A DNA stretch of 64,000 nucleotides from Muriicola soli (GTDB lineage: Bacteria > Bacteroidota > Bacteroidia > Flavobacteriales > Flavobacteriaceae). Location: the NCBI RefSeq assembly GCF_004139715.1, contig NZ_CP035544.1, positions 992,001 to 1,056,000 of the forward strand, in the 5' to 3' direction. Below the pieces are notes generated by a model. That model did not search any database. It saw nothing but the letters and a program-made list of their open reading frames with translations, and was not told the origin of the DNA. The stretch's first letter is position 1. Every line of letters begins with the position of its first letter. Shown here piece after piece: positions 1-64,000 of the stretch. A program made the position numbers and the translations under genes.

Positions 1-1466
1 CGCTCAAAACGAACCGCTTTACGTGCGAAATCCTGATCAGGGAATGACACATAAGGCTCAATTTGATAATTAGCTGCATCTGCTGTACCTGCCTCGTTTT
101 GAACATAGGACATATTCTTAGCCCTGTTTCGAACCTGGTTAACATAGCCCAAAGCCGTTGGAAGATCCCCGGCCTCAACAGCAGCTTCCGCGGCCATCAA
201 CAATACATCGGCATACCTGATGATATGGTAATTAATTCCTGAGTGTTGCTGTCCCCAGGCTCCTGTTCCTACATTAGCATCTTCACCAGCCTGGTATACA
301 TTCTTCTTAGAAAGATAAGGCCCTGAAATATCGGCGTCTGATGCACGGATCCAATCCTGTCCTACATGGGGACCATAACCGTTATAGTCGATTCCCCTTC
401 TACCTACAGTATAGTCCAGTCTGGGATCAAGCGGACCTGCATGTGGGGTAAAAGGATCGGAACTCGCTAATTCCTGATCATTAGTTACATCTGTTGTATT
501 AAAGGTATCCAGCAATGGCAAGCCTGTGCCATCGGTTTGATACGCATTTACAAGATCCTGTGTGGGCTGATAGAAACCACAGCAAGATCCGAAAGGCCCC
601 GGATTGGGGAAATTCAAAGTACCTCCTCTGTTTCCGTTAAAAGACTGTCCTCCATCCGTTGTGAATTGTATGGAAAATATAGCTTCAGATCCGTTTTCAC
701 CTGCAAGGGAGAAATTAGCCAGGAATTCCGGATTCAATGAATACGGTCCGTTGTTGATTACATCAGTAAAGAGTGTAGCGGCAGCGGCATAATCAGATTG
801 AAACATATGTGCTTTACCCATGTAGGATTTAGCTGTCCAGGAGGTTGGCCGTCCGACGTCTGCCTGAGATGTTGGCAAATTGTCGATGGCATATTGAAAA
901 TCAGCTTCGATCTGGTCCCAGATAGGTCCTGAATTCGCCTGATTGAAATCTGTGTTCGCAAAATTATCTTCCGAGATATAAGGTACATTTCCGAACATCT
1001 TCTGAAGTTCAAAATTAAAATGTCCTCTGAGGAATCTGGCTTCAGCCAATTGCGAAGAGAAGTCGCCCTCTTCAATGTTATTGATAAGATTGATAACTGC
1101 ATTAGCTCTGTTTACTCCTGCAAATCGTCCATCCCATACCGTAAGATACGGATTAGCCGAAGTCCAGTCATAAATCTCAAGTAAATACAGGTCGGCCTGA
1201 TCTCCGTCAGTACTACCCTTATGGGCATCGTCAGAGATTACGTCTAACCACCAGTTATCACCACTCACCGTCCAGTCGGCACCCCCCTGGTTATTCCTGA
1301 TTCCGTCCAAAACGGAATAAGCCCCAACCAGCAGGAGATTTACACCTTGCTCATTTTGCAGGGTCGCGTCACTCAGGGCTCCTATAGCCGGCACGTCTGT
1401 AAAATCATCGCTACAAGCAAATATTGCCGCGAATAAGGTTAAATAATAAAAGATTCTCTTTTTCAT
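1..1466 (-). CDS. SusD/RagB-family outer-membrane nutrient-binding lipoprotein, 3' end cut off by the window
   Basis: Surface lipoprotein that caps a SusC transporter and binds the incoming glycan or peptide. The frame stays open from an ATG at 1466 to the window edge (488 codons; SusD proteins usually have 500-600 residues, so a short C-terminal part is missing). The start is MKKRIFYYLTLFAAIFACSDD, a lipoprotein signal with Cys18 followed by acidic residues, the usual surface-export signal in Bacteroidota. Later landmarks typical of SusD are the RFLRGHFNFELQKMFG helix and, at the edge, the DFARKAVRFE segment that leads into the C-terminal helices. It starts only 4 bases after the susC stop and must be co-transcribed with it. 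The substrate cannot be read from the sequence; the GMC and GH130 neighbours suggest a glycan. Confidence 0.93.
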   Translation of the reverse strand, partial: MKKRIFYYLTLFAAIFACSDDFTDVPAIGALSDATLQNEQGVNLLLVGAYSVLDGIRNNQGGADWTVSGDNWWLDVISDDAHKGSTDGDQADLYLLEIYDWTSANPYLTVWDGRFAGVNRANAVINLINNIEEGDFSSQLAEARFLRGHFNFELQKMFGNVPYISEDNFANTDFNQANSGPIWDQIEADFQYAIDNLPTSQADVGRPTSWTAKSYMGKAHMFQSDYAAAATLFTDVINNGPYSLNPEFLANFSLAGENGSEAIFSIQFTTDGGQSFNGNRGGTLNFPNPGPFGSCCGFYQPTQDLVNAYQTDGTGLPLLDTFNTTDVTNDQELASSDPFTPHAGPLDPRLDYTVGRRGIDYNGYGPHVGQDWIRASDADISGPYLSKKNVYQAGEDANVGTGAWGQQHSGINYHIIRYADVLLMAAEAAVEAGDLPTALGYVNQVRNRAKNMSYVQNEAGTADAANYQIEPYVSFPDQDFARKAVRFE

Positions 1467-1470
1467 TTTT

Positions 1471-4400
1471 TTAAAATTTTGTGTTTATACCAATTGTAAG
1501 TATTTGTGCCAATGGGAATACAGGATTTGGTCCATCCACTCCCAAAGATAAGTTATCTGTTGAAATTACTTCAGGGTTTAATCCTTCGTAATCCGTAATT
1601 GTAAACAGGTTGGTACCCTGAATGTAGATACGGAACATATCCAATCCAATGGTGCTGGAGATGCTTTCATCAAATGTATATCCTATCTGTAGATTCTTCA
1701 TTCTTAAAAAGGATGCGTCCTCTACGAAATAAGAATTCGGTTGAGTTTCGGCATTGGTGATGGACTGACTCAATGCAGGCAGTGTGGCATTGGTGTTTGA
1801 TGGTGTCCAGGAATCCAACACTCTGGCGCTACGGTTTCCGTTGAAGAAAGTAGGGAAGTCTGTAAAGATCTTCTGATAGTTGTAGGCATCATTACCCGAT
1901 GATCCGGAGAAGAATGCTGACACATCGAAGCCTTTATAACTTGCCGCCAGGTTTATACCGTAGGTGAAATCAGGGTGTGGAGATCCAATGTAAGTTCGGT
2001 CATCGTCATTGATAGTTCCGTCTCCATTTACATCTTCATAGGTAAAACGTCCACTGCTGTCAAAGCCCGTTACTCTTCTGCCGTAGTATTCAGAAATAGC
2101 TCTGCCAACTTCCGTTCGCGTTACGGCGCCTCCCCTAAGGTCGGTCCTTCCGATCTGAAAATCACTGATCAGGTTTTGCACTTCGTTCTTATATCTGGAA
2201 ATATTGGCATCGATAGAATAACTAAGGCCATAAGAAGTTTCATTGCTATACCCTAAAGCGAGATCAAATCCAGTGTTTTGGATATCTCCAAGGTTAACCA
2301 AAGGTGCCGTTGCATCAATAGCGGTAGTACTGATCAAGCTTAAATCCCTTGTGATCAAATCCTTGGTATCAATATCAAAATATTCGAAGGATACCGATAA
2401 TTGATTATTGAACAAGCCCATTTCAAAACCGATATTGGTCGTTACACTTGTCTCCCAACGCAGATCAGGATTTCCTACCTGACTAAGAATCGCTCCTGTG
2501 GAAATCGAACTTCCATTTAAGGCGTAGTTGGCAAGGCCTTCATTTAAGTTTGAGATATTGATAGTTGGGTTACTGGCCGGTAAAGTCTGGTTCCCCAGTT
2601 CACCATAAGATGCCTTCAGCCTTAATCTGCTTACCCATCCATCTTGTGGGAAGAAATCTTCATCACTGATTTTCCATCCAGCACTAAAAGAAGGGAAGGT
2701 CTGACTCTGATTTTCTCCAAGGAATCTAGAAGACTTATCATTACGCAGGGTTACCGTAGCAAAATATTTACCCTGATAGGAATAATTTGCTGTTCCGAAA
2801 ATGGAAAATAAGGTATTACCTCCGTCAAAGGCAAAATCAACATTAGGTGTTCCGCTACCATTGCTCAGCAGGTAGAAATCTGGGGTTTCAAATAAAAACC
2901 CGTTACGGCTGATGGACTTCCCTTTACTGTTCTCCTGCACAGCTTCAACCCCTGCAAGGGCATTGATGGTATGCTCGCCGAATGAACCGTTATAATTAAG
3001 TACGTTGTTCCAGGTCCAGGAATAATTATTTATATCCTGCTCAAACAAAGTGTTGGTGGATAGCGGCTCTATAAATTCCGGATCAAGCGCCTGAAATCTT
3101 CTCTGACTGAAATTTTCAATGTTACCACTGACGGTGGTTTTAAAGCTAAGGCCCTCGTAGAGTTTAGCTTGGAGGTATACATCCCCAAATACGCGGAAAA
3201 TTTTATTGTAATTGTCAGATCCTCGTGAAAGCAATGCCACGGGGTTCCTTGTATTACTGAGTCCGGGACCACCTGAGCCGGCAAAATCACCTTCGTCATC
3301 AAATACAGGTACCAGTGGAGTAAATCTGTAGGACATGTTAATTGCCTCTAATGTTCCTTCCTGTTGGCGAGAAAAGGAAGCATTAAGGTGTTCTCCTATG
3401 GTGATAAATTCACCAATTTTAAATTCAGAATTTAATCGGGTTACCCCTTGCTTAAATCCGGTATCATTGAGTATACCTTCACGATTTAGGTAATTCACAG
3501 ATAAAAAGTATCTCCCTGTTTCATTACCATTGGAAATGGAAAGGTCAAAATTTTGTGTAGGTGCATTTTGGGTGATCTCTTCAAACCAATTGGTTCCATT
3601 TGGCTGATTGACCGTAGCTGTACGGGGTGCCCTTGTAATGGGATCGTAGGAGACCACTCTGGTGTAATCCTGAACCGTAGTTGGTACTACCGGAGTTGGG
3701 CCATTGCCGTACTGAGGGTGTTCTACAGTTGCACCGTCATTGGCAAGACTCTGAAATATCATTTCCCCGTGTTGCTGAACATTTAACATATCCGGAAGAT
3801 TGGTCGCTCTGGATATACCCGTATAAGCATTAAAAGTTACCGTGGGTTCAGCCTGGTTGTAGCTACCACTTTTTGTGGTGATAATGACAACACCATTGGA
3901 AGCCCTTGCTCCGTATATGGCTGCTGCACCATCCTTTAAGACGTTGATCTGTTCAATATCCCCCGGGTTAATACTATTAAGGATGGAAGGATTGTCTGTC
4001 TGAACTCCATCAATAATATATAGTGGATTGGTATTGTTGCTGGTTCCAAAACCACGAATCACAATTTTTGGTGAGGATCCCGGTGTACCTGCATTGGTAA
4101 CGGTTACCCCTGTTACCCGACCTTCTAGAGCTTCCGCAGCATTCACCAATGGCGCCTTGGTTGCCTCACTGATATCAACTGATGCAACCGAACCGGTAAT
4201 ATCTCCCCTGGTCTGGGTAGAATAACCTGTTACAACTACTTCGGAAAGCTGACTGGCATCTTCAGCCATCTGAACGTCAATTCTGCTTTGTCCGTTGATA
4301 GGAATTTCCTGTCTGGCGAAACCGACATAACTGAAGATAAGCGTAGCATTGGCATCTGCAGTTATTGTATAATTTCCATCAAAATCAGTCTGGGTTCCGT

Positions 4401-4644
4401 TGGTTGTTCCTTTTACCAGAACATTCGCACCAGGTAATGGTGCTCCCAGATCATCTGTCACCGTTCCGGTAACGGTTTGCTGAATACTTTCTTCAGTGTC
4501 ATCCTTGTCAATTGCCGATATATTGGCAAATCCAACAGATACTGAAAAAAATAAGAGCAGGGACAACATCCCTGCCAAAGCGGATTTCGCAACGGAATTC
4601 CACGTCCCCGGATTAGATCCAGGTTGGGTAAATTTTCGATCCAT
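1471..4644 (-). CDS. SusC/RagA-family TonB-dependent outer-membrane transporter
   Basis: TonB-dependent beta-barrel importer that works with the adjoining SusD lipoprotein; 1057 residues, full length for the family. After a signal peptide (hydrophobic core about residues 22-40) comes the CarboxypepD_reg-like domain (about 55-130, with the VTDDLGAPLPGANVLVKGT and TDFDGNY signatures). A short linker, SEVVVTGYSTQTRGDITGSV, follows and holds the TonB-box region and the start of the plug. The plug (about 150-270) has the LYIIDGVQ and ASNGVVIITTKSG motifs, and the 22-strand barrel ends in an aromatic C-terminus (NTKF). The gene reads leftward into susD with a 4-base gap. No sigma/anti-sigma pair lies next to it. 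The Met at 4644 is the only sensible start; the N-terminus before the signal core is longer than usual, with about 20 polar residues. Confidence 0.96.
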   Translation of the reverse strand: MDRKFTQPGSNPGTWNSVAKSALAGMLSLLLFFSVSVGFANISAIDKDDTEESIQQTVTGTVTDDLGAPLPGANVLVKGTTNGTQTDFDGNYTITADANATLIFSYVGFARQEIPINGQSRIDVQMAEDASQLSEVVVTGYSTQTRGDITGSVASVDISEATKAPLVNAAEALEGRVTGVTVTNAGTPGSSPKIVIRGFGTSNNTNPLYIIDGVQTDNPSILNSINPGDIEQINVLKDGAAAIYGARASNGVVIITTKSGSYNQAEPTVTFNAYTGISRATNLPDMLNVQQHGEMIFQSLANDGATVEHPQYGNGPTPVVPTTVQDYTRVVSYDPITRAPRTATVNQPNGTNWFEEITQNAPTQNFDLSISNGNETGRYFLSVNYLNREGILNDTGFKQGVTRLNSEFKIGEFITIGEHLNASFSRQQEGTLEAINMSYRFTPLVPVFDDEGDFAGSGGPGLSNTRNPVALLSRGSDNYNKIFRVFGDVYLQAKLYEGLSFKTTVSGNIENFSQRRFQALDPEFIEPLSTNTLFEQDINNYSWTWNNVLNYNGSFGEHTINALAGVEAVQENSKGKSISRNGFLFETPDFYLLSNGSGTPNVDFAFDGGNTLFSIFGTANYSYQGKYFATVTLRNDKSSRFLGENQSQTFPSFSAGWKISDEDFFPQDGWVSRLRLKASYGELGNQTLPASNPTINISNLNEGLANYALNGSSISTGAILSQVGNPDLRWETSVTTNIGFEMGLFNNQLSVSFEYFDIDTKDLITRDLSLISTTAIDATAPLVNLGDIQNTGFDLALGYSNETSYGLSYSIDANISRYKNEVQNLISDFQIGRTDLRGGAVTRTEVGRAISEYYGRRVTGFDSSGRFTYEDVNGDGTINDDDRTYIGSPHPDFTYGINLAASYKGFDVSAFFSGSSGNDAYNYQKIFTDFPTFFNGNRSARVLDSWTPSNTNATLPALSQSITNAETQPNSYFVEDASFLRMKNLQIGYTFDESISSTIGLDMFRIYIQGTNLFTITDYEGLNPEVISTDNLSLGVDGPNPVFPLAQILTIGINTKF

Positions 4645-4955
4645 AATCGTGTCTCGTTTAGTTAGTTAATGATTACTTTTTGATACTCTTATTCTACAAT
4701 ATCGATTGCGTAAAATGTTAAAATATCATAAAAGCAATATAATATTACTAAAATATTGGGAAAGCTTCCTAATGATTCCTAATATTTTTAGAAATTCATA
4801 ATGTTAAATGTGATGGGTTTGATGGAAAAGATGCAGAAGCAGATCCGGTGTTTTACTTCTGGGATATTTTAGAATTGATATGAGATTGACATTTTTGGAC
4901 TGTTTTAATCCGAATTAATTTTTAACTTGTCTTTCTATTCAATAATACCTTTCAA
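4645..4955. promoter_or_regulatory. Divergent intergenic region between susC and the GMC oxidoreductase gene
   Basis: 311 bases without a gene, between two diverging transcription units, so it should hold both promoters. No perfect TANNTTTG box was found on either strand; the nearest are TACTTTTTG (one base too long, near 4674) and TACCTTTC just before the GMC start. Two direct copies of TTCCTAAT sit ten bases apart at 4766-4773 and 4776-4783. They are flanked by an imperfect inverted pair CTAAAATATT / AATATTTTTAG (about 4748-4791), which could be an operator for a shared regulator. The regulatory role is inference. Confidence 0.4.
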
Positions 4956-6674
4956 ATGCAAATCAAAGAATCTCAGGTTCGTTACGACGCCATTATAGTT
5001 GGCTCGGGAGCGGGAGGTGGTATGTCTGCCAAAGTTCTGGCAGATGCCGGACTGAAAATTGCAGTCGTGGAGGCAGGGCCTTACTTCGATCCTGCTGACC
5101 CCAAGCAAATGACCCAGTTAAAATGGCCCTATGAATCCCCGAGAAGAGGTGCGGGAACTTCTCGTGTGTTCGGCGAGTTTGATATGGCCTATGGCGGATG
5201 GGAAATAGAAGGAGAGCCCTATACCCAAAAAGACGATACCGATTTCTGGTGGTACCGCTCACATATGCTAGGAGGGCGTACCAATCACTGGGGCAGGATT
5301 TCCCTGCGTTTTGGCCCAAAAGATTTTAAACATAAAGATGTAGACGGGCTTGGGGATAATTGGCCAATTGGATATGAAGATGTGAAGCCCTATTACGATA
5401 AAGTGGATAAACTCATAGGCGTTTTTGGCACCAACGAAGGTCTGCCCAATGATCCCGACGGATTTTTTCTTCCTCCTCCTAAACCCAGGCTTCACGAGTT
5501 ATTCTATATTAAAGGTGCGCGAAACTTAAATATTCCCGTGATCCCTTCCCGCATGTCAATGTTGACCAAAAAGATCAATAATGAGCGAGGGGTATGTTTT
5601 TATTGCGGACAGTGTTCCAGAGCTTGTCAGGTGTATGCCGATTTCTCCTCAGGTTCCTGTTTAATTTTTCCCGCCCAGAAAAGTGGAGGACAGGTAGACC
5701 TTTACGTAAATTCAGTGGTGAGGGAAGTAACTACTGATGAAGAAGGCAAGGCAACAGGAGTGTCTTATATCAATAAAGAAGACAGGAAAGAATACAAACT
5801 AAAAGGAAAAGTGGTGGTCCTGGCCGCCTCAGCTTGCAGCTCTGCAAGGATCCTTTTAAACTCAAAAAGCAAACAACATCCCAATGGCCTAGGAAATAGT
5901 AGCAATCTTGTAGGGAAATATCTGCATGATTCAACCGGGAGCAGCAGAGCCGGGTTTATTCCGGGCTTAATGAATCGTAAAATGTACAACGAAGATGGCG
6001 TAGGAGGCATGCATGTTTACACGCCCTGGTGGTTAGATAATAAAGATCTCGACTTTCCTAGGGGCTACCATATTGAAGTTTGGGGCGGCATAGGAATGCC
6101 CAACTACGGCTTCGGATTTAACCCTAATGATTTCAATAAATTTTTTGGACTACCCACAGGAGGCTACGGCCCTTCATTGAGAGCGGACGTAAAAAAATAC
6201 TACGGCTCCGTGATTGGATTTGGCGGCAGGGGAGAGGCCATCGCAAGAGAGGATAATTATTGTGAGATCGACCCCACAACGGTTGATGAATTTGGGATCC
6301 CGGTACTGCGATTTAAGTACCAATGGTCAGATTTTGAGAAGAAACAGGCCAAGCATATGCAGGAAACGTTTGAGGAACTCATCCATAGTATGGGAGGAGA
6401 ACCTTTGGGCGACACGCCTACCAAAGAGCAGGATTACGGCTTGCTCGCTCCCGGGATGATTATCCACGAAGTGGGAACTACCCGCATGGGTGACGATAAG
6501 AAAAAGTCGGTTGTAAATCGTTATCAGCAATTGCATGATGCAAACAATGTTTTTATCACAGACGCAGGACCCTTCGTCTCCCAGGCAGACAAGAATTGCA
6601 CCTGGACCATTCTGGCGCTTTCATGGAGGGCATCAGACTATATTCTAGAACAATTGAAGCAACAAAACATCTGA
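4956..6674 (+). CDS. GMC-family FAD-dependent oxidoreductase (large subunit, gluconate 2-dehydrogenase type)
   Basis: Flavoenzyme of 572 residues that oxidises a sugar or sugar-alcohol hydroxyl. The N-terminal Rossmann fold is clear (YDAIIVGSGAGGGMSAKVL, then an acidic VVEAGP strand end), followed by the GMC substrate loop with NHWGR (about 112). A Cys-rich stretch CFYCGQCSRACQ (about 214-225) recalls the Cys-rich loop of dehydrogenases that pass electrons to a cytochrome or Fe-S partner. The C-terminal GMC_oxred_C domain has HEVGTTRMG with the expected His and ends with N-x-T-W-T in the FAD pocket. No signal peptide is visible, although the next gene encodes a Tat-like leader, so the pair may be exported together. 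The partner starts 3 bases downstream. In Bacteroidota such pairs oxidise C3 of glycosides; the exact substrate is not known. Confidence 0.9.
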   Translation: MQIKESQVRYDAIIVGSGAGGGMSAKVLADAGLKIAVVEAGPYFDPADPKQMTQLKWPYESPRRGAGTSRVFGEFDMAYGGWEIEGEPYTQKDDTDFWWYRSHMLGGRTNHWGRISLRFGPKDFKHKDVDGLGDNWPIGYEDVKPYYDKVDKLIGVFGTNEGLPNDPDGFFLPPPKPRLHELFYIKGARNLNIPVIPSRMSMLTKKINNERGVCFYCGQCSRACQVYADFSSGSCLIFPAQKSGGQVDLYVNSVVREVTTDEEGKATGVSYINKEDRKEYKLKGKVVVLAASACSSARILLNSKSKQHPNGLGNSSNLVGKYLHDSTGSSRAGFIPGLMNRKMYNEDGVGGMHVYTPWWLDNKDLDFPRGYHIEVWGGIGMPNYGFGFNPNDFNKFFGLPTGGYGPSLRADVKKYYGSVIGFGGRGEAIAREDNYCEIDPTTVDEFGIPVLRFKYQWSDFEKKQAKHMQETFEELIHSMGGEPLGDTPTKEQDYGLLAPGMIIHEVGTTRMGDDKKKSVVNRYQQLHDANNVFITDAGPFVSQADKNCTWTILALSWRASDYILEQLKQQNI

Positions 6675-6677
6675 GAA

Positions 6678-7391
6678 ATGGACAGAAGAAAAAGTATAAA
6701 ATCTATCCTTTTGGGCTCAGTCGCCGGAGGATTGGCCATTCACGGTTGTGCACCCGGGGAAGAAAATGAGGCACTCGCGCAGCAACTGGTAGAAAATACC
6801 AATTACTTTGGCCGAACCCCCGAAGAGCTGGAAGAGATAGCTAAACTCAACGCAGAACAGTTTTTTAATGCGCACGAGCTGGAAACCATAGATGTGCTGA
6901 GTAATCTGATCTTACCACCAAATGAAAATGGTGGGCCCACGGAAGCAGGGGTACCAGATTTTGTCGAATTTATGGCTAAGGATATTCCCGAATTACAAAC
7001 GACCCTCAGGGGAGGTTTGATGTGGCTCGATCACAAAAGCAACACCGATTATGGTACTGAATTTAAAATTAGCCCGGAGGTATCCCAAAAAGCGATCCTG
7101 GATCCCATTGCCTTTTATGATCCTGAAATCCCGATGGATGACCATCCATTGGAAGTGCAGTTCTTTAACCTGATGCGAAATCTTACCCTCACGGGCTACT
7201 ACACTTCAAAAGTGGGGATCAAAGACCTCGGCTACCAGGGTAATATGCCCAATATATGGGATGGGGTTCCTCAGGACGTTCTGGATCAGCACGGGATGGC
7301 TTATGAAGAGGAATGGCTGGCTAAGTGTATTGACCAGAGCAAAAGAGGAGTGATCGCCGAATGGGATGAAAACGGAAATTTGCTTACCTGA
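6678..7391 (+). CDS. Gluconate 2-dehydrogenase subunit 3 family protein (GMC partner)
   Basis: Small partner subunit of the GMC dehydrogenase, 237 residues, starting 3 bases after its stop. The N-terminus MDRRKSIKSILLGSVAGGLAIHGC has a twin-arginine-like RRKS, a hydrophobic stretch and a Cys that could be lipidated, so the protein is probably exported and could carry the flavin subunit with it. The body has the family features: an ETIDVLSNLILPPNENGGPTEAG segment (about 72-95), a helical middle, and the conserved GYYTSKVGIKDLGYQGN stretch near the C-terminus. It has no catalytic domain of its own; the family is thought to aid folding, export or electron transfer of the large subunit. The role is known for the family and inferred here. 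Confidence 0.87.
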   Translation: MDRRKSIKSILLGSVAGGLAIHGCAPGEENEALAQQLVENTNYFGRTPEELEEIAKLNAEQFFNAHELETIDVLSNLILPPNENGGPTEAGVPDFVEFMAKDIPELQTTLRGGLMWLDHKSNTDYGTEFKISPEVSQKAILDPIAFYDPEIPMDDHPLEVQFFNLMRNLTLTGYYTSKVGIKDLGYQGNMPNIWDGVPQDVLDQHGMAYEEEWLAKCIDQSKRGVIAEWDENGNLLT

Positions 7392-7431
7392 GAGGACTGG
7401 TAAACTAAACTATATTAAAAAGAAATGTACT

Positions 7432-8268
7432 ATGAATAATTTTAAAAGTTTCTGGCTCGTCCTTTTTGCTACATTACTTTCTGTACCCTCCACGATGGGC
7501 CAGGAGGTAGGACTTCAGCTTTACAGTCTTAGGAATCAATTTAAAAACGATGTAGAAGGAACGCTTAAAACCATCAGCGATTGGGGTATCACCAAGGTTG
7601 AAGGGGGCGATACATACGGCTTACCCCTGGAAGAGTTTTTGGGTTTGTTAAAAAAGTACGATCTCGAAGTAGTAAGTGTGGGTGCTTCCTTTGAGGAGTT
7701 GGCAGAAAACCCACAAGCTGTCGCAGAAAAAGCCAAGGCCTACGGCGCTACTTACGTTATGTGTGCATGGATACCTCACAAGGGAGATGAATTCACTCTG
7801 GAAGACACTCAAAAAGCTATTGACGTATTCAATACTGCTGGGGAAATCCTAGATCGGGATAATATCACATTGGCTTATCACCCGCATGGGTATGAATTCA
7901 GGCCCTATGGAGAGGGAACCCTTTTTGATTATATGTCCGAAAACGCAGAGGATTTTTACTTTGAGATGGATGTTTATTGGGTGAAACACGGAGGTGCGGA
8001 TCCGATGGAATTGCTAAACAAATACACCGATCAATTTGTACTGATGCATCTCAAGGATATGGCAGAAGAGGTTGAAGGTAACGATACAGGGCACGGGGAT
8101 GTTGAAACTAATGTGGTGTTGGGAACCGGGCAAATTGATATGTCTTCTATAGTAGCTAAGGCAAAAGAACTGGAAATTGAGTATATGTTTATCGAAGACG
8201 AATCGTCTCGCGTACTTCAACAAGTTCCTCAAAGCCTGGCCTATCTCAAAACTCTTGAACGGGACTAA
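7432..8268 (+). CDS. Secreted TIM-barrel sugar phosphate isomerase/epimerase-family protein
   Basis: 278-residue protein of the AP-endonuclease-2/xylose-isomerase-like TIM barrel superfamily. The ATG at 7432 was chosen because it begins a clean signal peptide (MNNFKSFWLVLFATLLSVPSTMGQ); the frame is open further up to 7366, but that part overlaps the preceding gene. Barrel landmarks are VGLQLYSLR (strand 1), EGGDTYG, ITLAYHPHGYEF (metal-binding His), FYFEMDVYWVKHGGADP and LMHLKDM, the usual spacing of divalent-metal ligands. It is the third gene of the GMC unit. In C3-oxidation pathways of Bacteroidota, proteins of this fold act on 3-keto-sugars (epimerase, isomerase or 3-keto-glycoside lyase), which fits a periplasmic location. 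Substrate and reaction are inferred. Confidence 0.85.
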   Translation: MNNFKSFWLVLFATLLSVPSTMGQEVGLQLYSLRNQFKNDVEGTLKTISDWGITKVEGGDTYGLPLEEFLGLLKKYDLEVVSVGASFEELAENPQAVAEKAKAYGATYVMCAWIPHKGDEFTLEDTQKAIDVFNTAGEILDRDNITLAYHPHGYEFRPYGEGTLFDYMSENAEDFYFEMDVYWVKHGGADPMELLNKYTDQFVLMHLKDMAEEVEGNDTGHGDVETNVVLGTGQIDMSSIVAKAKELEIEYMFIEDESSRVLQQVPQSLAYLKTLERD

Positions 8269-8279
8269 ATTGTTGTAAA

Positions 8280-9377
8280 TTAATTGAAATCTGCTACGGC
8301 GACGCCAACCATTGAATCGGCTGTTCCATAATAGAGGAACCATTTGTTCTTGTAGACCACCAGGCCTTCTACAAAGGTAGTACCGGCCTTGTATTGTCCA
8401 CTGGTCTCATGAGGCAGACTGGGACATATAAAAGGTTCCGGAAGGCGTTTTAGGAATTTAGCCGGATTTTCTTTGCTAAATAAGGCCTGTCCTCCGCAAT
8501 ATGTATTTTCAGGCACATTAGTTCCCGCACCCGGACCACTCAGGTTTTTTCCATTGTATATCACCAGGATCCCTTCGTCTGTATAAAGTGCTGGCGGACC
8601 TGGTTCTACCAAATGACTGTCAAAATCCTCTAAGGTGGGTTCAAAAACGTGAAGCAACTCGCCCTGATCATCGAGCAGTGGATCCCAATTGATTCCATCC
8701 TCGGAGCTGGCTACGTTCATAAATAATTCTCCCCAGTACATCCAGTATTTATCCATGATTTTTTTAGCGACGAGTCGGCCATCCACCAATTCCGTAACCA
8801 CAGATCCCGACTTGCTCCAGATGTCCAGAAACCTGCCTTGATAAGAACGGTAAAAAACCGGTCCTTTCTTCACCCAGGATTTTAAGTCCGCAGAAACCGC
8901 CGCTGATAGTCGCGCCGTCTTTTTATTCCAGCTAGTATACAGCATAAGATAAGTCCCATCGGGCAATTCTACCACCCTGGGGTCTTCAACACCCCCAGGT
9001 TGATCCCAGACACTGAAATCATCATTATCCGGGTACAGGACGGGATCAGGATATTTAGTAAAATCAATACCGTCAGTACTGTAAGCCAGACCTATTCTGG
9101 AAGTTCTTCCTCCCAGTATGGCACTTGGATCATCTTCGGCCCTGAAGAGTAAAAATATCGTATCGTTTCGAACAACGGCACCCGGATTAAAGACGTCGGC
9201 TTTTTGCCACTGAACGCTTGTCTTTTTTATGGGGTCCATAAAGGTGGCCTTATGATCAGCCTTGAGAATAGGATTGGTGGCCGGTTTTTCAAATCCAAGA
9301 AGCCAGGGATTTTGTGCAGACAAATTGTTGTTAAAGAGGATTATGATCAATAAGACCAATACATCAGGAAATCGCAT
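8280..9377 (-). CDS. Secreted glycoside hydrolase family 130 protein
   Basis: 365-residue enzyme with a signal peptide (MRFPDVLVLLIIILFNNNLSAQ) and a five-bladed propeller of GH130 type. Diagnostic pieces are VFNPGAVVRNDTIFLLFRAED, IGLAYSTDGIDF, the highly conserved GVEDPRVV (about 130), the LVEPGPP segment and the C-terminal VYKNKWFLYYGTADSMVGVA. GH130 enzymes are mannoside phosphorylases or, in some subfamilies that lack phosphate-binding residues, beta-mannoside hydrolases. A secreted copy is more likely a hydrolase, since phosphorolysis needs cytosolic phosphate. It converges with the GMC operon (11 bases between stops) and starts at 9377, close to the divergent dipeptidase gene. Its place beside SusCD points to a mannose-containing glycan, but this is inference. 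Confidence 0.88.
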   Translation of the reverse strand: MRFPDVLVLLIIILFNNNLSAQNPWLLGFEKPATNPILKADHKATFMDPIKKTSVQWQKADVFNPGAVVRNDTIFLLFRAEDDPSAILGGRTSRIGLAYSTDGIDFTKYPDPVLYPDNDDFSVWDQPGGVEDPRVVELPDGTYLMLYTSWNKKTARLSAAVSADLKSWVKKGPVFYRSYQGRFLDIWSKSGSVVTELVDGRLVAKKIMDKYWMYWGELFMNVASSEDGINWDPLLDDQGELLHVFEPTLEDFDSHLVEPGPPALYTDEGILVIYNGKNLSGPGAGTNVPENTYCGGQALFSKENPAKFLKRLPEPFICPSLPHETSGQYKAGTTFVEGLVVYKNKWFLYYGTADSMVGVAVADFN

Positions 9378-9455
9378 TGTATTTTGATTTGTACAGTAAG
9401 GTACGCCTTTTTGATATTATCCTTACTTTTAATATTGAATATAAAAGTCATTCAC

Positions 9456-10169
9456 TTGAAAGTTATCCTTCGATTCCTTCTGCTGCTCATTCTGCTAGCG
9501 GCCTGCAAAGAAAAGCCCCGAAAAAATTCAGAAGAACAAAAACAGATGTCTCCTCAAGTCGAAAGAGATACGGTGAAAGCCGCAGAAGTTCAACAACCTT
9601 TCCCTTCACTGGAGGAATTATCGGATACTACATTTGTGCGACTTGCCAATTACAGTTCGGAATTCTCTTATGAACTACGCTATGCGACGACGAATAATTT
9701 TCTCAAAACGAAGGTGTACGATTGCCCGGAATGCTACACCAGAAAAAAAACGGCAGTAGCGCTTATCGCTGCGAACAAAGAATTAGCTGAAAGGGGATAC
9801 AGGATTCGCTTTTTTGATTGTTACAGGCCCAATTCAGTACAATATAAAATGTGGGAGATCTACCCAAATCCGCAATACGTCGCAAATCCGGATAAAGGTT
9901 CAATTCACAACCGCGGCGGTGCTGTGGATATCACTCTTGAAACCTTAGATGGAAAGGTATTGGATATGGGAACCGATTTTGATTATTTCGGCAGAGAAGC
10001 TCATCACGATTACCTTGAAATGACAGAGGAAGTACTTCGCAACAGGACGCTGCTCAAAGGGGTTATGGAGAAAAATGGCTTCTGGTCTGTAAGAACCGAA
10101 TGGTGGCATTACAACCTTGGAAGCGCCTCCAGAGACCCGGTAGCCAACTTTAGCTGGAAATGTCCTTAG
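9456..10169 (+). CDS. VanX-like D-alanyl-D-alanine dipeptidase (M15D), lipoprotein
   Basis: Zinc dipeptidase of the VanX/DdpX family that cleaves D-Ala-D-Ala, used in Gram-negatives for peptidoglycan turnover. The zinc site is visible as SIHNRGGAVDITL (SxHxxGxxxD) and EWWHYNLG (ExxWH), with FFDCYRPNSVQ upstream. I start it at the TTG at 9456 because (M)KVILRFLLLLILLAACKEK is then a textbook lipoprotein signal with a lipidated Cys; the frame is open back to an ATG at 9384, but that adds a second hydrophobic stretch and comes within 7 bases of the divergent GH130 start. This gives about 237 residues. The 3' end overlaps the convergent methyltransferase gene by 20 bases. Envelope location is inferred from the signal. 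Confidence 0.86.
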   Translation: MKVILRFLLLLILLAACKEKPRKNSEEQKQMSPQVERDTVKAAEVQQPFPSLEELSDTTFVRLANYSSEFSYELRYATTNNFLKTKVYDCPECYTRKKTAVALIAANKELAERGYRIRFFDCYRPNSVQYKMWEIYPNPQYVANPDKGSIHNRGGAVDITLETLDGKVLDMGTDFDYFGREAHHDYLEMTEEVLRNRTLLKGVMEKNGFWSVRTEWWHYNLGSASRDPVANFSWKCP

Positions 10170-11340
10170 TGCATTGAATTACAATGCGTTGATTGTCTTT
10201 ATTTATAGTAAAAAATAAATATTTATCACCTCCGTCTTTTAGCTTGAATTTCTTCCGGATCGCTGCTACACGCTCAGGAAAATTACGGGTGCTGACATTT
10301 ACTTTGCTCCCTTTTATTGTTTTCAGGACTGCACTGTTATATGGCTTTATTTCCTCAATTCGAAATACGCGTCCGGGGAATGAAATCAGGGCATCTGAAG
10401 TATACAGATGACTGTGTTCATGCAGTTTTTTAACGTCGTGGGCTCTGCATATAGCTTTGAAGGCTCCGGCTTTTAAAACGGCACTGTTGGGTTCGTACAA
10501 ATAGGTAAGTGGATCAGAAAATGAACAGCTCGCAATTTTTTCTTTGTTGCGCTCAAATTCGAAGACTTGCTGCTCACTTTTCGTAAAATTTACAGCTGTG
10601 ATCTTAACCTCTTTGTTTGGACTGTCTTTCCGTAGAATCCACAGTAATTCCTTTACCTCATTATCTACTGCTACCACGTGTATTTCGGCCACCTCCTTTA
10701 ACTGTTCTATCCCGGCACTGAGGTCGAGTAGGGGTGAGGTCTTGATCATTACGGCTCCTGCTTTCCTGAGCAGGAGGTCGCGATGTAAAATAACATCCGG
10801 ACTGCAATCGGCAAGTTGAAACACTTTTTTCTTATCCTGATCACGTCTGCTGGGATCCAGATAGATCCAGTCAAATTCTGTCGCCGTGTTTTTGAGAAAC
10901 TCTATTCCGTCTGCACAATGAAAATCCACATTATTGATTCCTAAGGCTGTGGCATTCTGCCTGACGATCTCATTCAATTCAGGATCGATTTCGCAGTAGG
11001 TAACACGAGGTATTTTGCGACTAAAAAAATAAGTGTCTACTCCGAAACCGCCACTGAGGTCTGCCACCTGATTTCCACTGAGCATTGAGGCTTTGTGGGC
11101 TGCAGTAATTTCGGAGGAGGTTTGCTCGAGCTGCACTCTATTCGGATAGTAGATCCCAGGTGTTTTAAACCAGGTGGGTAGCTTTTCTTCTGCCTTTTTC
11201 TTCCCGTAGAGTTGTTGACCTAGTTCTTGTGCAGAGATTTGTAAAAACCGGGGCTTTGAAAGCAATACTGACACGATGTCAGTATTGTAATTATTTTCTA
11301 TAAAATCCTGTAGACCAGTTTTTAATATATTTTTATTCAA
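10150..11340 (-). CDS. Class I SAM-dependent methyltransferase with THUMP-like domain (PG_1098 type)
   Basis: 396-residue protein found in most Bacteroidota. The Rossmann methyltransferase core holds motif I VADLSGGFGVDTYFFS, the acidic CEIDPEL after strand 2, FHCADGIEFL, and the family mark WIYLDPSRRD. After it comes a C-terminal region with the NFPERVAAIRKKFKLKDGG segment of THUMP-like methyltransferases, so the substrate is probably an RNA base; this has not been assigned. The start is a TTG at 11340 (MNKNILKTGLQDFIENN); no ATG lies nearby. It is the downstream neighbour of the AI-2E transporter gene (7 bases apart) and overlaps the convergent dipeptidase gene at its 3' end. Confidence 0.9.
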   Translation of the reverse strand: MNKNILKTGLQDFIENNYNTDIVSVLLSKPRFLQISAQELGQQLYGKKKAEEKLPTWFKTPGIYYPNRVQLEQTSSEITAAHKASMLSGNQVADLSGGFGVDTYFFSRKIPRVTYCEIDPELNEIVRQNATALGINNVDFHCADGIEFLKNTATEFDWIYLDPSRRDQDKKKVFQLADCSPDVILHRDLLLRKAGAVMIKTSPLLDLSAGIEQLKEVAEIHVVAVDNEVKELLWILRKDSPNKEVKITAVNFTKSEQQVFEFERNKEKIASCSFSDPLTYLYEPNSAVLKAGAFKAICRAHDVKKLHEHSHLYTSDALISFPGRVFRIEEIKPYNSAVLKTIKGSKVNVSTRNFPERVAAIRKKFKLKDGGDKYLFFTINKDNQRIVIQCTKDISS

Positions 11341-11347
11341 ACTAAAA

Positions 11348-12448
11348 CTATAAGTCTTGAGTAAGTTTCTTTACGATCTTATTATCAGCCAAAAACTCCT
11401 TTAAAATGACCTTAATGGCGGTATATCCGGGTACAGCAACGATCATTCCCAACACTCCAAAAAGTAAACCGGCAATGATGATCACAAGGAAAATTTCCAG
11501 GGGGTGCGACTTCACACTGTTGGAGAAAATAAAGGGTTGCGAAAAGAAATTGTCGATAAGCTGACCTATGGCAAATCCTATCAATACGTACCCCGTTTTT
11601 GGAAGGATCACCTGGGTAAAATCGGCCCCTAAATTTGAGGTCATGGAGAGGAATATCATAAGCACCATGCCAATGATCGGCCCTACGTAAGGGATGATGT
11701 TAAACAAAGCACAGAGGAAGGCAATGACTATCGCATTGGGGATTCCCACAATCAACAGAACAATAGTGTAAATTATAAAGAGGATCATGATCTGAAATAG
11801 CAATCCCACGAAGTATCGCGATAACAATCCATTGATCTTATTTATGGAATTGGCCATACCCGATTCCTGGTTATTAGGCACAAATGTTAGCAGCCCCCTT
11901 TGAAAAAGAGAACTGTCTTTGAGAAAGAAAAAGGAAATAAACAGCACCGAAAACAGCCCGATGCTGGCAGCACTAAGCGTATTTATAAAGGAATTCAGGA
12001 TATTTGGAATAAAGCCAATATCGAGGCCATTAATCACATTTTTTTCAAGTTCGGTACCCTTAATGAGGTCGTTCACCTGATCGGCTGAAGCACCAAAATA
12101 AAGAATGATCTCCTGGTAAAGCGAACTGAATTTCATTCTCAGATCTTCGATGTTTAACAGCGACAGATTAGCCGCCTGTTCCGCTACAAGTGGGAAGAAC
12201 AAGGCAATAATTCCCGCCAGCACGGCAACCATCAAAACCATGGTCGTGATCACAGCCAGGGTATTCGGAAACTTTAATCGCTTCCTTAAGAATAATACGA
12301 CGGGCCTTCCGATTAGCGCGACCACTGCTGCCATCGATAGGTAGGCCAGAACAGATCTGATCTGGTAAAGGAAGTACAGAAGCAGAGCGATACCCGCAAG
12401 TATCCCTATCGCCCGTAAAATTCCCTTAGAAATGATATTGGAATTCAT
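11348..12448 (-). CDS. AI-2E family transporter (putative permease)
   Basis: 366-residue multi-pass membrane protein of the AI-2E exporter (YdiK/PerM) family. Hydropathy gives paired helices at the N-terminus (about 10-55), one at about 63-90, a long soluble helical loop (about 90-150), then several helices to residue 345, the usual pattern of eight segments. Family motifs are seen in the C-terminal half: FNIIPYVGPIIGMVL (about 252) and SHPLEIFLVIIIAGLLFGVLGMIVAVPG. Members move autoinducer-2, ions or other small molecules; the substrate here is unknown. It begins 3 bases after the DUF4159 gene stop and is followed at 7 bases by the methyltransferase gene, so the three form an operon. Confidence 0.9.
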   Translation of the reverse strand: MNSNIISKGILRAIGILAGIALLLYFLYQIRSVLAYLSMAAVVALIGRPVVLFLRKRLKFPNTLAVITTMVLMVAVLAGIIALFFPLVAEQAANLSLLNIEDLRMKFSSLYQEIILYFGASADQVNDLIKGTELEKNVINGLDIGFIPNILNSFINTLSAASIGLFSVLFISFFFLKDSSLFQRGLLTFVPNNQESGMANSINKINGLLSRYFVGLLFQIMILFIIYTIVLLIVGIPNAIVIAFLCALFNIIPYVGPIIGMVLMIFLSMTSNLGADFTQVILPKTGYVLIGFAIGQLIDNFFSQPFIFSNSVKSHPLEIFLVIIIAGLLFGVLGMIVAVPGYTAIKVILKEFLADNKIVKKLTQDL

Positions 12449-12451
12449 ATG

Positions 12452-13102
12452 CTAATTCTTAAAAGCGTATTGAATGATGTTCGCACCCATCTGAAGGGCC
12501 TTTTGCCTGACCTCAGGAGGATCATTGTGAACTTCAGGATCTTCCCAGCCGTCGCCCAGATCACTTTCGAAAGTAAAGAGGAGGACCAATCTGTTTTTAT
12601 CAAAAATACCCAATGCCTGTGGTCTCTTTCCGTCGTGCTCGTGAATCTTGGGTAAGCCGGTTGCAAATTTAAATTTCTGAGAAAAAATAGCGTGCTCCGG
12701 ACTCAATTCCTCCAATTCCTTATCTGGAAATATTTTTTTTATTTCCTTCCTGATGTAAGGTTCCATTCCGTAGTTATCATCGATATGTAAAAAGCCTCCT
12801 GCCAGGAGATAGGTTCTCAGGCTCCCGACTTCTTCATCACTAAAAAACACATTGCCGTGCCCTGTCATGTGAACATAAGGGTATTGAAACAAGAGGGGGC
12901 TACCCGGTTCCACAGTTTGTGGTTCAGGGCTGATTCTTGTGCTGATCGTTTGATTGCAAAAGCGGATTAGATTAGGCAAGGCGGTAGGATTTGCGTACCA
13001 GTCTCCGCCACCCTTGTATTTTAAAACGGCAATCTCTTGTCCCGATGCGGAGGTGAATGAAATTCCAAACCCAATAATGACTAACAGTACAATTTTTCTC
13101 AT
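12452..13102 (-). CDS. DUF4159 domain protein, exported
   Basis: 216-residue protein of a conserved Bacteroidota family without a known reaction. The ATG at 13102 is chosen since it opens a signal peptide (MRKIVLLVIIGFGISFTSASGQ); an upstream in-frame start at 13147 adds 15 polar residues. The mature part has the DUF4159 features: IAVLKYKGGGDWYANPTALPNLI, YPYVHMTGHGNVFFSDEEV and GGFLHIDDNYGM, a fold related to class I glutamine-amidotransferase-like domains. It closes with TFESDLGDGWEDPEVHND. It leads the AI-2E/methyltransferase gene run. The periplasmic location follows from the signal peptide; nothing more can be said of its job. Confidence 0.85.
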   Translation of the reverse strand: MRKIVLLVIIGFGISFTSASGQEIAVLKYKGGGDWYANPTALPNLIRFCNQTISTRISPEPQTVEPGSPLLFQYPYVHMTGHGNVFFSDEEVGSLRTYLLAGGFLHIDDNYGMEPYIRKEIKKIFPDKELEELSPEHAIFSQKFKFATGLPKIHEHDGKRPQALGIFDKNRLVLLFTFESDLGDGWEDPEVHNDPPEVRQKALQMGANIIQYAFKN

Positions 13103-13189
13103 TTTATTGCTCTTCGGCCTTTCAAATGTACGTAATAACTGGCTCAAACTTTTAAGAGCTAATCAGCTGTCGAAGCCCGATTTTTCATT

Positions 13190-13897
13190 TTATCTGCTGT
13201 TAAAAACGGCAACTGCGGTGCAGGCGTAAAGTGCGGCGGTTTCAGTTCGCAATCTGCTTTCACCTAATGAAACGGATAAGAATCCCTTTTCATAAGCGAG
13301 ATCCACCTCATTTTCTGTGAAGTCGCCTTCCGGTCCTATAAGGATAGTTATGCGTTTGTCAGGGGCAATTCGTCGCTTGAGCTCCACCTTTTCTTCTTTA
13401 TGGCAATGCGCAATAAAGCGTATGCCCTGATGTTCTTTTTCGAGGAATTCTTTCATGCTAACCGCCGGGTTTAGAACAGGAAGATAGCATCTCTGGGACT
13501 GTTTCATGGCTCCCTGAATCACCTTTTGTAAACGCTCCATCTTTAGCGTCTTCCTTTCAGATCGTTCACAAATAATAGGAGTGATCTCATTGATCCCGAT
13601 CTCGGTGGCCTTCTCCAAAAACCATTCAAACCGGTCATTACTTTTTGTAGGGGCAACTGCCATATGCAAATAATGCATTTTAGGGTGCCTTTTTTCAGCA
13701 GAGACCACAGTAGCTGTTGTATTCTTGGGGTCGGTATTATCCAGAGCGGCTACAAATATCCAGCCTTTGCCGTTGGTTACATGGAAATGATCCCCCTTCT
13801 TTTTGCGCAACACTTTTAAAAGGTGCCTGCCCTCATCCGGACTTAAGGAGAAAGTTTTTGATGATTCGGTAATTTCCGGATTGAAAAATAATTGCAT
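13190..13897 (-). CDS. rsmE: 16S rRNA (uracil-1498-N3)-methyltransferase
   Basis: SPOUT-class methyltransferase that modifies U1498 of 16S rRNA. The 235-residue product has the N-terminal PUA-like part (LSPDEGRHLLKVLRKKKGD) and the C-terminal knotted domain with ITLIGPEGDFTENEVDLA and VSLGESRLRTETAALYA, both RsmE signatures; the KATEIGINEITPIICERSE segment in the middle is also typical. The ATG at 13897 (MQLFFNPEI) matches the family N-terminus. The TTG six codons upstream would overlap the preceding gene's stop and is less likely. It lies 14 bases downstream of the TfoX-domain gene and is probably co-transcribed with it. Confidence 0.94.
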   Translation of the reverse strand: MQLFFNPEITESSKTFSLSPDEGRHLLKVLRKKKGDHFHVTNGKGWIFVAALDNTDPKNTTATVVSAEKRHPKMHYLHMAVAPTKSNDRFEWFLEKATEIGINEITPIICERSERKTLKMERLQKVIQGAMKQSQRCYLPVLNPAVSMKEFLEKEHQGIRFIAHCHKEEKVELKRRIAPDKRITILIGPEGDFTENEVDLAYEKGFLSVSLGESRLRTETAALYACTAVAVFNSR

Positions 13898-13911
13898 AAG
13901 CGTATGTTGTA

Positions 13912-14256
13912 TCAAGATTTTAATTTTACTCTGGCGTGTTCAATTCCAAGGGCAATATATCGATGAAGTTCTTTTTCACTTTGGAGGCCTTCCTGGGAAA
14001 CATAGATAAATTCTTTCATTGGCTTTTTTGTGAAATCCATGGGTCGCACATGATTCATTTTGAGCATCTCCTCCATTTTCTCTTCAACAACCCTAACCGC
14101 CAATTCTTCTCCAATAATACCGATGGTCATCTTACCCCTCAAAAGAAATGCGAGTCCACCAAACATCTTCTTCTCTGTTAGATCAGATTGCAAACTTGCG
14201 GGGTAGGATAACAATGCTTTCCGAATTCTTTCAGCCAACACAGCGTCAAAGGGCAT
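13912..14256 (-). CDS. TfoX/Sxy N-terminal domain protein
   Basis: 114-residue protein consisting of one TfoX N-terminal domain. Visible marks are LAERIRKALL, the hallmark EKKMFGGLAFLLRGKMTIGI and the C-terminal PMDFTKKPMKEFIYVS. TfoX/Sxy proteins regulate competence in gammaproteobacteria, but stand-alone N-terminal-domain proteins are widespread in Bacteroidota without a proven role, so a competence function should not be assumed. It sits upstream of rsmE (14 bases) and downstream of tsaD, with a 75-base AT-rich gap on the tsaD side in which no perfect promoter box was found. Confidence 0.88.
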   Translation of the reverse strand: MPFDAVLAERIRKALLSYPASLQSDLTEKKMFGGLAFLLRGKMTIGIIGEELAVRVVEEKMEEMLKMNHVRPMDFTKKPMKEFIYVSQEGLQSEKELHRYIALGIEHARVKLKS

Positions 14257-14331
14257 TTAAAGCAATTTTAGACAAACAATACAACTTAAATATAGCGTAT
14301 TTTCCCTAACACAAATGATTTACATCTACTC

Positions 14332-15357
14332 TCAGGGGATGACGTATCTCGGCTTAGCCGAGATGCTCTGGTCACTAAATATTTCTTCGCGATACTTCAG
14401 GTAACCCACAATTCCAATCATGGCGGCATTGTCTGTACAGTATTCGAATTTTGGGATATAGGTTGTCCAACCTAATTCACTTTCAGCATTTTTCAGTGCT
14501 TTTCGGATGCCGGAATTTGCCGAAACCCCACCTCCGATGGCAATTTGTTTAATTCCGGTCTCTTTTACCGCCTTTTTTAATTTACTCATCAAAATTTCGA
14601 TGATGGTATATTGGATGGAGGCACAGATGTCCTCTTTATGCTCCTCAATGAAATTGGGATTTTTTGCCGTTTCTCTTTGAATAAAGTATAAAATACTGGT
14701 TTTTAATCCACTAAAACTAAAATCAAGACCTTTCACTTTAGGCTTGGGGAAGGGAAAGGCATGGGCATTGCCATTTTGAGCTAATTTATCTACCAGGGGT
14801 CCGCCAGGGTAAGGTAATCCGATAATCTTGGCTGTTTTATCAAAGGCTTCTCCTACTGCATCATCGAGGGTTTCTCCCAAAATCTCCATATCAAAATAGT
14901 CCCTGACCAATACAATCTGGGTATGTCCGCCGCTTATGGTTAAGGCCAAAAATGGAAAGCCCGGCGAATTAAAGTCTTCTTCCTTGATAAAATGGGCAAG
15001 GATATGGGCCTGCATGTGGTTTACCTCTATCAGTGGAATTTGCAATCCCAGCGCCATGGATTTGGCAAAGGAAGTACCTACAAGAAGAGAACCCATCAAG
15101 CCCGGTCCTCTGGTAAAAGCTATGGCTGATAGCTGATTTTTATCGATCTTTGCTTTAGCCAGGGCCTGGTGGATTACAGGGACAATATTTTGCTGGTGTG
15201 CCCTTGATGCTAATTCCGGAACCACACCGCCGTATTCTTCGTGAATCTTCTGTGTGGCTACAACATTGCTCAAGGTAATATCATTTTGCATTACGGCAGC
15301 TGAAGTGTCGTCACAAGAAGATTCTATGGCCAGTATATAGATATTTTGATTTTTCAC
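14332..15357 (-). CDS. tsaD: tRNA N6-adenosine threonylcarbamoyltransferase
   Basis: Essential enzyme that transfers the threonylcarbamoyl group to A37 of ANN-decoding tRNAs, acting with TsaB and TsaE. The 341-residue product follows the family throughout: ILAIESSCDDTSAAV at the start, GGVVPELASRAHQQNI with the iron-binding HxxxH helix further on (NHMQAHILAH), LTISGGHTQIV, DDAVGEAFDKTAKIIGLPYPGGP and the C-terminal CTDNAAMIG. The start codon is GTG at 15357, preceded at 28 bases by a perfect TANNTTTG box on the same strand. It diverges from tamB, as in many Flavobacteriaceae. Confidence 0.97.
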   Translation of the reverse strand: MKNQNIYILAIESSCDDTSAAVMQNDITLSNVVATQKIHEEYGGVVPELASRAHQQNIVPVIHQALAKAKIDKNQLSAIAFTRGPGLMGSLLVGTSFAKSMALGLQIPLIEVNHMQAHILAHFIKEEDFNSPGFPFLALTISGGHTQIVLVRDYFDMEILGETLDDAVGEAFDKTAKIIGLPYPGGPLVDKLAQNGNAHAFPFPKPKVKGLDFSFSGLKTSILYFIQRETAKNPNFIEEHKEDICASIQYTIIEILMSKLKKAVKETGIKQIAIGGGVSANSGIRKALKNAESELGWTTYIPKFEYCTDNAAMIGIVGYLKYREEIFSDQSISAKPRYVIP

Positions 15358-15358
15358 C

Positions 15359-15366
15359 TAGCTTTG
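15359..15366 (+). promoter_or_regulatory. Candidate -7 promoter box for tamB
   Basis: TAGCTTTG, a perfect match to the Bacteroidota -7 consensus TANNTTTG on the plus strand. Transcription would begin near 15372, which is upstream of every possible tamB start discussed in that entry and leaves a very short leader. No good -33 TTTG was found at the usual spacing, so this is a candidate only. Confidence 0.45.
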
Positions 15367-15384
15367 GAATAATTATTGGTCGCA

Positions 15385-15392
15385 CAAAGGTA
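15385..15392 (-). promoter_or_regulatory. Candidate -7 promoter box for tsaD
   Basis: On the minus strand this reads TACCTTTG, a perfect TANNTTTG box lying 28 bases before the tsaD GTG. A TTTG that could serve as the -33 element lies 16 bases further upstream (slightly short of the usual 17-23). It interleaves with the tamB box on the other strand, so the two divergent promoters overlap. Confidence 0.55.
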
Positions 15393-15451
15393 AATCATAT
15401 CGTCCTATCAAAAAACTAAGAAAAATAGGGATTAGGATACTGCTAGCAGTA

Positions 15452-18400
15452 TTGCTGGTCTTGGTTTTAAGCTCCATAATTCTTTCTTTACCGGTGGTCC
15501 AGACCAACCTGGCAAAGTATGCAACCAACTCCATTAACGAGGAATTTGGGACCAATATCAATATAGATCGGCTGCGTGTATCTCTTATTTCCTGGGATAC
15601 GGCCCTGGAAGGTATTTTTATTCAGGACTATCAACAGGATACCTTAATCTATATTGAAGAATTAAATACCTCTGTTTTAAGCATCCGGAACCTCATGGCC
15701 GGTAGCCTTGAATTCGGCGCTATAGAAATAGACGGACTCAATTTTAAGCTTAAAAAATATGAAGGGGAGACCAGTACAAATCTCGATATCTTCGTCGCCA
15801 AATTGGACAGCAATAAGCCAAGAACCCCGGGTAACCCACCTTTTTATCTTTCTTCTTCAGACATTGAAATACAAAACTCGGTCTTTCGGCTAATCGACGA
15901 AAATATCGAGAATTCAGAAACCTTAAATTTTAAAAATCTGAATCTCACCGCGCGGCAATTTCAGATCCTGGGCCCTGAAGTGACCACAGAGATCGAAGCT
16001 TTGTCATTTTTGAGCAAAAGGGGTATAGAACTCTCCAAACTGGGAACTTCGTTTACCTATACCACCCAACAGATGAGATTTGATTCCCTGAACATCACAA
16101 CGCCAAATTCACAGCTTGTCGGAAATCTGGTTTTTGATTACAATAGGGAAGACTTTGCTGATTTCCTCAATAAAGTGAATCTCACGGCGAACTTTGTAGA
16201 TTCTAAAGTGTCCCTGGATGATATCAACACTTTGAGTCAGCAATTCGGTACAGGCAAAGAGGTGTTATTTTCCGCATCGCTCAACGGGGTGCTCAACGAC
16301 CTGAATGTCAATGAAGTGTTCCTTACCACTGAGAATACCGGAATCAGGGGAGATTTTAATTTTAAAAACTTATTTACTAAAAACAATCCTTTTGTCCTGG
16401 AGGCTGGGATCAAAAATATCACCACTAGTTATTACGAGCTTAGGTCGCTCATGCCCGAGGTATTGGGTGCATCTATTCCTTCCACCTTCTCCAAACTAGG
16501 TCAGTTTACGGTTCGCGGGGATGCGACTATCACCGAATCATCTGTTCAAACCAGAGTCAATATTAATAGTAGTATTGGGAGTAGCTACGTAGATCTTACC
16601 CTCACCGACGTGGACCAAATTGAAAACGCCCGATACAAAGGATTTGTGTCCCTAATCGATTTTGACCTGGGCCGATTTGTCAATGACGAAAAACTGGGAC
16701 TGGCTTCCATGGATGTGAATGTGGAAGGCACAGGATTTGCTCAGGACAACCTCAATACGGAGGTGATCGGCCAGGTGTATTCCATAGAATTCAACAAATA
16801 CAATTATCAGGATCTCAATGTTTCGGGTATTCTTAAAGATCAGTTATTCGATGGTTCACTAGTGGTAAAGGACCCCAACTTTAATCTTGATTTTAAAGGG
16901 CTGGCCGACTTTGGTGGCGCTGTGAATAATTTCAACTTTGATGCTTCAGTGGCCTATGCTGACCTTAAAAAACTAAATTTTATCAGGGACAGCGTTTCCA
17001 TTTTTAAGGGCGATGTAAAAATGGATATCTCCGGAAGTAATCTCGATGATGTAGTAGGTAACATTTCCTTTTCAAATACCAATTACCAAAACATAAACAA
17101 TACCTATTTCTTTGAGGATTTCAAGGTAACTTCTTCGTTTGGCCAGGATAGTATCAGAACGGTTGAAATTAATTCTCCGGATATCATTACCGGATTTATG
17201 CGGGGTAGGTTTAAAGTGAACGAGCTCGAAAAACTAATCCGGAATTCCATCGGGAGCATCTACACAAATTACAAGCCTTTCGATATATCAGAAGGACAGA
17301 TACTCGATTTTAATTTTAAAATCTACAACAAGATTGTCGATGTGTTTTTTCCTCAGGTTGCCTTTGATCCCAACACATTTATCAGAGGGAACATCGTTGC
17401 GGATGAGGGCGACTTTAAACTCAATTTTAAATCGCCCAGGATATCGGCTTTTGAGAATGTCTTTGATAGTATCGATGTAAAAATCGACAACAAAAATCCG
17501 CTCTTTAACACTTATGTCTCGGTATCTGATGTCAAATCGGTATACTACGATCTCAAGGACTTTAATCTCATCAACACAACCCTCTCTGACACACTCTTTT
17601 TCCGAACAGAATTCAAAGGCGGGAGGGAATTTAACGACAGTTATAACCTTAACTTTTATCACACTTTTAATGCGCAGAATCGTTCGGTTATTGGTCTGAA
17701 ACGTTCGGATGTCAATTTTAAGGGAAATACATGGGTTTTAAATAAAGATGGTGATCGGAAGAACAAAGTGATTATCAGCAGATCGCTAGACAGCATCCAG
17801 ATTGAGGAGATCGTCATGAATAATGATAACCGGGAACAGATCAGGCTGCGAGGTGAACTGGCAGATTCTACCTATAAAGATCTTCAACTCGATTTTAAAA
17901 TTGTCTCCTTAAATAAGATCACCCCGAGTATCGACAGCCTGAAACTGCAGGGGGAAATCAATGGCACCTTGAATATTCTTCAGAAAGATGATATTTATCT
18001 GCCCTCCTGTAACCTGCAAATTTCAGATTTCGGGGTTAATGATATCGCGCTAGGGGAGTTGAGTATTGGTATCGTAGGGAACAGGGATCTTACCGAATAT
18101 GTCGTAAACTCTCAAATCTCAGATGACGGAGTTGAGAAATTCAGTCTTTTAGGAAATTTCAACAATAGAAATGATATTCCCGATGCTGATCTGATGGCCA
18201 ACTTCAACAACTTCAGCCTGGAACCCTTCAGTCCTCTGGGAGAAGGAATTATCACCAATATCCGAGGAATGCTCAACGGTGCAGCCCAGATCAAAGGAGA
18301 TCTTCGGAACCCAAATATTAGCGGACTTCTTAATCTCAACGATGCAGGAATCGCTATACCGTACCTGAACGTGGATTACAGTTTTGGCCCCAATTCACGA

Positions 18401-19879
18401 GTACGCTTGTACAACCAGACATTCGATTTTGAGAATATAGAGCTGACGGATGTCACCATGAATACATCAGCGGAACTCGACGGCACCATAAAACATCAAT
18501 TCTGGGACGATTGGACACTGGATCTCGATGTCAATACCAATAACAACCGTTTCTTAATTCTCAATACGCCCTTTGAGGAGGAAGTACTGTATTACGGAAC
18601 CGGCTATCTCAACGGAGAAGGAAGGATCTTTGGACCCACCAGGGCCTTAACAATTAAGGTATACGGCGAAACCGCTGAAGGTACTTCCCTGAAGATCCCA
18701 TTGAGTGACGTTGCCTCAATAGGCGATTACTCCTTTATTAATTTTATTGAGAAAAAGGATCAGCAAACCTTTGAAATCGAGAAGACTCTGCAAGATTACG
18801 AAGGACTTGAACTGAATTTTGACCTGGATGTAACACCCGATGCCGAGGTGGAAATCGTGGTTGACCAGAAAACCGGATCCTCCCTGAAAGGAACAGGGGA
18901 GGGAATTCTACTGATTAGGATTAATACCAAAGGCACATTCAATATGTTTGGCGACTTTGTTGTGGTAACAGGAACCTACAATTATCGATTTGGTGGAGTA
19001 ATAGACAAGTCGTTTACGGTGAAACCCGGGGGTAGCATCGTATGGGATGGAACTCCGCTCGCTGCCCAATTGAACATGGAAGCCGTCTATTCCCTGAACG
19101 CAAATCCGGCTCCCCTCCTTGATAATTCGGGGGTGACCAGGAGAATACCAACCGATGTTGTAGTTCAGCTCACCGGAGAGTTGGAAAGGCCTACCATAGA
19201 CTTTAATATTGAATTTCCGGGCACGAGTTCCATTGTTCAGTCTGAACTGGAATACAAACTCCAGGATCCCACGGTTGAAGAGCGTAACGCCTTCTTCCTC
19301 CTTGCACAGGGTACCTTTGTAGATGAAGGGAGTGGTTTAAATCAGCAGGCGGTGACGGGGAATTTGATACAGACGGCCTCAGGCCTGGTGAATTCACTGC
19401 TGGGCGGGGGGAATGACAAGTTTGATTTTGGTTTTTCCTTAGAACAGAGCACCCTTGATGCGAGTCAGATAGAAACCGAAAACCGACTCGGGGTAACGGT
19501 GTCAACAAGAATTAGTGACAGGGTATTGTTCAACGGCCGTTTCGGAGTTCCTGTTGGCGGGGTAAGTGAAACTGTGGTTGCAGGGGATGTGGAAGTTCAG
19601 GTACTTTTAAACGAAGAAGGAACCTTAAGGGCAAAGATTTTTAATCGTGAAAACGAGATTCAGCAGTTCCTTGCCGATCAGACAGGCTACACCCAGGGAA
19701 TTGGTTTGTCATACGAAGTGGATTTCAGTACTTTTAATGAACTTCTGCGAAAGGTATTTAAACCTAAAGAAAAAAGTGAAACTTCTAAATTAAAGGCAGA
19801 AAAATCAAAGGCGACCATGGGCAGGGATAGCCTTATTAAATTCTATCAAAAACCCAAGACGAATCTCTTGAAGAAGTAA
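15452..19879 (+). CDS. tamB: Translocation and assembly module protein TamB (DUF490)
   Basis: Very long inner-membrane-anchored envelope protein (about 1475 residues) of the TamB/AsmA-like group, which helps build or lipid-feed the outer membrane. An N-terminal hydrophobic anchor is followed by NEEFGTNINIDRLRVSL, then hundreds of residues of repeating beta-strands (taco-shaped groove). The C-terminal DUF490 domain has GEGILLIRINTKGTFNMFGDF, FTVKPGGSIVWDG and LDNSGVTRRIPTDVVVQLTGEL. The start is uncertain: TTG at 15452 is the first ordinary initiator, but it drops the positive residues expected before an anchor. The frame is open back to 15362 and encodes KKLRKIGIRILLAVLL just upstream, so translation may begin at a rare codon such as ATC at 15407. 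It diverges from tsaD. Confidence 0.92.
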   Translation: MLVLVLSSIILSLPVVQTNLAKYATNSINEEFGTNINIDRLRVSLISWDTALEGIFIQDYQQDTLIYIEELNTSVLSIRNLMAGSLEFGAIEIDGLNFKLKKYEGETSTNLDIFVAKLDSNKPRTPGNPPFYLSSSDIEIQNSVFRLIDENIENSETLNFKNLNLTARQFQILGPEVTTEIEALSFLSKRGIELSKLGTSFTYTTQQMRFDSLNITTPNSQLVGNLVFDYNREDFADFLNKVNLTANFVDSKVSLDDINTLSQQFGTGKEVLFSASLNGVLNDLNVNEVFLTTENTGIRGDFNFKNLFTKNNPFVLEAGIKNITTSYYELRSLMPEVLGASIPSTFSKLGQFTVRGDATITESSVQTRVNINSSIGSSYVDLTLTDVDQIENARYKGFVSLIDFDLGRFVNDEKLGLASMDVNVEGTGFAQDNLNTEVIGQVYSIEFNKYNYQDLNVSGILKDQLFDGSLVVKDPNFNLDFKGLADFGGAVNNFNFDASVAYADLKKLNFIRDSVSIFKGDVKMDISGSNLDDVVGNISFSNTNYQNINNTYFFEDFKVTSSFGQDSIRTVEINSPDIITGFMRGRFKVNELEKLIRNSIGSIYTNYKPFDISEGQILDFNFKIYNKIVDVFFPQVAFDPNTFIRGNIVADEGDFKLNFKSPRISAFENVFDSIDVKIDNKNPLFNTYVSVSDVKSVYYDLKDFNLINTTLSDTLFFRTEFKGGREFNDSYNLNFYHTFNAQNRSVIGLKRSDVNFKGNTWVLNKDGDRKNKVIISRSLDSIQIEEIVMNNDNREQIRLRGELADSTYKDLQLDFKIVSLNKITPSIDSLKLQGEINGTLNILQKDDIYLPSCNLQISDFGVNDIALGELSIGIVGNRDLTEYVVNSQISDDGVEKFSLLGNFNNRNDIPDADLMANFNNFSLEPFSPLGEGIITNIRGMLNGAAQIKGDLRNPNISGLLNLNDAGIAIPYLNVDYSFGPNSRVRLYNQTFDFENIELTDVTMNTSAELDGTIKHQFWDDWTLDLDVNTNNNRFLILNTPFEEEVLYYGTGYLNGEGRIFGPTRALTIKVYGETAEGTSLKIPLSDVASIGDYSFINFIEKKDQQTFEIEKTLQDYEGLELNFDLDVTPDAEVEIVVDQKTGSSLKGTGEGILLIRINTKGTFNMFGDFVVVTGTYNYRFGGVIDKSFTVKPGGSIVWDGTPLAAQLNMEAVYSLNANPAPLLDNSGVTRRIPTDVVVQLTGELERPTIDFNIEFPGTSSIVQSELEYKLQDPTVEERNAFFLLAQGTFVDEGSGLNQQAVTGNLIQTASGLVNSLLGGGNDKFDFGFSLEQSTLDASQIETENRLGVTVSTRISDRVLFNGRFGVPVGGVSETVVAGDVEVQVLLNEEGTLRAKIFNRENEIQQFLADQTGYTQGIGLSYEVDFSTFNELLRKVFKPKEKSETSKLKAEKSKATMGRDSLIKFYQKPKTNLLKK

Positions 19880-20001
19880 GAGAGGTTTTGGAATATCTTT
19901 CAATTGGAAATTTGTCCAAGTATTTTTTAAACTACATCGTTTGATTAAGCACCCGGCAGCAATTTAGATGCCGCAAGGGCTATGTTTTCATAATTGTTTG
20001 T

Positions 20002-20009
20002 TACTTTTG
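20002..20009 (+). promoter_or_regulatory. Candidate -7 promoter box for pfkA-gap
   Basis: TACTTTTG, a perfect TANNTTTG match ending 16 bases before the pfkA ATG. The 146-base gap after tamB also has a small GC stem (CGGCA 19954-19958 with TGCCG 19969-19973) without a following T-run, so it is not a convincing terminator for tamB. Confidence 0.55.
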
Positions 20010-20025
20010 AGATTCTTAAATTTCT

Positions 20026-22027
<2,002 letters not shown>

Positions 22028-22048
22028 GGGCCGAATTCAAAATCAATT

Positions 22049-22096
22049 AAATCCTTAGAATAGGTATATTTTGCTTATTTTAAGGATTTCTTTTTT
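22049..22096 (+). terminator. Probable Rho-independent terminator after pfkA-gap
   Basis: Inverted repeat AAATCCTTA (22049-22057) and TAAGGATTT (22081-22089), a perfect 9-base-pair stem. Further pairing inside the loop (AATAG with CTTATT) is possible, and a run of six T follows at 22091-22096. It lies 22 bases after the gap stop codon and ahead of the next gene. Confidence 0.6.
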
Positions 22097-22108
22097 AAGC
22101 GTAATTCC

Positions 22109-22960
22109 ATGATATTAATAGTTGATAGCGGAGCGACAAAAGCCGACTGGATTGCCCTGGACAAAAATGGCGATGAGGTTTTCATGACTCAGACTCTGGG
22201 CCTTAGTCCGGAAGTACTCACCAGGGAGGTCATTGAAGACCGACTGGCAAATAATTTTGAGATTTCCAAGAGTAAAACCAAGGTTAAACGACTTTACTTT
22301 TACGGAGCAGGTTGCGGTACTAACCGTATGAAAAAATTTCTGCGCAACATTTTTAAATCATTTTTTACTAATGCCAAGATCGAAGTAAAGGAAGATACCT
22401 ATGCGGCAATTTATTCCACTACCAAAATAGGGCATCAGGGGATCGTGTGCATCCTTGGGACCGGATCGAACTGCAGCTACTACGACGGACATCAATTATT
22501 TCAAAAGGTGATATCTCTTGGGTATATTCCCATGGATGACGGAAGCGGGAACTTTTTTGGCAGGAAACTGATCAGGGATTACTACTTCCACAAAATGCCT
22601 CAGGCTTTAGGTCTCAAATTCTCAAGTGAATACAACCTCGATCCGGATGTGATCAAGGAAAACCTGTACAAGCAACCTAATCCAAATACCTACCTGGCAA
22701 CTTTTGCCCGTTTCCTGATCGAAAACAAGGAACATCCTTACTGTAAAGGAGTTATAGATAAAGGCTTGCAGCAGTTTGTGAATAATTACATCATGCAATT
22801 TGAGCTAGCCACCAAGGTGCCTGTACATTTTGTGGGCAGTATTGCTTATTTTCTTCGAGATGAATTAAAAGCGGTTCTCGAACGCAATGATCTGGTTCCC
22901 GGGGAAATCAGGCAACGGCCCATAGACGGTCTTGTTGAATTCCACAAGGCAACTATCTGA
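22109..22960 (+). CDS. BadF/BadG/BcrA/BcrD-type ATPase, N-acetylglucosamine kinase-like
   Basis: 283-residue sugar kinase of the ASKHA fold. The phosphate-1 loop MILIVDSGATKADWIALD opens the protein, a second phosphate loop appears as CILGTGSNCSYYDG (about 117), and LGYIPMDDGSGNFFGRKLIRDYY resembles the substrate loop of N-acetylglucosamine kinases of this family. VPVHFVGSIAYFLRDEL is the adenosine motif. It probably phosphorylates N-acetylglucosamine or a related amino sugar in the cytoplasm, for example from recycled peptidoglycan, but the sugar is not proven. It lies after the pfkA-gap terminator and its last 8 bases overlap the convergent RidA gene. Confidence 0.85.
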   Translation: MILIVDSGATKADWIALDKNGDEVFMTQTLGLSPEVLTREVIEDRLANNFEISKSKTKVKRLYFYGAGCGTNRMKKFLRNIFKSFFTNAKIEVKEDTYAAIYSTTKIGHQGIVCILGTGSNCSYYDGHQLFQKVISLGYIPMDDGSGNFFGRKLIRDYYFHKMPQALGLKFSSEYNLDPDVIKENLYKQPNPNTYLATFARFLIENKEHPYCKGVIDKGLQQFVNNYIMQFELATKVPVHFVGSIAYFLRDELKAVLERNDLVPGEIRQRPIDGLVEFHKATI

Positions 22961-23339
22961 TCGCGATCATTGAGATCTCTACATTGACAAATTTAGGAAG
23001 ATTAGCTACTTCTACCGTTTCACGGGCCGGAGCTGAAGCTGCATCAAAATAAGAACCATATACTTCGTTAATTTCTGCGAACTGCTTCATATCCTTCACA
23101 AAAATTGAAGCTTTTACAACCTGATCGAAACCCATACTGGCTTTCTTGAGGATGGCCTCTAGGTTCTCCATACATTTTCTGGTTTCCTGCCTGATATCCC
23201 CTTCAATAAGGTCTCCTGTGTTTGGATCCATGGCGATCTGCCCTGAGATAAAAAGAGTGTGCCCTGCCAGTATAGCCTGACTGTAGGGACCGATCGGGGA
23301 TGGGGCCTTGGAAGTGTGAATTACTTTTCTACTGCTCAT
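22953..23339 (-). CDS. RidA family reactive-intermediate deaminase
   Basis: 128-residue YjgF/YER057c/UK114 protein. RidA enzymes hydrolyse reactive enamine/imine intermediates released by PLP enzymes such as threonine dehydratase. Seen here are the N-terminal SKAPSPIGPYSQAI, LFISGQIAMDPNTG, EAILKKASMGFDQVVKASIFVKDM and the C-terminal signature PARETVEVANLPKFVNVEISMIAI with the conserved Arg that binds the carboxylate and the final Glu. It follows lptD at 18 bases and is likely read from the same transcript. Its 3' end overlaps the convergent kinase gene by 8 bases. Confidence 0.95.
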   Translation of the reverse strand: MSSRKVIHTSKAPSPIGPYSQAILAGHTLFISGQIAMDPNTGDLIEGDIRQETRKCMENLEAILKKASMGFDQVVKASIFVKDMKQFAEINEVYGSYFDAASAPARETVEVANLPKFVNVEISMIAIR

Positions 23340-23357
23340 TTGACATGTTATTTTTAA

Positions 23358-26066
23358 TTACCTTCTGGGAGGCTGACTGCGGTTTTCCCATTTGAGATCC
23401 TGTAAAATAGAACTCTTTATGCCAATAAAGAAATACCAGCGCTCAAAATCCCCAAAAGGCGTCCAGTTAAACCGTAAATTAAAACTTTTAAGATCGCGTT
23501 CAAAACGCAACTGGGTTACCGTAAATCCTTGATTTTTAATATCATAACCAGAAGACACCCCCACCTTCCAGCGCGGAGACAATTCCACATTACCTGAAAA
23601 CATCAGCGAATGGCTCGAGAATTCATTCTGGCGATTACTGTTGCTGTAATTAGCTGCATATTGAAGCCTAAGATCCCATGGGATTTTAGTCCTGTATCTC
23701 GGATTTTCAATATCATCGGGATCCCTGTTTTTAAAACTACTCTCGTTAAAATTGTCGGCAGCACCAAAGAGATCGTCCGTTCTTCCTCCACTTGCCGCAA
23801 CATAATTCTGCCCTTCGTAAGGATCGTCTTCCGGCTCGTCCTCCTCTTTCTTAGCACCAAAATCCTTGCTGCTGATATTGTAGCTGATATTCATTCTTGC
23901 ACTGGTAAGCCTTAACAAACTACCTCCGTTATTAACGTTTAATGTATTTATCCGCCGGCCGTTGTTGTCAATAGCATAGGGGTCCAGACTGGCACCAAAG
24001 TTTACAGACATTTTGTTTTTAAACAGATTGGTACCTCCACTCATGCTTACCGGACTTATTTTTAAGGAATCGGCTTCAAAGTTATATCCGGAGGAGAAAT
24101 TGAGACTATTGAGTAGCTGGATCTTCTTTGGTTCAGTTGCTGTAGAATCCTTGTCCTTCACCTTTGCCTCGAGGGTATTTTGCAGGGAGAAGGTCAAAGC
24201 ATTGGATTTACCCAATCGCGGAGCCCCGTAAATCGTATTCTGAAAACGGCTGTATTGCACAATATTCCCTGAAACCTCGTTGAGGTATTCATCGTAATAT
24301 TGCTCAAAAGAAGGGGCGTAACCGTAACTCACCGTGGGCCTGAGAACGTGCCTGATAGCCTGGAATTTTTTTCCCTCTCCAAAAGTAAAAGTTCCGTACA
24401 GGGTGGTTCCCACACTTGCACTGAAGTTATATTGATTATAACGGTCGAATCCACTAATAGTATCAGTTACAACGGTTTGAGAATCCGGATCAAAACGCTG
24501 ATCAAAGGTCTGAAGCGTCCAGATATCCTCATAACTTCCACCCATAGTTACGCTAAAATGCTTCGCAACTTTGAAATTCGTACTGATGGGTATCCGATGC
24601 CTGGCCCCAACTTTTGCATCGTCAAACATTTTGCCGGTCAGGAAGTCTTCGTCATCAGTTCGAATGCTATTCCTGGCATTGAGATCGTACTGGAAGTTAA
24701 TATTTTGAATGGCTCCTTTTTTTATCCCCTCCAGGGGTGCAAAAGGGAAAACTCGTTCCATACTTGCTTGCAGGGTTGGCAGGGTAACGTCTACCACATT
24801 GGTATTGGTATTCTGATTATGGGTTGCCGTTAAACTCATATTGACCGAGGGATAGGCCGGGAAGGTTTTGGAATAAGAAATAGAGGACGACAGGTTGTTG
24901 GTCTGTGTCAGCGCTAAATTCTGTTGTAACAGGGAATTCCGATAATACTGGCTGCTTCCCAGGTTTACGGAAGCGGATAATCTTGAATTAGGATTTGCTT
25001 TGGGGTCTTGCGAATGGGAGATCTGAATATTGTAAATGGTCCCCCTGCTATAGTCGTCAAAGCCTTTCTGACTCACGATCTGATTTTCATATCTGAAATT
25101 AAAATTTCCCCTGTAACTATATCGTTTCGAATACACAGATTGTGCCCGGATTCCATAACTACCATTGGTATACAGATCACCTGTGAGGGTAAGGTCTACG
25201 TATTCATTAATGGGGACGTAATATCCCGCATTCTGGAGGAAATACCCACGGTTGGGGTCGTTGCCAAAGGTTGGCATCATTATCCCTGCTGTCCTGCCCA
25301 CGGTAAGCGGGAAATAAGCGAATGGCAGTGCAATGGGGGTAGGTACGTCTACGATATACAGGTTGCTAAAACCCGCAATAACTTTTTTCTTGGGTACAAA
25401 CTTTGCCTTTCTTACCCGGATGTAGTAATCGGGATCGATGGTATCCTTGGAAGTGGTAAGTTTTCCTTCGCTCAGAAAGTAAACCGAATCATTTTCCTTT
25501 TTGGTGCGTTCGGCGTAGACTTTCATGGCATCGCTCCCCAATTGTCCGAGACCAGCCTGCTGCTCGGTTCTCGAATTCCAGATCACCGCTTTTTGGGTGT
25601 CAAAATTAAAGCGGATGGAGTCGGGGATCACCACATTTTCCCCTTGTTTAAAATAGGGGAGTTGCGAATAATTCCCCACAGAATCTTTTAAGCGCCCGGC
25701 ATAGACCTCATTCTTTATATAATCCAGGATGATGATTCCCGCTTTTAATTCGGTGTCCTGGTAATAGATTTCAGCCTCGTTGTAGAGATAGATTTTCTGA
25801 TCTTTCTGGCTCAACTTCACATAATCTTTGGCCTTGTATTTGATGTTATCCAATAGGAGAGCAGGCTTTCTGGGAAGTGAATCGGGCAGAGCTGAATCGG
25901 TTTGAACCGTATCGCGAATAAGGGTTTGCGGAGGCAGTGGAGCCCTGATGCTATCCTGCACGGCTTTAATGGGCAGCGGTTTTGTTTGGTCCTCTTGTCC
26001 AAAAATCATTGTTGCAACCAAGAGAAACAAACCTGAGAAAAGAAAAAGCCGTTTGTTTGATTGCAA
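23358..26066 (-). CDS. lptD: LPS-assembly protein LptD-like outer-membrane barrel
   Basis: 902-residue protein that should insert LPS into the outer leaflet, as LptD does with LptE. After a signal peptide (NKRLFLFSGLFLLVATMIFGQ) comes a poorly conserved N-terminal stretch. A beta-taco OstA-like domain follows (about 90-270, including VKLSQKDQKIYLYNEAEIYYQDTEL and YYIRVRKAKFVPKKKV), and then the barrel, starting near PTPIALPFAYFPLTVGRTAG. The C-terminal half is rich in alternating strands. The start is a TTG at 26066; the frame is open upstream without an ATG, so the exact first residue is uncertain. The gene diverges from the amidase gene and is followed by ridA. Confidence 0.88.
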   Translation of the reverse strand: MQSNKRLFLFSGLFLLVATMIFGQEDQTKPLPIKAVQDSIRAPLPPQTLIRDTVQTDSALPDSLPRKPALLLDNIKYKAKDYVKLSQKDQKIYLYNEAEIYYQDTELKAGIIILDYIKNEVYAGRLKDSVGNYSQLPYFKQGENVVIPDSIRFNFDTQKAVIWNSRTEQQAGLGQLGSDAMKVYAERTKKENDSVYFLSEGKLTTSKDTIDPDYYIRVRKAKFVPKKKVIAGFSNLYIVDVPTPIALPFAYFPLTVGRTAGIMMPTFGNDPNRGYFLQNAGYYVPINEYVDLTLTGDLYTNGSYGIRAQSVYSKRYSYRGNFNFRYENQIVSQKGFDDYSRGTIYNIQISHSQDPKANPNSRLSASVNLGSSQYYRNSLLQQNLALTQTNNLSSSISYSKTFPAYPSVNMSLTATHNQNTNTNVVDVTLPTLQASMERVFPFAPLEGIKKGAIQNINFQYDLNARNSIRTDDEDFLTGKMFDDAKVGARHRIPISTNFKVAKHFSVTMGGSYEDIWTLQTFDQRFDPDSQTVVTDTISGFDRYNQYNFSASVGTTLYGTFTFGEGKKFQAIRHVLRPTVSYGYAPSFEQYYDEYLNEVSGNIVQYSRFQNTIYGAPRLGKSNALTFSLQNTLEAKVKDKDSTATEPKKIQLLNSLNFSSGYNFEADSLKISPVSMSGGTNLFKNKMSVNFGASLDPYAIDNNGRRINTLNVNNGGSLLRLTSARMNISYNISSKDFGAKKEEDEPEDDPYEGQNYVAASGGRTDDLFGAADNFNESSFKNRDPDDIENPRYRTKIPWDLRLQYAANYSNSNRQNEFSSHSLMFSGNVELSPRWKVGVSSGYDIKNQGFTVTQLRFERDLKSFNLRFNWTPFGDFERWYFFIGIKSSILQDLKWENRSQPPRR

Positions 26067-26086
26067 AGCTATATATCCTATTTTTG
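26056..26086 (+). promoter_or_regulatory. Candidate -33/-7 promoter of the amidase gene
   Basis: TTTG at 26056-26059 and TATTTTTG at 26079-26086 are separated by 19 bases, a full match to the Bacteroidota -33/-7 promoter pattern. The start of transcription would lie about 105 bases before the amidase ATG. The element overlaps the first codons of the divergent lptD gene. Confidence 0.55.
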
Positions 26087-26113
26087 TAATGATATGGCTT
26101 GATATTTGGAAAT

Positions 26114-26121
26114 CAAACTTA
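26114..26121 (-). promoter_or_regulatory. Candidate -7 promoter box for lptD
   Basis: Reads TAAGTTTG on the minus strand, a perfect TANNTTTG box 48 bases before the lptD TTG. No -33 TTTG at standard spacing was found. Confidence 0.45.
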
Positions 26122-26197
26122 CATATATTTTTTTTCTGCCAGTAGCAGATTACAATAAATTTAACCTGAGAAAAAGAAGTAAAATCCCCCGAATACC

Positions 26198-27462
26198 ATG
26201 AATAAAAAATTGCTTTTCACAGCTGGTTTTTTTCTCATTTTTAGTATTCAGATAATCGCATCAAATCCGCTTCCTGAAGAAAGAGGGGATGACGGTTTCG
26301 TGGTGGTACTGGACGCAGGTCATGGGGTCACGACCCCGGCAACCTGGGTAATGGCTATATGGAGAAGAACATAGCCCTGAGTATCGTCCTGAAAATAGGG
26401 GAAGAACTCAAAAAGGTTCCGGGCATCAAAGTGGTCTATACCAGAGATGACGATTCTTTTGTAGATCTTTTTGTGCGAGGCGAAATCGCGAATAAGGCAG
26501 GAGCAGATCTTTTTGTATCCGTCCATTGTGATTCGCATACCTCTAATGCTCATGGGGCAGGTACTTTTGTTTTAGGGCTCCATGCTAATAAACAAAACTT
26601 CGAGATCGCAAAAAAGGAAAACTCGGTGATCTATCTCGAAGATAATTATGAAGCTCGCTATGCGAACTACGATATCAATTCACCTGAATCTGTAATTGGT
26701 CTTACCATTATGCAGGAAGAATTTTTAGACCAGAGCATTCTTCTGGCCAAACTCATTCAGGACAATTTTACCGGGCAGTTAAAGCGCAACGACCGGAAAG
26801 TAAAGCAGGCAGGATTTATCGTGCTGCATCAAACCTTCATGCCCAGTGTACTTATAGAAACGGGCTTCCTGACCAATAGAGACGAAGGCCGATATTTGAA
26901 TTCATCAAAAGGACAGGCTGAGATGGGAAAAGCTATCGCCCAGGCCATCATAAAATATCAAAAGAGTATCCCGGATGAAGAAACCGTCATCTCTAATGGG
27001 CAGTTACCGCTGGAATCTACCGGTAAAGCAGAGGATCCGGATCTGAAGCAGGAGGAAATCCTCGAACTAAAAAAAGAGCCTGAAGCCGAAGTTGCGAAGG
27101 CAGAAGATACTTCCTCGGCTGATACCACTACATCAAAAGAAGCCCCTGCAGAAATAAAGGAAGATAAGCCAAAGGCGAGACAAATGGTGGGGAAAAGCGG
27201 AGTGCTTTTTAAGGTTCAGATAATGGCCACAGCTAAGGACCTTCCTCTTAATTCTCCCGAATTCAAAGGCTTGAACAAAATATCAAAGGAACCCATTAAA
27301 AACTTATTCCGTTACCTGTATGGTGAAACGGATACGTATATGGGCGCTAAATTATTAAAGTCTAATGCCGACATGAAAGGCTTTACCACCTCCTATATTG
27401 TAGCCTACAAAGGGGGGAAACGCATCGCTTTACAAGACGCCTTGAAATACGAAGATGAATAA
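26198..27462 (+). pseudogene. N-acetylmuramoyl-L-alanine amidase (Amidase_3), interrupted by a one-base frameshift
   Basis: Zinc amidase that cuts the peptide stem from peptidoglycan. The first frame opens at ATG 26198 with a signal peptide (NKKLLFTAGFFLIFSIQIIAS) and runs to FVVVLDAGHG, the first zinc motif. It then loses the family sequence and stops at a TAG about 20 codons later. The second frame, from 26326, continues the family with GHDPGNLGNGYMEKNIALS, DLFVSVHCDSH (zinc His), VLIETGFLTN (catalytic Glu) and a C-terminal SPOR-like region after an acidic linker. One missing G in the G-run at 26324-26327 explains the break: five G would restore the usual GHGGHDPG. Either a sequencing or assembly error or a recent mutation. 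The mlaD gene follows at 48 bases. Confidence 0.88.
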
Positions 27463-27486
27463 TAGGCCGACTTTCATTTTTATTCC

Positions 27487-27494
27487 TAATTTTG
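27487..27494 (+). promoter_or_regulatory. Candidate -7 promoter box for mlaD
   Basis: TAATTTTG, a perfect TANNTTTG match 16 bases before the mlaD GTG, just after the amidase stop. It would let the mlaD gene run be expressed apart from the amidase gene. Confidence 0.5.
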
Positions 27495-27510
27495 TTTGGA
27501 ACCTAAATAA

Positions 27511-28479
27511 GTGTCTTTGAAACTATCACGGGAAATTAAGACGGGTATTATTGTTATCGGGGGAATTCTCCTTTTTATTCTGGGGTTCAGCTATCTGAAA
27601 TCGAGTCCGCTTTTTGATGACAGCAAGATCTTTTATGCCGTATACGATAATATCGGGGGCTTGCAAACAGGAACCCAGGTATCAATTAATGGTTTTAGTG
27701 TTGGAAAGGTCAACGACATCAAGTTTAAAGACAATAGCGGGCAACTGGTCGTAACATTTACGGTGTCTAATAATTTTGAATTCTCTGAGAATAGCAAAGC
27801 CGAGTTGTACGATACAGGAATAATAGGCGGAAAGGGAATTCAGATAAAACCAGTTTTTGATGACGCCCCAATTGCTCAGTCCGGTGACACCCTCATGACA
27901 AATACGCGTCCGGGGCTTACCGAACTCGTGCAACAGAAATTAACTCCTTTACAATTGAAAGTTGAGGGGGCGGTCTCAAACGCCGATTCCCTGTTGATGA
28001 ATGTCAATGATGTACTGGACGACAACACCAAGAAAAACCTTCGTGAGAGTATCCAGGGTTTAACTGTAGTTATCGAGAGTTTCCAGAAGAGCGCCGGGAC
28101 CTTAAATGAAATTTTGGCATCGAACAAAATGCATATCGATAGTTCATTGAGTAATATCAATACCCTGACCACTAATTTTGCAAGTCTGTCAGACTCCCTG
28201 GCAGCGAATAATCTGGGTGCTACAGTCAGGAAATTAGAATCAACAATGAATAACCTCAATGCCGTATTGGGGAAAATTGAAAGTGGGGAAGGGACAATGG
28301 GTAAATTGATGAACGATGAGCAGTTGTATAAAAACCTCACAGAAGCTTCCAAAGAACTCGATCTACTCCTTCAGGATTTTCGTCTGAACCCCAAACGCTA
28401 CGTCAACGTATCGGTTTTTGGTAAAAAACAGATCGAATATACCCTTCCGCAAAACGATCCTGCATCTAATGAAGAATAA
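27511..28479 (+). CDS. MlaD/MCE-domain lipid transport protein
   Basis: 322-residue inner-membrane-anchored protein with one MCE domain, part of the lipid shuttling route between the two membranes. A single hydrophobic helix at the N-terminus (IKTGIIVIGGILLFILGFSYL, about 9-29) anchors it. The MCE domain follows (about 38-120) with YDNIGGLQTGTQVSINGFSVGKVNDI and YDTGIIGGKGIQIKP. The rest is a long helical stretch (about 140-300), as in periplasmic MCE proteins. The start codon is GTG at 27511. The MlaE/MlaF partners are not in this window. The Fe-S protein gene follows after 3 bases, an association common in flavobacteria, though the functional link is unclear. Confidence 0.9.
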   Translation: MSLKLSREIKTGIIVIGGILLFILGFSYLKSSPLFDDSKIFYAVYDNIGGLQTGTQVSINGFSVGKVNDIKFKDNSGQLVVTFTVSNNFEFSENSKAELYDTGIIGGKGIQIKPVFDDAPIAQSGDTLMTNTRPGLTELVQQKLTPLQLKVEGAVSNADSLLMNVNDVLDDNTKKNLRESIQGLTVVIESFQKSAGTLNEILASNKMHIDSSLSNINTLTTNFASLSDSLAANNLGATVRKLESTMNNLNAVLGKIESGEGTMGKLMNDEQLYKNLTEASKELDLLLQDFRLNPKRYVNVSVFGKKQIEYTLPQNDPASNEE

Positions 28480-28482
28480 TTA

Positions 28483-29811
28483 ATGGAATACCTTCCCAAC
28501 ATACTTTTTGGCATATTGCTCGTCATTGGAATCGGCTATTTTTCGAGGAATGTGAAAAAACTCAGAAGAAATATATTTCTGGGCAGAGATGCTGATCTTT
28601 CAGATAATAAGCCGCAGCGGTGGAAGAATATGGCCAGGATTGCCCTGGGACAATCCCAGATGGTGGTGCGTCCTATTGCCGGGATAATGCATATAATTGT
28701 TTACATCGGTTTTGTCATAATTAATATTGAGGTTCTGGAGATTATAATTGATGGCCTGCTTGGAACTCATCGGATTTTTGCATTTATGGGCGGATTCTAC
28801 GATTTCCTCATCGCTTCCTTCGAGATCCTCGCCCTTTTGGTTATAGTGGCAGTAGTAGTTTTCTGGTTGAGAAGAAATGCTTTAAAGCTGGCTAGATTTG
28901 TAAAGCCGGAAATGAAAGGATGGCCAAAGAGCGATGCAAACTGGATCCTCTATATTGAACTCATTCTTATGGGCTTGTTCCTCACTATGAATGCTGCTGA
29001 CTACCAATTACAGCAGATGGGTGTTGCCCATTATGAGGAGGCGGGAATGTTTCCTGTAAGTCAGTTTATTTTACCCGTATTTGAAGGTATGTCTGCCAGT
29101 AGCGTTATTCTGATTGAGCGGATTGCCTGGTGGCTGCATATCGCAGGCATCTTATTCTTCCTGAATTACCTGTATTATTCCAAGCATTTGCATATCCTGC
29201 TGGCATTTCCCAATACTTATTTTGGCAATTTAAAACCCAAAGGTGAATTTGCGAACAATGAAGCTGTAACAAAGGAAGTAAAGTTGATGATGGATCCCAA
29301 TGCCGATCCTTTTGCCGCTCCTGCGGAAGACACTGCTCCCCCGGAGAAATTTGGAGCATCAGATGTGCAGGACTTAAAATGGGTTCAATTGCTGAGCGCA
29401 TATACATGCACGGAATGCGGTCGATGTACCAGCGAGTGTCCGGCTAATCAGACCGGAAAGAAACTTTCTCCCCGCAAGATCATGATGGATACCAGGGACC
29501 GGCTGGAGGAAGTAGGGAAAAATATAGATAAAAACAAGGGCGAATTTGTAGACGATGGCAAACAGCTACTCGATGACTATATCAGTAGGGAAGAATTATG
29601 GGCATGTACCTCCTGTAACGCCTGTGTAGAAGCATGTCCGGTGAGCATAGATCCCTTGTCAATCATTATGAACATGCGGCAGTACCTGGTAATGGAGCAG
29701 TCGGCAGCACCGGCAGAATTAAATGCGATGATGGGGAATATAGAGAACAATGGGGCTCCGTGGCCTTTTAACCAGATGGATCGACTCAATTGGGCGGAAG
29801 AGGCCGGATAA
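28483..29811 (+). CDS. Membrane-bound (Fe-S) protein, HdrC/NarI-like
   Basis: 442-residue protein with about six membrane helices in the first 250 residues. They hold several His residues (HIIVYIGFVI, HIAGILFFLNY) that could bind b-type haem as in NarI-like subunits. A cytosolic tail contains two [4Fe-4S] motifs: CTECGRCTSECP (about 308-319) and CTSCNACVEACPVSIDP (about 378-394). This layout is that of HdrC/DsrM-K-type electron carriers that pass electrons between the quinone pool and a CCG-domain partner, which is the very next gene. The physiological donor and acceptor are unknown. It begins 3 bases after mlaD. Confidence 0.85.
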   Translation: MEYLPNILFGILLVIGIGYFSRNVKKLRRNIFLGRDADLSDNKPQRWKNMARIALGQSQMVVRPIAGIMHIIVYIGFVIINIEVLEIIIDGLLGTHRIFAFMGGFYDFLIASFEILALLVIVAVVVFWLRRNALKLARFVKPEMKGWPKSDANWILYIELILMGLFLTMNAADYQLQQMGVAHYEEAGMFPVSQFILPVFEGMSASSVILIERIAWWLHIAGILFFLNYLYYSKHLHILLAFPNTYFGNLKPKGEFANNEAVTKEVKLMMDPNADPFAAPAEDTAPPEKFGASDVQDLKWVQLLSAYTCTECGRCTSECPANQTGKKLSPRKIMMDTRDRLEEVGKNIDKNKGEFVDDGKQLLDDYISREELWACTSCNACVEACPVSIDPLSIIMNMRQYLVMEQSAAPAELNAMMGNIENNGAPWPFNQMDRLNWAEEAG

Positions 29812-29831
29812 CAGAAAAACACCAGAAAAAA

Positions 29832-30611
29832 ATGAATGTACCTACAATGGCATCGCTCTTTGCAGAAGGTAAACAACCAGAGATCTTGTTCTGGGTGGGT
29901 TGTGCCGGTAGTTTTGACGACAGGGCTAAGAAGATCACTAAGGCCTTTGTAAAGCTACTGAACAAAGCCGGAGTTTCCTTTGCCGTACTCGGCACTGAAG
30001 AGAGTTGTTCCGGCGATCCTGCAAAAAGGGCCGGGAACGAATTTTTGTTTCAGATGCAAGCCGTAACCAACATTGAGGTCATGAATGGGTACGGGATAAA
30101 GAAGGTCGTCACCGCTTGTCCGCATTGTTTTAATACCTTAAAAAATGAATATCCCGGATTAGGTGGGAACTACGATGTTGTTCATCACACTCAGTTTCTA
30201 AAGCAATTGGTGGAAGAAGGCAAAATAGGTCTGAAGGGCGGAACCTATAAAGGCAAACGTATCACCTATCACGATCCTTGTTATTTGGGTAGAGCAAATG
30301 ATGTGTATGAAGCTCCCAGGGAACTGATCAGGAAGTTGGATGCAGAACTGGTGGAAATGAAAAGTTGCCGCCAGCGTGGCCTTTGTTGTGGTGCCGGGGG
30401 AGCGCAGATGTTTAAAGAAGCAGAGAAGGGGGATAAAGAGGTTAATATCGAAAGAACAGAACAGGCTATGGAAACCCAGCCGGAAATCATCGCAGCAGCG
30501 TGCCCATTTTGTAATACGATGATGACCGATGGGGTAAAGAACAAAGAGAAGGAGGCCTCGATTGCCGTCATGGATATCGCCGAATTGATGTCGGAGGCCG
30601 AAGATCTTTGA
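29832..30611 (+). CDS. CCG-domain (cysteine-rich) Fe-S protein, HdrB/GlpC-like
   Basis: 259-residue partner of the preceding membrane Fe-S protein. Two cysteine-rich CCG repeats are visible: the first with FWVGCAGSFDD, EESCSGDPAKR and ACPHCFNTLKNEYP, the second with YHDPCYLGR, RGLCCGAGGAQMF and AACPFCNTMM. Such repeats bind a special Fe-S cluster or zinc in heterodisulfide reductase HdrB, GlpC and LutA/LldE proteins. The ATG at 29832 (MNVPTMASLFAEGK) is preferred to the earlier in-frame start at 29790, which overlaps the previous gene. The disulfide or other substrate is unknown; the bacillithiol gene bshA lies 3.5 kb downstream, so a thiol link is conceivable but unproven. Confidence 0.88.
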   Translation: MNVPTMASLFAEGKQPEILFWVGCAGSFDDRAKKITKAFVKLLNKAGVSFAVLGTEESCSGDPAKRAGNEFLFQMQAVTNIEVMNGYGIKKVVTACPHCFNTLKNEYPGLGGNYDVVHHTQFLKQLVEEGKIGLKGGTYKGKRITYHDPCYLGRANDVYEAPRELIRKLDAELVEMKSCRQRGLCCGAGGAQMFKEAEKGDKEVNIERTEQAMETQPEIIAAACPFCNTMMTDGVKNKEKEASIAVMDIAELMSEAEDL

Positions 30612-30672
30612 TGCTTTTTAGTTTTGGAACGATTTTAGAGAAGGATTATGAAGGAATCAAACACAGAGTGTC

Positions 30673-31155
30673 ATGTTAGTATCGTTTAAAGAATTACCCG
30701 AGGAATCCAGAGTTTGGATCTATCAGGCCAATAGAAATTTTTCTGAGGAGGAATTGGAGGAAATTGAGAATCTACTACCGCAGTTTCTAACACAGTGGAC
30801 GGCTCACGGTGATTCCCTCCGTGCAGGATACGAAATTAAGTACAAGCGATTTATCATCATCGGATTAGATCAATCACTGGCCTCGGCCTCCGGTTGTTCG
30901 ATAGACGCTTCAGTACACTTTATTCAGGGCCTGGAAAAAAGGTTTGGACTTGAACTCCTTGACAGAATGAATGTCTCCTTTAAACAGGGGGATTATATTA
31001 CGTACAAATCAATGGCCGACTTTAAGAAAATGGCAAAGTCCAGGGCTATAACAAAAAGTACTATTGTCTTCAATAACCTCGTTGCCAATAAACAGGAATA
31101 CCTGGAACATTGGGAGGTTCCAGCTTCCGAAAGCTGGCATGGAAGGTTTATTTAA
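30673..31155 (+). CDS. Conserved Bacteroidota protein of unknown function (often mislabelled ABC transporter ATPase)
   Basis: 160-residue cytosolic protein without signal peptide, membrane helix or P-loop. It opens LVSFKELPEESRVWIYQANRNFSEEELEEIE and later shows GYEIKYKRFIIIGLDQS, ASGCSIDASVHFIQGLEK and TIVFNNLVANKQEYLEHWEVPASESWHGRF. I recall similar proteins in most Bacteroidota carrying the label ABC transporter ATPase, but no Walker motif is visible, so that name should not be trusted. Position: 61 bases after the CCG protein gene and 85 bases before the GH3/beta-lactamase fusion. The many conserved-looking Trp and His residues at the end may form an active or binding site. Confidence 0.8.
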   Translation: MLVSFKELPEESRVWIYQANRNFSEEELEEIENLLPQFLTQWTAHGDSLRAGYEIKYKRFIIIGLDQSLASASGCSIDASVHFIQGLEKRFGLELLDRMNVSFKQGDYITYKSMADFKKMAKSRAITKSTIVFNNLVANKQEYLEHWEVPASESWHGRFI

Positions 31156-31240
31156 TCTATTCACCACAATTTCAGAGTGTTATCTCGCTTTTTACAATAT
31201 TTCTAAACGAATACAGTTAGAATCAAGGATCAAATTGCCT

Positions 31241-34156
31241 ATGCAGATAAAGCGCTACTTTTTCTTCTTCATTTTTATTTTAACCGTTGCAGGTCAGGCC
31301 CAACAAAATCCGTTGCAAGCGGCAGACAGTGTTGCCCAGCTGCAATGGGTGGATGGCATCTACTCGCAAATGACCCAGGAAGAAAAAATAGGTCAGCTCT
31401 TTATGGTCCTTGTAGCCTCAGATCAGGATAAAGCCTCAACCGACAAGATCAAGAAGTTGATAGTTGAAGAGCATCTGGGAGGAATCATTTTTTCAACAGG
31501 CGGACCTCAGAGGCAGGCAAAACTGACTAACGAATATCAATCTCTCGCCAAGGTACCATTGCTTATTGGTATGGATGCCGAATGGGGTCTCGCGATGCGA
31601 CTCGATTCTACTTTTGCCTATCCCTGGAACATGACGTTGGGAGCGATAAAAGATTCCAGTATTGTAGAAGAGGTTGGGTTCAGAATAGGAAGTCATGCTA
31701 AACGCATGGGGGTACATATCAATTTTGCCCCCGATGTGGATATCAATATAAATCCGAGAAACCCCATTATTGGAAACAGGTCGTTTGGTGAAGATCGTGA
31801 AAATGTGGCCCAAAAAGGAGCAGCTTTTGTCAGGGGCATGAGCAGGGCAGGAGTACTGACCAGCGCCAAACATTTTCCGGGCCATGGGGATACCGCAGTG
31901 GATTCACACAAAGATCTGCCCGTGATTCCCTTTGAAAAGGAACGACTAGACAGTGTTGAGTTGTATCCCTATAAAAAATTAATCCTTGCCGGAGTTTCTG
32001 GGGTAATGGTTGCCCATCTTAATGTGCCGGCATTGGAATCAGACGAAAAAAGACCTTCTTCTCTTTCTGCTGATATTATCTCGGGAACATTGAAGAAAGA
32101 ACTGGGATTCCAAGGCTTAGTGCTGACGGATGCCTTGAATATGAAAGGCGTGACTGATTTTGCAGGAGACATCAATGCAGAATTACAGGCATTCCTGGCA
32201 GGTAATGACATTTTACTGATGCCCAAAGACATAAGTGCGGCGAGGGGAGCTATTTCAGAAGCCTTAGCACAAGGTGTTATATCGGAAAGCAGATTAGCGT
32301 CATCTGTTAAGAAAATCCTGATGGCTAAGTACAAGGCAGGATTGTATGACTATGAACCTGTGAAGTCCGATGGTCTATACCAGGATCTCAATAGTGTTGA
32401 AGACCAACTGCTTTATGAAAAAGCTTTTGAAAACGCGATAACCCTGGTAAAGAACAATGTGTCTTTACTTCCTGTCAAGAACCTGGAAAACAAAAAGATT
32501 GCCTATGTACGAATGGGCGACGACACAGGTGATGCGTTTCTCACCGCTTTACAGAAATTTACGGACGTCACGGAAGTAAAAGGCAAAGATATTGGCACCC
32601 TTAAAGCGAATCTCGGGGGTTTCAATGTGGTTATCGTTGGTTTTCACAAGAGCAATGAAAGTCCCTGGAAGCCTTATAAATTTTCGGAGAAGGAACTATA
32701 CTGGCTGGCTGAATTGGGACGATCGAGGAACTTCAATCTCATCCTCTCCGTTTTTGCCAAACCTTACGCACTCCTGGACCTGGTGAATTACAATGATATT
32801 GATGCGCTGGTTCTGGGATATCAAAATAGCAAGATTGCTCTCGAAAAGTCCGCTGAGGTGATTTTTGGCGCTATTCCTGCCAAAGGAGTCTTGCCGGTAT
32901 CCCTCGGCTCAGATTTTTCAGTCGGGCACGGAATATTAAGTAAATCATTGGGTCGTCTGGGCTACAGCATTCCTGAGCGGGTAGGGATGAAGGGTAGTCT
33001 TCTGTCCAGGGTAGATACCTTGGTACGAAATGGAATTGATTCTCTGATGTATCCCGGAGCGCAGGTCTTGGTTGCTAGGAGGGGTAAAGTGATCTACAAT
33101 AAGAATTTTGGCAAGCCTACTTACGATTCTACAGATTCCATAACCTCAGATCATTTGTACGACCTGGCATCACTGACCAAGATATTATCGACACTTCCCG
33201 TAGTGATGGCCATGGAAGAAGAAGGTAAAATTTCGCTCAATGACACCTTTGGCGAATTGATACAGGCTTATGATACCACCGATCTCAAAAACGTGACGGT
33301 ACTAAAGGCGCTGAGTCACTATGGCCGGCTGCCCTCGTGGATTGCATTCTACCTCTCAACCCTCAACAAGGACAGAAAACCATCGAGTGAGTTCTATCGC
33401 TCGCGTCCCGGACCCGGCTATTCTATTGAGGTGACAAAAAACCTCTATCTCAGTGACGCTTATCAGGATTCCATATACAATCGCATAGGTCGGCAATCGT
33501 TAAAATCTAATCGTTATCGTTACAGTGATGTAGCTTATTACGTGATGAAAAAGTATATTGAAGACACTTACGAGGAGCCTCTGGACAAATTGGCAAGGGA
33601 AAAGTATTTCTTACCACTTGGGACGAACAATACAGGCTACAGGCCTCTGGATTACTTTGAAAAAAAACGCATAGTTCCTTCAGAAATCGACAATTACTAC
33701 AGGTATCAGACGGTACAGGGCTTTGTCCATGATATGGGAGCGGCTATGCAGGGCGGTGTAGGCGGTCATGCCGGACTTTTCAGCAATGCCAATGATGTGG
33801 CCAAGATAATGCAGATGTACTTGCAAGGAGGGTATTACGGCGGGGATCGCTTTTTGCAATCGAGGACTATTGAAAAATTCAATAAGTGTTACTTCTGTAA
33901 TGAAAATGTTCGGAGGGGCGTAGGGTTTGACAAGCCTCAGCTTGAAGAATACGGGCCAACCTGTGGCTGTGTCTCCCGAAAGAGTTTTGGCCATAGCGGA
34001 TTTACAGGGACCTATACCTGGGCCGATCCAGAAGAAGAGATCATTTACGTCTTTTTATCGAACAGGACCTATCCCACATCCTCTAACAACCTTCTTATCA
34101 AATCGGAACTCCGGACCCGGATACAACAGGCGATTTATGATTCTATTATAAATTAG
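31241..34156 (+). CDS. Glycoside hydrolase family 3 (NagZ-like) fused to a class C beta-lactamase/serine hydrolase
   Basis: 971-residue exported two-part enzyme. The ATG at 31241 opens a signal peptide (MQIKRYFFFFIFILTVAGQAQ); the frame runs open upstream into the previous gene. Residues 30-380 are a GH3 barrel with KHFPGHGDT plus DSH (about 210), the NagZ-type catalytic loop, and the nucleophile in VLTDALNMKG (Asp about 296). A GH3 C-terminal-like sandwich spans about 400-570. Residues 590-970 are a penicillin-binding/beta-lactamase class C domain with SLTK (about 643) and YSDVAYY as SxxK and YxN-like motifs and GHSGFTGT as the third. It probably removes N-acetylglucosamine from peptidoglycan fragments and also acts on a peptide or ester bond. 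Such fusions are typical of Bacteroidota. Confidence 0.9.
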   Translation: MQIKRYFFFFIFILTVAGQAQQNPLQAADSVAQLQWVDGIYSQMTQEEKIGQLFMVLVASDQDKASTDKIKKLIVEEHLGGIIFSTGGPQRQAKLTNEYQSLAKVPLLIGMDAEWGLAMRLDSTFAYPWNMTLGAIKDSSIVEEVGFRIGSHAKRMGVHINFAPDVDININPRNPIIGNRSFGEDRENVAQKGAAFVRGMSRAGVLTSAKHFPGHGDTAVDSHKDLPVIPFEKERLDSVELYPYKKLILAGVSGVMVAHLNVPALESDEKRPSSLSADIISGTLKKELGFQGLVLTDALNMKGVTDFAGDINAELQAFLAGNDILLMPKDISAARGAISEALAQGVISESRLASSVKKILMAKYKAGLYDYEPVKSDGLYQDLNSVEDQLLYEKAFENAITLVKNNVSLLPVKNLENKKIAYVRMGDDTGDAFLTALQKFTDVTEVKGKDIGTLKANLGGFNVVIVGFHKSNESPWKPYKFSEKELYWLAELGRSRNFNLILSVFAKPYALLDLVNYNDIDALVLGYQNSKIALEKSAEVIFGAIPAKGVLPVSLGSDFSVGHGILSKSLGRLGYSIPERVGMKGSLLSRVDTLVRNGIDSLMYPGAQVLVARRGKVIYNKNFGKPTYDSTDSITSDHLYDLASLTKILSTLPVVMAMEEEGKISLNDTFGELIQAYDTTDLKNVTVLKALSHYGRLPSWIAFYLSTLNKDRKPSSEFYRSRPGPGYSIEVTKNLYLSDAYQDSIYNRIGRQSLKSNRYRYSDVAYYVMKKYIEDTYEEPLDKLAREKYFLPLGTNNTGYRPLDYFEKKRIVPSEIDNYYRYQTVQGFVHDMGAAMQGGVGGHAGLFSNANDVAKIMQMYLQGGYYGGDRFLQSRTIEKFNKCYFCNENVRRGVGFDKPQLEEYGPTCGCVSRKSFGHSGFTGTYTWADPEEEIIYVFLSNRTYPTSSNNLLIKSELRTRIQQAIYDSIIN

Positions 34157-34184
34157 AATAGGAATTTAAATGTAATTTTACGGT

Positions 34185-35330
34185 ATGAAGATTGCCATTG
34201 TTTGTTATCCCACATTCGGGGGAAGTGGCGTTGTCGCTACAGAACTGGGCATAGCCCTGGCCAACAGAGGTCACGAAATTCACTTTGTGACCTACAGGCA
34301 GCCTGTGCGTCTGGAATTGTTGGGGAATAATATCCACTTCCACGAGGTACATGTTCCTGAGTACCCTTTGTTTCACTATCAGCCTTATGAGCTGGCCTTA
34401 TCCAGCAAACTGGTAGATACTATCAAGTTACACGAGATCGAACTACTGCATGTGCATTATGCCATTCCCCATGCCTATGCCGGCTATATGGCTAAAAAGA
34501 TTTTGGAAGAAGAAGGCATTCACGTTCCTATGATCACGACCCTCCACGGAACGGATATTACTTTGGTGGGAAATCACCCTTTCTATAAGCCGGCAGTAAC
34601 CTTTAGCATCAATAAGTCTGAAGTGGTGACCAGTGTTTCCGCCGACCTAAGGCAAAAGACACTCGACTTTTTTGAAATAGATAAAGAGATTGAAGTCATC
34701 CCCAATTTTATTGACAAACGAAAATACAGCGCAGGATTCACAGACTGCCAGCGTTCGCTGATGGCAGGAGAGGATGAAAAAATCATCACTCATATCAGTA
34801 ATTTCAGGAAAGTAAAGCATATTCCCGATGTGATCAAGGTATTTTACGGTATTCAGAAGGAAATACCGGCCAAGCTCATTATGGTAGGGGAGGGTCCGGA
34901 AAAGGAAAAAGCAGAGTTGCTTTGTGATGAACTCGGGATCAATAGTAAGGTGGTATTTTTGGGGCAAAGCTCTGAAATAGACAGGATTCTTTGTTTCTCA
35001 GACCTGTTCCTTTTGCCCTCAAAGTCGGAAAGTTTCGGTCTGGCAGCTCTGGAGGCCATGATCAATAAAGTAGCCGTGATTTCCAGTAATACCGGTGGAA
35101 TTCCTGAGGTTAATATTCACGGTGTAACCGGGTTCTTGAGTGATGTAGGGGATGTAGATGATATGGTCAAGAATTCATTACACATTTTAAAGGATCCCAA
35201 AACCCTGGAAACCTTTAAAGAAAATGCATACAAGGAGGCCCTGAAATTCGATCTGCAGAATGTTATGCCCCTTTACGAAGAGCTCTATGAAAAAGCTTTT
35301 AAGGAGCACTATAAGAGTGTGATACACTAA
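34185..35330 (+). CDS. bshA: N-acetyl-alpha-D-glucosaminyl L-malate synthase
   Basis: GT4 glycosyltransferase that makes the first intermediate of the thiol bacillithiol from UDP-GlcNAc and L-malate. The 381 residues match the family from the first strand: IAIVCYPTFGGSGVVATELGIALANRGHEIHFVTY, EVHVPEYPLFHYQPYELALSSKL, HVHYAIPHAYAGY, TTLHGTDITLVG and IPNFIDKRKY. The C-terminal GT4 donor site KSESFGLAALEAM with its two Glu residues and ISSNTGGIPEV follow. It lies 28 bases after the GH3 fusion gene. A near-match TAATTTTA to the -7 box stands just before the ATG. BshB and BshC are not in this window. Confidence 0.95.
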   Translation: MKIAIVCYPTFGGSGVVATELGIALANRGHEIHFVTYRQPVRLELLGNNIHFHEVHVPEYPLFHYQPYELALSSKLVDTIKLHEIELLHVHYAIPHAYAGYMAKKILEEEGIHVPMITTLHGTDITLVGNHPFYKPAVTFSINKSEVVTSVSADLRQKTLDFFEIDKEIEVIPNFIDKRKYSAGFTDCQRSLMAGEDEKIITHISNFRKVKHIPDVIKVFYGIQKEIPAKLIMVGEGPEKEKAELLCDELGINSKVVFLGQSSEIDRILCFSDLFLLPSKSESFGLAALEAMINKVAVISSNTGGIPEVNIHGVTGFLSDVGDVDDMVKNSLHILKDPKTLETFKENAYKEALKFDLQNVMPLYEELYEKAFKEHYKSVIH

Positions 35331-35509
35331 ACAGACTCACTACTGATTACGCTTTATTCGTTATAGTTAGTTCGACCTTGAAATCTGTATTTTGTCGATA
35401 TTTTTAATTAGTCGTCCTGTCTTCTGATTGCGTCCTATTGGATATTCTTCGTTTTATCGATTATTCCTTCGCGTAGTAAGCTATTCTATGAGCAAAAGAT
35501 ATGAGGAGG

Positions 35510-35517
35510 TAATTTTG
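35510..35517 (+). promoter_or_regulatory. Candidate -7 promoter box for the OmpA-family gene
   Basis: TAATTTTG, a perfect TANNTTTG match 28 bases before the OmpA-like gene start. The 215-base gap after bshA (35331-35545) holds no other feature I can support. Confidence 0.5.
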
Positions 35518-35545
35518 TATTACGAGATCCCAAAATCTTACCGTA

Positions 35546-36733
35546 ATGAAAAAGCATTTTGCTTATACAGTTTTTATATTGATAATAGGCAGTTTTAGCC
35601 TGTATGCTCAGGACCTGCCTGAACTCACTGTTAAGGATAGTATCATCCAAAGCTCATGGATGGTGGGCATTGGATGGAATTTTATTGATGATTCCGGAGA
35701 TGCTTTCAACGATTTTACTACGATCAGGGACCAATGGAACGGTGTTGCCTTCCCATCGCGGATCAACCTGGGTCGTTACTGGAAGAGTGGTTTAGGCTTA
35801 GAATTGATTGGGACCTACAATAATTACAAGGAAGGTAATACCATAGACGGAATATCGATCACCGAGGATATCCCGTATTGGAGTATCGACACCCGCCTCA
35901 GTTATGACCTCAATAAGTTGGTTGGGGAAACCGGATTTTTTGATCCTTATGTTGGTGTGGGGCTCGGGTATTCCGACGCCAACAACCTGGGCCGGGGTAC
36001 GTACAATGCCATTATCGGGTTCAGGACCTGGTTTACTGATCGCTGGGGACTCGATTTTAGTTCCAGCGGTAAATGGTCCTTTGGAAATGAGGCTTCCAAC
36101 CATATACAGCATGCAGTTGCGGTTGTTTACCAATTCAATATCAAGAAAGAACTCTCCAAAGAAGGGGAGGAGAAACTGGCCATGTTACAGGAAATAGAAA
36201 ATGAGCAGCAAAGGCTTCAGGATTCCCTTCTGGCTGCCAGGAAAGCAGAAGAGGAAGCCAGGCTATTGGCAGAACGCCTGGAAAAGGAAAAAGAGGAAGC
36301 AGCCCGACTGGCAGCTTTGGAAAAGGCCAAAAAAGACAGATTTACAAAGCTCCAGCAGTCACTGGATAGCCTGGGAGCTGTTTATTTTGCCTTTGACTCC
36401 TCTTATCTCAATGATGCTTCAAAGACGACGCTGGATGCGGTAGCAAGCCTTATGACCCAATATCCGGAATACTCCTTCGAGATTCATGCGTATACGGACT
36501 CCAGAGGTCCGGATAACTATAATCAATGGTTATCTGATCGCAGGGCCCAGAAAACTACAGCATATCTGGTAAACAAAGGGATATCACTAAGCAGATTGAC
36601 GGCCATAGGTCATGGAGAATCCATGCTAACCAACGAATGTTCGGATGGCATGAGATGTACTGAAGAACAACATCGATTGAACAGAAGGTCAGAAACAATT
36701 GTAATAAATGTAATGCCTCGGCTAAGTAAATAA
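35546..36733 (+). CDS. OmpA-family outer-membrane protein
   Basis: 395-residue envelope protein that ties the outer membrane to peptidoglycan. Domains in order: signal peptide (FAYTVFILIIGSFSLYAQ), an eight-strand-type barrel (about 30-195; WMVGIGWNFIDDSGDAFND, LGRYWKSGLGLELIGTYNN, GLGYSDANNLGRGTYN) and a highly charged coiled coil (about 200-270, runs of EEEARLLAERLEKEKEEAARL). The C-terminal OmpA domain (about 275-390) has VYFAFDSSYLND, the peptidoglycan-binding IHAYTDSRGPDNYNQWLSDRRAQ and IGHGES. A pair CTEEQHRLNRRSE ends the domain. It is convergent with cysN (26 bases between stops). Confidence 0.93.
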   Translation: MKKHFAYTVFILIIGSFSLYAQDLPELTVKDSIIQSSWMVGIGWNFIDDSGDAFNDFTTIRDQWNGVAFPSRINLGRYWKSGLGLELIGTYNNYKEGNTIDGISITEDIPYWSIDTRLSYDLNKLVGETGFFDPYVGVGLGYSDANNLGRGTYNAIIGFRTWFTDRWGLDFSSSGKWSFGNEASNHIQHAVAVVYQFNIKKELSKEGEEKLAMLQEIENEQQRLQDSLLAARKAEEEARLLAERLEKEKEEAARLAALEKAKKDRFTKLQQSLDSLGAVYFAFDSSYLNDASKTTLDAVASLMTQYPEYSFEIHAYTDSRGPDNYNQWLSDRRAQKTTAYLVNKGISLSRLTAIGHGESMLTNECSDGMRCTEEQHRLNRRSETIVINVMPRLSK

Positions 36734-36759
36734 AATGACCTAGTCTTGCAGGGATTGGT

Positions 36760-38016
36760 TTAGATGATCATTCCTGCTGCAACAGTTTCATTGGTTTGAT
36801 CATCAATTAGGATGAGACTTCCGGAAAACCGATTGTCTTTGTAGGCGTCAATGAGCAAAGGTTTTGTTGTTCTTAACTTTACCTTACTGATATCATTCAT
36901 TGTAAGTTGTTTGTCGTCCTTGATTCTCTCCATGGTATTGATGTCGTATTTATACATCACTTCCCTGATCATCGCCTTTTGTTCATTTGAAGTATGCATT
37001 AGGGTATATTTAGCTCTTGGTTGTGCCGGACGGTTGTTCAACCAGCATAACATCACCTCTATATCCTGTGAAGAATCAGGGACATTGTTAGAACGAACAA
37101 TCATATCACCTCTACTTACGTCGATATCATCTTCCAGTTCAATTGCGATGGACATGGGCGCAAATGCTTCTTCAAGTTCGCCGTTCGGACCGGTGATCGA
37201 TTTTACTTTTGATGAAAAACCGGAAGGTAGAACAGTGACCTTATCTCCTTTTCTGTAAAAACCACTGGCAATTCGCCCTGCATAGCCCCTGTAATCAATA
37301 AAACCGTCTCTTTGAGGTCTGAGCACAGTCTGAACAGGGAATCTGGCATCCACTTTGTTGAGGTCACTACTGATATGCATGGTCTCTAAAGTGTGTAACA
37401 ATGGCGCGGCCTGGTACCAGGTCATGTTGTCAGATCGGTTGACTACGTTATCTCCCAGCAGCGCACTTATAGGAATAAATCGGATATCTCTTATCAATAA
37501 TTTAGCGGCAAATTCCTCAAATTGATTGACGATCTTATGAAAAACATCTTCAGAGAAACCGACCAAATCCATCTTGTTAATACAAACGATAACGTGGGGA
37601 ATATGCAATAAAGATGCAATAAAGGCGTGCCTTTTAGTTTGTTCTATCACCCCGTGTCTCGCATCCACTAAAATAATAGTAGCATTAGCCGTTGAAGCTC
37701 CGGTTACCATATTCCGGGTGTACTGCACATGGCCGGGAGTATCAGCGATTATAAATTTACGTTTTGGAGTTGTAAAATACCGGTAAGCCACGTCAATGGT
37801 AATTCCCTGTTCCCGCTCATCTCGAAGGCCATCCGTAAAAAGAGCCAGGTCTACCCCGTCATGTCCTTTTTTCCTGCTGGTATTCTCTATGGCTTCCAGC
37901 TGGTCTTCAAAAATCGATTTGGAATCGTACAATAATCGGCCAATCAAGGTGCTTTTCCCGTCATCAACGCTGCCGGCAGTTGAGAATCGAAGTAATTCGT
38001 TGCGTTCTATTTCCAT
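36760..38016 (-). CDS. cysN: Sulfate adenylyltransferase, GTPase subunit
   Basis: Regulatory GTPase half of ATP sulfurylase, which with CysD makes adenosine 5'-phosphosulfate (APS). The 418 residues show the EF-Tu-like GTP site: STAGSVDDGKSTLIGRLLYDSK (P-loop), DVAYRYF, IIADTPGHVQYTRNM (G3) and CINKMDLVGF (NKxD), followed by two beta-barrel domains (RPQRDGFIDYRGYAGRIASG). It is the last gene of the cysQ-DUF2061-cysC-cysD-cysN run, 12 bases after cysD. The ATG at 38016 is used; a TTG immediately before it is also in frame. It is not fused to CysC, which is encoded separately upstream. Confidence 0.96.
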   Translation of the reverse strand: MEIERNELLRFSTAGSVDDGKSTLIGRLLYDSKSIFEDQLEAIENTSRKKGHDGVDLALFTDGLRDEREQGITIDVAYRYFTTPKRKFIIADTPGHVQYTRNMVTGASTANATIILVDARHGVIEQTKRHAFIASLLHIPHVIVCINKMDLVGFSEDVFHKIVNQFEEFAAKLLIRDIRFIPISALLGDNVVNRSDNMTWYQAAPLLHTLETMHISSDLNKVDARFPVQTVLRPQRDGFIDYRGYAGRIASGFYRKGDKVTVLPSGFSSKVKSITGPNGELEEAFAPMSIAIELEDDIDVSRGDMIVRSNNVPDSSQDIEVMLCWLNNRPAQPRAKYTLMHTSNEQKAMIREVMYKYDINTMERIKDDKQLTMNDISKVKLRTTKPLLIDAYKDNRFSGSLILIDDQTNETVAAGMII

Positions 38017-38028
38017 CAAATACTTGTA

Positions 38029-38934
38029 TTAAAAATAACCCAGTTTTTTCCGATCCTCCATGGCGTTTTCCGAGCGTTTATCATCGCTTCGGTTTCCCCG
38101 TTCTGTCTGGCGCATAGCCGATACTTCCTGTACTATCTTCTCCAGCGTGTCTGCTTCAGATTCAATACCACCGGTGATAGTGATGTCGCCTAATGTTCTG
38201 AATCGGATCTTTTTGGTAACTACTTCTTCCCGCTCATCGAGCCTCAGAAATTCCGAATTTGGAATCCATGAATTGTTACGCCAGACAACCTCACGCTCAT
38301 GAGCCAGGTAAAGGGAGGGGATCTCGATTTTTTCCTGGAGGATATAGTTCCAGACGTCCATTTCTGTCCAGTTACTGATGGGGAAAACCCGGAAATGCTC
38401 CCCTTCAAAATACTTTCCGTTGAAGAGATTCCATAATTCGGGCCGTTGATTTTTGGGATCCCATTGTCCGAAATCATCCCTGTGGGAGAAAAAGCGCTCC
38501 TTGGCCCTGGCTTTTTCCTCATCGCGACGGCCTCCGCCTATGGCACAGTCGATTTTATTACTTTCTATGGCATCGAGAAGAGTAGTAATCTGCAGGGCGT
38601 TACGAGTTGCACTTTTTCCTTTTTCTTCAGCTACCCTTCCCTGATCTATGGATTCCTGCACAGATCCAACAATAAGTTGCGCGCCCAGGTCTTTGATTAA
38701 CCGGTCTCTGAATTCAATAGTCTCCGGGAAATTATGCCCGGTATCCACATGCATCAGAGCAAAGGGAATTTTACTGGGATAGAAGGCTTTTTTAGCCAGG
38801 TGTGTCACCACAATAGAATCTTTTCCCCCTGAAAAAAGGATTACGGGGTTCTGGAACTGGGCCCATACTTCCCGAAGCACAAAAATGGCTTCCGATTCTA
38901 ATTCTTCAAGATAACTCAGGTAGTACTTACTCAT
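38029..38934 (-). CDS. cysD: Sulfate adenylyltransferase, catalytic subunit
   Basis: Catalytic half of ATP sulfurylase, an ATP-pyrophosphatase-fold enzyme; 301 residues as usual. Visible are the nucleotide site NPVILFSGGKDSIVVTHLAKKAF, HVDTGHNFPETIEFRD, the strongly conserved AIGGGRRDEEKARAKERFFSHRDDFGQWDPKNQRPELWN, FPISNWTEMDVWNYI and the C-terminal LGDITITGGIESEADTLEKIV. It produces APS from sulfate and ATP together with CysN (12 bases downstream). Its first bases overlap the cysC stop by 8 bases, so the three enzymes of PAPS formation are translationally linked. Confidence 0.97.
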   Translation of the reverse strand: MSKYYLSYLEELESEAIFVLREVWAQFQNPVILFSGGKDSIVVTHLAKKAFYPSKIPFALMHVDTGHNFPETIEFRDRLIKDLGAQLIVGSVQESIDQGRVAEEKGKSATRNALQITTLLDAIESNKIDCAIGGGRRDEEKARAKERFFSHRDDFGQWDPKNQRPELWNLFNGKYFEGEHFRVFPISNWTEMDVWNYILQEKIEIPSLYLAHEREVVWRNNSWIPNSEFLRLDEREEVVTKKIRFRTLGDITITGGIESEADTLEKIVQEVSAMRQTERGNRSDDKRSENAMEDRKKLGYF

Positions 38935-39529
38935 TGTTCCTCAGTTTTAGCTTAGGTAGGATGGCCTTAAATATTAATTCCACCGCTTCCTCCACCGTAT
39001 TTTTTTCTGTAATCATTACTGCCGGATCTGTTGGAGCTTCATAAGGAGCAGAGATCCCGGTCATATTTGTAATTTCACCCTTTCGTGCTTTTTTATAGAG
39101 TCCTTTTACGTCTCGTTCTTCACAAACCTCCAGGCTGGTATTTACAAAAACTTCTACAAAGGTATCAAGTCCGACAATATTCCGGATAAGGATTCTGTCT
39201 TTTTCATAAGGGGCAACAAAAGCAGCAAGAATAACGACCCCGGCGTCCACAAATAATTTGCCTATTTCACCAATCCTTCTGATATTTTCCGAGCGGTCTT
39301 CAGGACTAAAACTGAGGTCTTTGTTGATCCCGCTCCTCATGTTGTCCCCGTCGAGGATAAATGTATTTATGTTCAGTCCCTGTAATTTTTGTTCTAGGGC
39401 ATTGGCTATAGTCGATTTGCCAGAACCCGACAACCCCGTAAAAAGGACCATAAATGAGTTATGCCCGCTTCTTTGTCGCCGATCTTCCGGAGTGACTTTG
39501 AAATGGTGTTTTACGATGTTTCTTTCCAT
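38927..39529 (-). CDS. cysC: Adenylylsulfate kinase
   Basis: Phosphorylates APS to PAPS, the donor for sulfotransferases or for reduction. The 200-residue product has the P-loop VLFTGLSGSGKSTIANALE, the FILDGDNMRSGINKDLSFSPEDRSENIRRIGE segment that binds APS, VVILAAFVAPYEKDR and FVEVFVNTSLEVCEERDVKGLYKKARKGEI, plus the ISAPYEAPTDP loop, all family standards. It overlaps the DUF2061 gene upstream by 19 bases and cysD downstream by 8. No PAPS reductase or sulfite reductase gene is in the window, which leans toward use of PAPS for sulfation. Confidence 0.96.
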   Translation of the reverse strand: MERNIVKHHFKVTPEDRRQRSGHNSFMVLFTGLSGSGKSTIANALEQKLQGLNINTFILDGDNMRSGINKDLSFSPEDRSENIRRIGEIGKLFVDAGVVILAAFVAPYEKDRILIRNIVGLDTFVEVFVNTSLEVCEERDVKGLYKKARKGEITNMTGISAPYEAPTDPAVMITEKNTVEEAVELIFKAILPKLKLRNNE

Positions 39530-39942
39530 GACTTTTTCTTACGCCTTTGTTCCAGGCCAAAATTGATTTTATACCAGGTTCGTTCGTGAAAATAATATAA
39601 AATCATTTTGGTAACTACTTCAGCAACACCAATCTGTAGTCCGGTGAGTGGGCTACCCGAAATGTACCAGGACAATAAAAAAGTATCCAGAGTACCAATA
39701 GCCCTCCATGTAAAGGTCTTAAATAAATGTCTTTTTCTACTCTCTTTAATACCAATATTGAACCACACCCTTTCGTGCAGGTAGTACAAAATCATCTTAG
39801 TGACCACTTCCGCCCCGCCAATTTTTAATCCGGTTAGAGGGTTACCGGTTATGATCCAGGAAAGCACTATCGTATCGAGCGTGCCCACCATACGCCAGGT
39901 GATGGTTTTGGCAAGGTGCCGTTTGTGGGAGGAGGTTGCCAT
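39511..39942 (-). CDS. Tandem DUF2061 membrane protein
   Basis: 143-residue small membrane protein made of two copies of the DUF2061 unit. Copy one (about 8-62) reads LAKTITWRMVGTLDTIVLSWIITGNPLTGLKIGGAEVVTKMILYYLHERVWFNI. Copy two (about 70-125) repeats it nearly residue for residue (FKTFTWRAIGTLDTFLLSWYISGSPLTGLQIGVAEV...). Each unit has two membrane helices and ends in YYxHERxW. DUF2061 genes often sit within cys operons; a role in sulfate uptake or in holding the sulfurylase complex is possible but unproven. It overlaps cysC (19 bases) and shares one base with the cysQ stop (TGATG), so it is tightly coupled to both. Confidence 0.9.
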   Translation of the reverse strand: MATSSHKRHLAKTITWRMVGTLDTIVLSWIITGNPLTGLKIGGAEVVTKMILYYLHERVWFNIGIKESRKRHLFKTFTWRAIGTLDTFLLSWYISGSPLTGLQIGVAEVVTKMILYYFHERTWYKINFGLEQRRKKKSWKETS

Positions 39943-40745
39943 CAGGTAGAGACCAGAAAATAGGGGTTGAGTAGATTTTCTTTATTGTAGCGTAGTTCTT
40001 TTTTGGTGTGCTGATCGGTAACTTTTAAACCCACGGCACTGCAGATGGCATGGCCTGCTGCTGTGTCCCACTCCATAGTAGGTGCGAAACGCGGATAAAC
40101 ATCCGCCTTTCCTTCGGCTACCAGGCAGAATTTCAAAGAGCTTCCTTTTGAGACGATCTCAACTTCTTTATTCTCTTTTTCTAAGTCGGCAATGAAGTCT
40201 AAGGTGTCCTGATTCATATGCGACCTGCTTCCTACTACGCCTATCTTTGTGCTCGTCTTGTTGGAGGGATAAATTCTATCTTTTTCCAAAAACAACTCTT
40301 CAGGCATAGAATGATCATTCCCGATAAGGCTCTTATAGGCCTTCTTCTGGGCTACATCGGCATAATATAACTCTCGGGTAACAGGAACGTAGATCACGCC
40401 CAAAATGGGTCTCCCGTCCTGAATAAGGGCGATATTAACGGTGAATTCGCCATTGCGTTTGATAAACTCCTTAGTACCGTCAAGCGGGTCAACCATCCAG
40501 CAGGTTTCCCATGATTTTCTGCTGTTGAAATCAATTTGTTTGTTTTCTTCACTAATGATAGGGTAGGGGGTTTTGACAAGGTATTCATTGATCACCTTGT
40601 TAGATGCCAAGTCTGCCTCTGTCAAGGGAGATTGGTCCTTCTTATATTGAGTGATCAAACCAACCTTATCATAAACCGAGAGGATGACATCTCCAGCAGA
40701 AATAGCTGCAGCTGACATCAAACTTAGAAAATCATTCTTCTCCAT
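39942..40745 (-). CDS. cysQ: 3'(2'),5'-bisphosphate nucleotidase
   Basis: Removes the 3'-phosphate of PAP, the inhibitory by-product of PAPS-using reactions, and may also lower PAPS. The 267-residue inositol-monophosphatase-fold enzyme shows SPLTEADLASNKVI, IISEENK, WMVDPLDGTKEFIKRNGEFTVNIAL (metal-binding Asp residues) and, near the end, MEWDTAAGHAIC. It stands first in the cys gene run and starts only 15 bases after the last FemAB-like gene, so it appears to belong to one long minus-strand transcript with the MBOAT/FemAB-like genes. Confidence 0.96.
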   Translation of the reverse strand: MEKNDFLSLMSAAAISAGDVILSVYDKVGLITQYKKDQSPLTEADLASNKVINEYLVKTPYPIISEENKQIDFNSRKSWETCWMVDPLDGTKEFIKRNGEFTVNIALIQDGRPILGVIYVPVTRELYYADVAQKKAYKSLIGNDHSMPEELFLEKDRIYPSNKTSTKIGVVGSRSHMNQDTLDFIADLEKENKEVEIVSKGSSLKFCLVAEGKADVYPRFAPTMEWDTAAGHAICSAVGLKVTDQHTKKELRYNKENLLNPYFLVST

Positions 40746-40760
40746 TATTAGGGGGTCTTA

Positions 40761-41924
40761 TTAGGTATATTCAAAGTACAGTTCATATGAATTTTTTTCA
40801 CTGATAAGCAGGTATTTGCGCTCGGGCTCCAGTTCAAGAATGGTTATACTTGACAAGTGTTCCTGTGTCAAATATAGAAAATCATAAACGGGCCTTTTCA
40901 AAAAGTGATAATCTTCCAAGTGGATTTCCTTCTCTGAGCTGTAATTCGCCTTTATATTCGATCCTGAATCACATTTTTTCAACCTATATCGAAGATCTCT
41001 CTTGGACATGATGGTCATCCTATTGAACTTAGCAATTAAAGCGTAAATAAAATCGTTGACCTTCTTCGACTTTAAAAATTCTTTAAATTTTACTCTGGTG
41101 TGTTCAATAACACCCAGACTTTTGGAAATAAGGGTATTGGGATATATGATAAAGTGATTATAAGGACTTATCACATTGCTCCATCGCCTCTTATAGTCCA
41201 TTCCCCCGACTCCCATTTCAAAAAATTCATAATCATTATCAATGCACCATTCCAACTGCTTGTAGATTTCAATATTTCCGAGTCCAAACTTGGAATAATC
41301 TGTATCAAAGGAAGAAACAGAACTGAACAAAATTCGACCAAAATGGTAGTTCAAGGAGATCTCAATGGGATCCTCCCCGTTGTAAATTACAAATAAGGAA
41401 GCCGATTTATTTCTGATCTTGGTTTTGGAGGATTCAAAAATCCGATCCCATTCTTTTATATCCTTACTTCTTTCTTTTTTCTCCTGAAATCTCGAATTTA
41501 TCATAGATTTCAAACGGTTCATCAAAAGGGTATAGGAATGATCAGTGATAGATCCGTAATGAAGTTCATACCTGATGTTAAAGCAGGTTTCCAATCGCCT
41601 GATATTTCTCAGAATCACTTTTCTGCCGTTGGCGTTGAATTGTGTTTTCAGATATTCATCTGCACTTGTGAGTCCTTTTGTAGAAATTCCATAATTCCAG
41701 TTAAATTGTGAGATCTTTCTGCATAAGTAGTCCCCGGTTTCAAATTCTGCATAAAAAGGAACCAAACTCAAGGAATAATTCAATGATCTTTTTGACTTTG
41801 ATTTTTCTGCCAAGTTACATAGGACTTTCCCTTCAGAATAAGTGATGTACTTCAACAAGTCAGGTTTATGGACCTCCTTATAAAAGGTCGTCATAAAGTT
41901 GATCTTATGAATCCTCCCGAACAT
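40761..41924 (-). CDS. FemAB/CelD-like GNAT acyltransferase paralog 1 of 6
   Basis: 387-residue cytosolic protein, last of six tandem paralogs. The N-terminal half carries GRKVILRNIRRLETCFNIRYELHYGSI and SMINSRFQEKKERS. The second half has the core shared by the array, SLFVIYNGEDPIEISLNYHF, then SSFDTDYSKFGLGNIEIYKQLEW and FFEMGVGGMDYKRRWSN. These patterns match the Acetyltransf_6 (CelD/BcsL) branch of the GNAT/FemAB superfamily, which transfers acyl or aminoacyl groups to sugars or peptides. A C-terminal module (about 325-387, FLKRPVYDFLYLTQEHL, KYLLISEKNSYELYF) is shared with paralogs 2-4. The ATG overlaps the upstream stop (TAATG), so translation is coupled. Donor and acceptor are unknown. 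Confidence 0.82.
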   Translation of the reverse strand: MFGRIHKINFMTTFYKEVHKPDLLKYITYSEGKVLCNLAEKSKSKRSLNYSLSLVPFYAEFETGDYLCRKISQFNWNYGISTKGLTSADEYLKTQFNANGRKVILRNIRRLETCFNIRYELHYGSITDHSYTLLMNRLKSMINSRFQEKKERSKDIKEWDRIFESSKTKIRNKSASLFVIYNGEDPIEISLNYHFGRILFSSVSSFDTDYSKFGLGNIEIYKQLEWCIDNDYEFFEMGVGGMDYKRRWSNVISPYNHFIIYPNTLISKSLGVIEHTRVKFKEFLKSKKVNDFIYALIAKFNRMTIMSKRDLRYRLKKCDSGSNIKANYSSEKEIHLEDYHFLKRPVYDFLYLTQEHLSSITILELEPERKYLLISEKNSYELYFEYT

Positions 41925-43114
41925 TAGTTTAGTTTAACAATTTCTACTGAACGGTAATTGTTCTCGCCCTGGAAAATATAAATACCCGTAGTATTATTTT
42001 GCCTGTAAACCTTCACATGAGCAAAGTTTTCCTGATTCTGGTGAAGAAAGTAGTTCAACGCTCTCAGTAGTTGTGAATTTCCATAAGGATTGACTGTTGT
42101 AAATCCTTCAAATGAAGGAAATAATTTGCCTTCCTCTAAGGTCCTGACATCATATGGAACTACGACTGTATTATTAGAATTCTTAAATCTGTATACCTTT
42201 TTCCTGAATTTACTAATTGCGAGATGAATTCTAAATCTCTTCAGTAGATTGATTAGGTGAAAACGCAGGGTCAGCCAATGGGATCTGACTGCTGCTCCGG
42301 ATATATAAAGAATATTTTGATCGGGTACATAGGATACCTGCTTGTAGCAATAGATGGTATTGATCCATTTTCTCTTGTGAAAGAAATCACCTCTTCCCAT
42401 ATCAAAACGATCAAATTTGTGTTTAAAAGCCCACTCGAGATGATTGAAGGTATTGATATGACCTACGTTAAACATGGCGTAGTCAATATCGTAGGCACTA
42501 TTCCAGTGAAAGAGTACTTTGTTGTGTAGGAAATTGAGAGTTATGCAAATGGGTTTTGAATTGCTATAAATGACAAAAAGTGCTGCTTTACCTTTAAGAA
42601 TTAGCGGATACATTACAGATTGATACAGATCGAGATAGGGTAATTCGAAATTAGTTTCCTCTTTTTCCTGAAACCTTCGTTCGATCATATCTTTCAGAGC
42701 TTCGAAAAGTAAATCGTACTCCTCTTTATCGATCGATCCACAGTAGACCTTATACCCAGGATTCAAACACTTGTCCAGTCTTTTTTTATAACGCCTCAGC
42801 TGTGAATACCTCGCTTTTCTGACATGCTTCCACAGATAATCCTCAAAATTTTCATACGGAAAGAGTTCAACAGCATAACCATGGTATAAGGTAGATTCAA
42901 ACTTTTTTAAAGCCGTCAGATCAGATTTTTTTTCCAGGCTGTAGTATCCTGGCAAGTCGTAAATAGACAGCATCTTGCCAACTTTTTCTTCCGATTTTTG
43001 ATCTGAGGGGGGTTCGAAGATTTCTGAAGTTGTTGAATCTTTTACCCCTTTAATAAAAAAAGGAAACTGCTTTTCCTTCAAGACGAAATCCAATAAGAAG
43101 CTGTATTTTTCCAA
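41924..43114 (-). CDS. FemAB/CelD-like GNAT acyltransferase paralog 2 of 6
   Basis: 396-residue member of the array. It starts at a TTG (43114); the start is supported by alignment of EKYSFLLDFVLKEKQFPFF with the ATG-started NRLIFLKEFLNKEKPFPFF of paralog 3. Array signatures: RYSQLRRYKKRLDKCLNPGY, YCGSIDKEEYDLLFEALKDMI, RRFQEKEETNFELPYL, then ALFVIYSNSKPICITLNFLH, SAYDIDYAMFNVGHINTF and RFDMGRGDFFHKRKW. The C-terminal module is present but more diverged (LLRALNYFLHQNQENFAHVKVY, GIYIFQGENNYRSV). No signal peptide or membrane helix is visible. It is 94 bases downstream of paralog 3 and joined to paralog 1 by a stop/start overlap. Confidence 0.82.
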   Translation of the reverse strand: MEKYSFLLDFVLKEKQFPFFIKGVKDSTTSEIFEPPSDQKSEEKVGKMLSIYDLPGYYSLEKKSDLTALKKFESTLYHGYAVELFPYENFEDYLWKHVRKARYSQLRRYKKRLDKCLNPGYKVYCGSIDKEEYDLLFEALKDMIERRFQEKEETNFELPYLDLYQSVMYPLILKGKAALFVIYSNSKPICITLNFLHNKVLFHWNSAYDIDYAMFNVGHINTFNHLEWAFKHKFDRFDMGRGDFFHKRKWINTIYCYKQVSYVPDQNILYISGAAVRSHWLTLRFHLINLLKRFRIHLAISKFRKKVYRFKNSNNTVVVPYDVRTLEEGKLFPSFEGFTTVNPYGNSQLLRALNYFLHQNQENFAHVKVYRQNNTTGIYIFQGENNYRSVEIVKLN

Positions 43115-43208
43115 GGGTAGATCAATTGCCGGTTAGGGCATATACATTTACAAATATCTGAATATTTACCTTTTAGACCGGGGCTGTTGAAGGGAATATA
43201 TAAACAAA

Positions 43209-44366
43209 TCATCCCACTTGAATCAACAAGTCTTCTTTTTCGCCTAAAACCAGGAAAGTGGACAAATCAGGATGTTTGTAAACCTTGGTTTTCCTGTATT
43301 CCTGCTTAGATGTAAACAGGAAGTCGTACACTGTTTTTCTTAGGAATTGCAATTTGGGTTGCCCTTCAATATCAACTTTTGTCATATGACGCAGTTCAGC
43401 CTCCGATTCTAAACGAGAAACAGTTTTTGTGTGCACTGTATGTCCCTTGGGCTGCAGCAAATTAGAATATTTTGTTATACTTTTTTTAGCCTGCTTGAGA
43501 TGCACTTTTCTAGCGAATCGAAACAGCATTTCCCGTAAGGAGAGGGAGGCATACGGCAATAGTCCACCTAGTCTGCCGGCAGTTGCATTTTTTCGAATTA
43601 CGATTTGATGATAGTTGTAATAAGAGTTGGTATACCACTTGCTTTTATAGGGCTCATAGCCCTTCAGAAGGTCATAGATTCTAAACTCCATCGAAAAAAG
43701 CCATTCGATGTTCTTTGCCATATCGATTAGGCCCGGATGAAATTTAGAATAATCCGTATCATAGCCGCTCATGATATAATAAGCAAGGTCATCCTTAAAC
43801 ATATTGATTCTGATACTTATAGGTTTGCTGCCGTCGTAGATTACAAAAAGACAGGCCTCTTTCTTGAGGATCAGCGGATATAGCTTGTTTTCAAATTCAT
43901 GCAGATACGGGAGTTCATAATTAGATTCGCCTTTTTCTTCGAATCGTTTAACCAAGAAAATTTTTAAAGCGGCGAACAAAGCGTGATACTCTTCCTTGTC
44001 TACCGAACCGTAATAAGCCTCATAGCGAATGGGGAAGCAGGACTCGAGGCGCTGTATGTAACGGCGCAGGTTAGACCTGCTTTTAGCGCCTTGAATCGAC
44101 TCTAAATACCTCTTATAATCTGAGAAGGACGAAAGATCCACATAGTATCCTTCTATTGATCTTATCTTGTGAATGTTATATTCCCCCTCTCGTACTATTA
44201 TTCTAAAATAATCAGGGACATCTTTGATTATTGATACGGAATCCACTTTGCTTACCGCGTCTTTATTCGGACTCAGGTAGTTCTTTGCACGGAAGACGAT
44301 ATTTTCAAAAAAGGGAAAGGGTTTTTCCTTGTTGAGAAATTCCTTAAGGAAAATAAGCCTATTCAT
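43209..44366 (-). CDS. FemAB/CelD-like GNAT acyltransferase paralog 3 of 6
   Basis: 385-residue array member. The N-terminal helix NRLIFLKEFLNKEKPFPFFENIVF is followed by SRSNLRRYIQRLESCFPIRYEAYYGSVDKEEYHALF and KRFEEKGESNYELPYLHEF. The core has CLFVIYDGSKPISIRINMF, SGYDTDYSKFHPGLIDMAKNIEW and IYDLLKGYEPYKSKWY. The C-terminal module is clear (FLRKTVYDFLFTSKQEYRKTKVYKHPDL, STFLVLGEKEDLLIQ). It is closest by eye to paralog 2 over the first 200 residues, suggesting these two split late. It overlaps the paralog 4 stop by 8 bases. The superfamily is inferred from motifs; the substrate is unknown. Confidence 0.82.
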   Translation of the reverse strand: MNRLIFLKEFLNKEKPFPFFENIVFRAKNYLSPNKDAVSKVDSVSIIKDVPDYFRIIVREGEYNIHKIRSIEGYYVDLSSFSDYKRYLESIQGAKSRSNLRRYIQRLESCFPIRYEAYYGSVDKEEYHALFAALKIFLVKRFEEKGESNYELPYLHEFENKLYPLILKKEACLFVIYDGSKPISIRINMFKDDLAYYIMSGYDTDYSKFHPGLIDMAKNIEWLFSMEFRIYDLLKGYEPYKSKWYTNSYYNYHQIVIRKNATAGRLGGLLPYASLSLREMLFRFARKVHLKQAKKSITKYSNLLQPKGHTVHTKTVSRLESEAELRHMTKVDIEGQPKLQFLRKTVYDFLFTSKQEYRKTKVYKHPDLSTFLVLGEKEDLLIQVG

Positions 44367-45576
44367 AGTGCTGGTTTAAAGTATTGTTGTCAAGAATGAC
44401 TTCCCGCGAATTTTCTTTACCCTGAAAAAGAAAAGTTCGGTTTTCTGATCTTACAGAATAAATAGCTACATCTTGTATGCGTTCTCCACTGGCAAAGAGA
44501 AAGTCGACTAAAGGCTTCTTGAGGTATTTACCGGTATCTGAGTTGAGTTGAATACGTTCTCCTAGTACATCTGAAGTATTGCCCTCGCGCTTTCTGATTG
44601 AATAAGAAACAGGAGAATATTTTTTATTTCTCTGTCTGAACCACCATGTACTTAGCTTTTTATAAAGCTTGTCCAACTTTATTTTCTTCATCAGCCTTAT
44701 GAGATTGTAGAATAAGTAAATCCTTGAATAAGTGAGGTTACCAAAAAGAATGGCTCTTGTTGAGGATTTATGGTATAGGACAGACTTAATGAAGTAGTAT
44801 TCCTTATCGATAAGTTTTGACTTGTAGGTGTATTGACCTTTAAGAAGGTCAAATTTTTCTATGCCGTTTGCATAGGCCCATTCTAACAGGCCCAGTAATT
44901 CGAGCATCCCGAGAGAATATTTGGCAAAGTCTACATCATACGATTTTAAATAGCCGTAAAGGGTGTTCCCATAGATCAGGTTTACACTAAAACAAATGGG
45001 TTTCTGATTGTGTGAAATGACTGAAATACAGGCTCTTTTACTATTGATCAGGGAGTAAAATGTACGGTGGTAATGCGACCAATGGGGCAGATCATCATTT
45101 TTTATTCCCTTTTCGCGAAATCGCATGATAAGCATTTCCTTGAATTGATCAAATAATTGATCATAAAGGGATTTGGAAATAGATCCGTGGTAAAACTGAT
45201 GTGTTATATCAAAACTCTGGCAGAGCTTTCGTTTTTGCCTTTTGAATTCTGCTCTTTGTTTCGATGAAAACTTAGCCTTGAGTAATTGTTTATAGCTCGA
45301 ATAACTCGTTAGAAGAATCAGGGAACCTTTAAAAGATCGTATCGTTTTTTGGCGGTATTCCTGAAAGGGAGAAGTGCTGTAGTAACCCGGAATATCAAAG
45401 ACCAGATAGTGCAAGGGGTCTGTCTTCTCCGATATTTTGGATTCGTCTCTGTATACTTCTTTTTCTGACAGACGATCGCTGACCTTATTGAAATAAGGAT
45501 ACAGATCATTTTTTTCCAGGAACAGATGTATAAAATCCCTGGGTACAGTACCCGTCAACCTATGAAGCACACGCAT
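44359..45576 (-). CDS. FemAB/CelD-like GNAT acyltransferase paralog 4 of 6
   Basis: 405-residue array member and the longest. Array marks: QRAEFKRQKRKLCQSFDITHQFYHGSISKSLYDQLFDQFKEML, MRFREKGIKNDDLPHW, then CISVISHNQKPICFSVNLIYG, KSYDVDFAKYSLGMLELLGLLEWAY and KFDLLKGQYTYKSKLIDKEYY. The C-terminal module reads YLKKPLVDFLFASGERIQDVAIYSV and TFLFQGKENSREV. The Trp of the usual YKxKWxN motif is replaced by Leu, so this copy may differ in substrate. A perfect -7 box (TACCTTTG on this strand, 45604-45611) lies 28 bases before its ATG, so paralogs 4 to 1 and the cys genes could also be expressed from an internal promoter. Confidence 0.82.
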   Translation of the reverse strand: MRVLHRLTGTVPRDFIHLFLEKNDLYPYFNKVSDRLSEKEVYRDESKISEKTDPLHYLVFDIPGYYSTSPFQEYRQKTIRSFKGSLILLTSYSSYKQLLKAKFSSKQRAEFKRQKRKLCQSFDITHQFYHGSISKSLYDQLFDQFKEMLIMRFREKGIKNDDLPHWSHYHRTFYSLINSKRACISVISHNQKPICFSVNLIYGNTLYGYLKSYDVDFAKYSLGMLELLGLLEWAYANGIEKFDLLKGQYTYKSKLIDKEYYFIKSVLYHKSSTRAILFGNLTYSRIYLFYNLIRLMKKIKLDKLYKKLSTWWFRQRNKKYSPVSYSIRKREGNTSDVLGERIQLNSDTGKYLKKPLVDFLFASGERIQDVAIYSVRSENRTFLFQGKENSREVILDNNTLNQHYE

Positions 45577-45603
45577 GATTTAAAAGTAAAAAATCCTTTT
45601 TAC

Positions 45604-45611
45604 CAAAGGTA
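45604..45611 (-). promoter_or_regulatory. Candidate internal -7 promoter box inside the FemAB-like array
   Basis: Reads TACCTTTG on the minus strand, identical to the tsaD box and at the same 28-base distance from the start codon. It lies in the 51-base gap between paralogs 5 and 4. No -33 TTTG at standard spacing was found, so the call is tentative. Confidence 0.4.
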
Positions 45612-45627
45612 TGAAACCCAAAAATGA

Positions 45628-46557
45628 TCATCTATTTCCTCCTCTTAACAGGAAAAGTACACGGTCCGTCGAAAGTCGAGGGGGCAGAACATTTTTTCGA
45701 AAATAGAGTTTAGCTTTCCACAGGCTTATCAGCAACTGAACATATACTAATCTGAAAACCCCCTGCTTATAGAAAATATGGGCCTTAAAGCGATACTTGC
45801 AATTACTCCACTTCTCTTTGTAATAGGTATAGCCCAACATAAGGTCATATAACCGGATGCTATAAGTAAAACACCATTCAAGTTGCTTTAACATGCTGAT
45901 ATCCGGAAGGTTAAATTTATTGTAATTAATGTCAAAAGCCTGAATATGGCTGTAGAGCGCATTTTCCAGGTGAAAATTCAAGGTTATGCTGATGGGCTTG
46001 TCATGATTGTAAATAACAAAAATCGAGGCTTGCTTTGCGCGGATCATGGGCAATATTCTTGCCCTTAAACTGTCCCATTGTGGAAGGTCCCGGTTCAGGA
46101 TCTTTTTTTGGTTAAATCGTGCTTTGAGGAGTCTGTAGAATTCATCGAAAGTGTCATGATAGTTAGTTTCGTTTACAGGATCCCCGTAAAAAACCCGGTA
46201 GTCGATCTTGCCGGATGTTTCTAGCTTTTTTTTCTTGTTGTAAAGGTTTTTTTGGTTTCTTTGACTCAGTACTTCGGCCATGTATTCTTTTTCGCTCTTG
46301 TATTTTGAAAGGTCCAGTGCAAATCCCTGGTGGAGATCTACGGATGTATTTGCCAAATCTGATGAAACTAAATCTAATTCAAAATAGCCCGGAATATTCT
46401 GCACCCTTACGACTTTGATGTCTTTTGGAATGCGAATTTTGGTTGGGACGTCTATTTCTGTATGTGTAACTTTGTTATACAGGGGAAACCGATAGAGGAG
46501 GGGAGCTTCTCTCTTCAACAGCAGATCGAAAATAAAATTATAACTGTACTGTAACAT
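45628..46557 (-). CDS. FemAB/CelD-like GNAT acyltransferase paralog 5 of 6, without the C-terminal module
   Basis: 309-residue array member, the shortest. It has the usual N-terminal part (NQKNLYNKKKKLETSGKIDYRVFYGD, ARFNQKKILNRDLPQWDSL) and the core IFVIYNHDKPISITLNFHL, QAFDINYNKFNLPDISMLKQLEW and LYDLMLGYTYYKEKWSN. It stops soon after the GNAT core, at about the point where paralogs 1-4 enter their C-terminal module, so either it lost the module or the others gained it. The end (RLSTDRVLFLLRGGNR) has no match in the array. It overlaps the paralog 6 stop by 20 bases. Confidence 0.8.
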   Translation of the reverse strand: MLQYSYNFIFDLLLKREAPLLYRFPLYNKVTHTEIDVPTKIRIPKDIKVVRVQNIPGYFELDLVSSDLANTSVDLHQGFALDLSKYKSEKEYMAEVLSQRNQKNLYNKKKKLETSGKIDYRVFYGDPVNETNYHDTFDEFYRLLKARFNQKKILNRDLPQWDSLRARILPMIRAKQASIFVIYNHDKPISITLNFHLENALYSHIQAFDINYNKFNLPDISMLKQLEWCFTYSIRLYDLMLGYTYYKEKWSNCKYRFKAHIFYKQGVFRLVYVQLLISLWKAKLYFRKNVLPPRLSTDRVLFLLRGGNR

Positions 46558-47563
46558 CCTGTTTCCTCGATTGGAAATAAAATCTAAGACGATTTATAAA
46601 GCGAAAAAAATTTAATTGTCTCAATATTCGCTTACATTCATATAGAATGTATATTAAATTTGCGGTTACTACAGAATAGAAAGACTTTGGATCGTAAATG
46701 ATATGGTAGTTAAAATGGTAAAGGGTATTCGCCCATCTGTATTTGTACTCATAATTACCTTTGGCAAAATCCAGTGAATCAATTTTTTGATCATAGCACC
46801 AATTAAGTAATTCTAATATGTTTAATGTTCCAATTCTATATTTGGCATAACTGATATCAAAAACTCTTAGAGTATCAATTAGTTTCGATCCTTCTAGCAT
46901 TATGAGGGTTATCGCAATTGGTTTGTCTCTAATATATGTTACGAAGAGACCCGCTTTGTCTTCCATCATCAAGGGATATGTAACCTTGTGATAAAATACC
47001 CATTCGGATTGGTTCAAATCTCTATTGTATTCCTTCTTCTGTGAAAATCTCTTGGTCATAAGATTTCGAAACGATTTAAAGAGGTTTTCGTAGGTATCCT
47101 TGGATGTATCCGATAAGTGCATTCGGTAACTGATATCGGGTACCTTTTCCCATTTTCGTTTGTAACGTCTTAGTTTAACCCTACTCTGGGCGCTTAAAGT
47201 ATCTCGTAAATATGAATCTAGGGTGGGGTACTCTTTAAAGTTACATAGATATCCGGCATATTGATTAGAGACAAGAATTTTTAAGTGATTGCTACTTAAC
47301 AATTTTGCATCCGGTAAAAAGCTAGATGGGACATCGAAAATTACAAACACTTTATTTTTTTCTCCTAAAGTCTCGTTTGCAACTATCGAATAGCTGAGAC
47401 CCTTGGTCAATGTTCCTCCCAGGTTATAAAATACAGGAAGAAGAGGTTTTTTAATAAATAAGAAATTCCCAAATAGAGCAGATCGATGTACCGAGCAGTT
47501 TTTAGCGAAGTATTTCAACCAATACTTCTGATAAGTTTCACTCAGGAATGGGTTTGTAACCAT
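46538..47563 (-). CDS. FemAB/CelD-like GNAT acyltransferase paralog 6 of 6, first of the array
   Basis: 341-residue member nearest the MBOAT pair. The array pattern is visible but the most diverged: SRVKLRRYKRKWEKVPDISYRMHLSDTSKDTYENLF, KRFSQKKEYNRDLNQSEW, then LFVTYIRDKPIAITLIML, RVFDISYAKYRIGTLNILELLNW and SLDFAKGNYEYKYRWANT. The C-terminal module is absent. The N-terminus (TNPFLSETYQKYWLKYFAKN) differs from the others and starts like some polysaccharide-cluster GNAT proteins. It begins 12 bases after the SGNH-like gene and so is part of the MBOAT transcript. No signal peptide is seen. Confidence 0.8.
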   Translation of the reverse strand: MVTNPFLSETYQKYWLKYFAKNCSVHRSALFGNFLFIKKPLLPVFYNLGGTLTKGLSYSIVANETLGEKNKVFVIFDVPSSFLPDAKLLSSNHLKILVSNQYAGYLCNFKEYPTLDSYLRDTLSAQSRVKLRRYKRKWEKVPDISYRMHLSDTSKDTYENLFKSFRNLMTKRFSQKKEYNRDLNQSEWVFYHKVTYPLMMEDKAGLFVTYIRDKPIAITLIMLEGSKLIDTLRVFDISYAKYRIGTLNILELLNWCYDQKIDSLDFAKGNYEYKYRWANTLYHFNYHIIYDPKSFYSVVTANLIYILYECKRILRQLNFFRFINRLRFYFQSRKQDVTVQL

Positions 47564-47575
47564 AATAAGTAAATC

Positions 47576-48535
47576 CTAAAAGTGAGTTTTATTGAGTTCC
47601 TTGTAACTTTTTTCTCTTATACGAACGACAAGATCAGATGTAAATTGCCGAGCACTTTCAGAATATAAATGGGATCCATCGTAGGTTTTATATTTTTCAG
47701 AATCCTGTATAAAATTCAGATAGGGTACATTCTTATGCATCGCAATACTGTCCATTTGCCGGTCAAATGAGTCCCAACGTTCGTTTTCCAGACTCAAAAT
47801 TTCCTTTGCTGCAGGCATCCTCACCAGGAACACCTCGCCTTTATCTTTCAACAGGGATATTGTCTTCACAAAGTATTCCAACCTATTTTGTTTAAATTCT
47901 TCAGTTTTTAATTTAATTTTATAAAAGCGTAAGTTAAGTTCTGACCAGTGTTTCATATCCTCTTCTGTAATTGTCTTTCGAGAAGTATTCAGTACTACCT
48001 CATTCCAACCATCCTCGTGAAAAACGAAGTGATCCCAGATGGAGGTATTGAAGAATACATTATATAATGATGATCCATAACAACAGCTGAGATAGTCATA
48101 GTTTGGTTTCTCGGTGAATACTTTAAGTTTACCCAGAATGGTCTTTTCATCAAACTTCTTTATTTCTTCATCATCGAATTCCTTTGGAGCGGTAAAGGCA
48201 CCGGGGTTAACGGAGAGTATAAAAAGGCCATTTTCTGTTTTATCGTCTAGTTTTTTGCGAATCGAATTGAGGTAAATCTCTCCGTAAAAGGATTGGTTCA
48301 TTGCAAAGTTGACCATTTGAAATGACTTGTCTGACCTTACTAGGGAATCAGACAAAATCTTTGGTACAATACCCTGATCAGCTCTGGAGAGCCCCAGGAT
48401 TAAACCGTCTGCTTTTTGGGTAAACTTCGTGTAATACTCGTCTACGGGCCCTTTTGACAATTGATTGAGCATCGTGGCATAGGCTCCAAAAAGCAGAAGA
48501 CAAAAGATGCAAACTTTTAATAAAAAGGTCCTCAT
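47576..48535 (-). CDS. Membrane-anchored SGNH-hydrolase-like protein, MBOAT partner (DltD/AlgJ-like role)
   Basis: 319-residue protein with one N-terminal membrane helix (TFLLKVCIFCLLLFGAYATML) and a periplasmic domain. The strand end LILGLSRADQG (Ser50) and the late YDGSHLY (Asp286, His289) have the order and spacing expected for the Ser and Asp-His blocks of SGNH-type esterase/transferase domains. Such proteins sit beside MBOAT acyltransferases in alginate, cellulose and teichoic-acid modification (AlgJ/AlgX, DltD) and take over the acyl group outside the membrane. The MBOAT gene ends 5 bases upstream. The fold call rests on these motifs and the neighbour; no closer family name could be given. 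Confidence 0.75.
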   Translation of the reverse strand: MRTFLLKVCIFCLLLFGAYATMLNQLSKGPVDEYYTKFTQKADGLILGLSRADQGIVPKILSDSLVRSDKSFQMVNFAMNQSFYGEIYLNSIRKKLDDKTENGLFILSVNPGAFTAPKEFDDEEIKKFDEKTILGKLKVFTEKPNYDYLSCCYGSSLYNVFFNTSIWDHFVFHEDGWNEVVLNTSRKTITEEDMKHWSELNLRFYKIKLKTEEFKQNRLEYFVKTISLLKDKGEVFLVRMPAAKEILSLENERWDSFDRQMDSIAMHKNVPYLNFIQDSEKYKTYDGSHLYSESARQFTSDLVVRIREKSYKELNKTHF

Positions 48536-48540
48536 TGATC

Positions 48541-49989
48541 CTAGAATTGAAAATATATAAATGAATGCTGTCTGTTGATTGCAAAAAGGGCTATGGCAAG
48601 GATGTAAGTTCCGTATATCGCCATTTTTCGAAGCTGCGATTTGTTTTCCACAAGTTCGTATATCCGGTCATTTCCTTTTGCATAATGAATGGCCTGTACC
48701 AGAAGGATCAGGACCAGGGATAAACCAAGTTCAAAGTAATTACCCAGGATGTTAATATGTAGGTTTTGGATTCGGGTTAGATTTTTGATATAAACAAAGG
48801 CGATTTCAACAGATGGGGAACGGAAAAAGATCAGCGAGCCACATAGGTAGGTCATGGTCACAGCCCAACCTCCCATAGCTTGTAATTCTCTTGAGATACC
48901 CAGCCTTCTAAAGAGGCGTTTCCTCCATCTGCTAGTGCCCGTTTCAAGGATCAGGAGCAAAGCACTGAGCAAGCCCCATATTACAAAAGTCCAGTTTGCT
49001 CCGTGCCAAAGACCAACAATAAAGAAAATGATGAGGACATTTCTTATGAGGACCGGCCTGCGGACAATGAGGCCACCCATGGGGACAAACAGATAGTCCC
49101 TTAGCCATTGCATAAAGGAAATGTGCCATCGGTTCCAGAAGTCGGCAGAAGAGGTGGCAAAAAGCGGTTTATTGAAATTCTGCATCAGATCATAGCCCAT
49201 TAACCTCGCTGTACCGATAGCTATAGACGTATATGCAGAGAAATCGTAATACAACTGCAGGGCAAAGAAACCCGCCGCGATGATTAAGGGCAGGCCCTTG
49301 TATAGTTCAGGGTCTGTATAAACTTCATCTACATAGATTCCCAGACGGTCTGCCACCACAACCTTTAAGAAAAACCCCCAGGCAATCATGATAAGGCCTC
49401 TTTTGATTTGTGGAATTTTGGGGATGATTTGTTTCCTGAATTGGGGTAGGAGGTTACCTGCCCTTTCTATAGGTCCTGCGACTAATTGTGGAAAGAAAGA
49501 AACAAAAAGGGCAAAATACCCCAGGTGTTTTTCAGGTTTTATTTTACCACGGTATACATCAATGGTATAGGACATGGTCTGAAAGGTGTAGAAGCTGATT
49601 CCAATAGGAAGCAGGAGTTGGCCCAGATTGTAACCGCCTTTCTGTACTTCCCCTGTGACTTCCAAATTAAAAAACCGCAATACGCTCCCGAACGACGTCT
49701 CAAAAAAAGATGCGTATTTAAAAAAGAAAAGCATTCCTACATTAACCCCTATACTCAGGAAGAGTAAGGATTTTTTATACTTCTCTTTTACGCTCACCAT
49801 CCTTAATGCACAGAAGTAATCTACGAGTGTAGAGGTGATCAATAATAGTACCAGTAGGGGTTCGTGTTCCATATAGAAATAGTAGCTCCCCAGTAAAAGC
49901 CATAACCATCTGTATCTGAATGGTATAAGATAAGAACCAAAAACCATTATGATCAAAAAAGGAATGAACTCGAAAGAGTTAAAGTTCAT
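48541..49989 (-). CDS. MBOAT-family O-acyltransferase (AlgI/DltB-like)
   Basis: 482-residue multi-pass membrane enzyme that moves an acyl group from a cytosolic thioester donor to an extracytoplasmic acceptor. Family landmarks: FRYRWLWLLLGSYYFYMEHEP at the N-terminus, LLPIGISFYTFQTMSYTIDVYRG, FVSFFPQLVAGPIERAGNLLPQF, LQLYYDFSAYTSIAIGTARLMGY, NFNKPLFATSSADFWNRWHISFMQWLRDYLF and the catalytic-His motif GLWHGANWTFVIWG (about 327-340). All standard residues are present, so it is likely active. It heads the long run of SGNH-like, FemAB-like and cys genes. Donor and acceptor are unknown; the ACP encoded 5 kb upstream is a candidate donor carrier. Confidence 0.92.
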   Translation of the reverse strand: MNFNSFEFIPFLIIMVFGSYLIPFRYRWLWLLLGSYYFYMEHEPLLVLLLITSTLVDYFCALRMVSVKEKYKKSLLFLSIGVNVGMLFFFKYASFFETSFGSVLRFFNLEVTGEVQKGGYNLGQLLLPIGISFYTFQTMSYTIDVYRGKIKPEKHLGYFALFVSFFPQLVAGPIERAGNLLPQFRKQIIPKIPQIKRGLIMIAWGFFLKVVVADRLGIYVDEVYTDPELYKGLPLIIAAGFFALQLYYDFSAYTSIAIGTARLMGYDLMQNFNKPLFATSSADFWNRWHISFMQWLRDYLFVPMGGLIVRRPVLIRNVLIIFFIVGLWHGANWTFVIWGLLSALLLILETGTSRWRKRLFRRLGISRELQAMGGWAVTMTYLCGSLIFFRSPSVEIAFVYIKNLTRIQNLHINILGNYFELGLSLVLILLVQAIHYAKGNDRIYELVENKSQLRKMAIYGTYILAIALFAINRQHSFIYFQF

Positions 49990-49995
49990 TATGAA

Positions 49996-50163
49996 CTATT
50001 TGTTTATTAAAAAGTAGAGGTTAGGTATAATAAAATTATCACTATGATATTCAAAACTCTTATTTTTTTGATAAAGAACATAAATATCAGATTGGGAGCT
50101 GAAAGCTGTACAATAGAATTTATTCGACAATTCGTTAAGAAAGAGCGCCAATAAAATATACAC
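49996..50163 (-). pseudogene. Small ORF or gene remnant just upstream of the MBOAT gene
   Basis: A 55-codon frame beginning with GTG at 50163 and ending 6 bases before the MBOAT ATG. The frame is open a further 12 codons up to 50199. It encodes hydrophobic then mixed residues (LLALFLNELSNKFYC, DIYVLYQKNKSFEYHSDNF), and the part from LFLNEL to SFEYH resembles by eye the C-terminal module of the FemAB-like paralogs (compare LNYFLHQNQENF and GIYIFQGENNYRSV of paralog 2). It could be the tail of a lost seventh paralog, a true small gene, or chance in AT-rich DNA. Confidence 0.3.
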
Positions 50164-50190
50164 TTCTTGGACTATGCTTAAAATAAGGGA

Positions 50191-50297
50191 TTTTCTAGAT
50201 CAATATTGCCTTAAATTAAGTTTCATCCCATCATTTAGAAAGAAATCCTTAGTATTAAGCAAAATCTATTCAGCCTTTAATTTTTTAGATCAATATT
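50191..50297. repeat. Direct 17-base repeat pair in the gap between the AMP-ligase and MBOAT genes
   Basis: TTTTCTAGATCAATATT at 50191-50207 and TTTTTTAGATCAATATT at 50281-50297: 16 of 17 bases are equal and the copies start exactly 90 bases apart. They lie in the 332-base gap (49990-50321) that separates the two minus-strand gene runs, so they could be regulator sites for the MBOAT run or scars of a duplication. Apart from these and the small frame at 49996-50163 I see nothing else in this gap; no perfect TANNTTTG box on the minus strand was found. Confidence 0.5.
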
Positions 50298-50321
50298 AAG
50301 ATTAATGCTGATAATTAATGC

Positions 50322-51785
50322 TCATTTACTTCTGGTTTTCTTTCCTGTTATACCAATGTTCATAGTAATTTCTACTATGATTTGTTGAGGTATTTTATAA
50401 CTGGACAATTTCTTCGAACAGGCATTTAGAACTTTTTGCTTCAATTCCTCCTTATCAACTCCCTTATTCGAAATTACTATAGCTTTAATAGCCTCCCCAA
50501 GTAATTCATCTTCAAAACCCTCAATAGTACAATCAATGACCTCCGGAACAGATAAAATCACCTCCTCAATTTCTTTTGGGCTTACCCGTTTTCCTCCAAC
50601 TTTAATGATCTCTTTCTTTCTTGCGGTAATATATAAATATCCATCACTATCTTTTTTCGCGATATCACCGGTGTGCAACCAACCATTTTTTATAGTACAG
50701 GCCGTTGCGATCTCATCCTTGTAATAGCCTTTCATGATATTTTCTCCGCGGGCGATCAACTCTCCTTCTTTTTCAATATCGAGTTTCTTGCCTTCTTCAT
50801 CAACTATTGCAATCTCAACTCCGGGAATAGGAATACCAATAGAATTCATTTTTTCCCTCAATTTAAGTGGAGGGAGATATGAAAGCCTCGCCGTAGCCTC
50901 TGTCTGACCGTACATGACAAAGAATTCGATCTCGGGAAAGGCATCGATAAATTCCTGAATAAATACCGAATGCAGTTTTCCTCCGGCCTGGGTAACGTAT
51001 CGCAAATGAGGAAATTCTGTAGTTTTAAAAGAGTCCGACTTTTTCAACAAGATCTGAAAATGACTGGGAACACCGGCGAAGCCCGTGCATTCAAAATTTT
51101 TAAGATCATTGATGACCGATCCCAAAAAAATAAAGCTATTGTTTAAAACAATAGAGCCACCAACTTTTAAATGTGTGTGGAGTAAGGAGAGCCCGTAGCA
51201 ATAGAAAAAGGGGAGGACAACGCACATTCGATCATCCTCAGTAAGATTTAGATATTGAATGATAGAGGCAGTATTCGCCCTTATATTGTTATGACTAATC
51301 GTAACACCTTTGGGTTTGCCAGTGGATCCTGAGGTAAAGATTATTTCTGCAATGAGATCCCCGTCAAAGTTCTCCTCAGTCGATAATGGCTTTTCGCCCT
51401 CAAGAAGGCTTTTGACATCCTGTTCCTCAATAACTGATATCTCTTGATTTACGCGATCCCGAATTTTCAAACGCTCGATCGAAAAAATCAGTTTGCTTTC
51501 CGTGTGCTCAAGAATATAATCAAGATTCTCAGGCTCAGTGTCCTGATTCAAAGGAACACAGACATTTCCCGATTTCAGAATAGCGAGGTAAACGGTTATA
51601 AAATATTCAGAATTGGGACTTATAAGGAGGATGTTTTTCTGCGGTCCAACCTCTTTTTTTAGATAAGAAGCAAGTTTTGAACTATTTTGATAGATCGAAT
51701 TAAAAGAAACCGGTGGCTTTGAATTGTGAATAAATGGTTTCTCCCAATCCTCGATTGAATCAAAAAAGTAATCAAAAACGTTCAT
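50322..51785 (-). CDS. AMP-forming acyl-/aminoacyl ligase (ANL superfamily)
   Basis: 487-residue adenylating enzyme that activates a carboxylic acid and loads it on CoA or a carrier protein. Core motifs are IIFTSGSTGKPKGVTISHNN (A3), MYGQTEATARLSYLPP (A5), LHTGDIAKKDSDGYLYITARKKEIIKVGGKRVSPKEIEEVI (A7-A8), and a terminal GITGKKTRSK carrying the catalytic Lys expected at A10. It ends without a fused carrier domain, so the free carrier protein at 54796-55044 is its likely partner, as DltC is for DltA. The substrate cannot be read from the sequence. It is the last gene of the ACP-AsnB-NadE-ligase run and starts 10 bases after the NadE-like gene. Confidence 0.88.
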   Translation of the reverse strand: MNVFDYFFDSIEDWEKPFIHNSKPPVSFNSIYQNSSKLASYLKKEVGPQKNILLISPNSEYFITVYLAILKSGNVCVPLNQDTEPENLDYILEHTESKLIFSIERLKIRDRVNQEISVIEEQDVKSLLEGEKPLSTEENFDGDLIAEIIFTSGSTGKPKGVTISHNNIRANTASIIQYLNLTEDDRMCVVLPFFYCYGLSLLHTHLKVGGSIVLNNSFIFLGSVINDLKNFECTGFAGVPSHFQILLKKSDSFKTTEFPHLRYVTQAGGKLHSVFIQEFIDAFPEIEFFVMYGQTEATARLSYLPPLKLREKMNSIGIPIPGVEIAIVDEEGKKLDIEKEGELIARGENIMKGYYKDEIATACTIKNGWLHTGDIAKKDSDGYLYITARKKEIIKVGGKRVSPKEIEEVILSVPEVIDCTIEGFEDELLGEAIKAIVISNKGVDKEELKQKVLNACSKKLSSYKIPQQIIVEITMNIGITGKKTRSK

Positions 51786-51795
51786 TCTAGACGAT

Positions 51796-52776
51796 TTAAA
51801 AGATCGGTTTCATTCTCAGGTACTCTGTGGTCTTTTTCTTTCTTTCAAAACTCTTGTATATATTTTCTATTTCCTTTTCACTTTTTTCCATAACCGGAGC
51901 CACCTCCGATGCGGGATATCCATTTTCCCAACCGTACCAAATAAGATCCATTTCTTTAAAGGGAAGCTGATAAAAGAAATCTTCCTGAGTTTGCTCTGCA
52001 GTATACGTATCTGTTGTGGGTGTTCTGGCAATGATTTCATCAGGAACGCCCAAATGATTTGCAATTTGATAAACCTGGGTCTTAAAGAGATGCCCTATAG
52101 GCATCACATCGGCCCCACCATCGCCATACTTCACAAAAAATCCCTGTTCCACTTCGTGTTTGTTCGGCGTACCGATGACCGCATAGTGGAGGCGTTCTGC
52201 GTGATAATACAACATCGACATTCTACTGCGTTGTTTGAAATTGGAAGCGGCAACAATTTGTAAGTACTCCTTTGCCGGTAATAATTTACTGACCACTTCT
52301 CCGTCAGGTTTTATCACTGTTATGGAAAAAATTGCCGGAATATTTTCTTCGATATTTTGCTTGATCTCTATTTTGGATTTGTCTTTTGAAGGGTCAAAAT
52401 CCGTTATTACATTGGCGATGGCTTCATCCCTTCGTTGGTAGCAATTAAATCCATCGAGTGCACCGGTAATATCTTCGACAACCGTTTTTACTCTGAATTT
52501 GGCAGCAAGTTTCTCAGCCAGGTTCCTGCTGTCCTCGCTAGAATCTCTTTCAGGCAGCATTACCCCAAAAACTTTTTCCGGGCCAAAGGCTGTGGCTGTT
52601 AAGGCGAGGACTACAGACGAATCAATGCCTCCGCTAATTCCAACCACGCCTCCACGCCTTTGAAGCTTTTGAGCAACATCATTTTTGAGTTTGGACATGA
52701 TCTGGGTACAAACCTCCTCAATATTTTCGAGATGCAGTATTTCTTTTGAAAATGGTTTGCGTGCTTTTGAATTCAT
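51796..52776 (-). CDS. NadE-like ammonia-dependent ATP-pyrophosphatase (NAD synthase family)
   Basis: 326-residue enzyme of the NAD synthase family with the PP-loop VGISGGIDSSVVLALTATAFG, then VFGVMLPERDSS, VIGTPNKHEVEQGFFVKYGDGGADVMPIGHLFKTQVYQIANHLGVP and RTPTTDTYTAEQTQEDFFY, all close to NadE. It has a longer middle (about 110-185) than standard ammonia-dependent NadE and no glutaminase domain. It stands between an AsnB homolog and an AMP-ligase in a surface-glycan cluster, where NadE-like proteins are thought to amidate a carboxyl group of a sugar or acid rather than make NAD. Both roles remain possible. The gene lies 16 bases after asnB and 10 before the ligase. Confidence 0.85.
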   Translation of the reverse strand: MNSKARKPFSKEILHLENIEEVCTQIMSKLKNDVAQKLQRRGGVVGISGGIDSSVVLALTATAFGPEKVFGVMLPERDSSEDSRNLAEKLAAKFRVKTVVEDITGALDGFNCYQRRDEAIANVITDFDPSKDKSKIEIKQNIEENIPAIFSITVIKPDGEVVSKLLPAKEYLQIVAASNFKQRSRMSMLYYHAERLHYAVIGTPNKHEVEQGFFVKYGDGGADVMPIGHLFKTQVYQIANHLGVPDEIIARTPTTDTYTAEQTQEDFFYQLPFKEMDLIWYGWENGYPASEVAPVMEKSEKEIENIYKSFERKKKTTEYLRMKPIF

Positions 52777-52792
52777 TTGGTAATGTTTAGTT

Positions 52793-54772
52793 TTATATAT
52801 CTAGAATACATTTGTTCAAGCTAATGAGATCCCCTTCTGCCAATGCGGGAATATTCCTTAAAACAAATTTATCATACAATAGTTGTGTTGATAATATAGC
52901 CGTGAGCGCCATATTGTCAATTTCGGAAACAACCTTTTTAGTTTGCATTTTTTCCAGTAATTGTTTAACGTGTTTCGGATTAAATATACCGGCTTTTGTA
53001 ATAGTTTTTTCACTGAGCATTTCCTCAACATAAGCGGGCGTTTTGTCAGCTATGAATACACTTTTTATTGGTGCTCTGTAGGCCTGTTTAGGTCTGTTTA
53101 AAATCGGATCCGGAATCCTGCCTTTCATCATTTTTTTTAGGAGATATTTCTCATTAAGGCCATTTAATTTCAAATCTGGATCGAGCGTCATACAGAATTC
53201 CACAACCCTGTAATCCAAAAAGGGATACCGGCCTTCAACTGAGTGAGCCATGGCCATTCGGTCTCCCTGAGACGATAATAAATAACCTGACATAAAGATA
53301 TCCAGCTCGATACGTTGTGCTTTTGTCAGAAAATCGTGTCCCTCTAATTTTCCGTTATAAGCAAGTTCTACCTCTGATAATGAGTTATACTCCTTTAAGG
53401 CGTTTTTATAAGTATCCGATAAATAATTCTTTATTCTGGAAGTATTATTCCACCGTAGCAAATGGGAATAAAGAGGATGTTTTGTTTCTGCCAATTTATA
53501 ACCAAAAAACATTTTTAATACATTGCTTTTTGCTCCTTTCATTTGAGGTAGATAGGGATATAGCTTTGTAAGAAGTAGAGGCCTGTATTTCGATGATGGA
53601 TCTTTGGCCCAGAAATGCCTGATTTTAGTTTCCTTAAAAATATTATAACCTCCTAGTAATTCATCGGCTCCTTCTCCGGTTATCACCACTTTGATCTGAT
53701 GATCCCTCACACTTTTGGCCAATAGGCTCATAGGAGTAGGTGCCGTTCTTAACAGAGGTGCTTCTGCATGCCATATGACATCTTCAAAATGACTTGCTAT
53801 ATCGTATGAACTGCAACTAACACTTGAATGTTGAGTATTAAAATAGGTGGCGGCGATATTTTGGAATGAAGACTCGTCATAGTCTTTTTCATCAAAACCT
53901 ATAGAAAAGGTTTGAAGGTTATTGGCTACAATTTGCTTGATAAAAGCTGTGGTAACGCTCGAATCGATTCCCCCACTCAGGTAGGCGGCCACAGGTACGT
54001 CGGCTCTGAGTCTTACCCTGATAGCATCTTCAAAGACTTCTTCAAAGGCTTCTGCCGCTTCTTCGGCATTAGAATAGGTATATGAGCCCGGCTTTTGCAT
54101 AGGGAGTTCCCAGTATTTAACAATCTCCTTCTTATCGTTTTTGATCGTCATATAGCAGCCGGGAGGAAGTTCGTAGATTCCTTCAAAAGCGGTAAGCGGA
54201 CTCAGGGATGTCCAGAAAGTACAATACTGAGAAAGTGCTTTTGGCGATAGCTGTAGCTCTATCCCGGGATATTCCAGCAAAGCTTTGATTTCAGAAGTGA
54301 AGAGAAAAGTATCACCTAATTCTGTGTAGAACAAAGGCCTAATGCCAACCCTGTCGCGCACTAGAAACAATTGTTCCTTCTGCTTGTCCCATATGGCAAT
54401 GGCAAACTGTCCATTGAGTTTATTTACAAATTCAGGACCGTATTCATCGTACATGTGCACTATTACCTCGGTATCGCTGCTGGTTTCGAAGTGATGTCCA
54501 AGATTTTCCAGCTCAGCTCTCAATTCTACATAATTAAAGATTTCTCCATTAAAAACGATCCACTGAGTGTCGTTCTCGTTGGCTAGAGGCATCGTACCGG
54601 TACTGAGATCAACAATGCTGAGTCTTACACTTCCAAGGCCAATCTGGTCATTTAGGTAAATACCACTTTCGTCCGGCCCTCTGTGTTTAATACGGGTAAG
54701 CATCCTGCGCAGAGTTTCCTTTCGGATCTCCAGCAAGCCTATGGCTTTGTAAAATCCGGCTATTCCGCACAT
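52793..54772 (-). CDS. asnB: Glutamine-hydrolysing asparagine synthase-like amidotransferase
   Basis: 659-residue enzyme with an N-terminal class II glutaminase domain (MCGIAGFYK with catalytic Cys2, RIKHRGPDESG, VFNGEIFNYVELR, SSDTEVIVHMYDEYG) and a C-terminal synthetase domain (VPVAAYLSGGIDSSVTTAF, VVITGEGADELLGGYNIF, SQGDRMAMAHSVEGRYPFLDYRVVEF). Full-length for AsnB. It may make asparagine, but homologs in polysaccharide and exosortase-linked clusters convert a carboxylate on a sugar or acyl chain into an amide with glutamine as nitrogen source. Its place next to the carrier protein (23 bases upstream) and a second amide-forming enzyme (NadE-like) favours the second role. Confidence 0.9.
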   Translation of the reverse strand: MCGIAGFYKAIGLLEIRKETLRRMLTRIKHRGPDESGIYLNDQIGLGSVRLSIVDLSTGTMPLANENDTQWIVFNGEIFNYVELRAELENLGHHFETSSDTEVIVHMYDEYGPEFVNKLNGQFAIAIWDKQKEQLFLVRDRVGIRPLFYTELGDTFLFTSEIKALLEYPGIELQLSPKALSQYCTFWTSLSPLTAFEGIYELPPGCYMTIKNDKKEIVKYWELPMQKPGSYTYSNAEEAAEAFEEVFEDAIRVRLRADVPVAAYLSGGIDSSVTTAFIKQIVANNLQTFSIGFDEKDYDESSFQNIAATYFNTQHSSVSCSSYDIASHFEDVIWHAEAPLLRTAPTPMSLLAKSVRDHQIKVVITGEGADELLGGYNIFKETKIRHFWAKDPSSKYRPLLLTKLYPYLPQMKGAKSNVLKMFFGYKLAETKHPLYSHLLRWNNTSRIKNYLSDTYKNALKEYNSLSEVELAYNGKLEGHDFLTKAQRIELDIFMSGYLLSSQGDRMAMAHSVEGRYPFLDYRVVEFCMTLDPDLKLNGLNEKYLLKKMMKGRIPDPILNRPKQAYRAPIKSVFIADKTPAYVEEMLSEKTITKAGIFNPKHVKQLLEKMQTKKVVSEIDNMALTAILSTQLLYDKFVLRNIPALAEGDLISLNKCILDI

Positions 54773-54795
54773 AGTTGCAGGGGATTAAGTAAAGG

Positions 54796-55044
54796 CTATA
54801 ACTTTCTTTCAACGAAAGAATTAATAGAATTAATAGATTTAAAATTTTCTTCAAGCAATTCTTCGTCTTGTGTTTCTATCGAGAACTCTTCTTTCAGAAA
54901 TTCAATTAAAAATAACAATCCCATAGAATCCAAAAGACCGGTTTCGAAAATTAAGGTATCATCTTCAATGTTTTCTGTACTTGCTAGTGTAGTTTGGAAT
55001 AGATACTGTCTAATTTTATTTTTGACTTTAGAAGTTACAAGCAT
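54796..55044 (-). CDS. Free-standing acyl carrier protein
   Basis: 82-residue acidic helical protein with the phosphopantetheine attachment motif ETGLLDSMGLLFLIEFL, Ser40 being the modified residue. Before it come DDTLIFETG and after it EEFSIETQDEELLEENFKSINSINSFVERKL, the usual helices II-IV of an ACP. It differs from the fatty-acid AcpP motif (DSLD) and is more like carrier proteins of secondary pathways, for example DltC-type or exosortase-cluster ACPs. It is the first gene of the run leading to asnB, the NadE-like gene and the AMP-ligase. A candidate -7 box lies 140 bases upstream. Confidence 0.9.
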   Translation of the reverse strand: MLVTSKVKNKIRQYLFQTTLASTENIEDDTLIFETGLLDSMGLLFLIEFLKEEFSIETQDEELLEENFKSINSINSFVERKL

Positions 55045-55184
55045 AGTGTAATTGGGTTTGATGTAAATGGTAAAGTGTTGTCCAGATAAAAGTAAACTCT
55101 TTAAATGTATTACTTAAAAACCTGTAACAGAATTCGATTAATCACTTAAAATATCGACAGGACGCTTAAATAAAATTTCTGCTT

Positions 55185-55192
55185 CAAAAATA
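55185..55192 (-). promoter_or_regulatory. Candidate -7 promoter box for the ACP-asnB-nadE-ligase run
   Basis: Reads TATTTTTG on the minus strand, a perfect TANNTTTG box in the 170-base gap between the hexapeptide acyltransferase stop and the ACP gene. No -33 TTTG at standard spacing was found. Confidence 0.4.
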
Positions 55193-55214
55193 GTTGAATC
55201 ACGTTTAGATTTAT

Positions 55215-55805
55215 TTAGTTTTTAAGAAACTTACTTTTTTTATCCAAGAGCTTCTTCGATCTAGGCGCCATACGTTTAAGCGGATTACCAACGAAAATAG
55301 TCCATGAATCTAAATTTACTGAAACCAGAGACAAGGCACCAACCGCAGTCCCTATTTCAATTTTAACGTTGGGTAGGATAACGCTATTTGCTCCAATAAT
55401 AACATGTTCTTCTATTACTACCTTCCCCTTTTTAACGTTTTTGAATTCAGATGGTACTGTCGGATTAGTGAGGGTTAAACCCGAATAATCATCTGTTTTG
55501 CCATAAACTTTCACCCCTTGTGACAGACCAGCAAAGTCTTTGATCTCAACCCCTGTACTTACCAAAATATGACAAAATGCTCCAATATGAATATATGATC
55601 CCAGGACTAATTCTCCTTCCTTTGAGGCAATTATAGAACAAAAGGAATCGATAATAACGTTATTTCCTATCGAAATATATTCAACACCAACAATAATACA
55701 GTTCTTAGCAATTCGCACATTATTTCCTACAGATTTAAAACCGAATTGTCTAAGCTCAGCTTCCGTGTAAAAGTCAATTTCAAAAGGTTGTTTTTTCTTC
55801 TGCAT
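55215..55805 (-). CDS. Left-handed beta-helix (hexapeptide) acyltransferase
   Basis: 196-residue LacA/WcaF-type O-acyltransferase. Hexapeptide turns are seen across residues 20-170: VRIAKNCIIVGVEYISIGNNVIIDSFC, GSYIHIGAFCHI, VEIKDFAGLSQGVKVYGKTDD, KKGKVVIEEHVIIGANSVILPNVKIEIGTAVGALSLV and the closing VGNPLKRMAPR. Enzymes of this kind acetylate a sugar of a surface polysaccharide or its precursor with acetyl-CoA. It is followed on the same strand by the ACP gene (170 bases) and lies 3 bases after the sugar transferase gene, so it is co-transcribed with that gene. Confidence 0.85.
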   Translation of the reverse strand: MQKKKQPFEIDFYTEAELRQFGFKSVGNNVRIAKNCIIVGVEYISIGNNVIIDSFCSIIASKEGELVLGSYIHIGAFCHILVSTGVEIKDFAGLSQGVKVYGKTDDYSGLTLTNPTVPSEFKNVKKGKVVIEEHVIIGANSVILPNVKIEIGTAVGALSLVSVNLDSWTIFVGNPLKRMAPRSKKLLDKKSKFLKN

Positions 55806-55808
55806 TCT

Positions 55809-56447
55809 CTATAAATCCTTCTTATTATTGGTATCTGGTTTGGTACTACCGGTAAACATGGGCATAGTCTGGGTGGAATTTGAATTTATACCTTCGCGCA
55901 AGATAACCTTAAGCACAGTTTTCCAAAGTATTTTTAAGTCAGTCGCGAAACTGATATGATCAACATACCATACATCCAACTCAAATTTTCTTTCCCAGGT
56001 AATTGCATTACGGCCATTTACCTGTGCCCAACCAGTAATTCCTGGTTTCACTTCATGACGTCTTCCTTGTGTATTGTTGTATAATGGAAGATACGCAATT
56101 AAAAGTGGTCGTGGGCCCACAAATGACATATCTCCCAAAAGAACATTTATCAATTGCATTAATTCATCTAAAGAGTAATTCCTGATAAACCCACCTATCT
56201 TCGTTATACGCTGATTGTCTGGTAGGAGTTTGCCATTTTTGTCTGTTTTGTCATTCATAGTTTTAAACTTGACTATGGTGAAGATTTCACCATTTTTTCC
56301 GGGTCTTTTTTGAAAGAAAAAAGGCCTGCCGTTATTAGCAAATATTAGCAGCGTAATCAAAATGACAATAATTGGAGCCAATACTAGTAACAAAAGTATA
56401 GAACCTAAAACATCAGCGATCCTCTTAATAAATAAATAAATGGACAT
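55809..56447 (-). CDS. Initiating sugar-phosphate transferase (PglC/WcaJ-like monotopic PGT)
   Basis: Starts polysaccharide assembly by moving a sugar-phosphate onto undecaprenyl phosphate at the cytoplasmic membrane. The 212-residue protein has one hydrophobic hairpin near the N-terminus (VLGSILLLLVLAPIIVILITLLIFA) and the PGT core RPGKNGEIFTIVKFKTMND, ITKIGGFIRNYSLDELMQLINVLLGDMSFVGPRPLLIAYLPLY and VKPGITGWAQVNGRNAITWERKFELDVWYVDH. The small size is like PglC rather than WbaP. Downstream at 3 bases is an acyltransferase gene, and upstream the PglD-fusion gene, both suited to acetamido-sugar chemistry such as in di-N-acetylbacillosamine-like pathways. Confidence 0.92.
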   Translation of the reverse strand: MSIYLFIKRIADVLGSILLLLVLAPIIVILITLLIFANNGRPFFFQKRPGKNGEIFTIVKFKTMNDKTDKNGKLLPDNQRITKIGGFIRNYSLDELMQLINVLLGDMSFVGPRPLLIAYLPLYNNTQGRRHEVKPGITGWAQVNGRNAITWERKFELDVWYVDHISFATDLKILWKTVLKVILREGINSNSTQTMPMFTGSTKPDTNNKKDL

Positions 56448-56612
56448 ATAATTTGCTAGATGATATTAATATCTGAATTCAAAATAAAAGGCTTAGTAAT
56501 CAATGTGGTAAAATCATATTTGCGAAGTTTAAGACTCTTAATTGAGAAAGACATTCAGACCTTAACTTATTAACTTATTTTGCTTTCTTAAAGATAAATC
56601 TACTCACAATTT

Positions 56613-58367
56613 TTATGCATCTAACCTGTATAAAGGGAAAAAATCAAAATCCCTTGAGGCTTCATCATTTTTAAAATTATTCCAATATTCTTTACAGAGT
56701 GTATTGTAAACCTTTTCATTTGCTATATGCTTCCATACCTTAAACTCCTTAATATCTTTAGAAAAGGAAGATTTAAAGTAAAATAAGGAATCTTCGTTAC
56801 CGCCTAAGCCTCCGCCTAGATTAAAATACTCGTAACCTTTTTTCGTAGCTTTTATTCTTGTTATATCAATCAATAGCCTTAAGGGCGTATTATTGAGGAA
56901 CTCAACCTTTGTTCCAGACAGGTGATATTGAACTATACCATTAGTCATGACCATAAGAGCACCACAAACAATTTCATCAGTTTCGATTGATCTGGCGTAG
57001 ACTATTTCTGCATTGAAGTCACTACTGTTAAATAATCTAGTGAAGTATTCTTTATTAAAATAATATCGTTTTTCTGCGCCTACTCTTTCCATGGTTTTAT
57101 AGTATAGAGAAATAAAAGGTAAAATCTCTTCAGTGTTTTTGCAATATTCTATTGTAAATAATCTCCGGGTTTTGTTCAAATACCTTTTTGTTGTTTTTGA
57201 AAATAAAGCACGTTGTGCATTCAAATCAGGGGTTAAATCAATATTGACGACGGGTCCGATATTTACAATCTCACCTATTCCTTCTAATATGTCTTGCTGA
57301 TTTCTAATAAATGGGTTAAGTCTTGAAAATACTGAGACAATATTTTCTCTTTCAATAAATTGATTAAATACATTTTTAAAGCGGGCTTTATCAAAATTTA
57401 AATAGTGAGTATTGCAAATAGGACCGGCATAACCGTATACACTACTTAAATCATAATAAGTTGTATTTTCAATAGCTCTTTTTAGGAAGGGTATTGCAAT
57501 TTTATTTTGTCCGTCATTGTAAAAAAACATTAAAATTGACTCTTCATCTCTTTTAGACAGTTGGTGATAATCAAAGGTGTGATAGAAATCATAATCACCC
57601 ATCTTAGAAAGGATCTCATCCCATTTTTTTTTGGTAGTTATTATTTCATATGGATTATTACGAATTTCTGGTTCTTCTTGTATTCTTTGAATCCCCTTTA
57701 GAATTTCCTTTCGTTTTATAATCTTTCTAATAAATCTTGCGGGCACTCCATAAACCATATTGTTATCCTCAACGTTTTTGTTTGTCAGAGACTTAGCGCC
57801 AATAAAACAATTAGCACCAATGGTAATGCCTTCTAATACACCAGCACCTAATCCAATAGTGGAACATGGACCAATCTCAACCCCGCCTCCAACAGTACTT
57901 CTTGGAGCCAAACTAGAAAAATCACCCATGATGCCATCATGATCAAGCGAAGAAGAGGTGTTCAGGATACAATGACTACCAATTGATGAATCACTATTAA
58001 CGATTACTCCTGGCATAATTACGGTTCCTGGACCCACACTACAATTTTTCCCAATTATTGAAGAGGGGTCAATAGCCTTAACAAAATTAAAATCGGGTGA
58101 AATCGATTGAATTTTATCGAACATAGCTTCTCTAACCCAATTATTGCCGATAGAAATTATACCCGATTTAAAATTATAGGTTTCCATCAACTGGTTAAGA
58201 GTTTCTTCGGACCCAATTATTTCATAATCAAGGACTTTGGTGCCAATTGGCTTAAAAGAATCAATTAAACCTACTATAGAGTATATTCCTTGTTTCTCCA
58301 CTATATCCATCACTACCTTGGAATGGCCGGAAGCTCCTATAAGTACTATGTTCTCCTTTTTGGACAT
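56613..58367 (-). CDS. PglD/NeuD-like sugar O/N-acyltransferase fused to a FemAB-like transferase
   Basis: 584-residue two-domain protein. Residues 1-215 are a complete PglD/NeuD-type sialic-acid-family acyltransferase: a Rossmann-like start (VLIGASGHSKVVMDIVE), then a left-handed beta-helix with LDHDGIMGDFSSLAPRSTVGGGV, whose His fits the PglD catalytic position, ending KNVEDNNMVYGVPARFI. Residues about 240-584 are a FemAB/Acetyltransf_6-type GNAT domain (FYHTFDYHQLS, ALFSKTTKRYLNKTRRLFTIEY, ARSIETDEIVCGALMVMTNGIVQYHLSG, YEYFNLGGGLGG, SLFYFKSSFSKDIKEFKVW). The fusion couples acylation of a sugar amine with a second acyl or aminoacyl transfer. The reactions are inferred. Confidence 0.85.
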   Translation of the reverse strand: MSKKENIVLIGASGHSKVVMDIVEKQGIYSIVGLIDSFKPIGTKVLDYEIIGSEETLNQLMETYNFKSGIISIGNNWVREAMFDKIQSISPDFNFVKAIDPSSIIGKNCSVGPGTVIMPGVIVNSDSSIGSHCILNTSSSLDHDGIMGDFSSLAPRSTVGGGVEIGPCSTIGLGAGVLEGITIGANCFIGAKSLTNKNVEDNNMVYGVPARFIRKIIKRKEILKGIQRIQEEPEIRNNPYEIITTKKKWDEILSKMGDYDFYHTFDYHQLSKRDEESILMFFYNDGQNKIAIPFLKRAIENTTYYDLSSVYGYAGPICNTHYLNFDKARFKNVFNQFIERENIVSVFSRLNPFIRNQQDILEGIGEIVNIGPVVNIDLTPDLNAQRALFSKTTKRYLNKTRRLFTIEYCKNTEEILPFISLYYKTMERVGAEKRYYFNKEYFTRLFNSSDFNAEIVYARSIETDEIVCGALMVMTNGIVQYHLSGTKVEFLNNTPLRLLIDITRIKATKKGYEYFNLGGGLGGNEDSLFYFKSSFSKDIKEFKVWKHIANEKVYNTLCKEYWNNFKNDEASRDFDFFPLYRLDA

Positions 58368-58472
58368 TGTAAAACTAATTTCACAGATTACTATGAATCA
58401 TACTTGCCTAAATAATTAATTCTATTCAAATTCTAGCAATGTAGGTTTATGGTATTAATACATTTAATTACA

Positions 58473-59639
58473 TTAGACCTGATTATCAAGTTCTTTATAT
58501 TCCTTTAAAAGGGCTTCCCAGACATATTCCCTCTCAAAGCTCTCTCGTATTAATTTTCTATACATTGCTCCTTGTTCTTTGATTTTTTGAGAATTAACAA
58601 TCCAATTTTTCATAGCATTGTACAGTGCTTGACTGTCTTTTACCGGGATTAAACTACCATTTATTTGGTCCTGAATTATTTCATTACAGCCGTTAATATC
58701 ACTCGCAATAGTATAAAGCCCCATCGCCCCAGCTTGCATTACCACATTAGGGAAGCCTTCCCGATAGCTGGGGAAAACAAGACAATCACTGATAGACAAA
58801 AAAGGCCTTACATCATTTTGCCAACCTACCAGTATAATTTTATCAGATTGCCTCATAAATACTTCATTTTCCGGAAATATAGGATCCTGTTCACGTTCAT
58901 AATCCCCTACAAACAGTAGTTTAACATTAGGCTGGGATTCTAAAAGTTGTTTAAATGCGGAAATAAGTTCATTTATACCTTTGTCTTTTACAATCCTCCC
59001 GATAAAAGTAAAAACAACATCTTGAGAAGATATATCCAATTTTTGTTTTAAAATTAGCCTTTCTTTTGCAGTAAATAATTCCGGATTAAAATAGCCGGTA
59101 TCAATTCCATTAGAGCTGCCATTGGCAAGTACTTTTAGTTTTGAGGCACTTGTATATTTATTTTTGAGGACGATATCCATTAGCCCTTTTGAATTAGGAT
59201 AAACTTTAGTAGCACTAGCATAAGTAAGCTTTTCAACCTGATTCAATAATAAACGTTTCAGTCCCTTGGTTTCGAGCAAAGGTAAACCAGCTATAGTATG
59301 CAGTCTATGAGGTACCCCAGCCATTTTTGCGGCGATCATTCCCAAAACACCGGCTTTTGGTGTATGAGTATGAACTATATATGGTTTTTCTTTCTTTAAG
59401 ATCCTATAAAGCTGCAATAAAGCCACAAGATCCTTAGCTGGGGTTATTTTTCTCGTCATGTTGAGCGGGATAACTCTGATACCTTCATTCTTCGAAACCC
59501 TATCGAGTTCTATCCCGTCAGAAGAAATACCCACCACGTGAAAGTATTGATTCATAAATTGACATTGTCCCGTTAGAAGCGTTTTGAGGGACTCGGGAAT
59601 TGTAGTAATTCGTACTAGCTTTTTATTCTGCTTACTCAT
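58473..59639 (-). CDS. GT4-family glycosyltransferase (PglA-like)
   Basis: 388-residue retaining glycosyltransferase of the GT-B fold. Motifs are IVHTHTPKAGVLGMIAAKMAGVPHRLHTIAGLPL, typical of PglA/WbnK-type enzymes that add the second sugar to a lipid-linked acetamido sugar, then FTFIGRIVKDKGINELISAF, ILVGWQNDVRPFL, FPSYREGFPNVVMQAGAMGLYTIASDINGCNEII with the donor-site Glu-x7-Glu-like region. The ATG at 59639 is used; a TTG six codons upstream is in frame but adds little. It lies 105 bases upstream of the PglD-fusion gene. A candidate -7 box (59680-59687) is 41 bases before its start. Confidence 0.9.
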   Translation of the reverse strand: MSKQNKKLVRITTIPESLKTLLTGQCQFMNQYFHVVGISSDGIELDRVSKNEGIRVIPLNMTRKITPAKDLVALLQLYRILKKEKPYIVHTHTPKAGVLGMIAAKMAGVPHRLHTIAGLPLLETKGLKRLLLNQVEKLTYASATKVYPNSKGLMDIVLKNKYTSASKLKVLANGSSNGIDTGYFNPELFTAKERLILKQKLDISSQDVVFTFIGRIVKDKGINELISAFKQLLESQPNVKLLFVGDYEREQDPIFPENEVFMRQSDKIILVGWQNDVRPFLSISDCLVFPSYREGFPNVVMQAGAMGLYTIASDINGCNEIIQDQINGSLIPVKDSQALYNAMKNWIVNSQKIKEQGAMYRKLIRESFEREYVWEALLKEYKELDNQV

Positions 59640-59679
59640 AGAAAGTTCATCCGTCAATCAATTCTATTTTAAGGATGTT

Positions 59680-59687
59680 CAAAGATA
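59680..59687 (-). promoter_or_regulatory. Candidate -7 promoter box for the glycosyltransferase gene
   Basis: Reads TATCTTTG on the minus strand, a perfect TANNTTTG box 41 bases before the GT4 ATG. A 7-base-pair inverted repeat (ATTCATC 59720-59726, GATGAAT 59732-59738) lies just upstream in the sense of transcription and could be an operator. No -33 TTTG was found at standard spacing. Confidence 0.45.
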
Positions 59688-59755
59688 CATTTATTGGATG
59701 GGGTATTTAAACACATCATATTCATCTCAAAGATGAATTAATATTGACTACAAAA

Positions 59756-60057
59756 CACGGTAAATGGGATGAAATAGCAAGAAAGAATCTTTAAATAACA
59801 ACAAAATACGTTTGATGGTAGATAAGAAGACAACCTGTTTAAAAAATTGTATGCATATTCTCCAAATTTTCAAAAAAGGTGTAGTTTATCGATTTTTTTG
59901 TTAAAATTTTAAAAATGAACATCTAAAGAGGCTTTAGATATCGTAAAATTTAGTGTTGTTTATCGAAAAAACAAGTCATTTAGCCGAAGTTTAAATTTTT
60001 CACCTTTAATTTGAGTACAAATAAATCAGACTCCCCAGTCTTCGATAAAATTTTATC
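59756..60057. promoter_or_regulatory. AT-rich divergent region upstream of the beta-helix lipoprotein gene
   Basis: Most of a 418-base gap (59640-60057). It holds a direct repeat GTWGTTTATCGA (59881-59892 and 59955-59966). Right against the ATG is a perfect 14-base palindrome GATAAAATTTTATC (60044-60057), which could fold over the start or bind a regulator. The nearest -7-like element is TAATTTG near 60008, one T short of consensus. No gene is seen. Confidence 0.35.
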
Positions 60058-62091
60058 ATGAAAAAGTCGACCTACATGTCTATGCTATGTCTTTTCCTTA
60101 TTTTTCAATTTTCTTGTTCGTCCGATCAGGATTTCCTGGATGCAGTTTTGTCTGAGGAGCTTGGCGAAGAAGCACCGAATGAAAACAATGAGGATGCTTC
60201 AGACCAATCAGATAATGATCCTCCATCAGGAAATACAAATGGCGGAGAAATTCCGGCGAATTTTCCAGGTGATATTGTTATAAATACAACTCCTTGTGAT
60301 TATGACCTCAATATTCTAGAACCCAATGGGATCTTAGCAATAGATTGCCAATTAGACCTCGAAGGGGCAAGTATTAACCTCCCTAACAACGTCACCTTGG
60401 AATTTAATGGCGGAGAAATTATTAATGGATCTCTTAATTTCTCAGGAGGATTAATTGACGGTAGATTACTTAATAAAAATTTGGAAGTAAAAGGTGAGGT
60501 TTCCTTAACAGACCCTACCTTTTATTTTTACCCTAAAAGATGGGATGTTGTGCAGGGTCAAACTACTTCTGATGTTGCATTAGTTAATACTAGGGAACTC
60601 GAAAGACTTATTTTTTACTCAAAAGACTTAGGTGCTACTACATTTGTCATAGATGAATTTGATGCCTATTTCGAAGTTGGAAAAGTAACAAGTACAACAA
60701 ATCACAATTTTTACCCCACAATTGAGGCAATTAACATACCGGAGAATTTTAATTTTGTAATGACAGAAAATACACATTTAAGGGTCTTTCCCAATAATGC
60801 ACCAAAATATTCTTTATTAGCGGTAAGGGACGTTGCGAACGTAACAATAACGGGAGGAAATTTATATGGAGAAAGAGATGCCCATGATTATTCTAGTGGG
60901 GGGACCCATGAACACGGACATGCTCTGGACTTACATGCTGCTGTAAATGTAACAGTTTCTGGTGTAAAGATGTCCAATGGAACGGGTGATGGCATGTATA
61001 TTCATAGTTTATATTTTACCTTCCAAGATGATAGATATAGACCCAGTAATAATATTTTAGTTACCGACTGTGTTTTTGATAGCAATAGGCGAAACAATCT
61101 TTCTATTACTGATGGTTTTGACATCATCATTGAAAATAATTTGTTTCTGAATGCAGGAGTGGATACTCCAAACTCTACAGGAACTGCTCCAAAATTTGGA
61201 ATTGATGTAGAAGCGGCACGGGAGTCAGATGGTAATGGCGGGTATATTTTTTATGAAAGAGCAGAGAATATTTTGATTAGAAATAATACTGAAAGAGGTA
61301 GTGCCGCCGGCGCCATGACGATTCATATTGGATATTACGTAACAATAGAGGGCAATACCACTGAAAAGGGAATTGGTTTTACATATACTAATGGGTCTAT
61401 AATAAGAAATAATACGGTAGATGCTGGTTCATCCGAGGGCATAGGTGCAGGGATTAAAGGGGGTAAAACCTCAACTACTGGAGACTCTATTTACGATAAT
61501 GAGATTTACGGAAATACTATTATTGGATATAATACTGGTATTAATGTGAGCAATCGGGATGTCAAGGTTTATGATAATTTTATCAGTCAATGTAAAACCG
61601 GTATATTTCTTCTGAATATTCGAAATTCTCAAATAAATAGTAATGAGATTTCTAGTCAAGTGCCAGGCAGTAATGGAATAGTTGGGCAGATAACTAGTTT
61701 GGATAATATAGAAATATTTGAGAATGAGGTAGATGTTGTAAGTGATGCTATAAAAATGGTGAAAGTTAATGAGGATTTACAGTCAAATAACTTCTTGGTA
61801 CGGGATAATATTTTTAATTCTAATTCAAGATCTAACATCTCACTTTCTAGCGGTCTTAACTTTATAAATAATAGTTTTAACCATACAATTAGGTTAACAG
61901 GATCAACTAATATTAATGTTCAGGATAATTTGATTTCATCCGGAAATTCAGTGGGTATAGATCTTAGAGAAGGATTAGCAAATATTCAAGTTATGAATAA
62001 TGAAATTAATACAAGTAATAGTGATTGTATTACTGTCGATCCTACCAGTGCTAATGAAGTAAGCTTAACAAATAATCAATGTTTAAATTAA
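60058..62091 (+). CDS. Right-handed parallel beta-helix lipoprotein
   Basis: 677-residue exported protein. The signal peptide ends in QFSCSSDQ (lipidated Cys20), then an acidic, Asn/Asp/Pro-rich linker (about 30-75). The rest is a single-stranded right-handed beta-helix: many PbH1-type coils such as NVTITGGNLYG, NILVTDCVFDSNRRNNLSITDGFDIIIENNLF, NILIRNNTE, YVTIEGNTTEKG, INVSNRDVKVYDNFISQ and IQVMNNEIN. Proteins of this shape are polysaccharide lyases, epimerases (AlgG-like), hydrolases or adhesins; no catalytic residue set can be named by eye. It is the only plus-strand gene in the last 27 kb, beside surface-glycan genes, so it may act on the glycan made here. Confidence 0.83.
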   Translation: MKKSTYMSMLCLFLIFQFSCSSDQDFLDAVLSEELGEEAPNENNEDASDQSDNDPPSGNTNGGEIPANFPGDIVINTTPCDYDLNILEPNGILAIDCQLDLEGASINLPNNVTLEFNGGEIINGSLNFSGGLIDGRLLNKNLEVKGEVSLTDPTFYFYPKRWDVVQGQTTSDVALVNTRELERLIFYSKDLGATTFVIDEFDAYFEVGKVTSTTNHNFYPTIEAINIPENFNFVMTENTHLRVFPNNAPKYSLLAVRDVANVTITGGNLYGERDAHDYSSGGTHEHGHALDLHAAVNVTVSGVKMSNGTGDGMYIHSLYFTFQDDRYRPSNNILVTDCVFDSNRRNNLSITDGFDIIIENNLFLNAGVDTPNSTGTAPKFGIDVEAARESDGNGGYIFYERAENILIRNNTERGSAAGAMTIHIGYYVTIEGNTTEKGIGFTYTNGSIIRNNTVDAGSSEGIGAGIKGGKTSTTGDSIYDNEIYGNTIIGYNTGINVSNRDVKVYDNFISQCKTGIFLLNIRNSQINSNEISSQVPGSNGIVGQITSLDNIEIFENEVDVVSDAIKMVKVNEDLQSNNFLVRDNIFNSNSRSNISLSSGLNFINNSFNHTIRLTGSTNINVQDNLISSGNSVGIDLREGLANIQVMNNEINTSNSDCITVDPTSANEVSLTNNQCLN

Positions 62092-62134
62092 TCCTATAAT
62101 ATATTAGGAGAATATTCTATTCACTTTTAATTTA

Positions 62135-62154
62135 GGTTTCTAGATAATGAAACC
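62135..62154. other. Inverted repeat between the beta-helix and membrane-protein genes
   Basis: GGTTTC (62135-62140) and GAAACC (62149-62154) form a 6-base-pair stem with an 8-base loop in the 97-base gap between two converging genes. No T-run follows on either strand, so a terminator function is only a guess. Confidence 0.3.
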
Positions 62155-62188
62155 AAAGTAAAAATAATTAAATGCATTCTGAATATAA

Positions 62189-63130
62189 TTAAAACAAAAG
62201 TGACATGACTCGATTAAATGGGAGATAATTAAGAGGAAGAAGAAGAAAAACTGATAAATAGAACCAGGAGAAAACAGTTGGCCGTTCTTTTAAAGATTGG
62301 ATAAATCCAAGAAGGGCTAATATGGTAGCAAATCCTAAAACCGTAGCAATAGGATAGGTGGTAAGAATAAATGTTACGAGAAAAATATCACGTATTCGAG
62401 ATAAATAAAATTTCTGTGGTATTATAAAGCTTATTGCGATCAGGCCTTCAATCAATATAGTCCAATACGTAAGGAAATACCCAAATCCTTCAATGCTATC
62501 CGCACCTTTCAATTCATAACTAAGACCCAGGTCATTTGTTTGCCTTAATCGAGATAAATTAGCCTCATTCTCCTTCAGAAGGTTCAAATCTATATCTCCT
62601 ATAAAGGATGTAGAACCAAAGAATCTTGGATCAGTGGTATTGGTAAAGTCAAAGAACGAGCTGTTAAGAAACTCAGGAGCCAGAAATTTACCAATAGTTG
62701 CAAAGAGAAAACAGAATCCTATAATATATTTTGCCTGACCTTTCATGAAATTAAGGGCAAAATTATAATTTCCTTGGGCAAGAAATAAAGATAAAATTAC
62801 GGACAACATAGCGTAGGCAAATATATGCTTATGATTGGGCACATAACCTACCAGGTCCAACACTAAATAGAAGGTTGCACCAAAACCAAAAATTACTATC
62901 CAATAAAATGGGTTGACCCTTAATCTTTTAAACAATATACCTGGAACTATGATAAAAGGCATAAAGATGTTTAAATAACCATTGTCAGTCATAAAAGTTA
63001 GGTAGATAACCAACAGAATTTGTAGAATAAGATTCAATAATCCCTCAGAAGAATTTAACTCCTCCCAAGTATGAACTGTTTTTAACCTTGAATCAAAATA
63101 CCTTATAATTTTACTCATCGCTATATTCAT
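62189..63130 (-). CDS. Multi-pass membrane protein of unknown family (HTTM/DoxX-like context)
   Basis: 313-residue protein with about eight hydrophobic segments (for example LILQILLVIYLTFM, IFMPFIIVPGILF, PFYWIVIFGFGATFYLVLDLVGY, IFAYAMLSVILSLFLA, YIIGFCFLFATIGKFLAPEFLNSSFF, YFLTYWTILIEGLIAISFIIP). The GKFLAPEFL stretch recalls DoxX/MauE-type proteins, and the downstream-strand neighbours (a small anchored protein and a DCC thiol oxidoreductase) recall the HTTM-DCC pairing, but I do not recognise the family firmly. The ATG at 63130 overlaps the preceding gene by 20 bases; the Met at 63118 is a possible later start. Confidence 0.75.
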   Translation of the reverse strand: MNIAMSKIIRYFDSRLKTVHTWEELNSSEGLLNLILQILLVIYLTFMTDNGYLNIFMPFIIVPGILFKRLRVNPFYWIVIFGFGATFYLVLDLVGYVPNHKHIFAYAMLSVILSLFLAQGNYNFALNFMKGQAKYIIGFCFLFATIGKFLAPEFLNSSFFDFTNTTDPRFFGSTSFIGDIDLNLLKENEANLSRLRQTNDLGLSYELKGADSIEGFGYFLTYWTILIEGLIAISFIIPQKFYLSRIRDIFLVTFILTTYPIATVLGFATILALLGFIQSLKERPTVFSWFYLSVFLLLPLNYLPFNRVMSLLF

Positions 63131-63581
63131 TTAGTAATTTCAATGATATCTTATTGGTCTGATCATCGAAACTTGTGCGGTACACAGAAACACTAAAAAT
63201 TTGCGAAGGATCGATATTGCTTCTGCATGAGTCATTAGCAGGAACTATTTCCCCAGAATTGTTGTCTAAGCACCATCTCATAACCCTTACTTCTATTAAT
63301 GCATCTTCTAGCCTTTCTTCATTTGGAAGAATTCTTAAGGCCACATCCAGATCTTTTAATTCTTCCACATTCCGAAAATTCAAAAAATAGGTCTTTCCAT
63401 TATCAATGAGTTTAAATCCCGCTACCCTATATAGCATTTTATCAACTTTTCCGAACATCCGCATTCCGCCACCCATCCAACTATCCATATGATCTGTCTC
63501 TACCAGAATCACATTTCGGACAAAGAAAAAAACCATTACTACTGGAACTAACAGAGAAAGAATTCTTTTGGATTTTGACAT
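63111..63581 (-). CDS. Membrane-anchored protein of unknown function
   Basis: 156-residue protein. The ATG at 63581 begins MSKSKRILSLLVPVVMVFFFVRNVIL, one membrane helix; an earlier in-frame start at 63632 would run into the upstream gene. The soluble part contains WMGGGMRMFGKVDKMLYRVAGFK, RVMRWCLDNNSGEIVPANDSC and ends in a mixed strand region (SQIFSVSVYRTSFDD). Two Cys residues (CLDN and DSC) flank a short loop and might form a disulfide, which would suit the neighbouring thiol-disulfide oxidoreductase. It lies 8 bases after that gene's stop and overlaps the next membrane protein gene by 20 bases, so the three are one operon. No known family was recognised. Confidence 0.75.
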   Translation of the reverse strand: MSKSKRILSLLVPVVMVFFFVRNVILVETDHMDSWMGGGMRMFGKVDKMLYRVAGFKLIDNGKTYFLNFRNVEELKDLDVALRILPNEERLEDALIEVRVMRWCLDNNSGEIVPANDSCRSNIDPSQIFSVSVYRTSFDDQTNKISLKLLNEYSDE

Positions 63582-63589
63582 AATAAAAT

Positions 63590-64000
63590 TTATAAAAATT
63601 GATCTTTTTCTTCGGGATTTGGTAATCTGCAAGAATCCCGCTTGCCAAAAAATCTGTATCTATTTCTGGCTATAAAGTTATATATAGAATCTCTTAGAAC
63701 TTTTGGTAATAATAGAAAGAAGCCCGCGAGTGTTCTATATCCAAAAGAAAGTTCCTTTAATATCATGAGTATGGCAGTTGATTTGTCATGGACTTTTCCA
63801 TTTTTATAAAGATATATCGTAGTGTAGGAGCTGTTTGTTTGAGTGTTAGCACAGTTGATATATTTATTCGAAATATCCGATTGAAGGGATGAATAAAATA
63901 TTTTTTTGGCTTTATCTCTTTTAATTACAAAATCGATGAATCCATTACATAGATTACATATACCGTCGAAGAAGATAATATATTCCGGATCAACATTATT
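63590..64000 (-). CDS. DCC-family thiol-disulfide oxidoreductase (DUF393), 5' end outside the window
   Basis: Partial gene: 136 codons to the stop at 63590, the start being past the right edge. Near the edge it reads YIIFFDGICNLCNGFIDFVIKRD, the DGxCxxC motif that names the DCC/YuxK family, a thioredoxin-like fold expected to do thiol-disulfide exchange. Later come IYLYKNGKVHDKSTAILMIL, YRTLAGFFLLLPKVLRDSIYNFIARNRYRFFGKRDSCRLP, standard for the family's C-terminal half. It is followed at 8 bases by a small anchored protein and then a multi-pass membrane protein, the kind of neighbours that DCC proteins commonly have. Only a few N-terminal residues appear to be missing. Confidence 0.9.
   Translation of the reverse strand, partial: NNVDPEYIIFFDGICNLCNGFIDFVIKRDKAKKIFYSSLQSDISNKYINCANTQTNSSYTTIYLYKNGKVHDKSTAILMILKELSFGYRTLAGFFLLLPKVLRDSIYNFIARNRYRFFGKRDSCRLPNPEEKDQFL

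Follow-up and report, generated by a model that had tools for sequence, protein, structure and literature searches.

The known FemX-type enzymes either modify peptidoglycan, with one to three genes in an organism, or serve singly in antibiotic pathways. The latter include the aminoacyl-tRNA-dependent peptide synthases Sba18/Sbb17 and the Orf11 type of the streptothricin and BD-12 pathways. The catalytic residue of FemX is Lys305 in W. viridescens, and Orf11 is related to FemABX (PMC12945691). Among studied enzymes, the nearest analogue that we found to the proteins described here appears to be HfsK, the N-acyltransferase-like protein of the Caulobacter holdfast, a two-domain GNAT with FemX as its closest solved structure, acting on an exopolysaccharide adhesin (PMC5362036). 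A FemAB-like gene also lies within the EPS loci of the XrtA/PEP-CTERM type, where it encodes the FemAB-family protein modelled by TIGR03019. A search of open-licence papers for flavobacterial exopolysaccharide loci (Flavobacteriaceae) with Fem-like arrays returned nothing relevant.

Here, the predicted FemX fold is found instead in sets of up to seven genes per run, each separately conserved and in fixed order, in a polymer cluster and across many marine genera. In the window, that is the whole 64-kb stretch of DNA analysed, one such array occupies positions 40761-47563 of the minus strand, within a Wzx/Wzy-type exopolysaccharide cluster. The six consecutive minus-strand reading frames of 309-405 residues reported in the preliminary description are all present, and are numbered as slots in order of transcription, F6 being first and F1 last: slot 1 (F6, 46538..47563, 341 residues), slot 2 (F5, 45628..46557, 309 residues), slot 3 (F4, 44359..45576, 405 residues), slot 4 (F3, 43209..44366, 385 residues), slot 5 (F2, 41924..43114, 396 residues, with a TTG start as listed) and slot 6 (F1, 40761..41924, 387 residues), all on the minus strand. 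The junction overlaps, described earlier as 1-20 bases, measure 20 bases at F6/F5, 8 bases at F4/F3 and 1 base at F2/F1; gaps of 51 and 94 bases separate F5 from F4 and F3 from F2, respectively. On balance, we favour reading the six genes as an ancient series of FemX-fold transferases, kept in order, which decorate exopolysaccharide precursors, probably with aminoacyl groups.

All six proteins belong to one Pfam family, PF13480 (Acetyltransf_6), with 53.0, 42.4, 65.3, 62.5, 57.4 and 36.3 bits for slots 1 to 6 against a gathering cut-off of 22. The low identity with a shared pattern that had been noted by eye corresponds to pairwise identities of 23-32%, with BLASTP E-values of about 1e-23 to 1e-51 for all pairs. 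The motifs listed in the preliminary description are present in the six proteins, and because of these E-values the common pattern reflects homology; chance similarity is ruled out by the PF13480 scores and the all-pair comparison. The six share fifteen invariant columns, including R141-F142-K145, P182-I183, D203, W222, G236 and K241 (F3 numbering). In contrast to FemABX proteins, none of the six is matched by PF02388 (FemAB, cut-off 24 bits), even at E-values up to 10. PF04339 is matched only under its cut-off, as are ATE_C and FemAB_like in F1, and no slot protein matches TIGR03019, which sets them apart from the XrtA/PEP-CTERM protein. The earlier label "FemAB-like" thus holds for the fold, FemX being the top structural match, but not for the Pfam assignment.

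The fold was established for one slot, slot 4, the only one modelled (pLDDT 90.8). The model has a FemX-type double-GNAT fold, with two GNAT-like domains and a cleft between them, and aligns with FemX (6snr) at Z 17.6 over 228 residues within residues 5-273 (rmsd 4.2). Its leading matches are FemX (Z 17.6 and 16.4), Sba18/Sbb17 and the Orf11 type (15.4 and 15.3), FemA (14.7) and MprF/L-PGS (14.5), at 9-15% identity and with FemX ahead of the next families by only 1-3 Z units. The likeness to FemABX (Z 17.6 to 14.7) extends over residues 5-280. CoA-dependent GNATs reach at most Z 13.3, over about 140 residues and mostly one domain. From this model, we regard the slot enzymes as FemX-fold transferases. 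At the sequence level, a family profile gave only chance matches, and no FemX chain, among PDB sequences.

K241 is invariant in the family (190/190 members) and R141 is kept in 188/190. K241, the putative counterpart of the catalytic lysine of FemX, aligns by motif with the FKxxF lysine of a FemAB-like neighbour, a possible further resemblance to FemABX. Estimated by a count from the ends of the aligned chains, it lies near residue 302-306 of FemX. Residues specific to a slot are enriched next to K241, in 181-202 and 228-241 (11/20 versus 22/84 eligible columns, P 0.0016, for a region chosen post hoc). Slots 3, 4, 5 and 6 carry an additional C-terminal domain of about 100 residues (residues 283-385 in F3, 43212..43520, minus strand), which the short forms F5 and F6 (slots 2 and 1) lack; alone against the PDB it gave a best E-value of 0.71 and a best Z of 4.0, which does not imply a novel fold. 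This domain distinguishes most slots from FemABX, and its length differs from the 25-residue C-terminal extension given for HfsK in the accessible text, where HfsK is not described as a member of an array (PMC5362036); our comparison with HfsK is by description.

The genes around the array fit an exopolysaccharide context. A DltD-position protein (47576..48535, minus strand, 319 residues, labelled SGNH, no Pfam match) is encoded 12 bp before F6; its gene is a conserved partner that immediately precedes slot 1 in arrays of type A, and is syntenic at 43-48% identity in nine arrays and in several named arrays. It is preceded by an MBOAT O-acyltransferase of the DltB/AlgI-like type (48541..49989, minus strand; PF03062, 91.7 bits; DltB model below cut-off), a kept partner of type-A arrays at 55-63% identity. 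Further upstream, a NeuD/PglD-type sugar acetyltransferase is fused to a FemAB-like domain (56613..58367, minus strand; PF17836, PF00132, FemAB 17.7 bits, TIGR03570 190 bits). Elsewhere the FemAB-like gene is free-standing, usually one gene before slot 1, and 66 of 98 loci have this gene (cluster 1) at position -1; a free-standing relative scores 44.4 bits with PF02388. The gene usually preceding slot 1 matches TIGR03019 weakly (32 bits, cut-off 260), and no FemX chain was retrieved when PDB sequences were searched with the FemAB-like neighbour.

For comparison of the array with its homologues, we used a sample of 397 genomes from the bacterial family of the window, 89 of which contain the transferase family in runs of one to seven genes plus strays, and 80 named loci recovered by a profile search from slot-1 relatives, all in Flavobacteriaceae. 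Cultivated species with an array include Cellulophaga fucicola DSM 24786 and Mariniflexile fucanivorans DSM 18792; Pricia antarctica has one slot, Zobellia uliginosa two, and Flavivirga rizhaonensis and C. fucicola at least six. In a tree over eight arrays the six slots are each monophyletic (bootstrap 99-100), with clade supports of 100/100, 100/99, 100/99, 99/96, 100/98 and 100/100 for slots 1 to 6. Each window gene is orthologous to the same-position gene of arrays in other genera, F6 for example having a mean identity of 39% to genes of its own slot and 26% to those of other slots. A lineage-specific duplication, with the window genes as one clade, was rejected by the AU test (delta lnL 477, p-AU 1.6e-79). 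Orthology of each copy across genera, as seen in the slot clades and the AU test, is what a set of specialised paralogues would display. Across 22 distinct arrays, 231 of 232 comparisons of gene order agree (at most 65% do so after shuffling), as do 397 of 400 across 25 distinct named arrays, some genomes being common to both sets. All 38 group-0 (slot 1) genes either open their run or occur singly. Purifying selection acts on every slot in closely related pairs (pN/pS 0.14-0.32 in three close genome pairs), which bears out the old duplication kept under selection that had been proposed. The test proposed beforehand asked for one family, conserved catalytic residues and separate orthologous groups in other genomes; one family, conserved putative catalytic residues and separate groups were observed.

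The donor may be weighed from several sides. An aminoacyl-tRNA is slightly favoured, judging by the model and by conserved motifs: the best matches to both domains together (residues 5-280) come from families whose aminoacyl-tRNA dependence we took from entry titles or family, and the CoA pyrophosphate motif [RQ]xxGx[GA] is missing in 188/190 members at its expected place, where the helix that follows strand 4 begins. Within region 200-222 this motif occurs in 2/190, the usual form being [FY]xxGx[IV]. Helix 94-110 has a mean net charge of +5.2. No tRNA gene was found in the 64-kb window, and none need be there. A FemX-like double-GNAT fold is no proof of aminoacyl-tRNA use, since the donor of HfsK is given as unknown (PMC5362036). 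Also against the favoured reading, the O-antigen of the array-bearing Cellulophaga fucicola contains no amino acid, although it may not be the product of the array locus (PMC3210612). The six could alternatively be CoA-dependent N-acyltransferases that transfer acetyl or longer acyl groups, each to its own amino sugar within the repeat unit, with no tRNA involved. This is in line with the match of all six to a Pfam GNAT model, with a C-terminal GNAT domain fold common to CoA enzymes, and with a cluster that seems equipped for amino-sugar synthesis (genes for PglD/NeuD, a PglF-like dehydratase and an aminotransferase), but the missing motif and the mostly one-domain likeness to CoA enzymes make it somewhat unlikely. 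We consider it improbable that the donors are aminoacyl or acyl groups on the carrier protein of the cluster, in a Dlt-like system, even though the AMP-ligase (50322), the ACP (54796), the DltB-like MBOAT and the DltD-position gene run in the same direction and a GNAT that acts together with a carrier protein (8zt4, SbzI/SbzG) is among the structural matches (Z 11.6). Close relatives of the ACP-AsnB-NadE-ligase module (59-83% identity) were found in three loci (L043, L082 and L122), beside slot-1 genes without a long array, and the module is missing from the examined stretches around arrays of other genera; therefore it is not needed by the six-slot set, and was dropped as a required partner.

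As regards the number of copies, short fragments (92-240 residues) and in-frame stops in a few arrays might indicate that the extra copies are redundant or decaying and have no roles of their own, but this is contradicted by the pN/pS values, and with K241 kept and orthologues in fixed order across genera we give it almost no credence. It is also unlikely that the array builds a single peptide side chain or cross-bridge, slot by slot, like FemX, FemA and FemB. The fold and the fixed order downstream of a slot 1 that is first or alone would suit such a chain; descent, however, explains the order equally well, arrays without middle slots occur (groups 0-1-5-11-2 and 0-3-6, for instance) that a strict chain would tolerate poorly, and the literature search found no peptide-decorated polysaccharide from array-bearing genera.

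Decoration of exopolysaccharide precursors by an ordered transferase set is the reading that we develop here, in which the donor, the acceptor, one position per enzyme and sequential steps are what we infer. As in FemABX, several paralogues would have separate roles, each slot being a separate orthologous cytoplasmic enzyme, presumably with its own specificity, although the acceptor is presumably not peptidoglycan and the genes belong to Gram-negative exopolysaccharide clusters. Each enzyme would most likely attach one aminoacyl (or other acyl) group in amide linkage to amino groups on a lipid- or nucleotide-linked repeat unit prior to export, and the MBOAT and DltD-position proteins would then O-acylate the polymer. 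The founding member of the set was probably slot 1, because it is the slot most often alone and is first in arrays, and later slots would have been added downstream of it and kept. The ordered set suggests that a polymer is decorated step by step; nevertheless, the conserved order can stem from an operon inherited or transferred as a block, without ordered steps. More speculatively, and in our view doubtful, marine Flavobacteriaceae may possess a collinear, tRNA-dependent line of FemX-fold enzymes, up to seven or eight in number, that would write a defined amino-acid series onto exopolysaccharide, i.e. a ribosome-independent peptidyl decoration of a secreted polymer preserved in gene order.

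If the donor is an aminoacyl-tRNA, the array would link the translation pool to an extracellular polysaccharide, rather than to a small-molecule antibiotic as in the Sba18/Sbb17 and Orf11-type pathways, and would represent a naturally occurring toolkit of transferases graded in specificity. Related species have as few as one slot and as many as seven or eight, which bears on the correspondence of one slot to one substituent.

The six genes at 40761-47563 on the minus strand encode proteins of 309-405 amino acids, as the preliminary description had stated, and all six (F1-F6) exceed the Pfam cut-off for Acetyltransf_6 (PF13480). Their pairwise identities are 23-32%, with BLASTP E-values of ~1e-23 to 1e-51 for all pairs. 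They are transcribed in the order F6, F5, F4, F3, F2, F1, numbered here as slots 1 to 6; three of the junctions are overlaps (20, 8 and 1 bases), and at the other two the genes are 51 and 94 bases apart. The gene in the DltD position (47576-48535, minus strand), whose 319-amino-acid product has no Pfam match, ends 12 bases before slot 1 and is itself preceded by an MBOAT acyltransferase gene (48541-49989, minus strand). The view that six in a row is unusual is borne out: other Bacteroidota genomes, sampled as a control, mostly have 0-3 PF13480 genes each, and their longest run of neighbours is three among the matches listed. Three-gene Acetyltransf_6 runs are found in other families of the phylum (G481:C4:576239-579445 and G456:C17:24087-27428), and these apparently belong to other subfamilies.

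A further 54 stretches were taken and their ORFs called, yielding 193 members of the family. In a large tree every window gene groups with genes holding the same position elsewhere, and in a tree built from 45 sequences of eight arrays the six slots form six single clades, with bootstrap values of 99-100. Each window gene has a mean identity of 34-41% to same-slot genes elsewhere, versus 25-26% to other slots. A constraint joining the six window genes is 477 log-likelihood units worse (AU p 1.6e-79), which rejects a single clade for them. Around ten arrays, the Cellulophaga and Flavivirga ones among them, present the arrangement of the window, with MBOAT, the DltD-position gene and then slots 1 to 6 or 7. 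Across 22 distinct array orders, 231 shared ortholog-group pairs agree in order and one disagrees, and agreement in shuffled arrays is never above 65%; in 25 distinct orders from named loci, where groups were labelled by best BLAST hit and the genomes partly coincide with the former set, the count is 397 versus 3. Shared descent of the operons means that these comparisons are not independent of one another, but they show that slot order is kept across arrays. Each of the 38 slot-1-group genes is first in its run or solitary, and slot 1 is again first in a second array type, which has different clades at its middle and end positions. The organisational part of the preliminary description is right and stronger than stated: the genes form a set with a fixed order, each member conserved separately, and many genera have this set. 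The literature searched yielded no account of arrays like these.

The array copies are working genes: pN/pS is 0.14-0.32 in every slot (three pairs of related genomes), and among 190 members K241 is invariant in 190, G236 in 189, and R141 and G212 in 188 each (F3, slot 4, numbering). Arenibacter arrays (L035/L092, L120) also contain short slot-gene fragments of 92-240 amino acids, perhaps decaying copies. Positions conserved within but differing between slots are enriched beside K241 (11/20 versus 22/84, P 0.0016, for a region chosen after the fact), a pattern that fits slots differing in their acceptor or donor. The short slots (F6 and F5) lack the C-terminal domain, for which searches gave no clear fold match.

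The predicted structure of slot 4 (pLDDT 90.8) has as its top matches two FemX proteins, from S. aureus (Z 17.6) and W. viridescens (Z 16.4), after which come Sba18/Sbb17, FemA, L-PGS and MprF; going by entry titles or families, the leading matches are all aminoacyl-tRNA-dependent. The best CoA-dependent GNAT match has a Z of 13.3 over ~140 residues, and 188 of 190 family members lack the CoA motif. K241, which lies in the YKxKW motif, aligns with the lysine of FKxxF in the FemAB neighbour and falls at about FemX residue 302-306, counted back from the aligned chain ends; a review gives Lys305 as the catalytic residue of FemX (PMC12945691). The [RK]LR[RK]Y helix (94-110), already flagged in the preliminary description, is basic, at +5.2 mean net charge, and is a candidate counterpart of the likewise positive helix by which FemX has been proposed to grip the acceptor stem of the tRNA (PMC12945691). 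Fold, K241, basic helix and absence of the CoA motif together point to an aminoacyl-tRNA donor. They stop short of proof: among exopolysaccharide proteins of this fold, the nearest one studied is HfsK, and it has no known donor (PMC5362036). We class the six proteins as a variant of the FemX-fold transferase kind; the chemistry first proposed, in which each transferase adds an acyl or aminoacyl group at its own position of one polymer, is still something we infer.

Of 60 relatives searched with a profile of the six proteins, 9 have matches. Among 397 genomes sampled from the same family, 89 (in 70 of 237 genera) match it at E 1e-20 or better. A phylum-wide sample of 395 genomes has members in only five, all from that family. 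All 80 named loci are from Flavobacteriaceae, in genera that include Zobellia, Maribacter, Arenibacter, Cellulophaga, Muricauda/Flagellimonas, Winogradskyella, Robiginitalea, Mariniflexile and Flavivirga. Since a profile search of eight further genomes from the same genus as the window found no member, either the window copy arrived by transfer or the relatives have lost theirs.

The surroundings of the array (window at bases 992001-1056000 of a single-contig genome of 3.07 Mb) are an exopolysaccharide or capsule cluster. Upstream and in the same direction are genes for an AMP-ligase, an NAD-synthase-like protein, an asparagine-synthase-like amidotransferase, an ACP, a hexapeptide transferase, a sugar-phosphate transferase, a NeuD/PglD-FemAB-like fusion and a glycosyltransferase. 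Outside the window, reading of translations names more glycosyltransferases, flippase-like and polymerase-like proteins, UDP-sugar enzymes, a PglF-like dehydratase, an aminotransferase, an export protein and, farther up this locus, a second MBOAT and DltD-position pair (L001:3513-5886). Inside the window, at 62189-63632, two adjacent ORFs of 313 and 173 amino acids, without any Pfam match, adjoin a beta-helix protein (60058-62091). Downstream of the array are CysQ, a DUF2061 protein, CysC, CysD and CysN. The CysQ/CysD/CysN block (36760-40745) also follows the arrays of Robiginitalea SC105 and Zeaxanthinibacter (L105, L075, L078), in L105 again with DUF2061 and CysC, and suggests a supply of PAPS for a putative sulfated product; no sulfotransferase was identified.

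The ligase, NadE-like, AsnB-like and ACP genes form a module (50322-55044) with relatives of 59-83% identity in L043, Arenibacter hampyeongensis (L082) and Robiginitalea marina (L122), where it adjoins slot-1 genes without long arrays; the module travels separately from the arrays. The fusion of a NeuD/PglD sugar acetyltransferase to a FemAB-like domain is at 56613-58367; most other loci have the FemAB-like part as a gene of its own, one gene ahead of slot 1. This separate gene is often preceded, at positions -3 and -2, by genes for a PylC-like (carbamoyl-phosphate-synthase-like) ATP-grasp protein and a HAD hydrolase (for example L099:7293-8261 and L073:7950-8606), which may have a part in making or activating the group that is transferred, or else the acceptor of that group.
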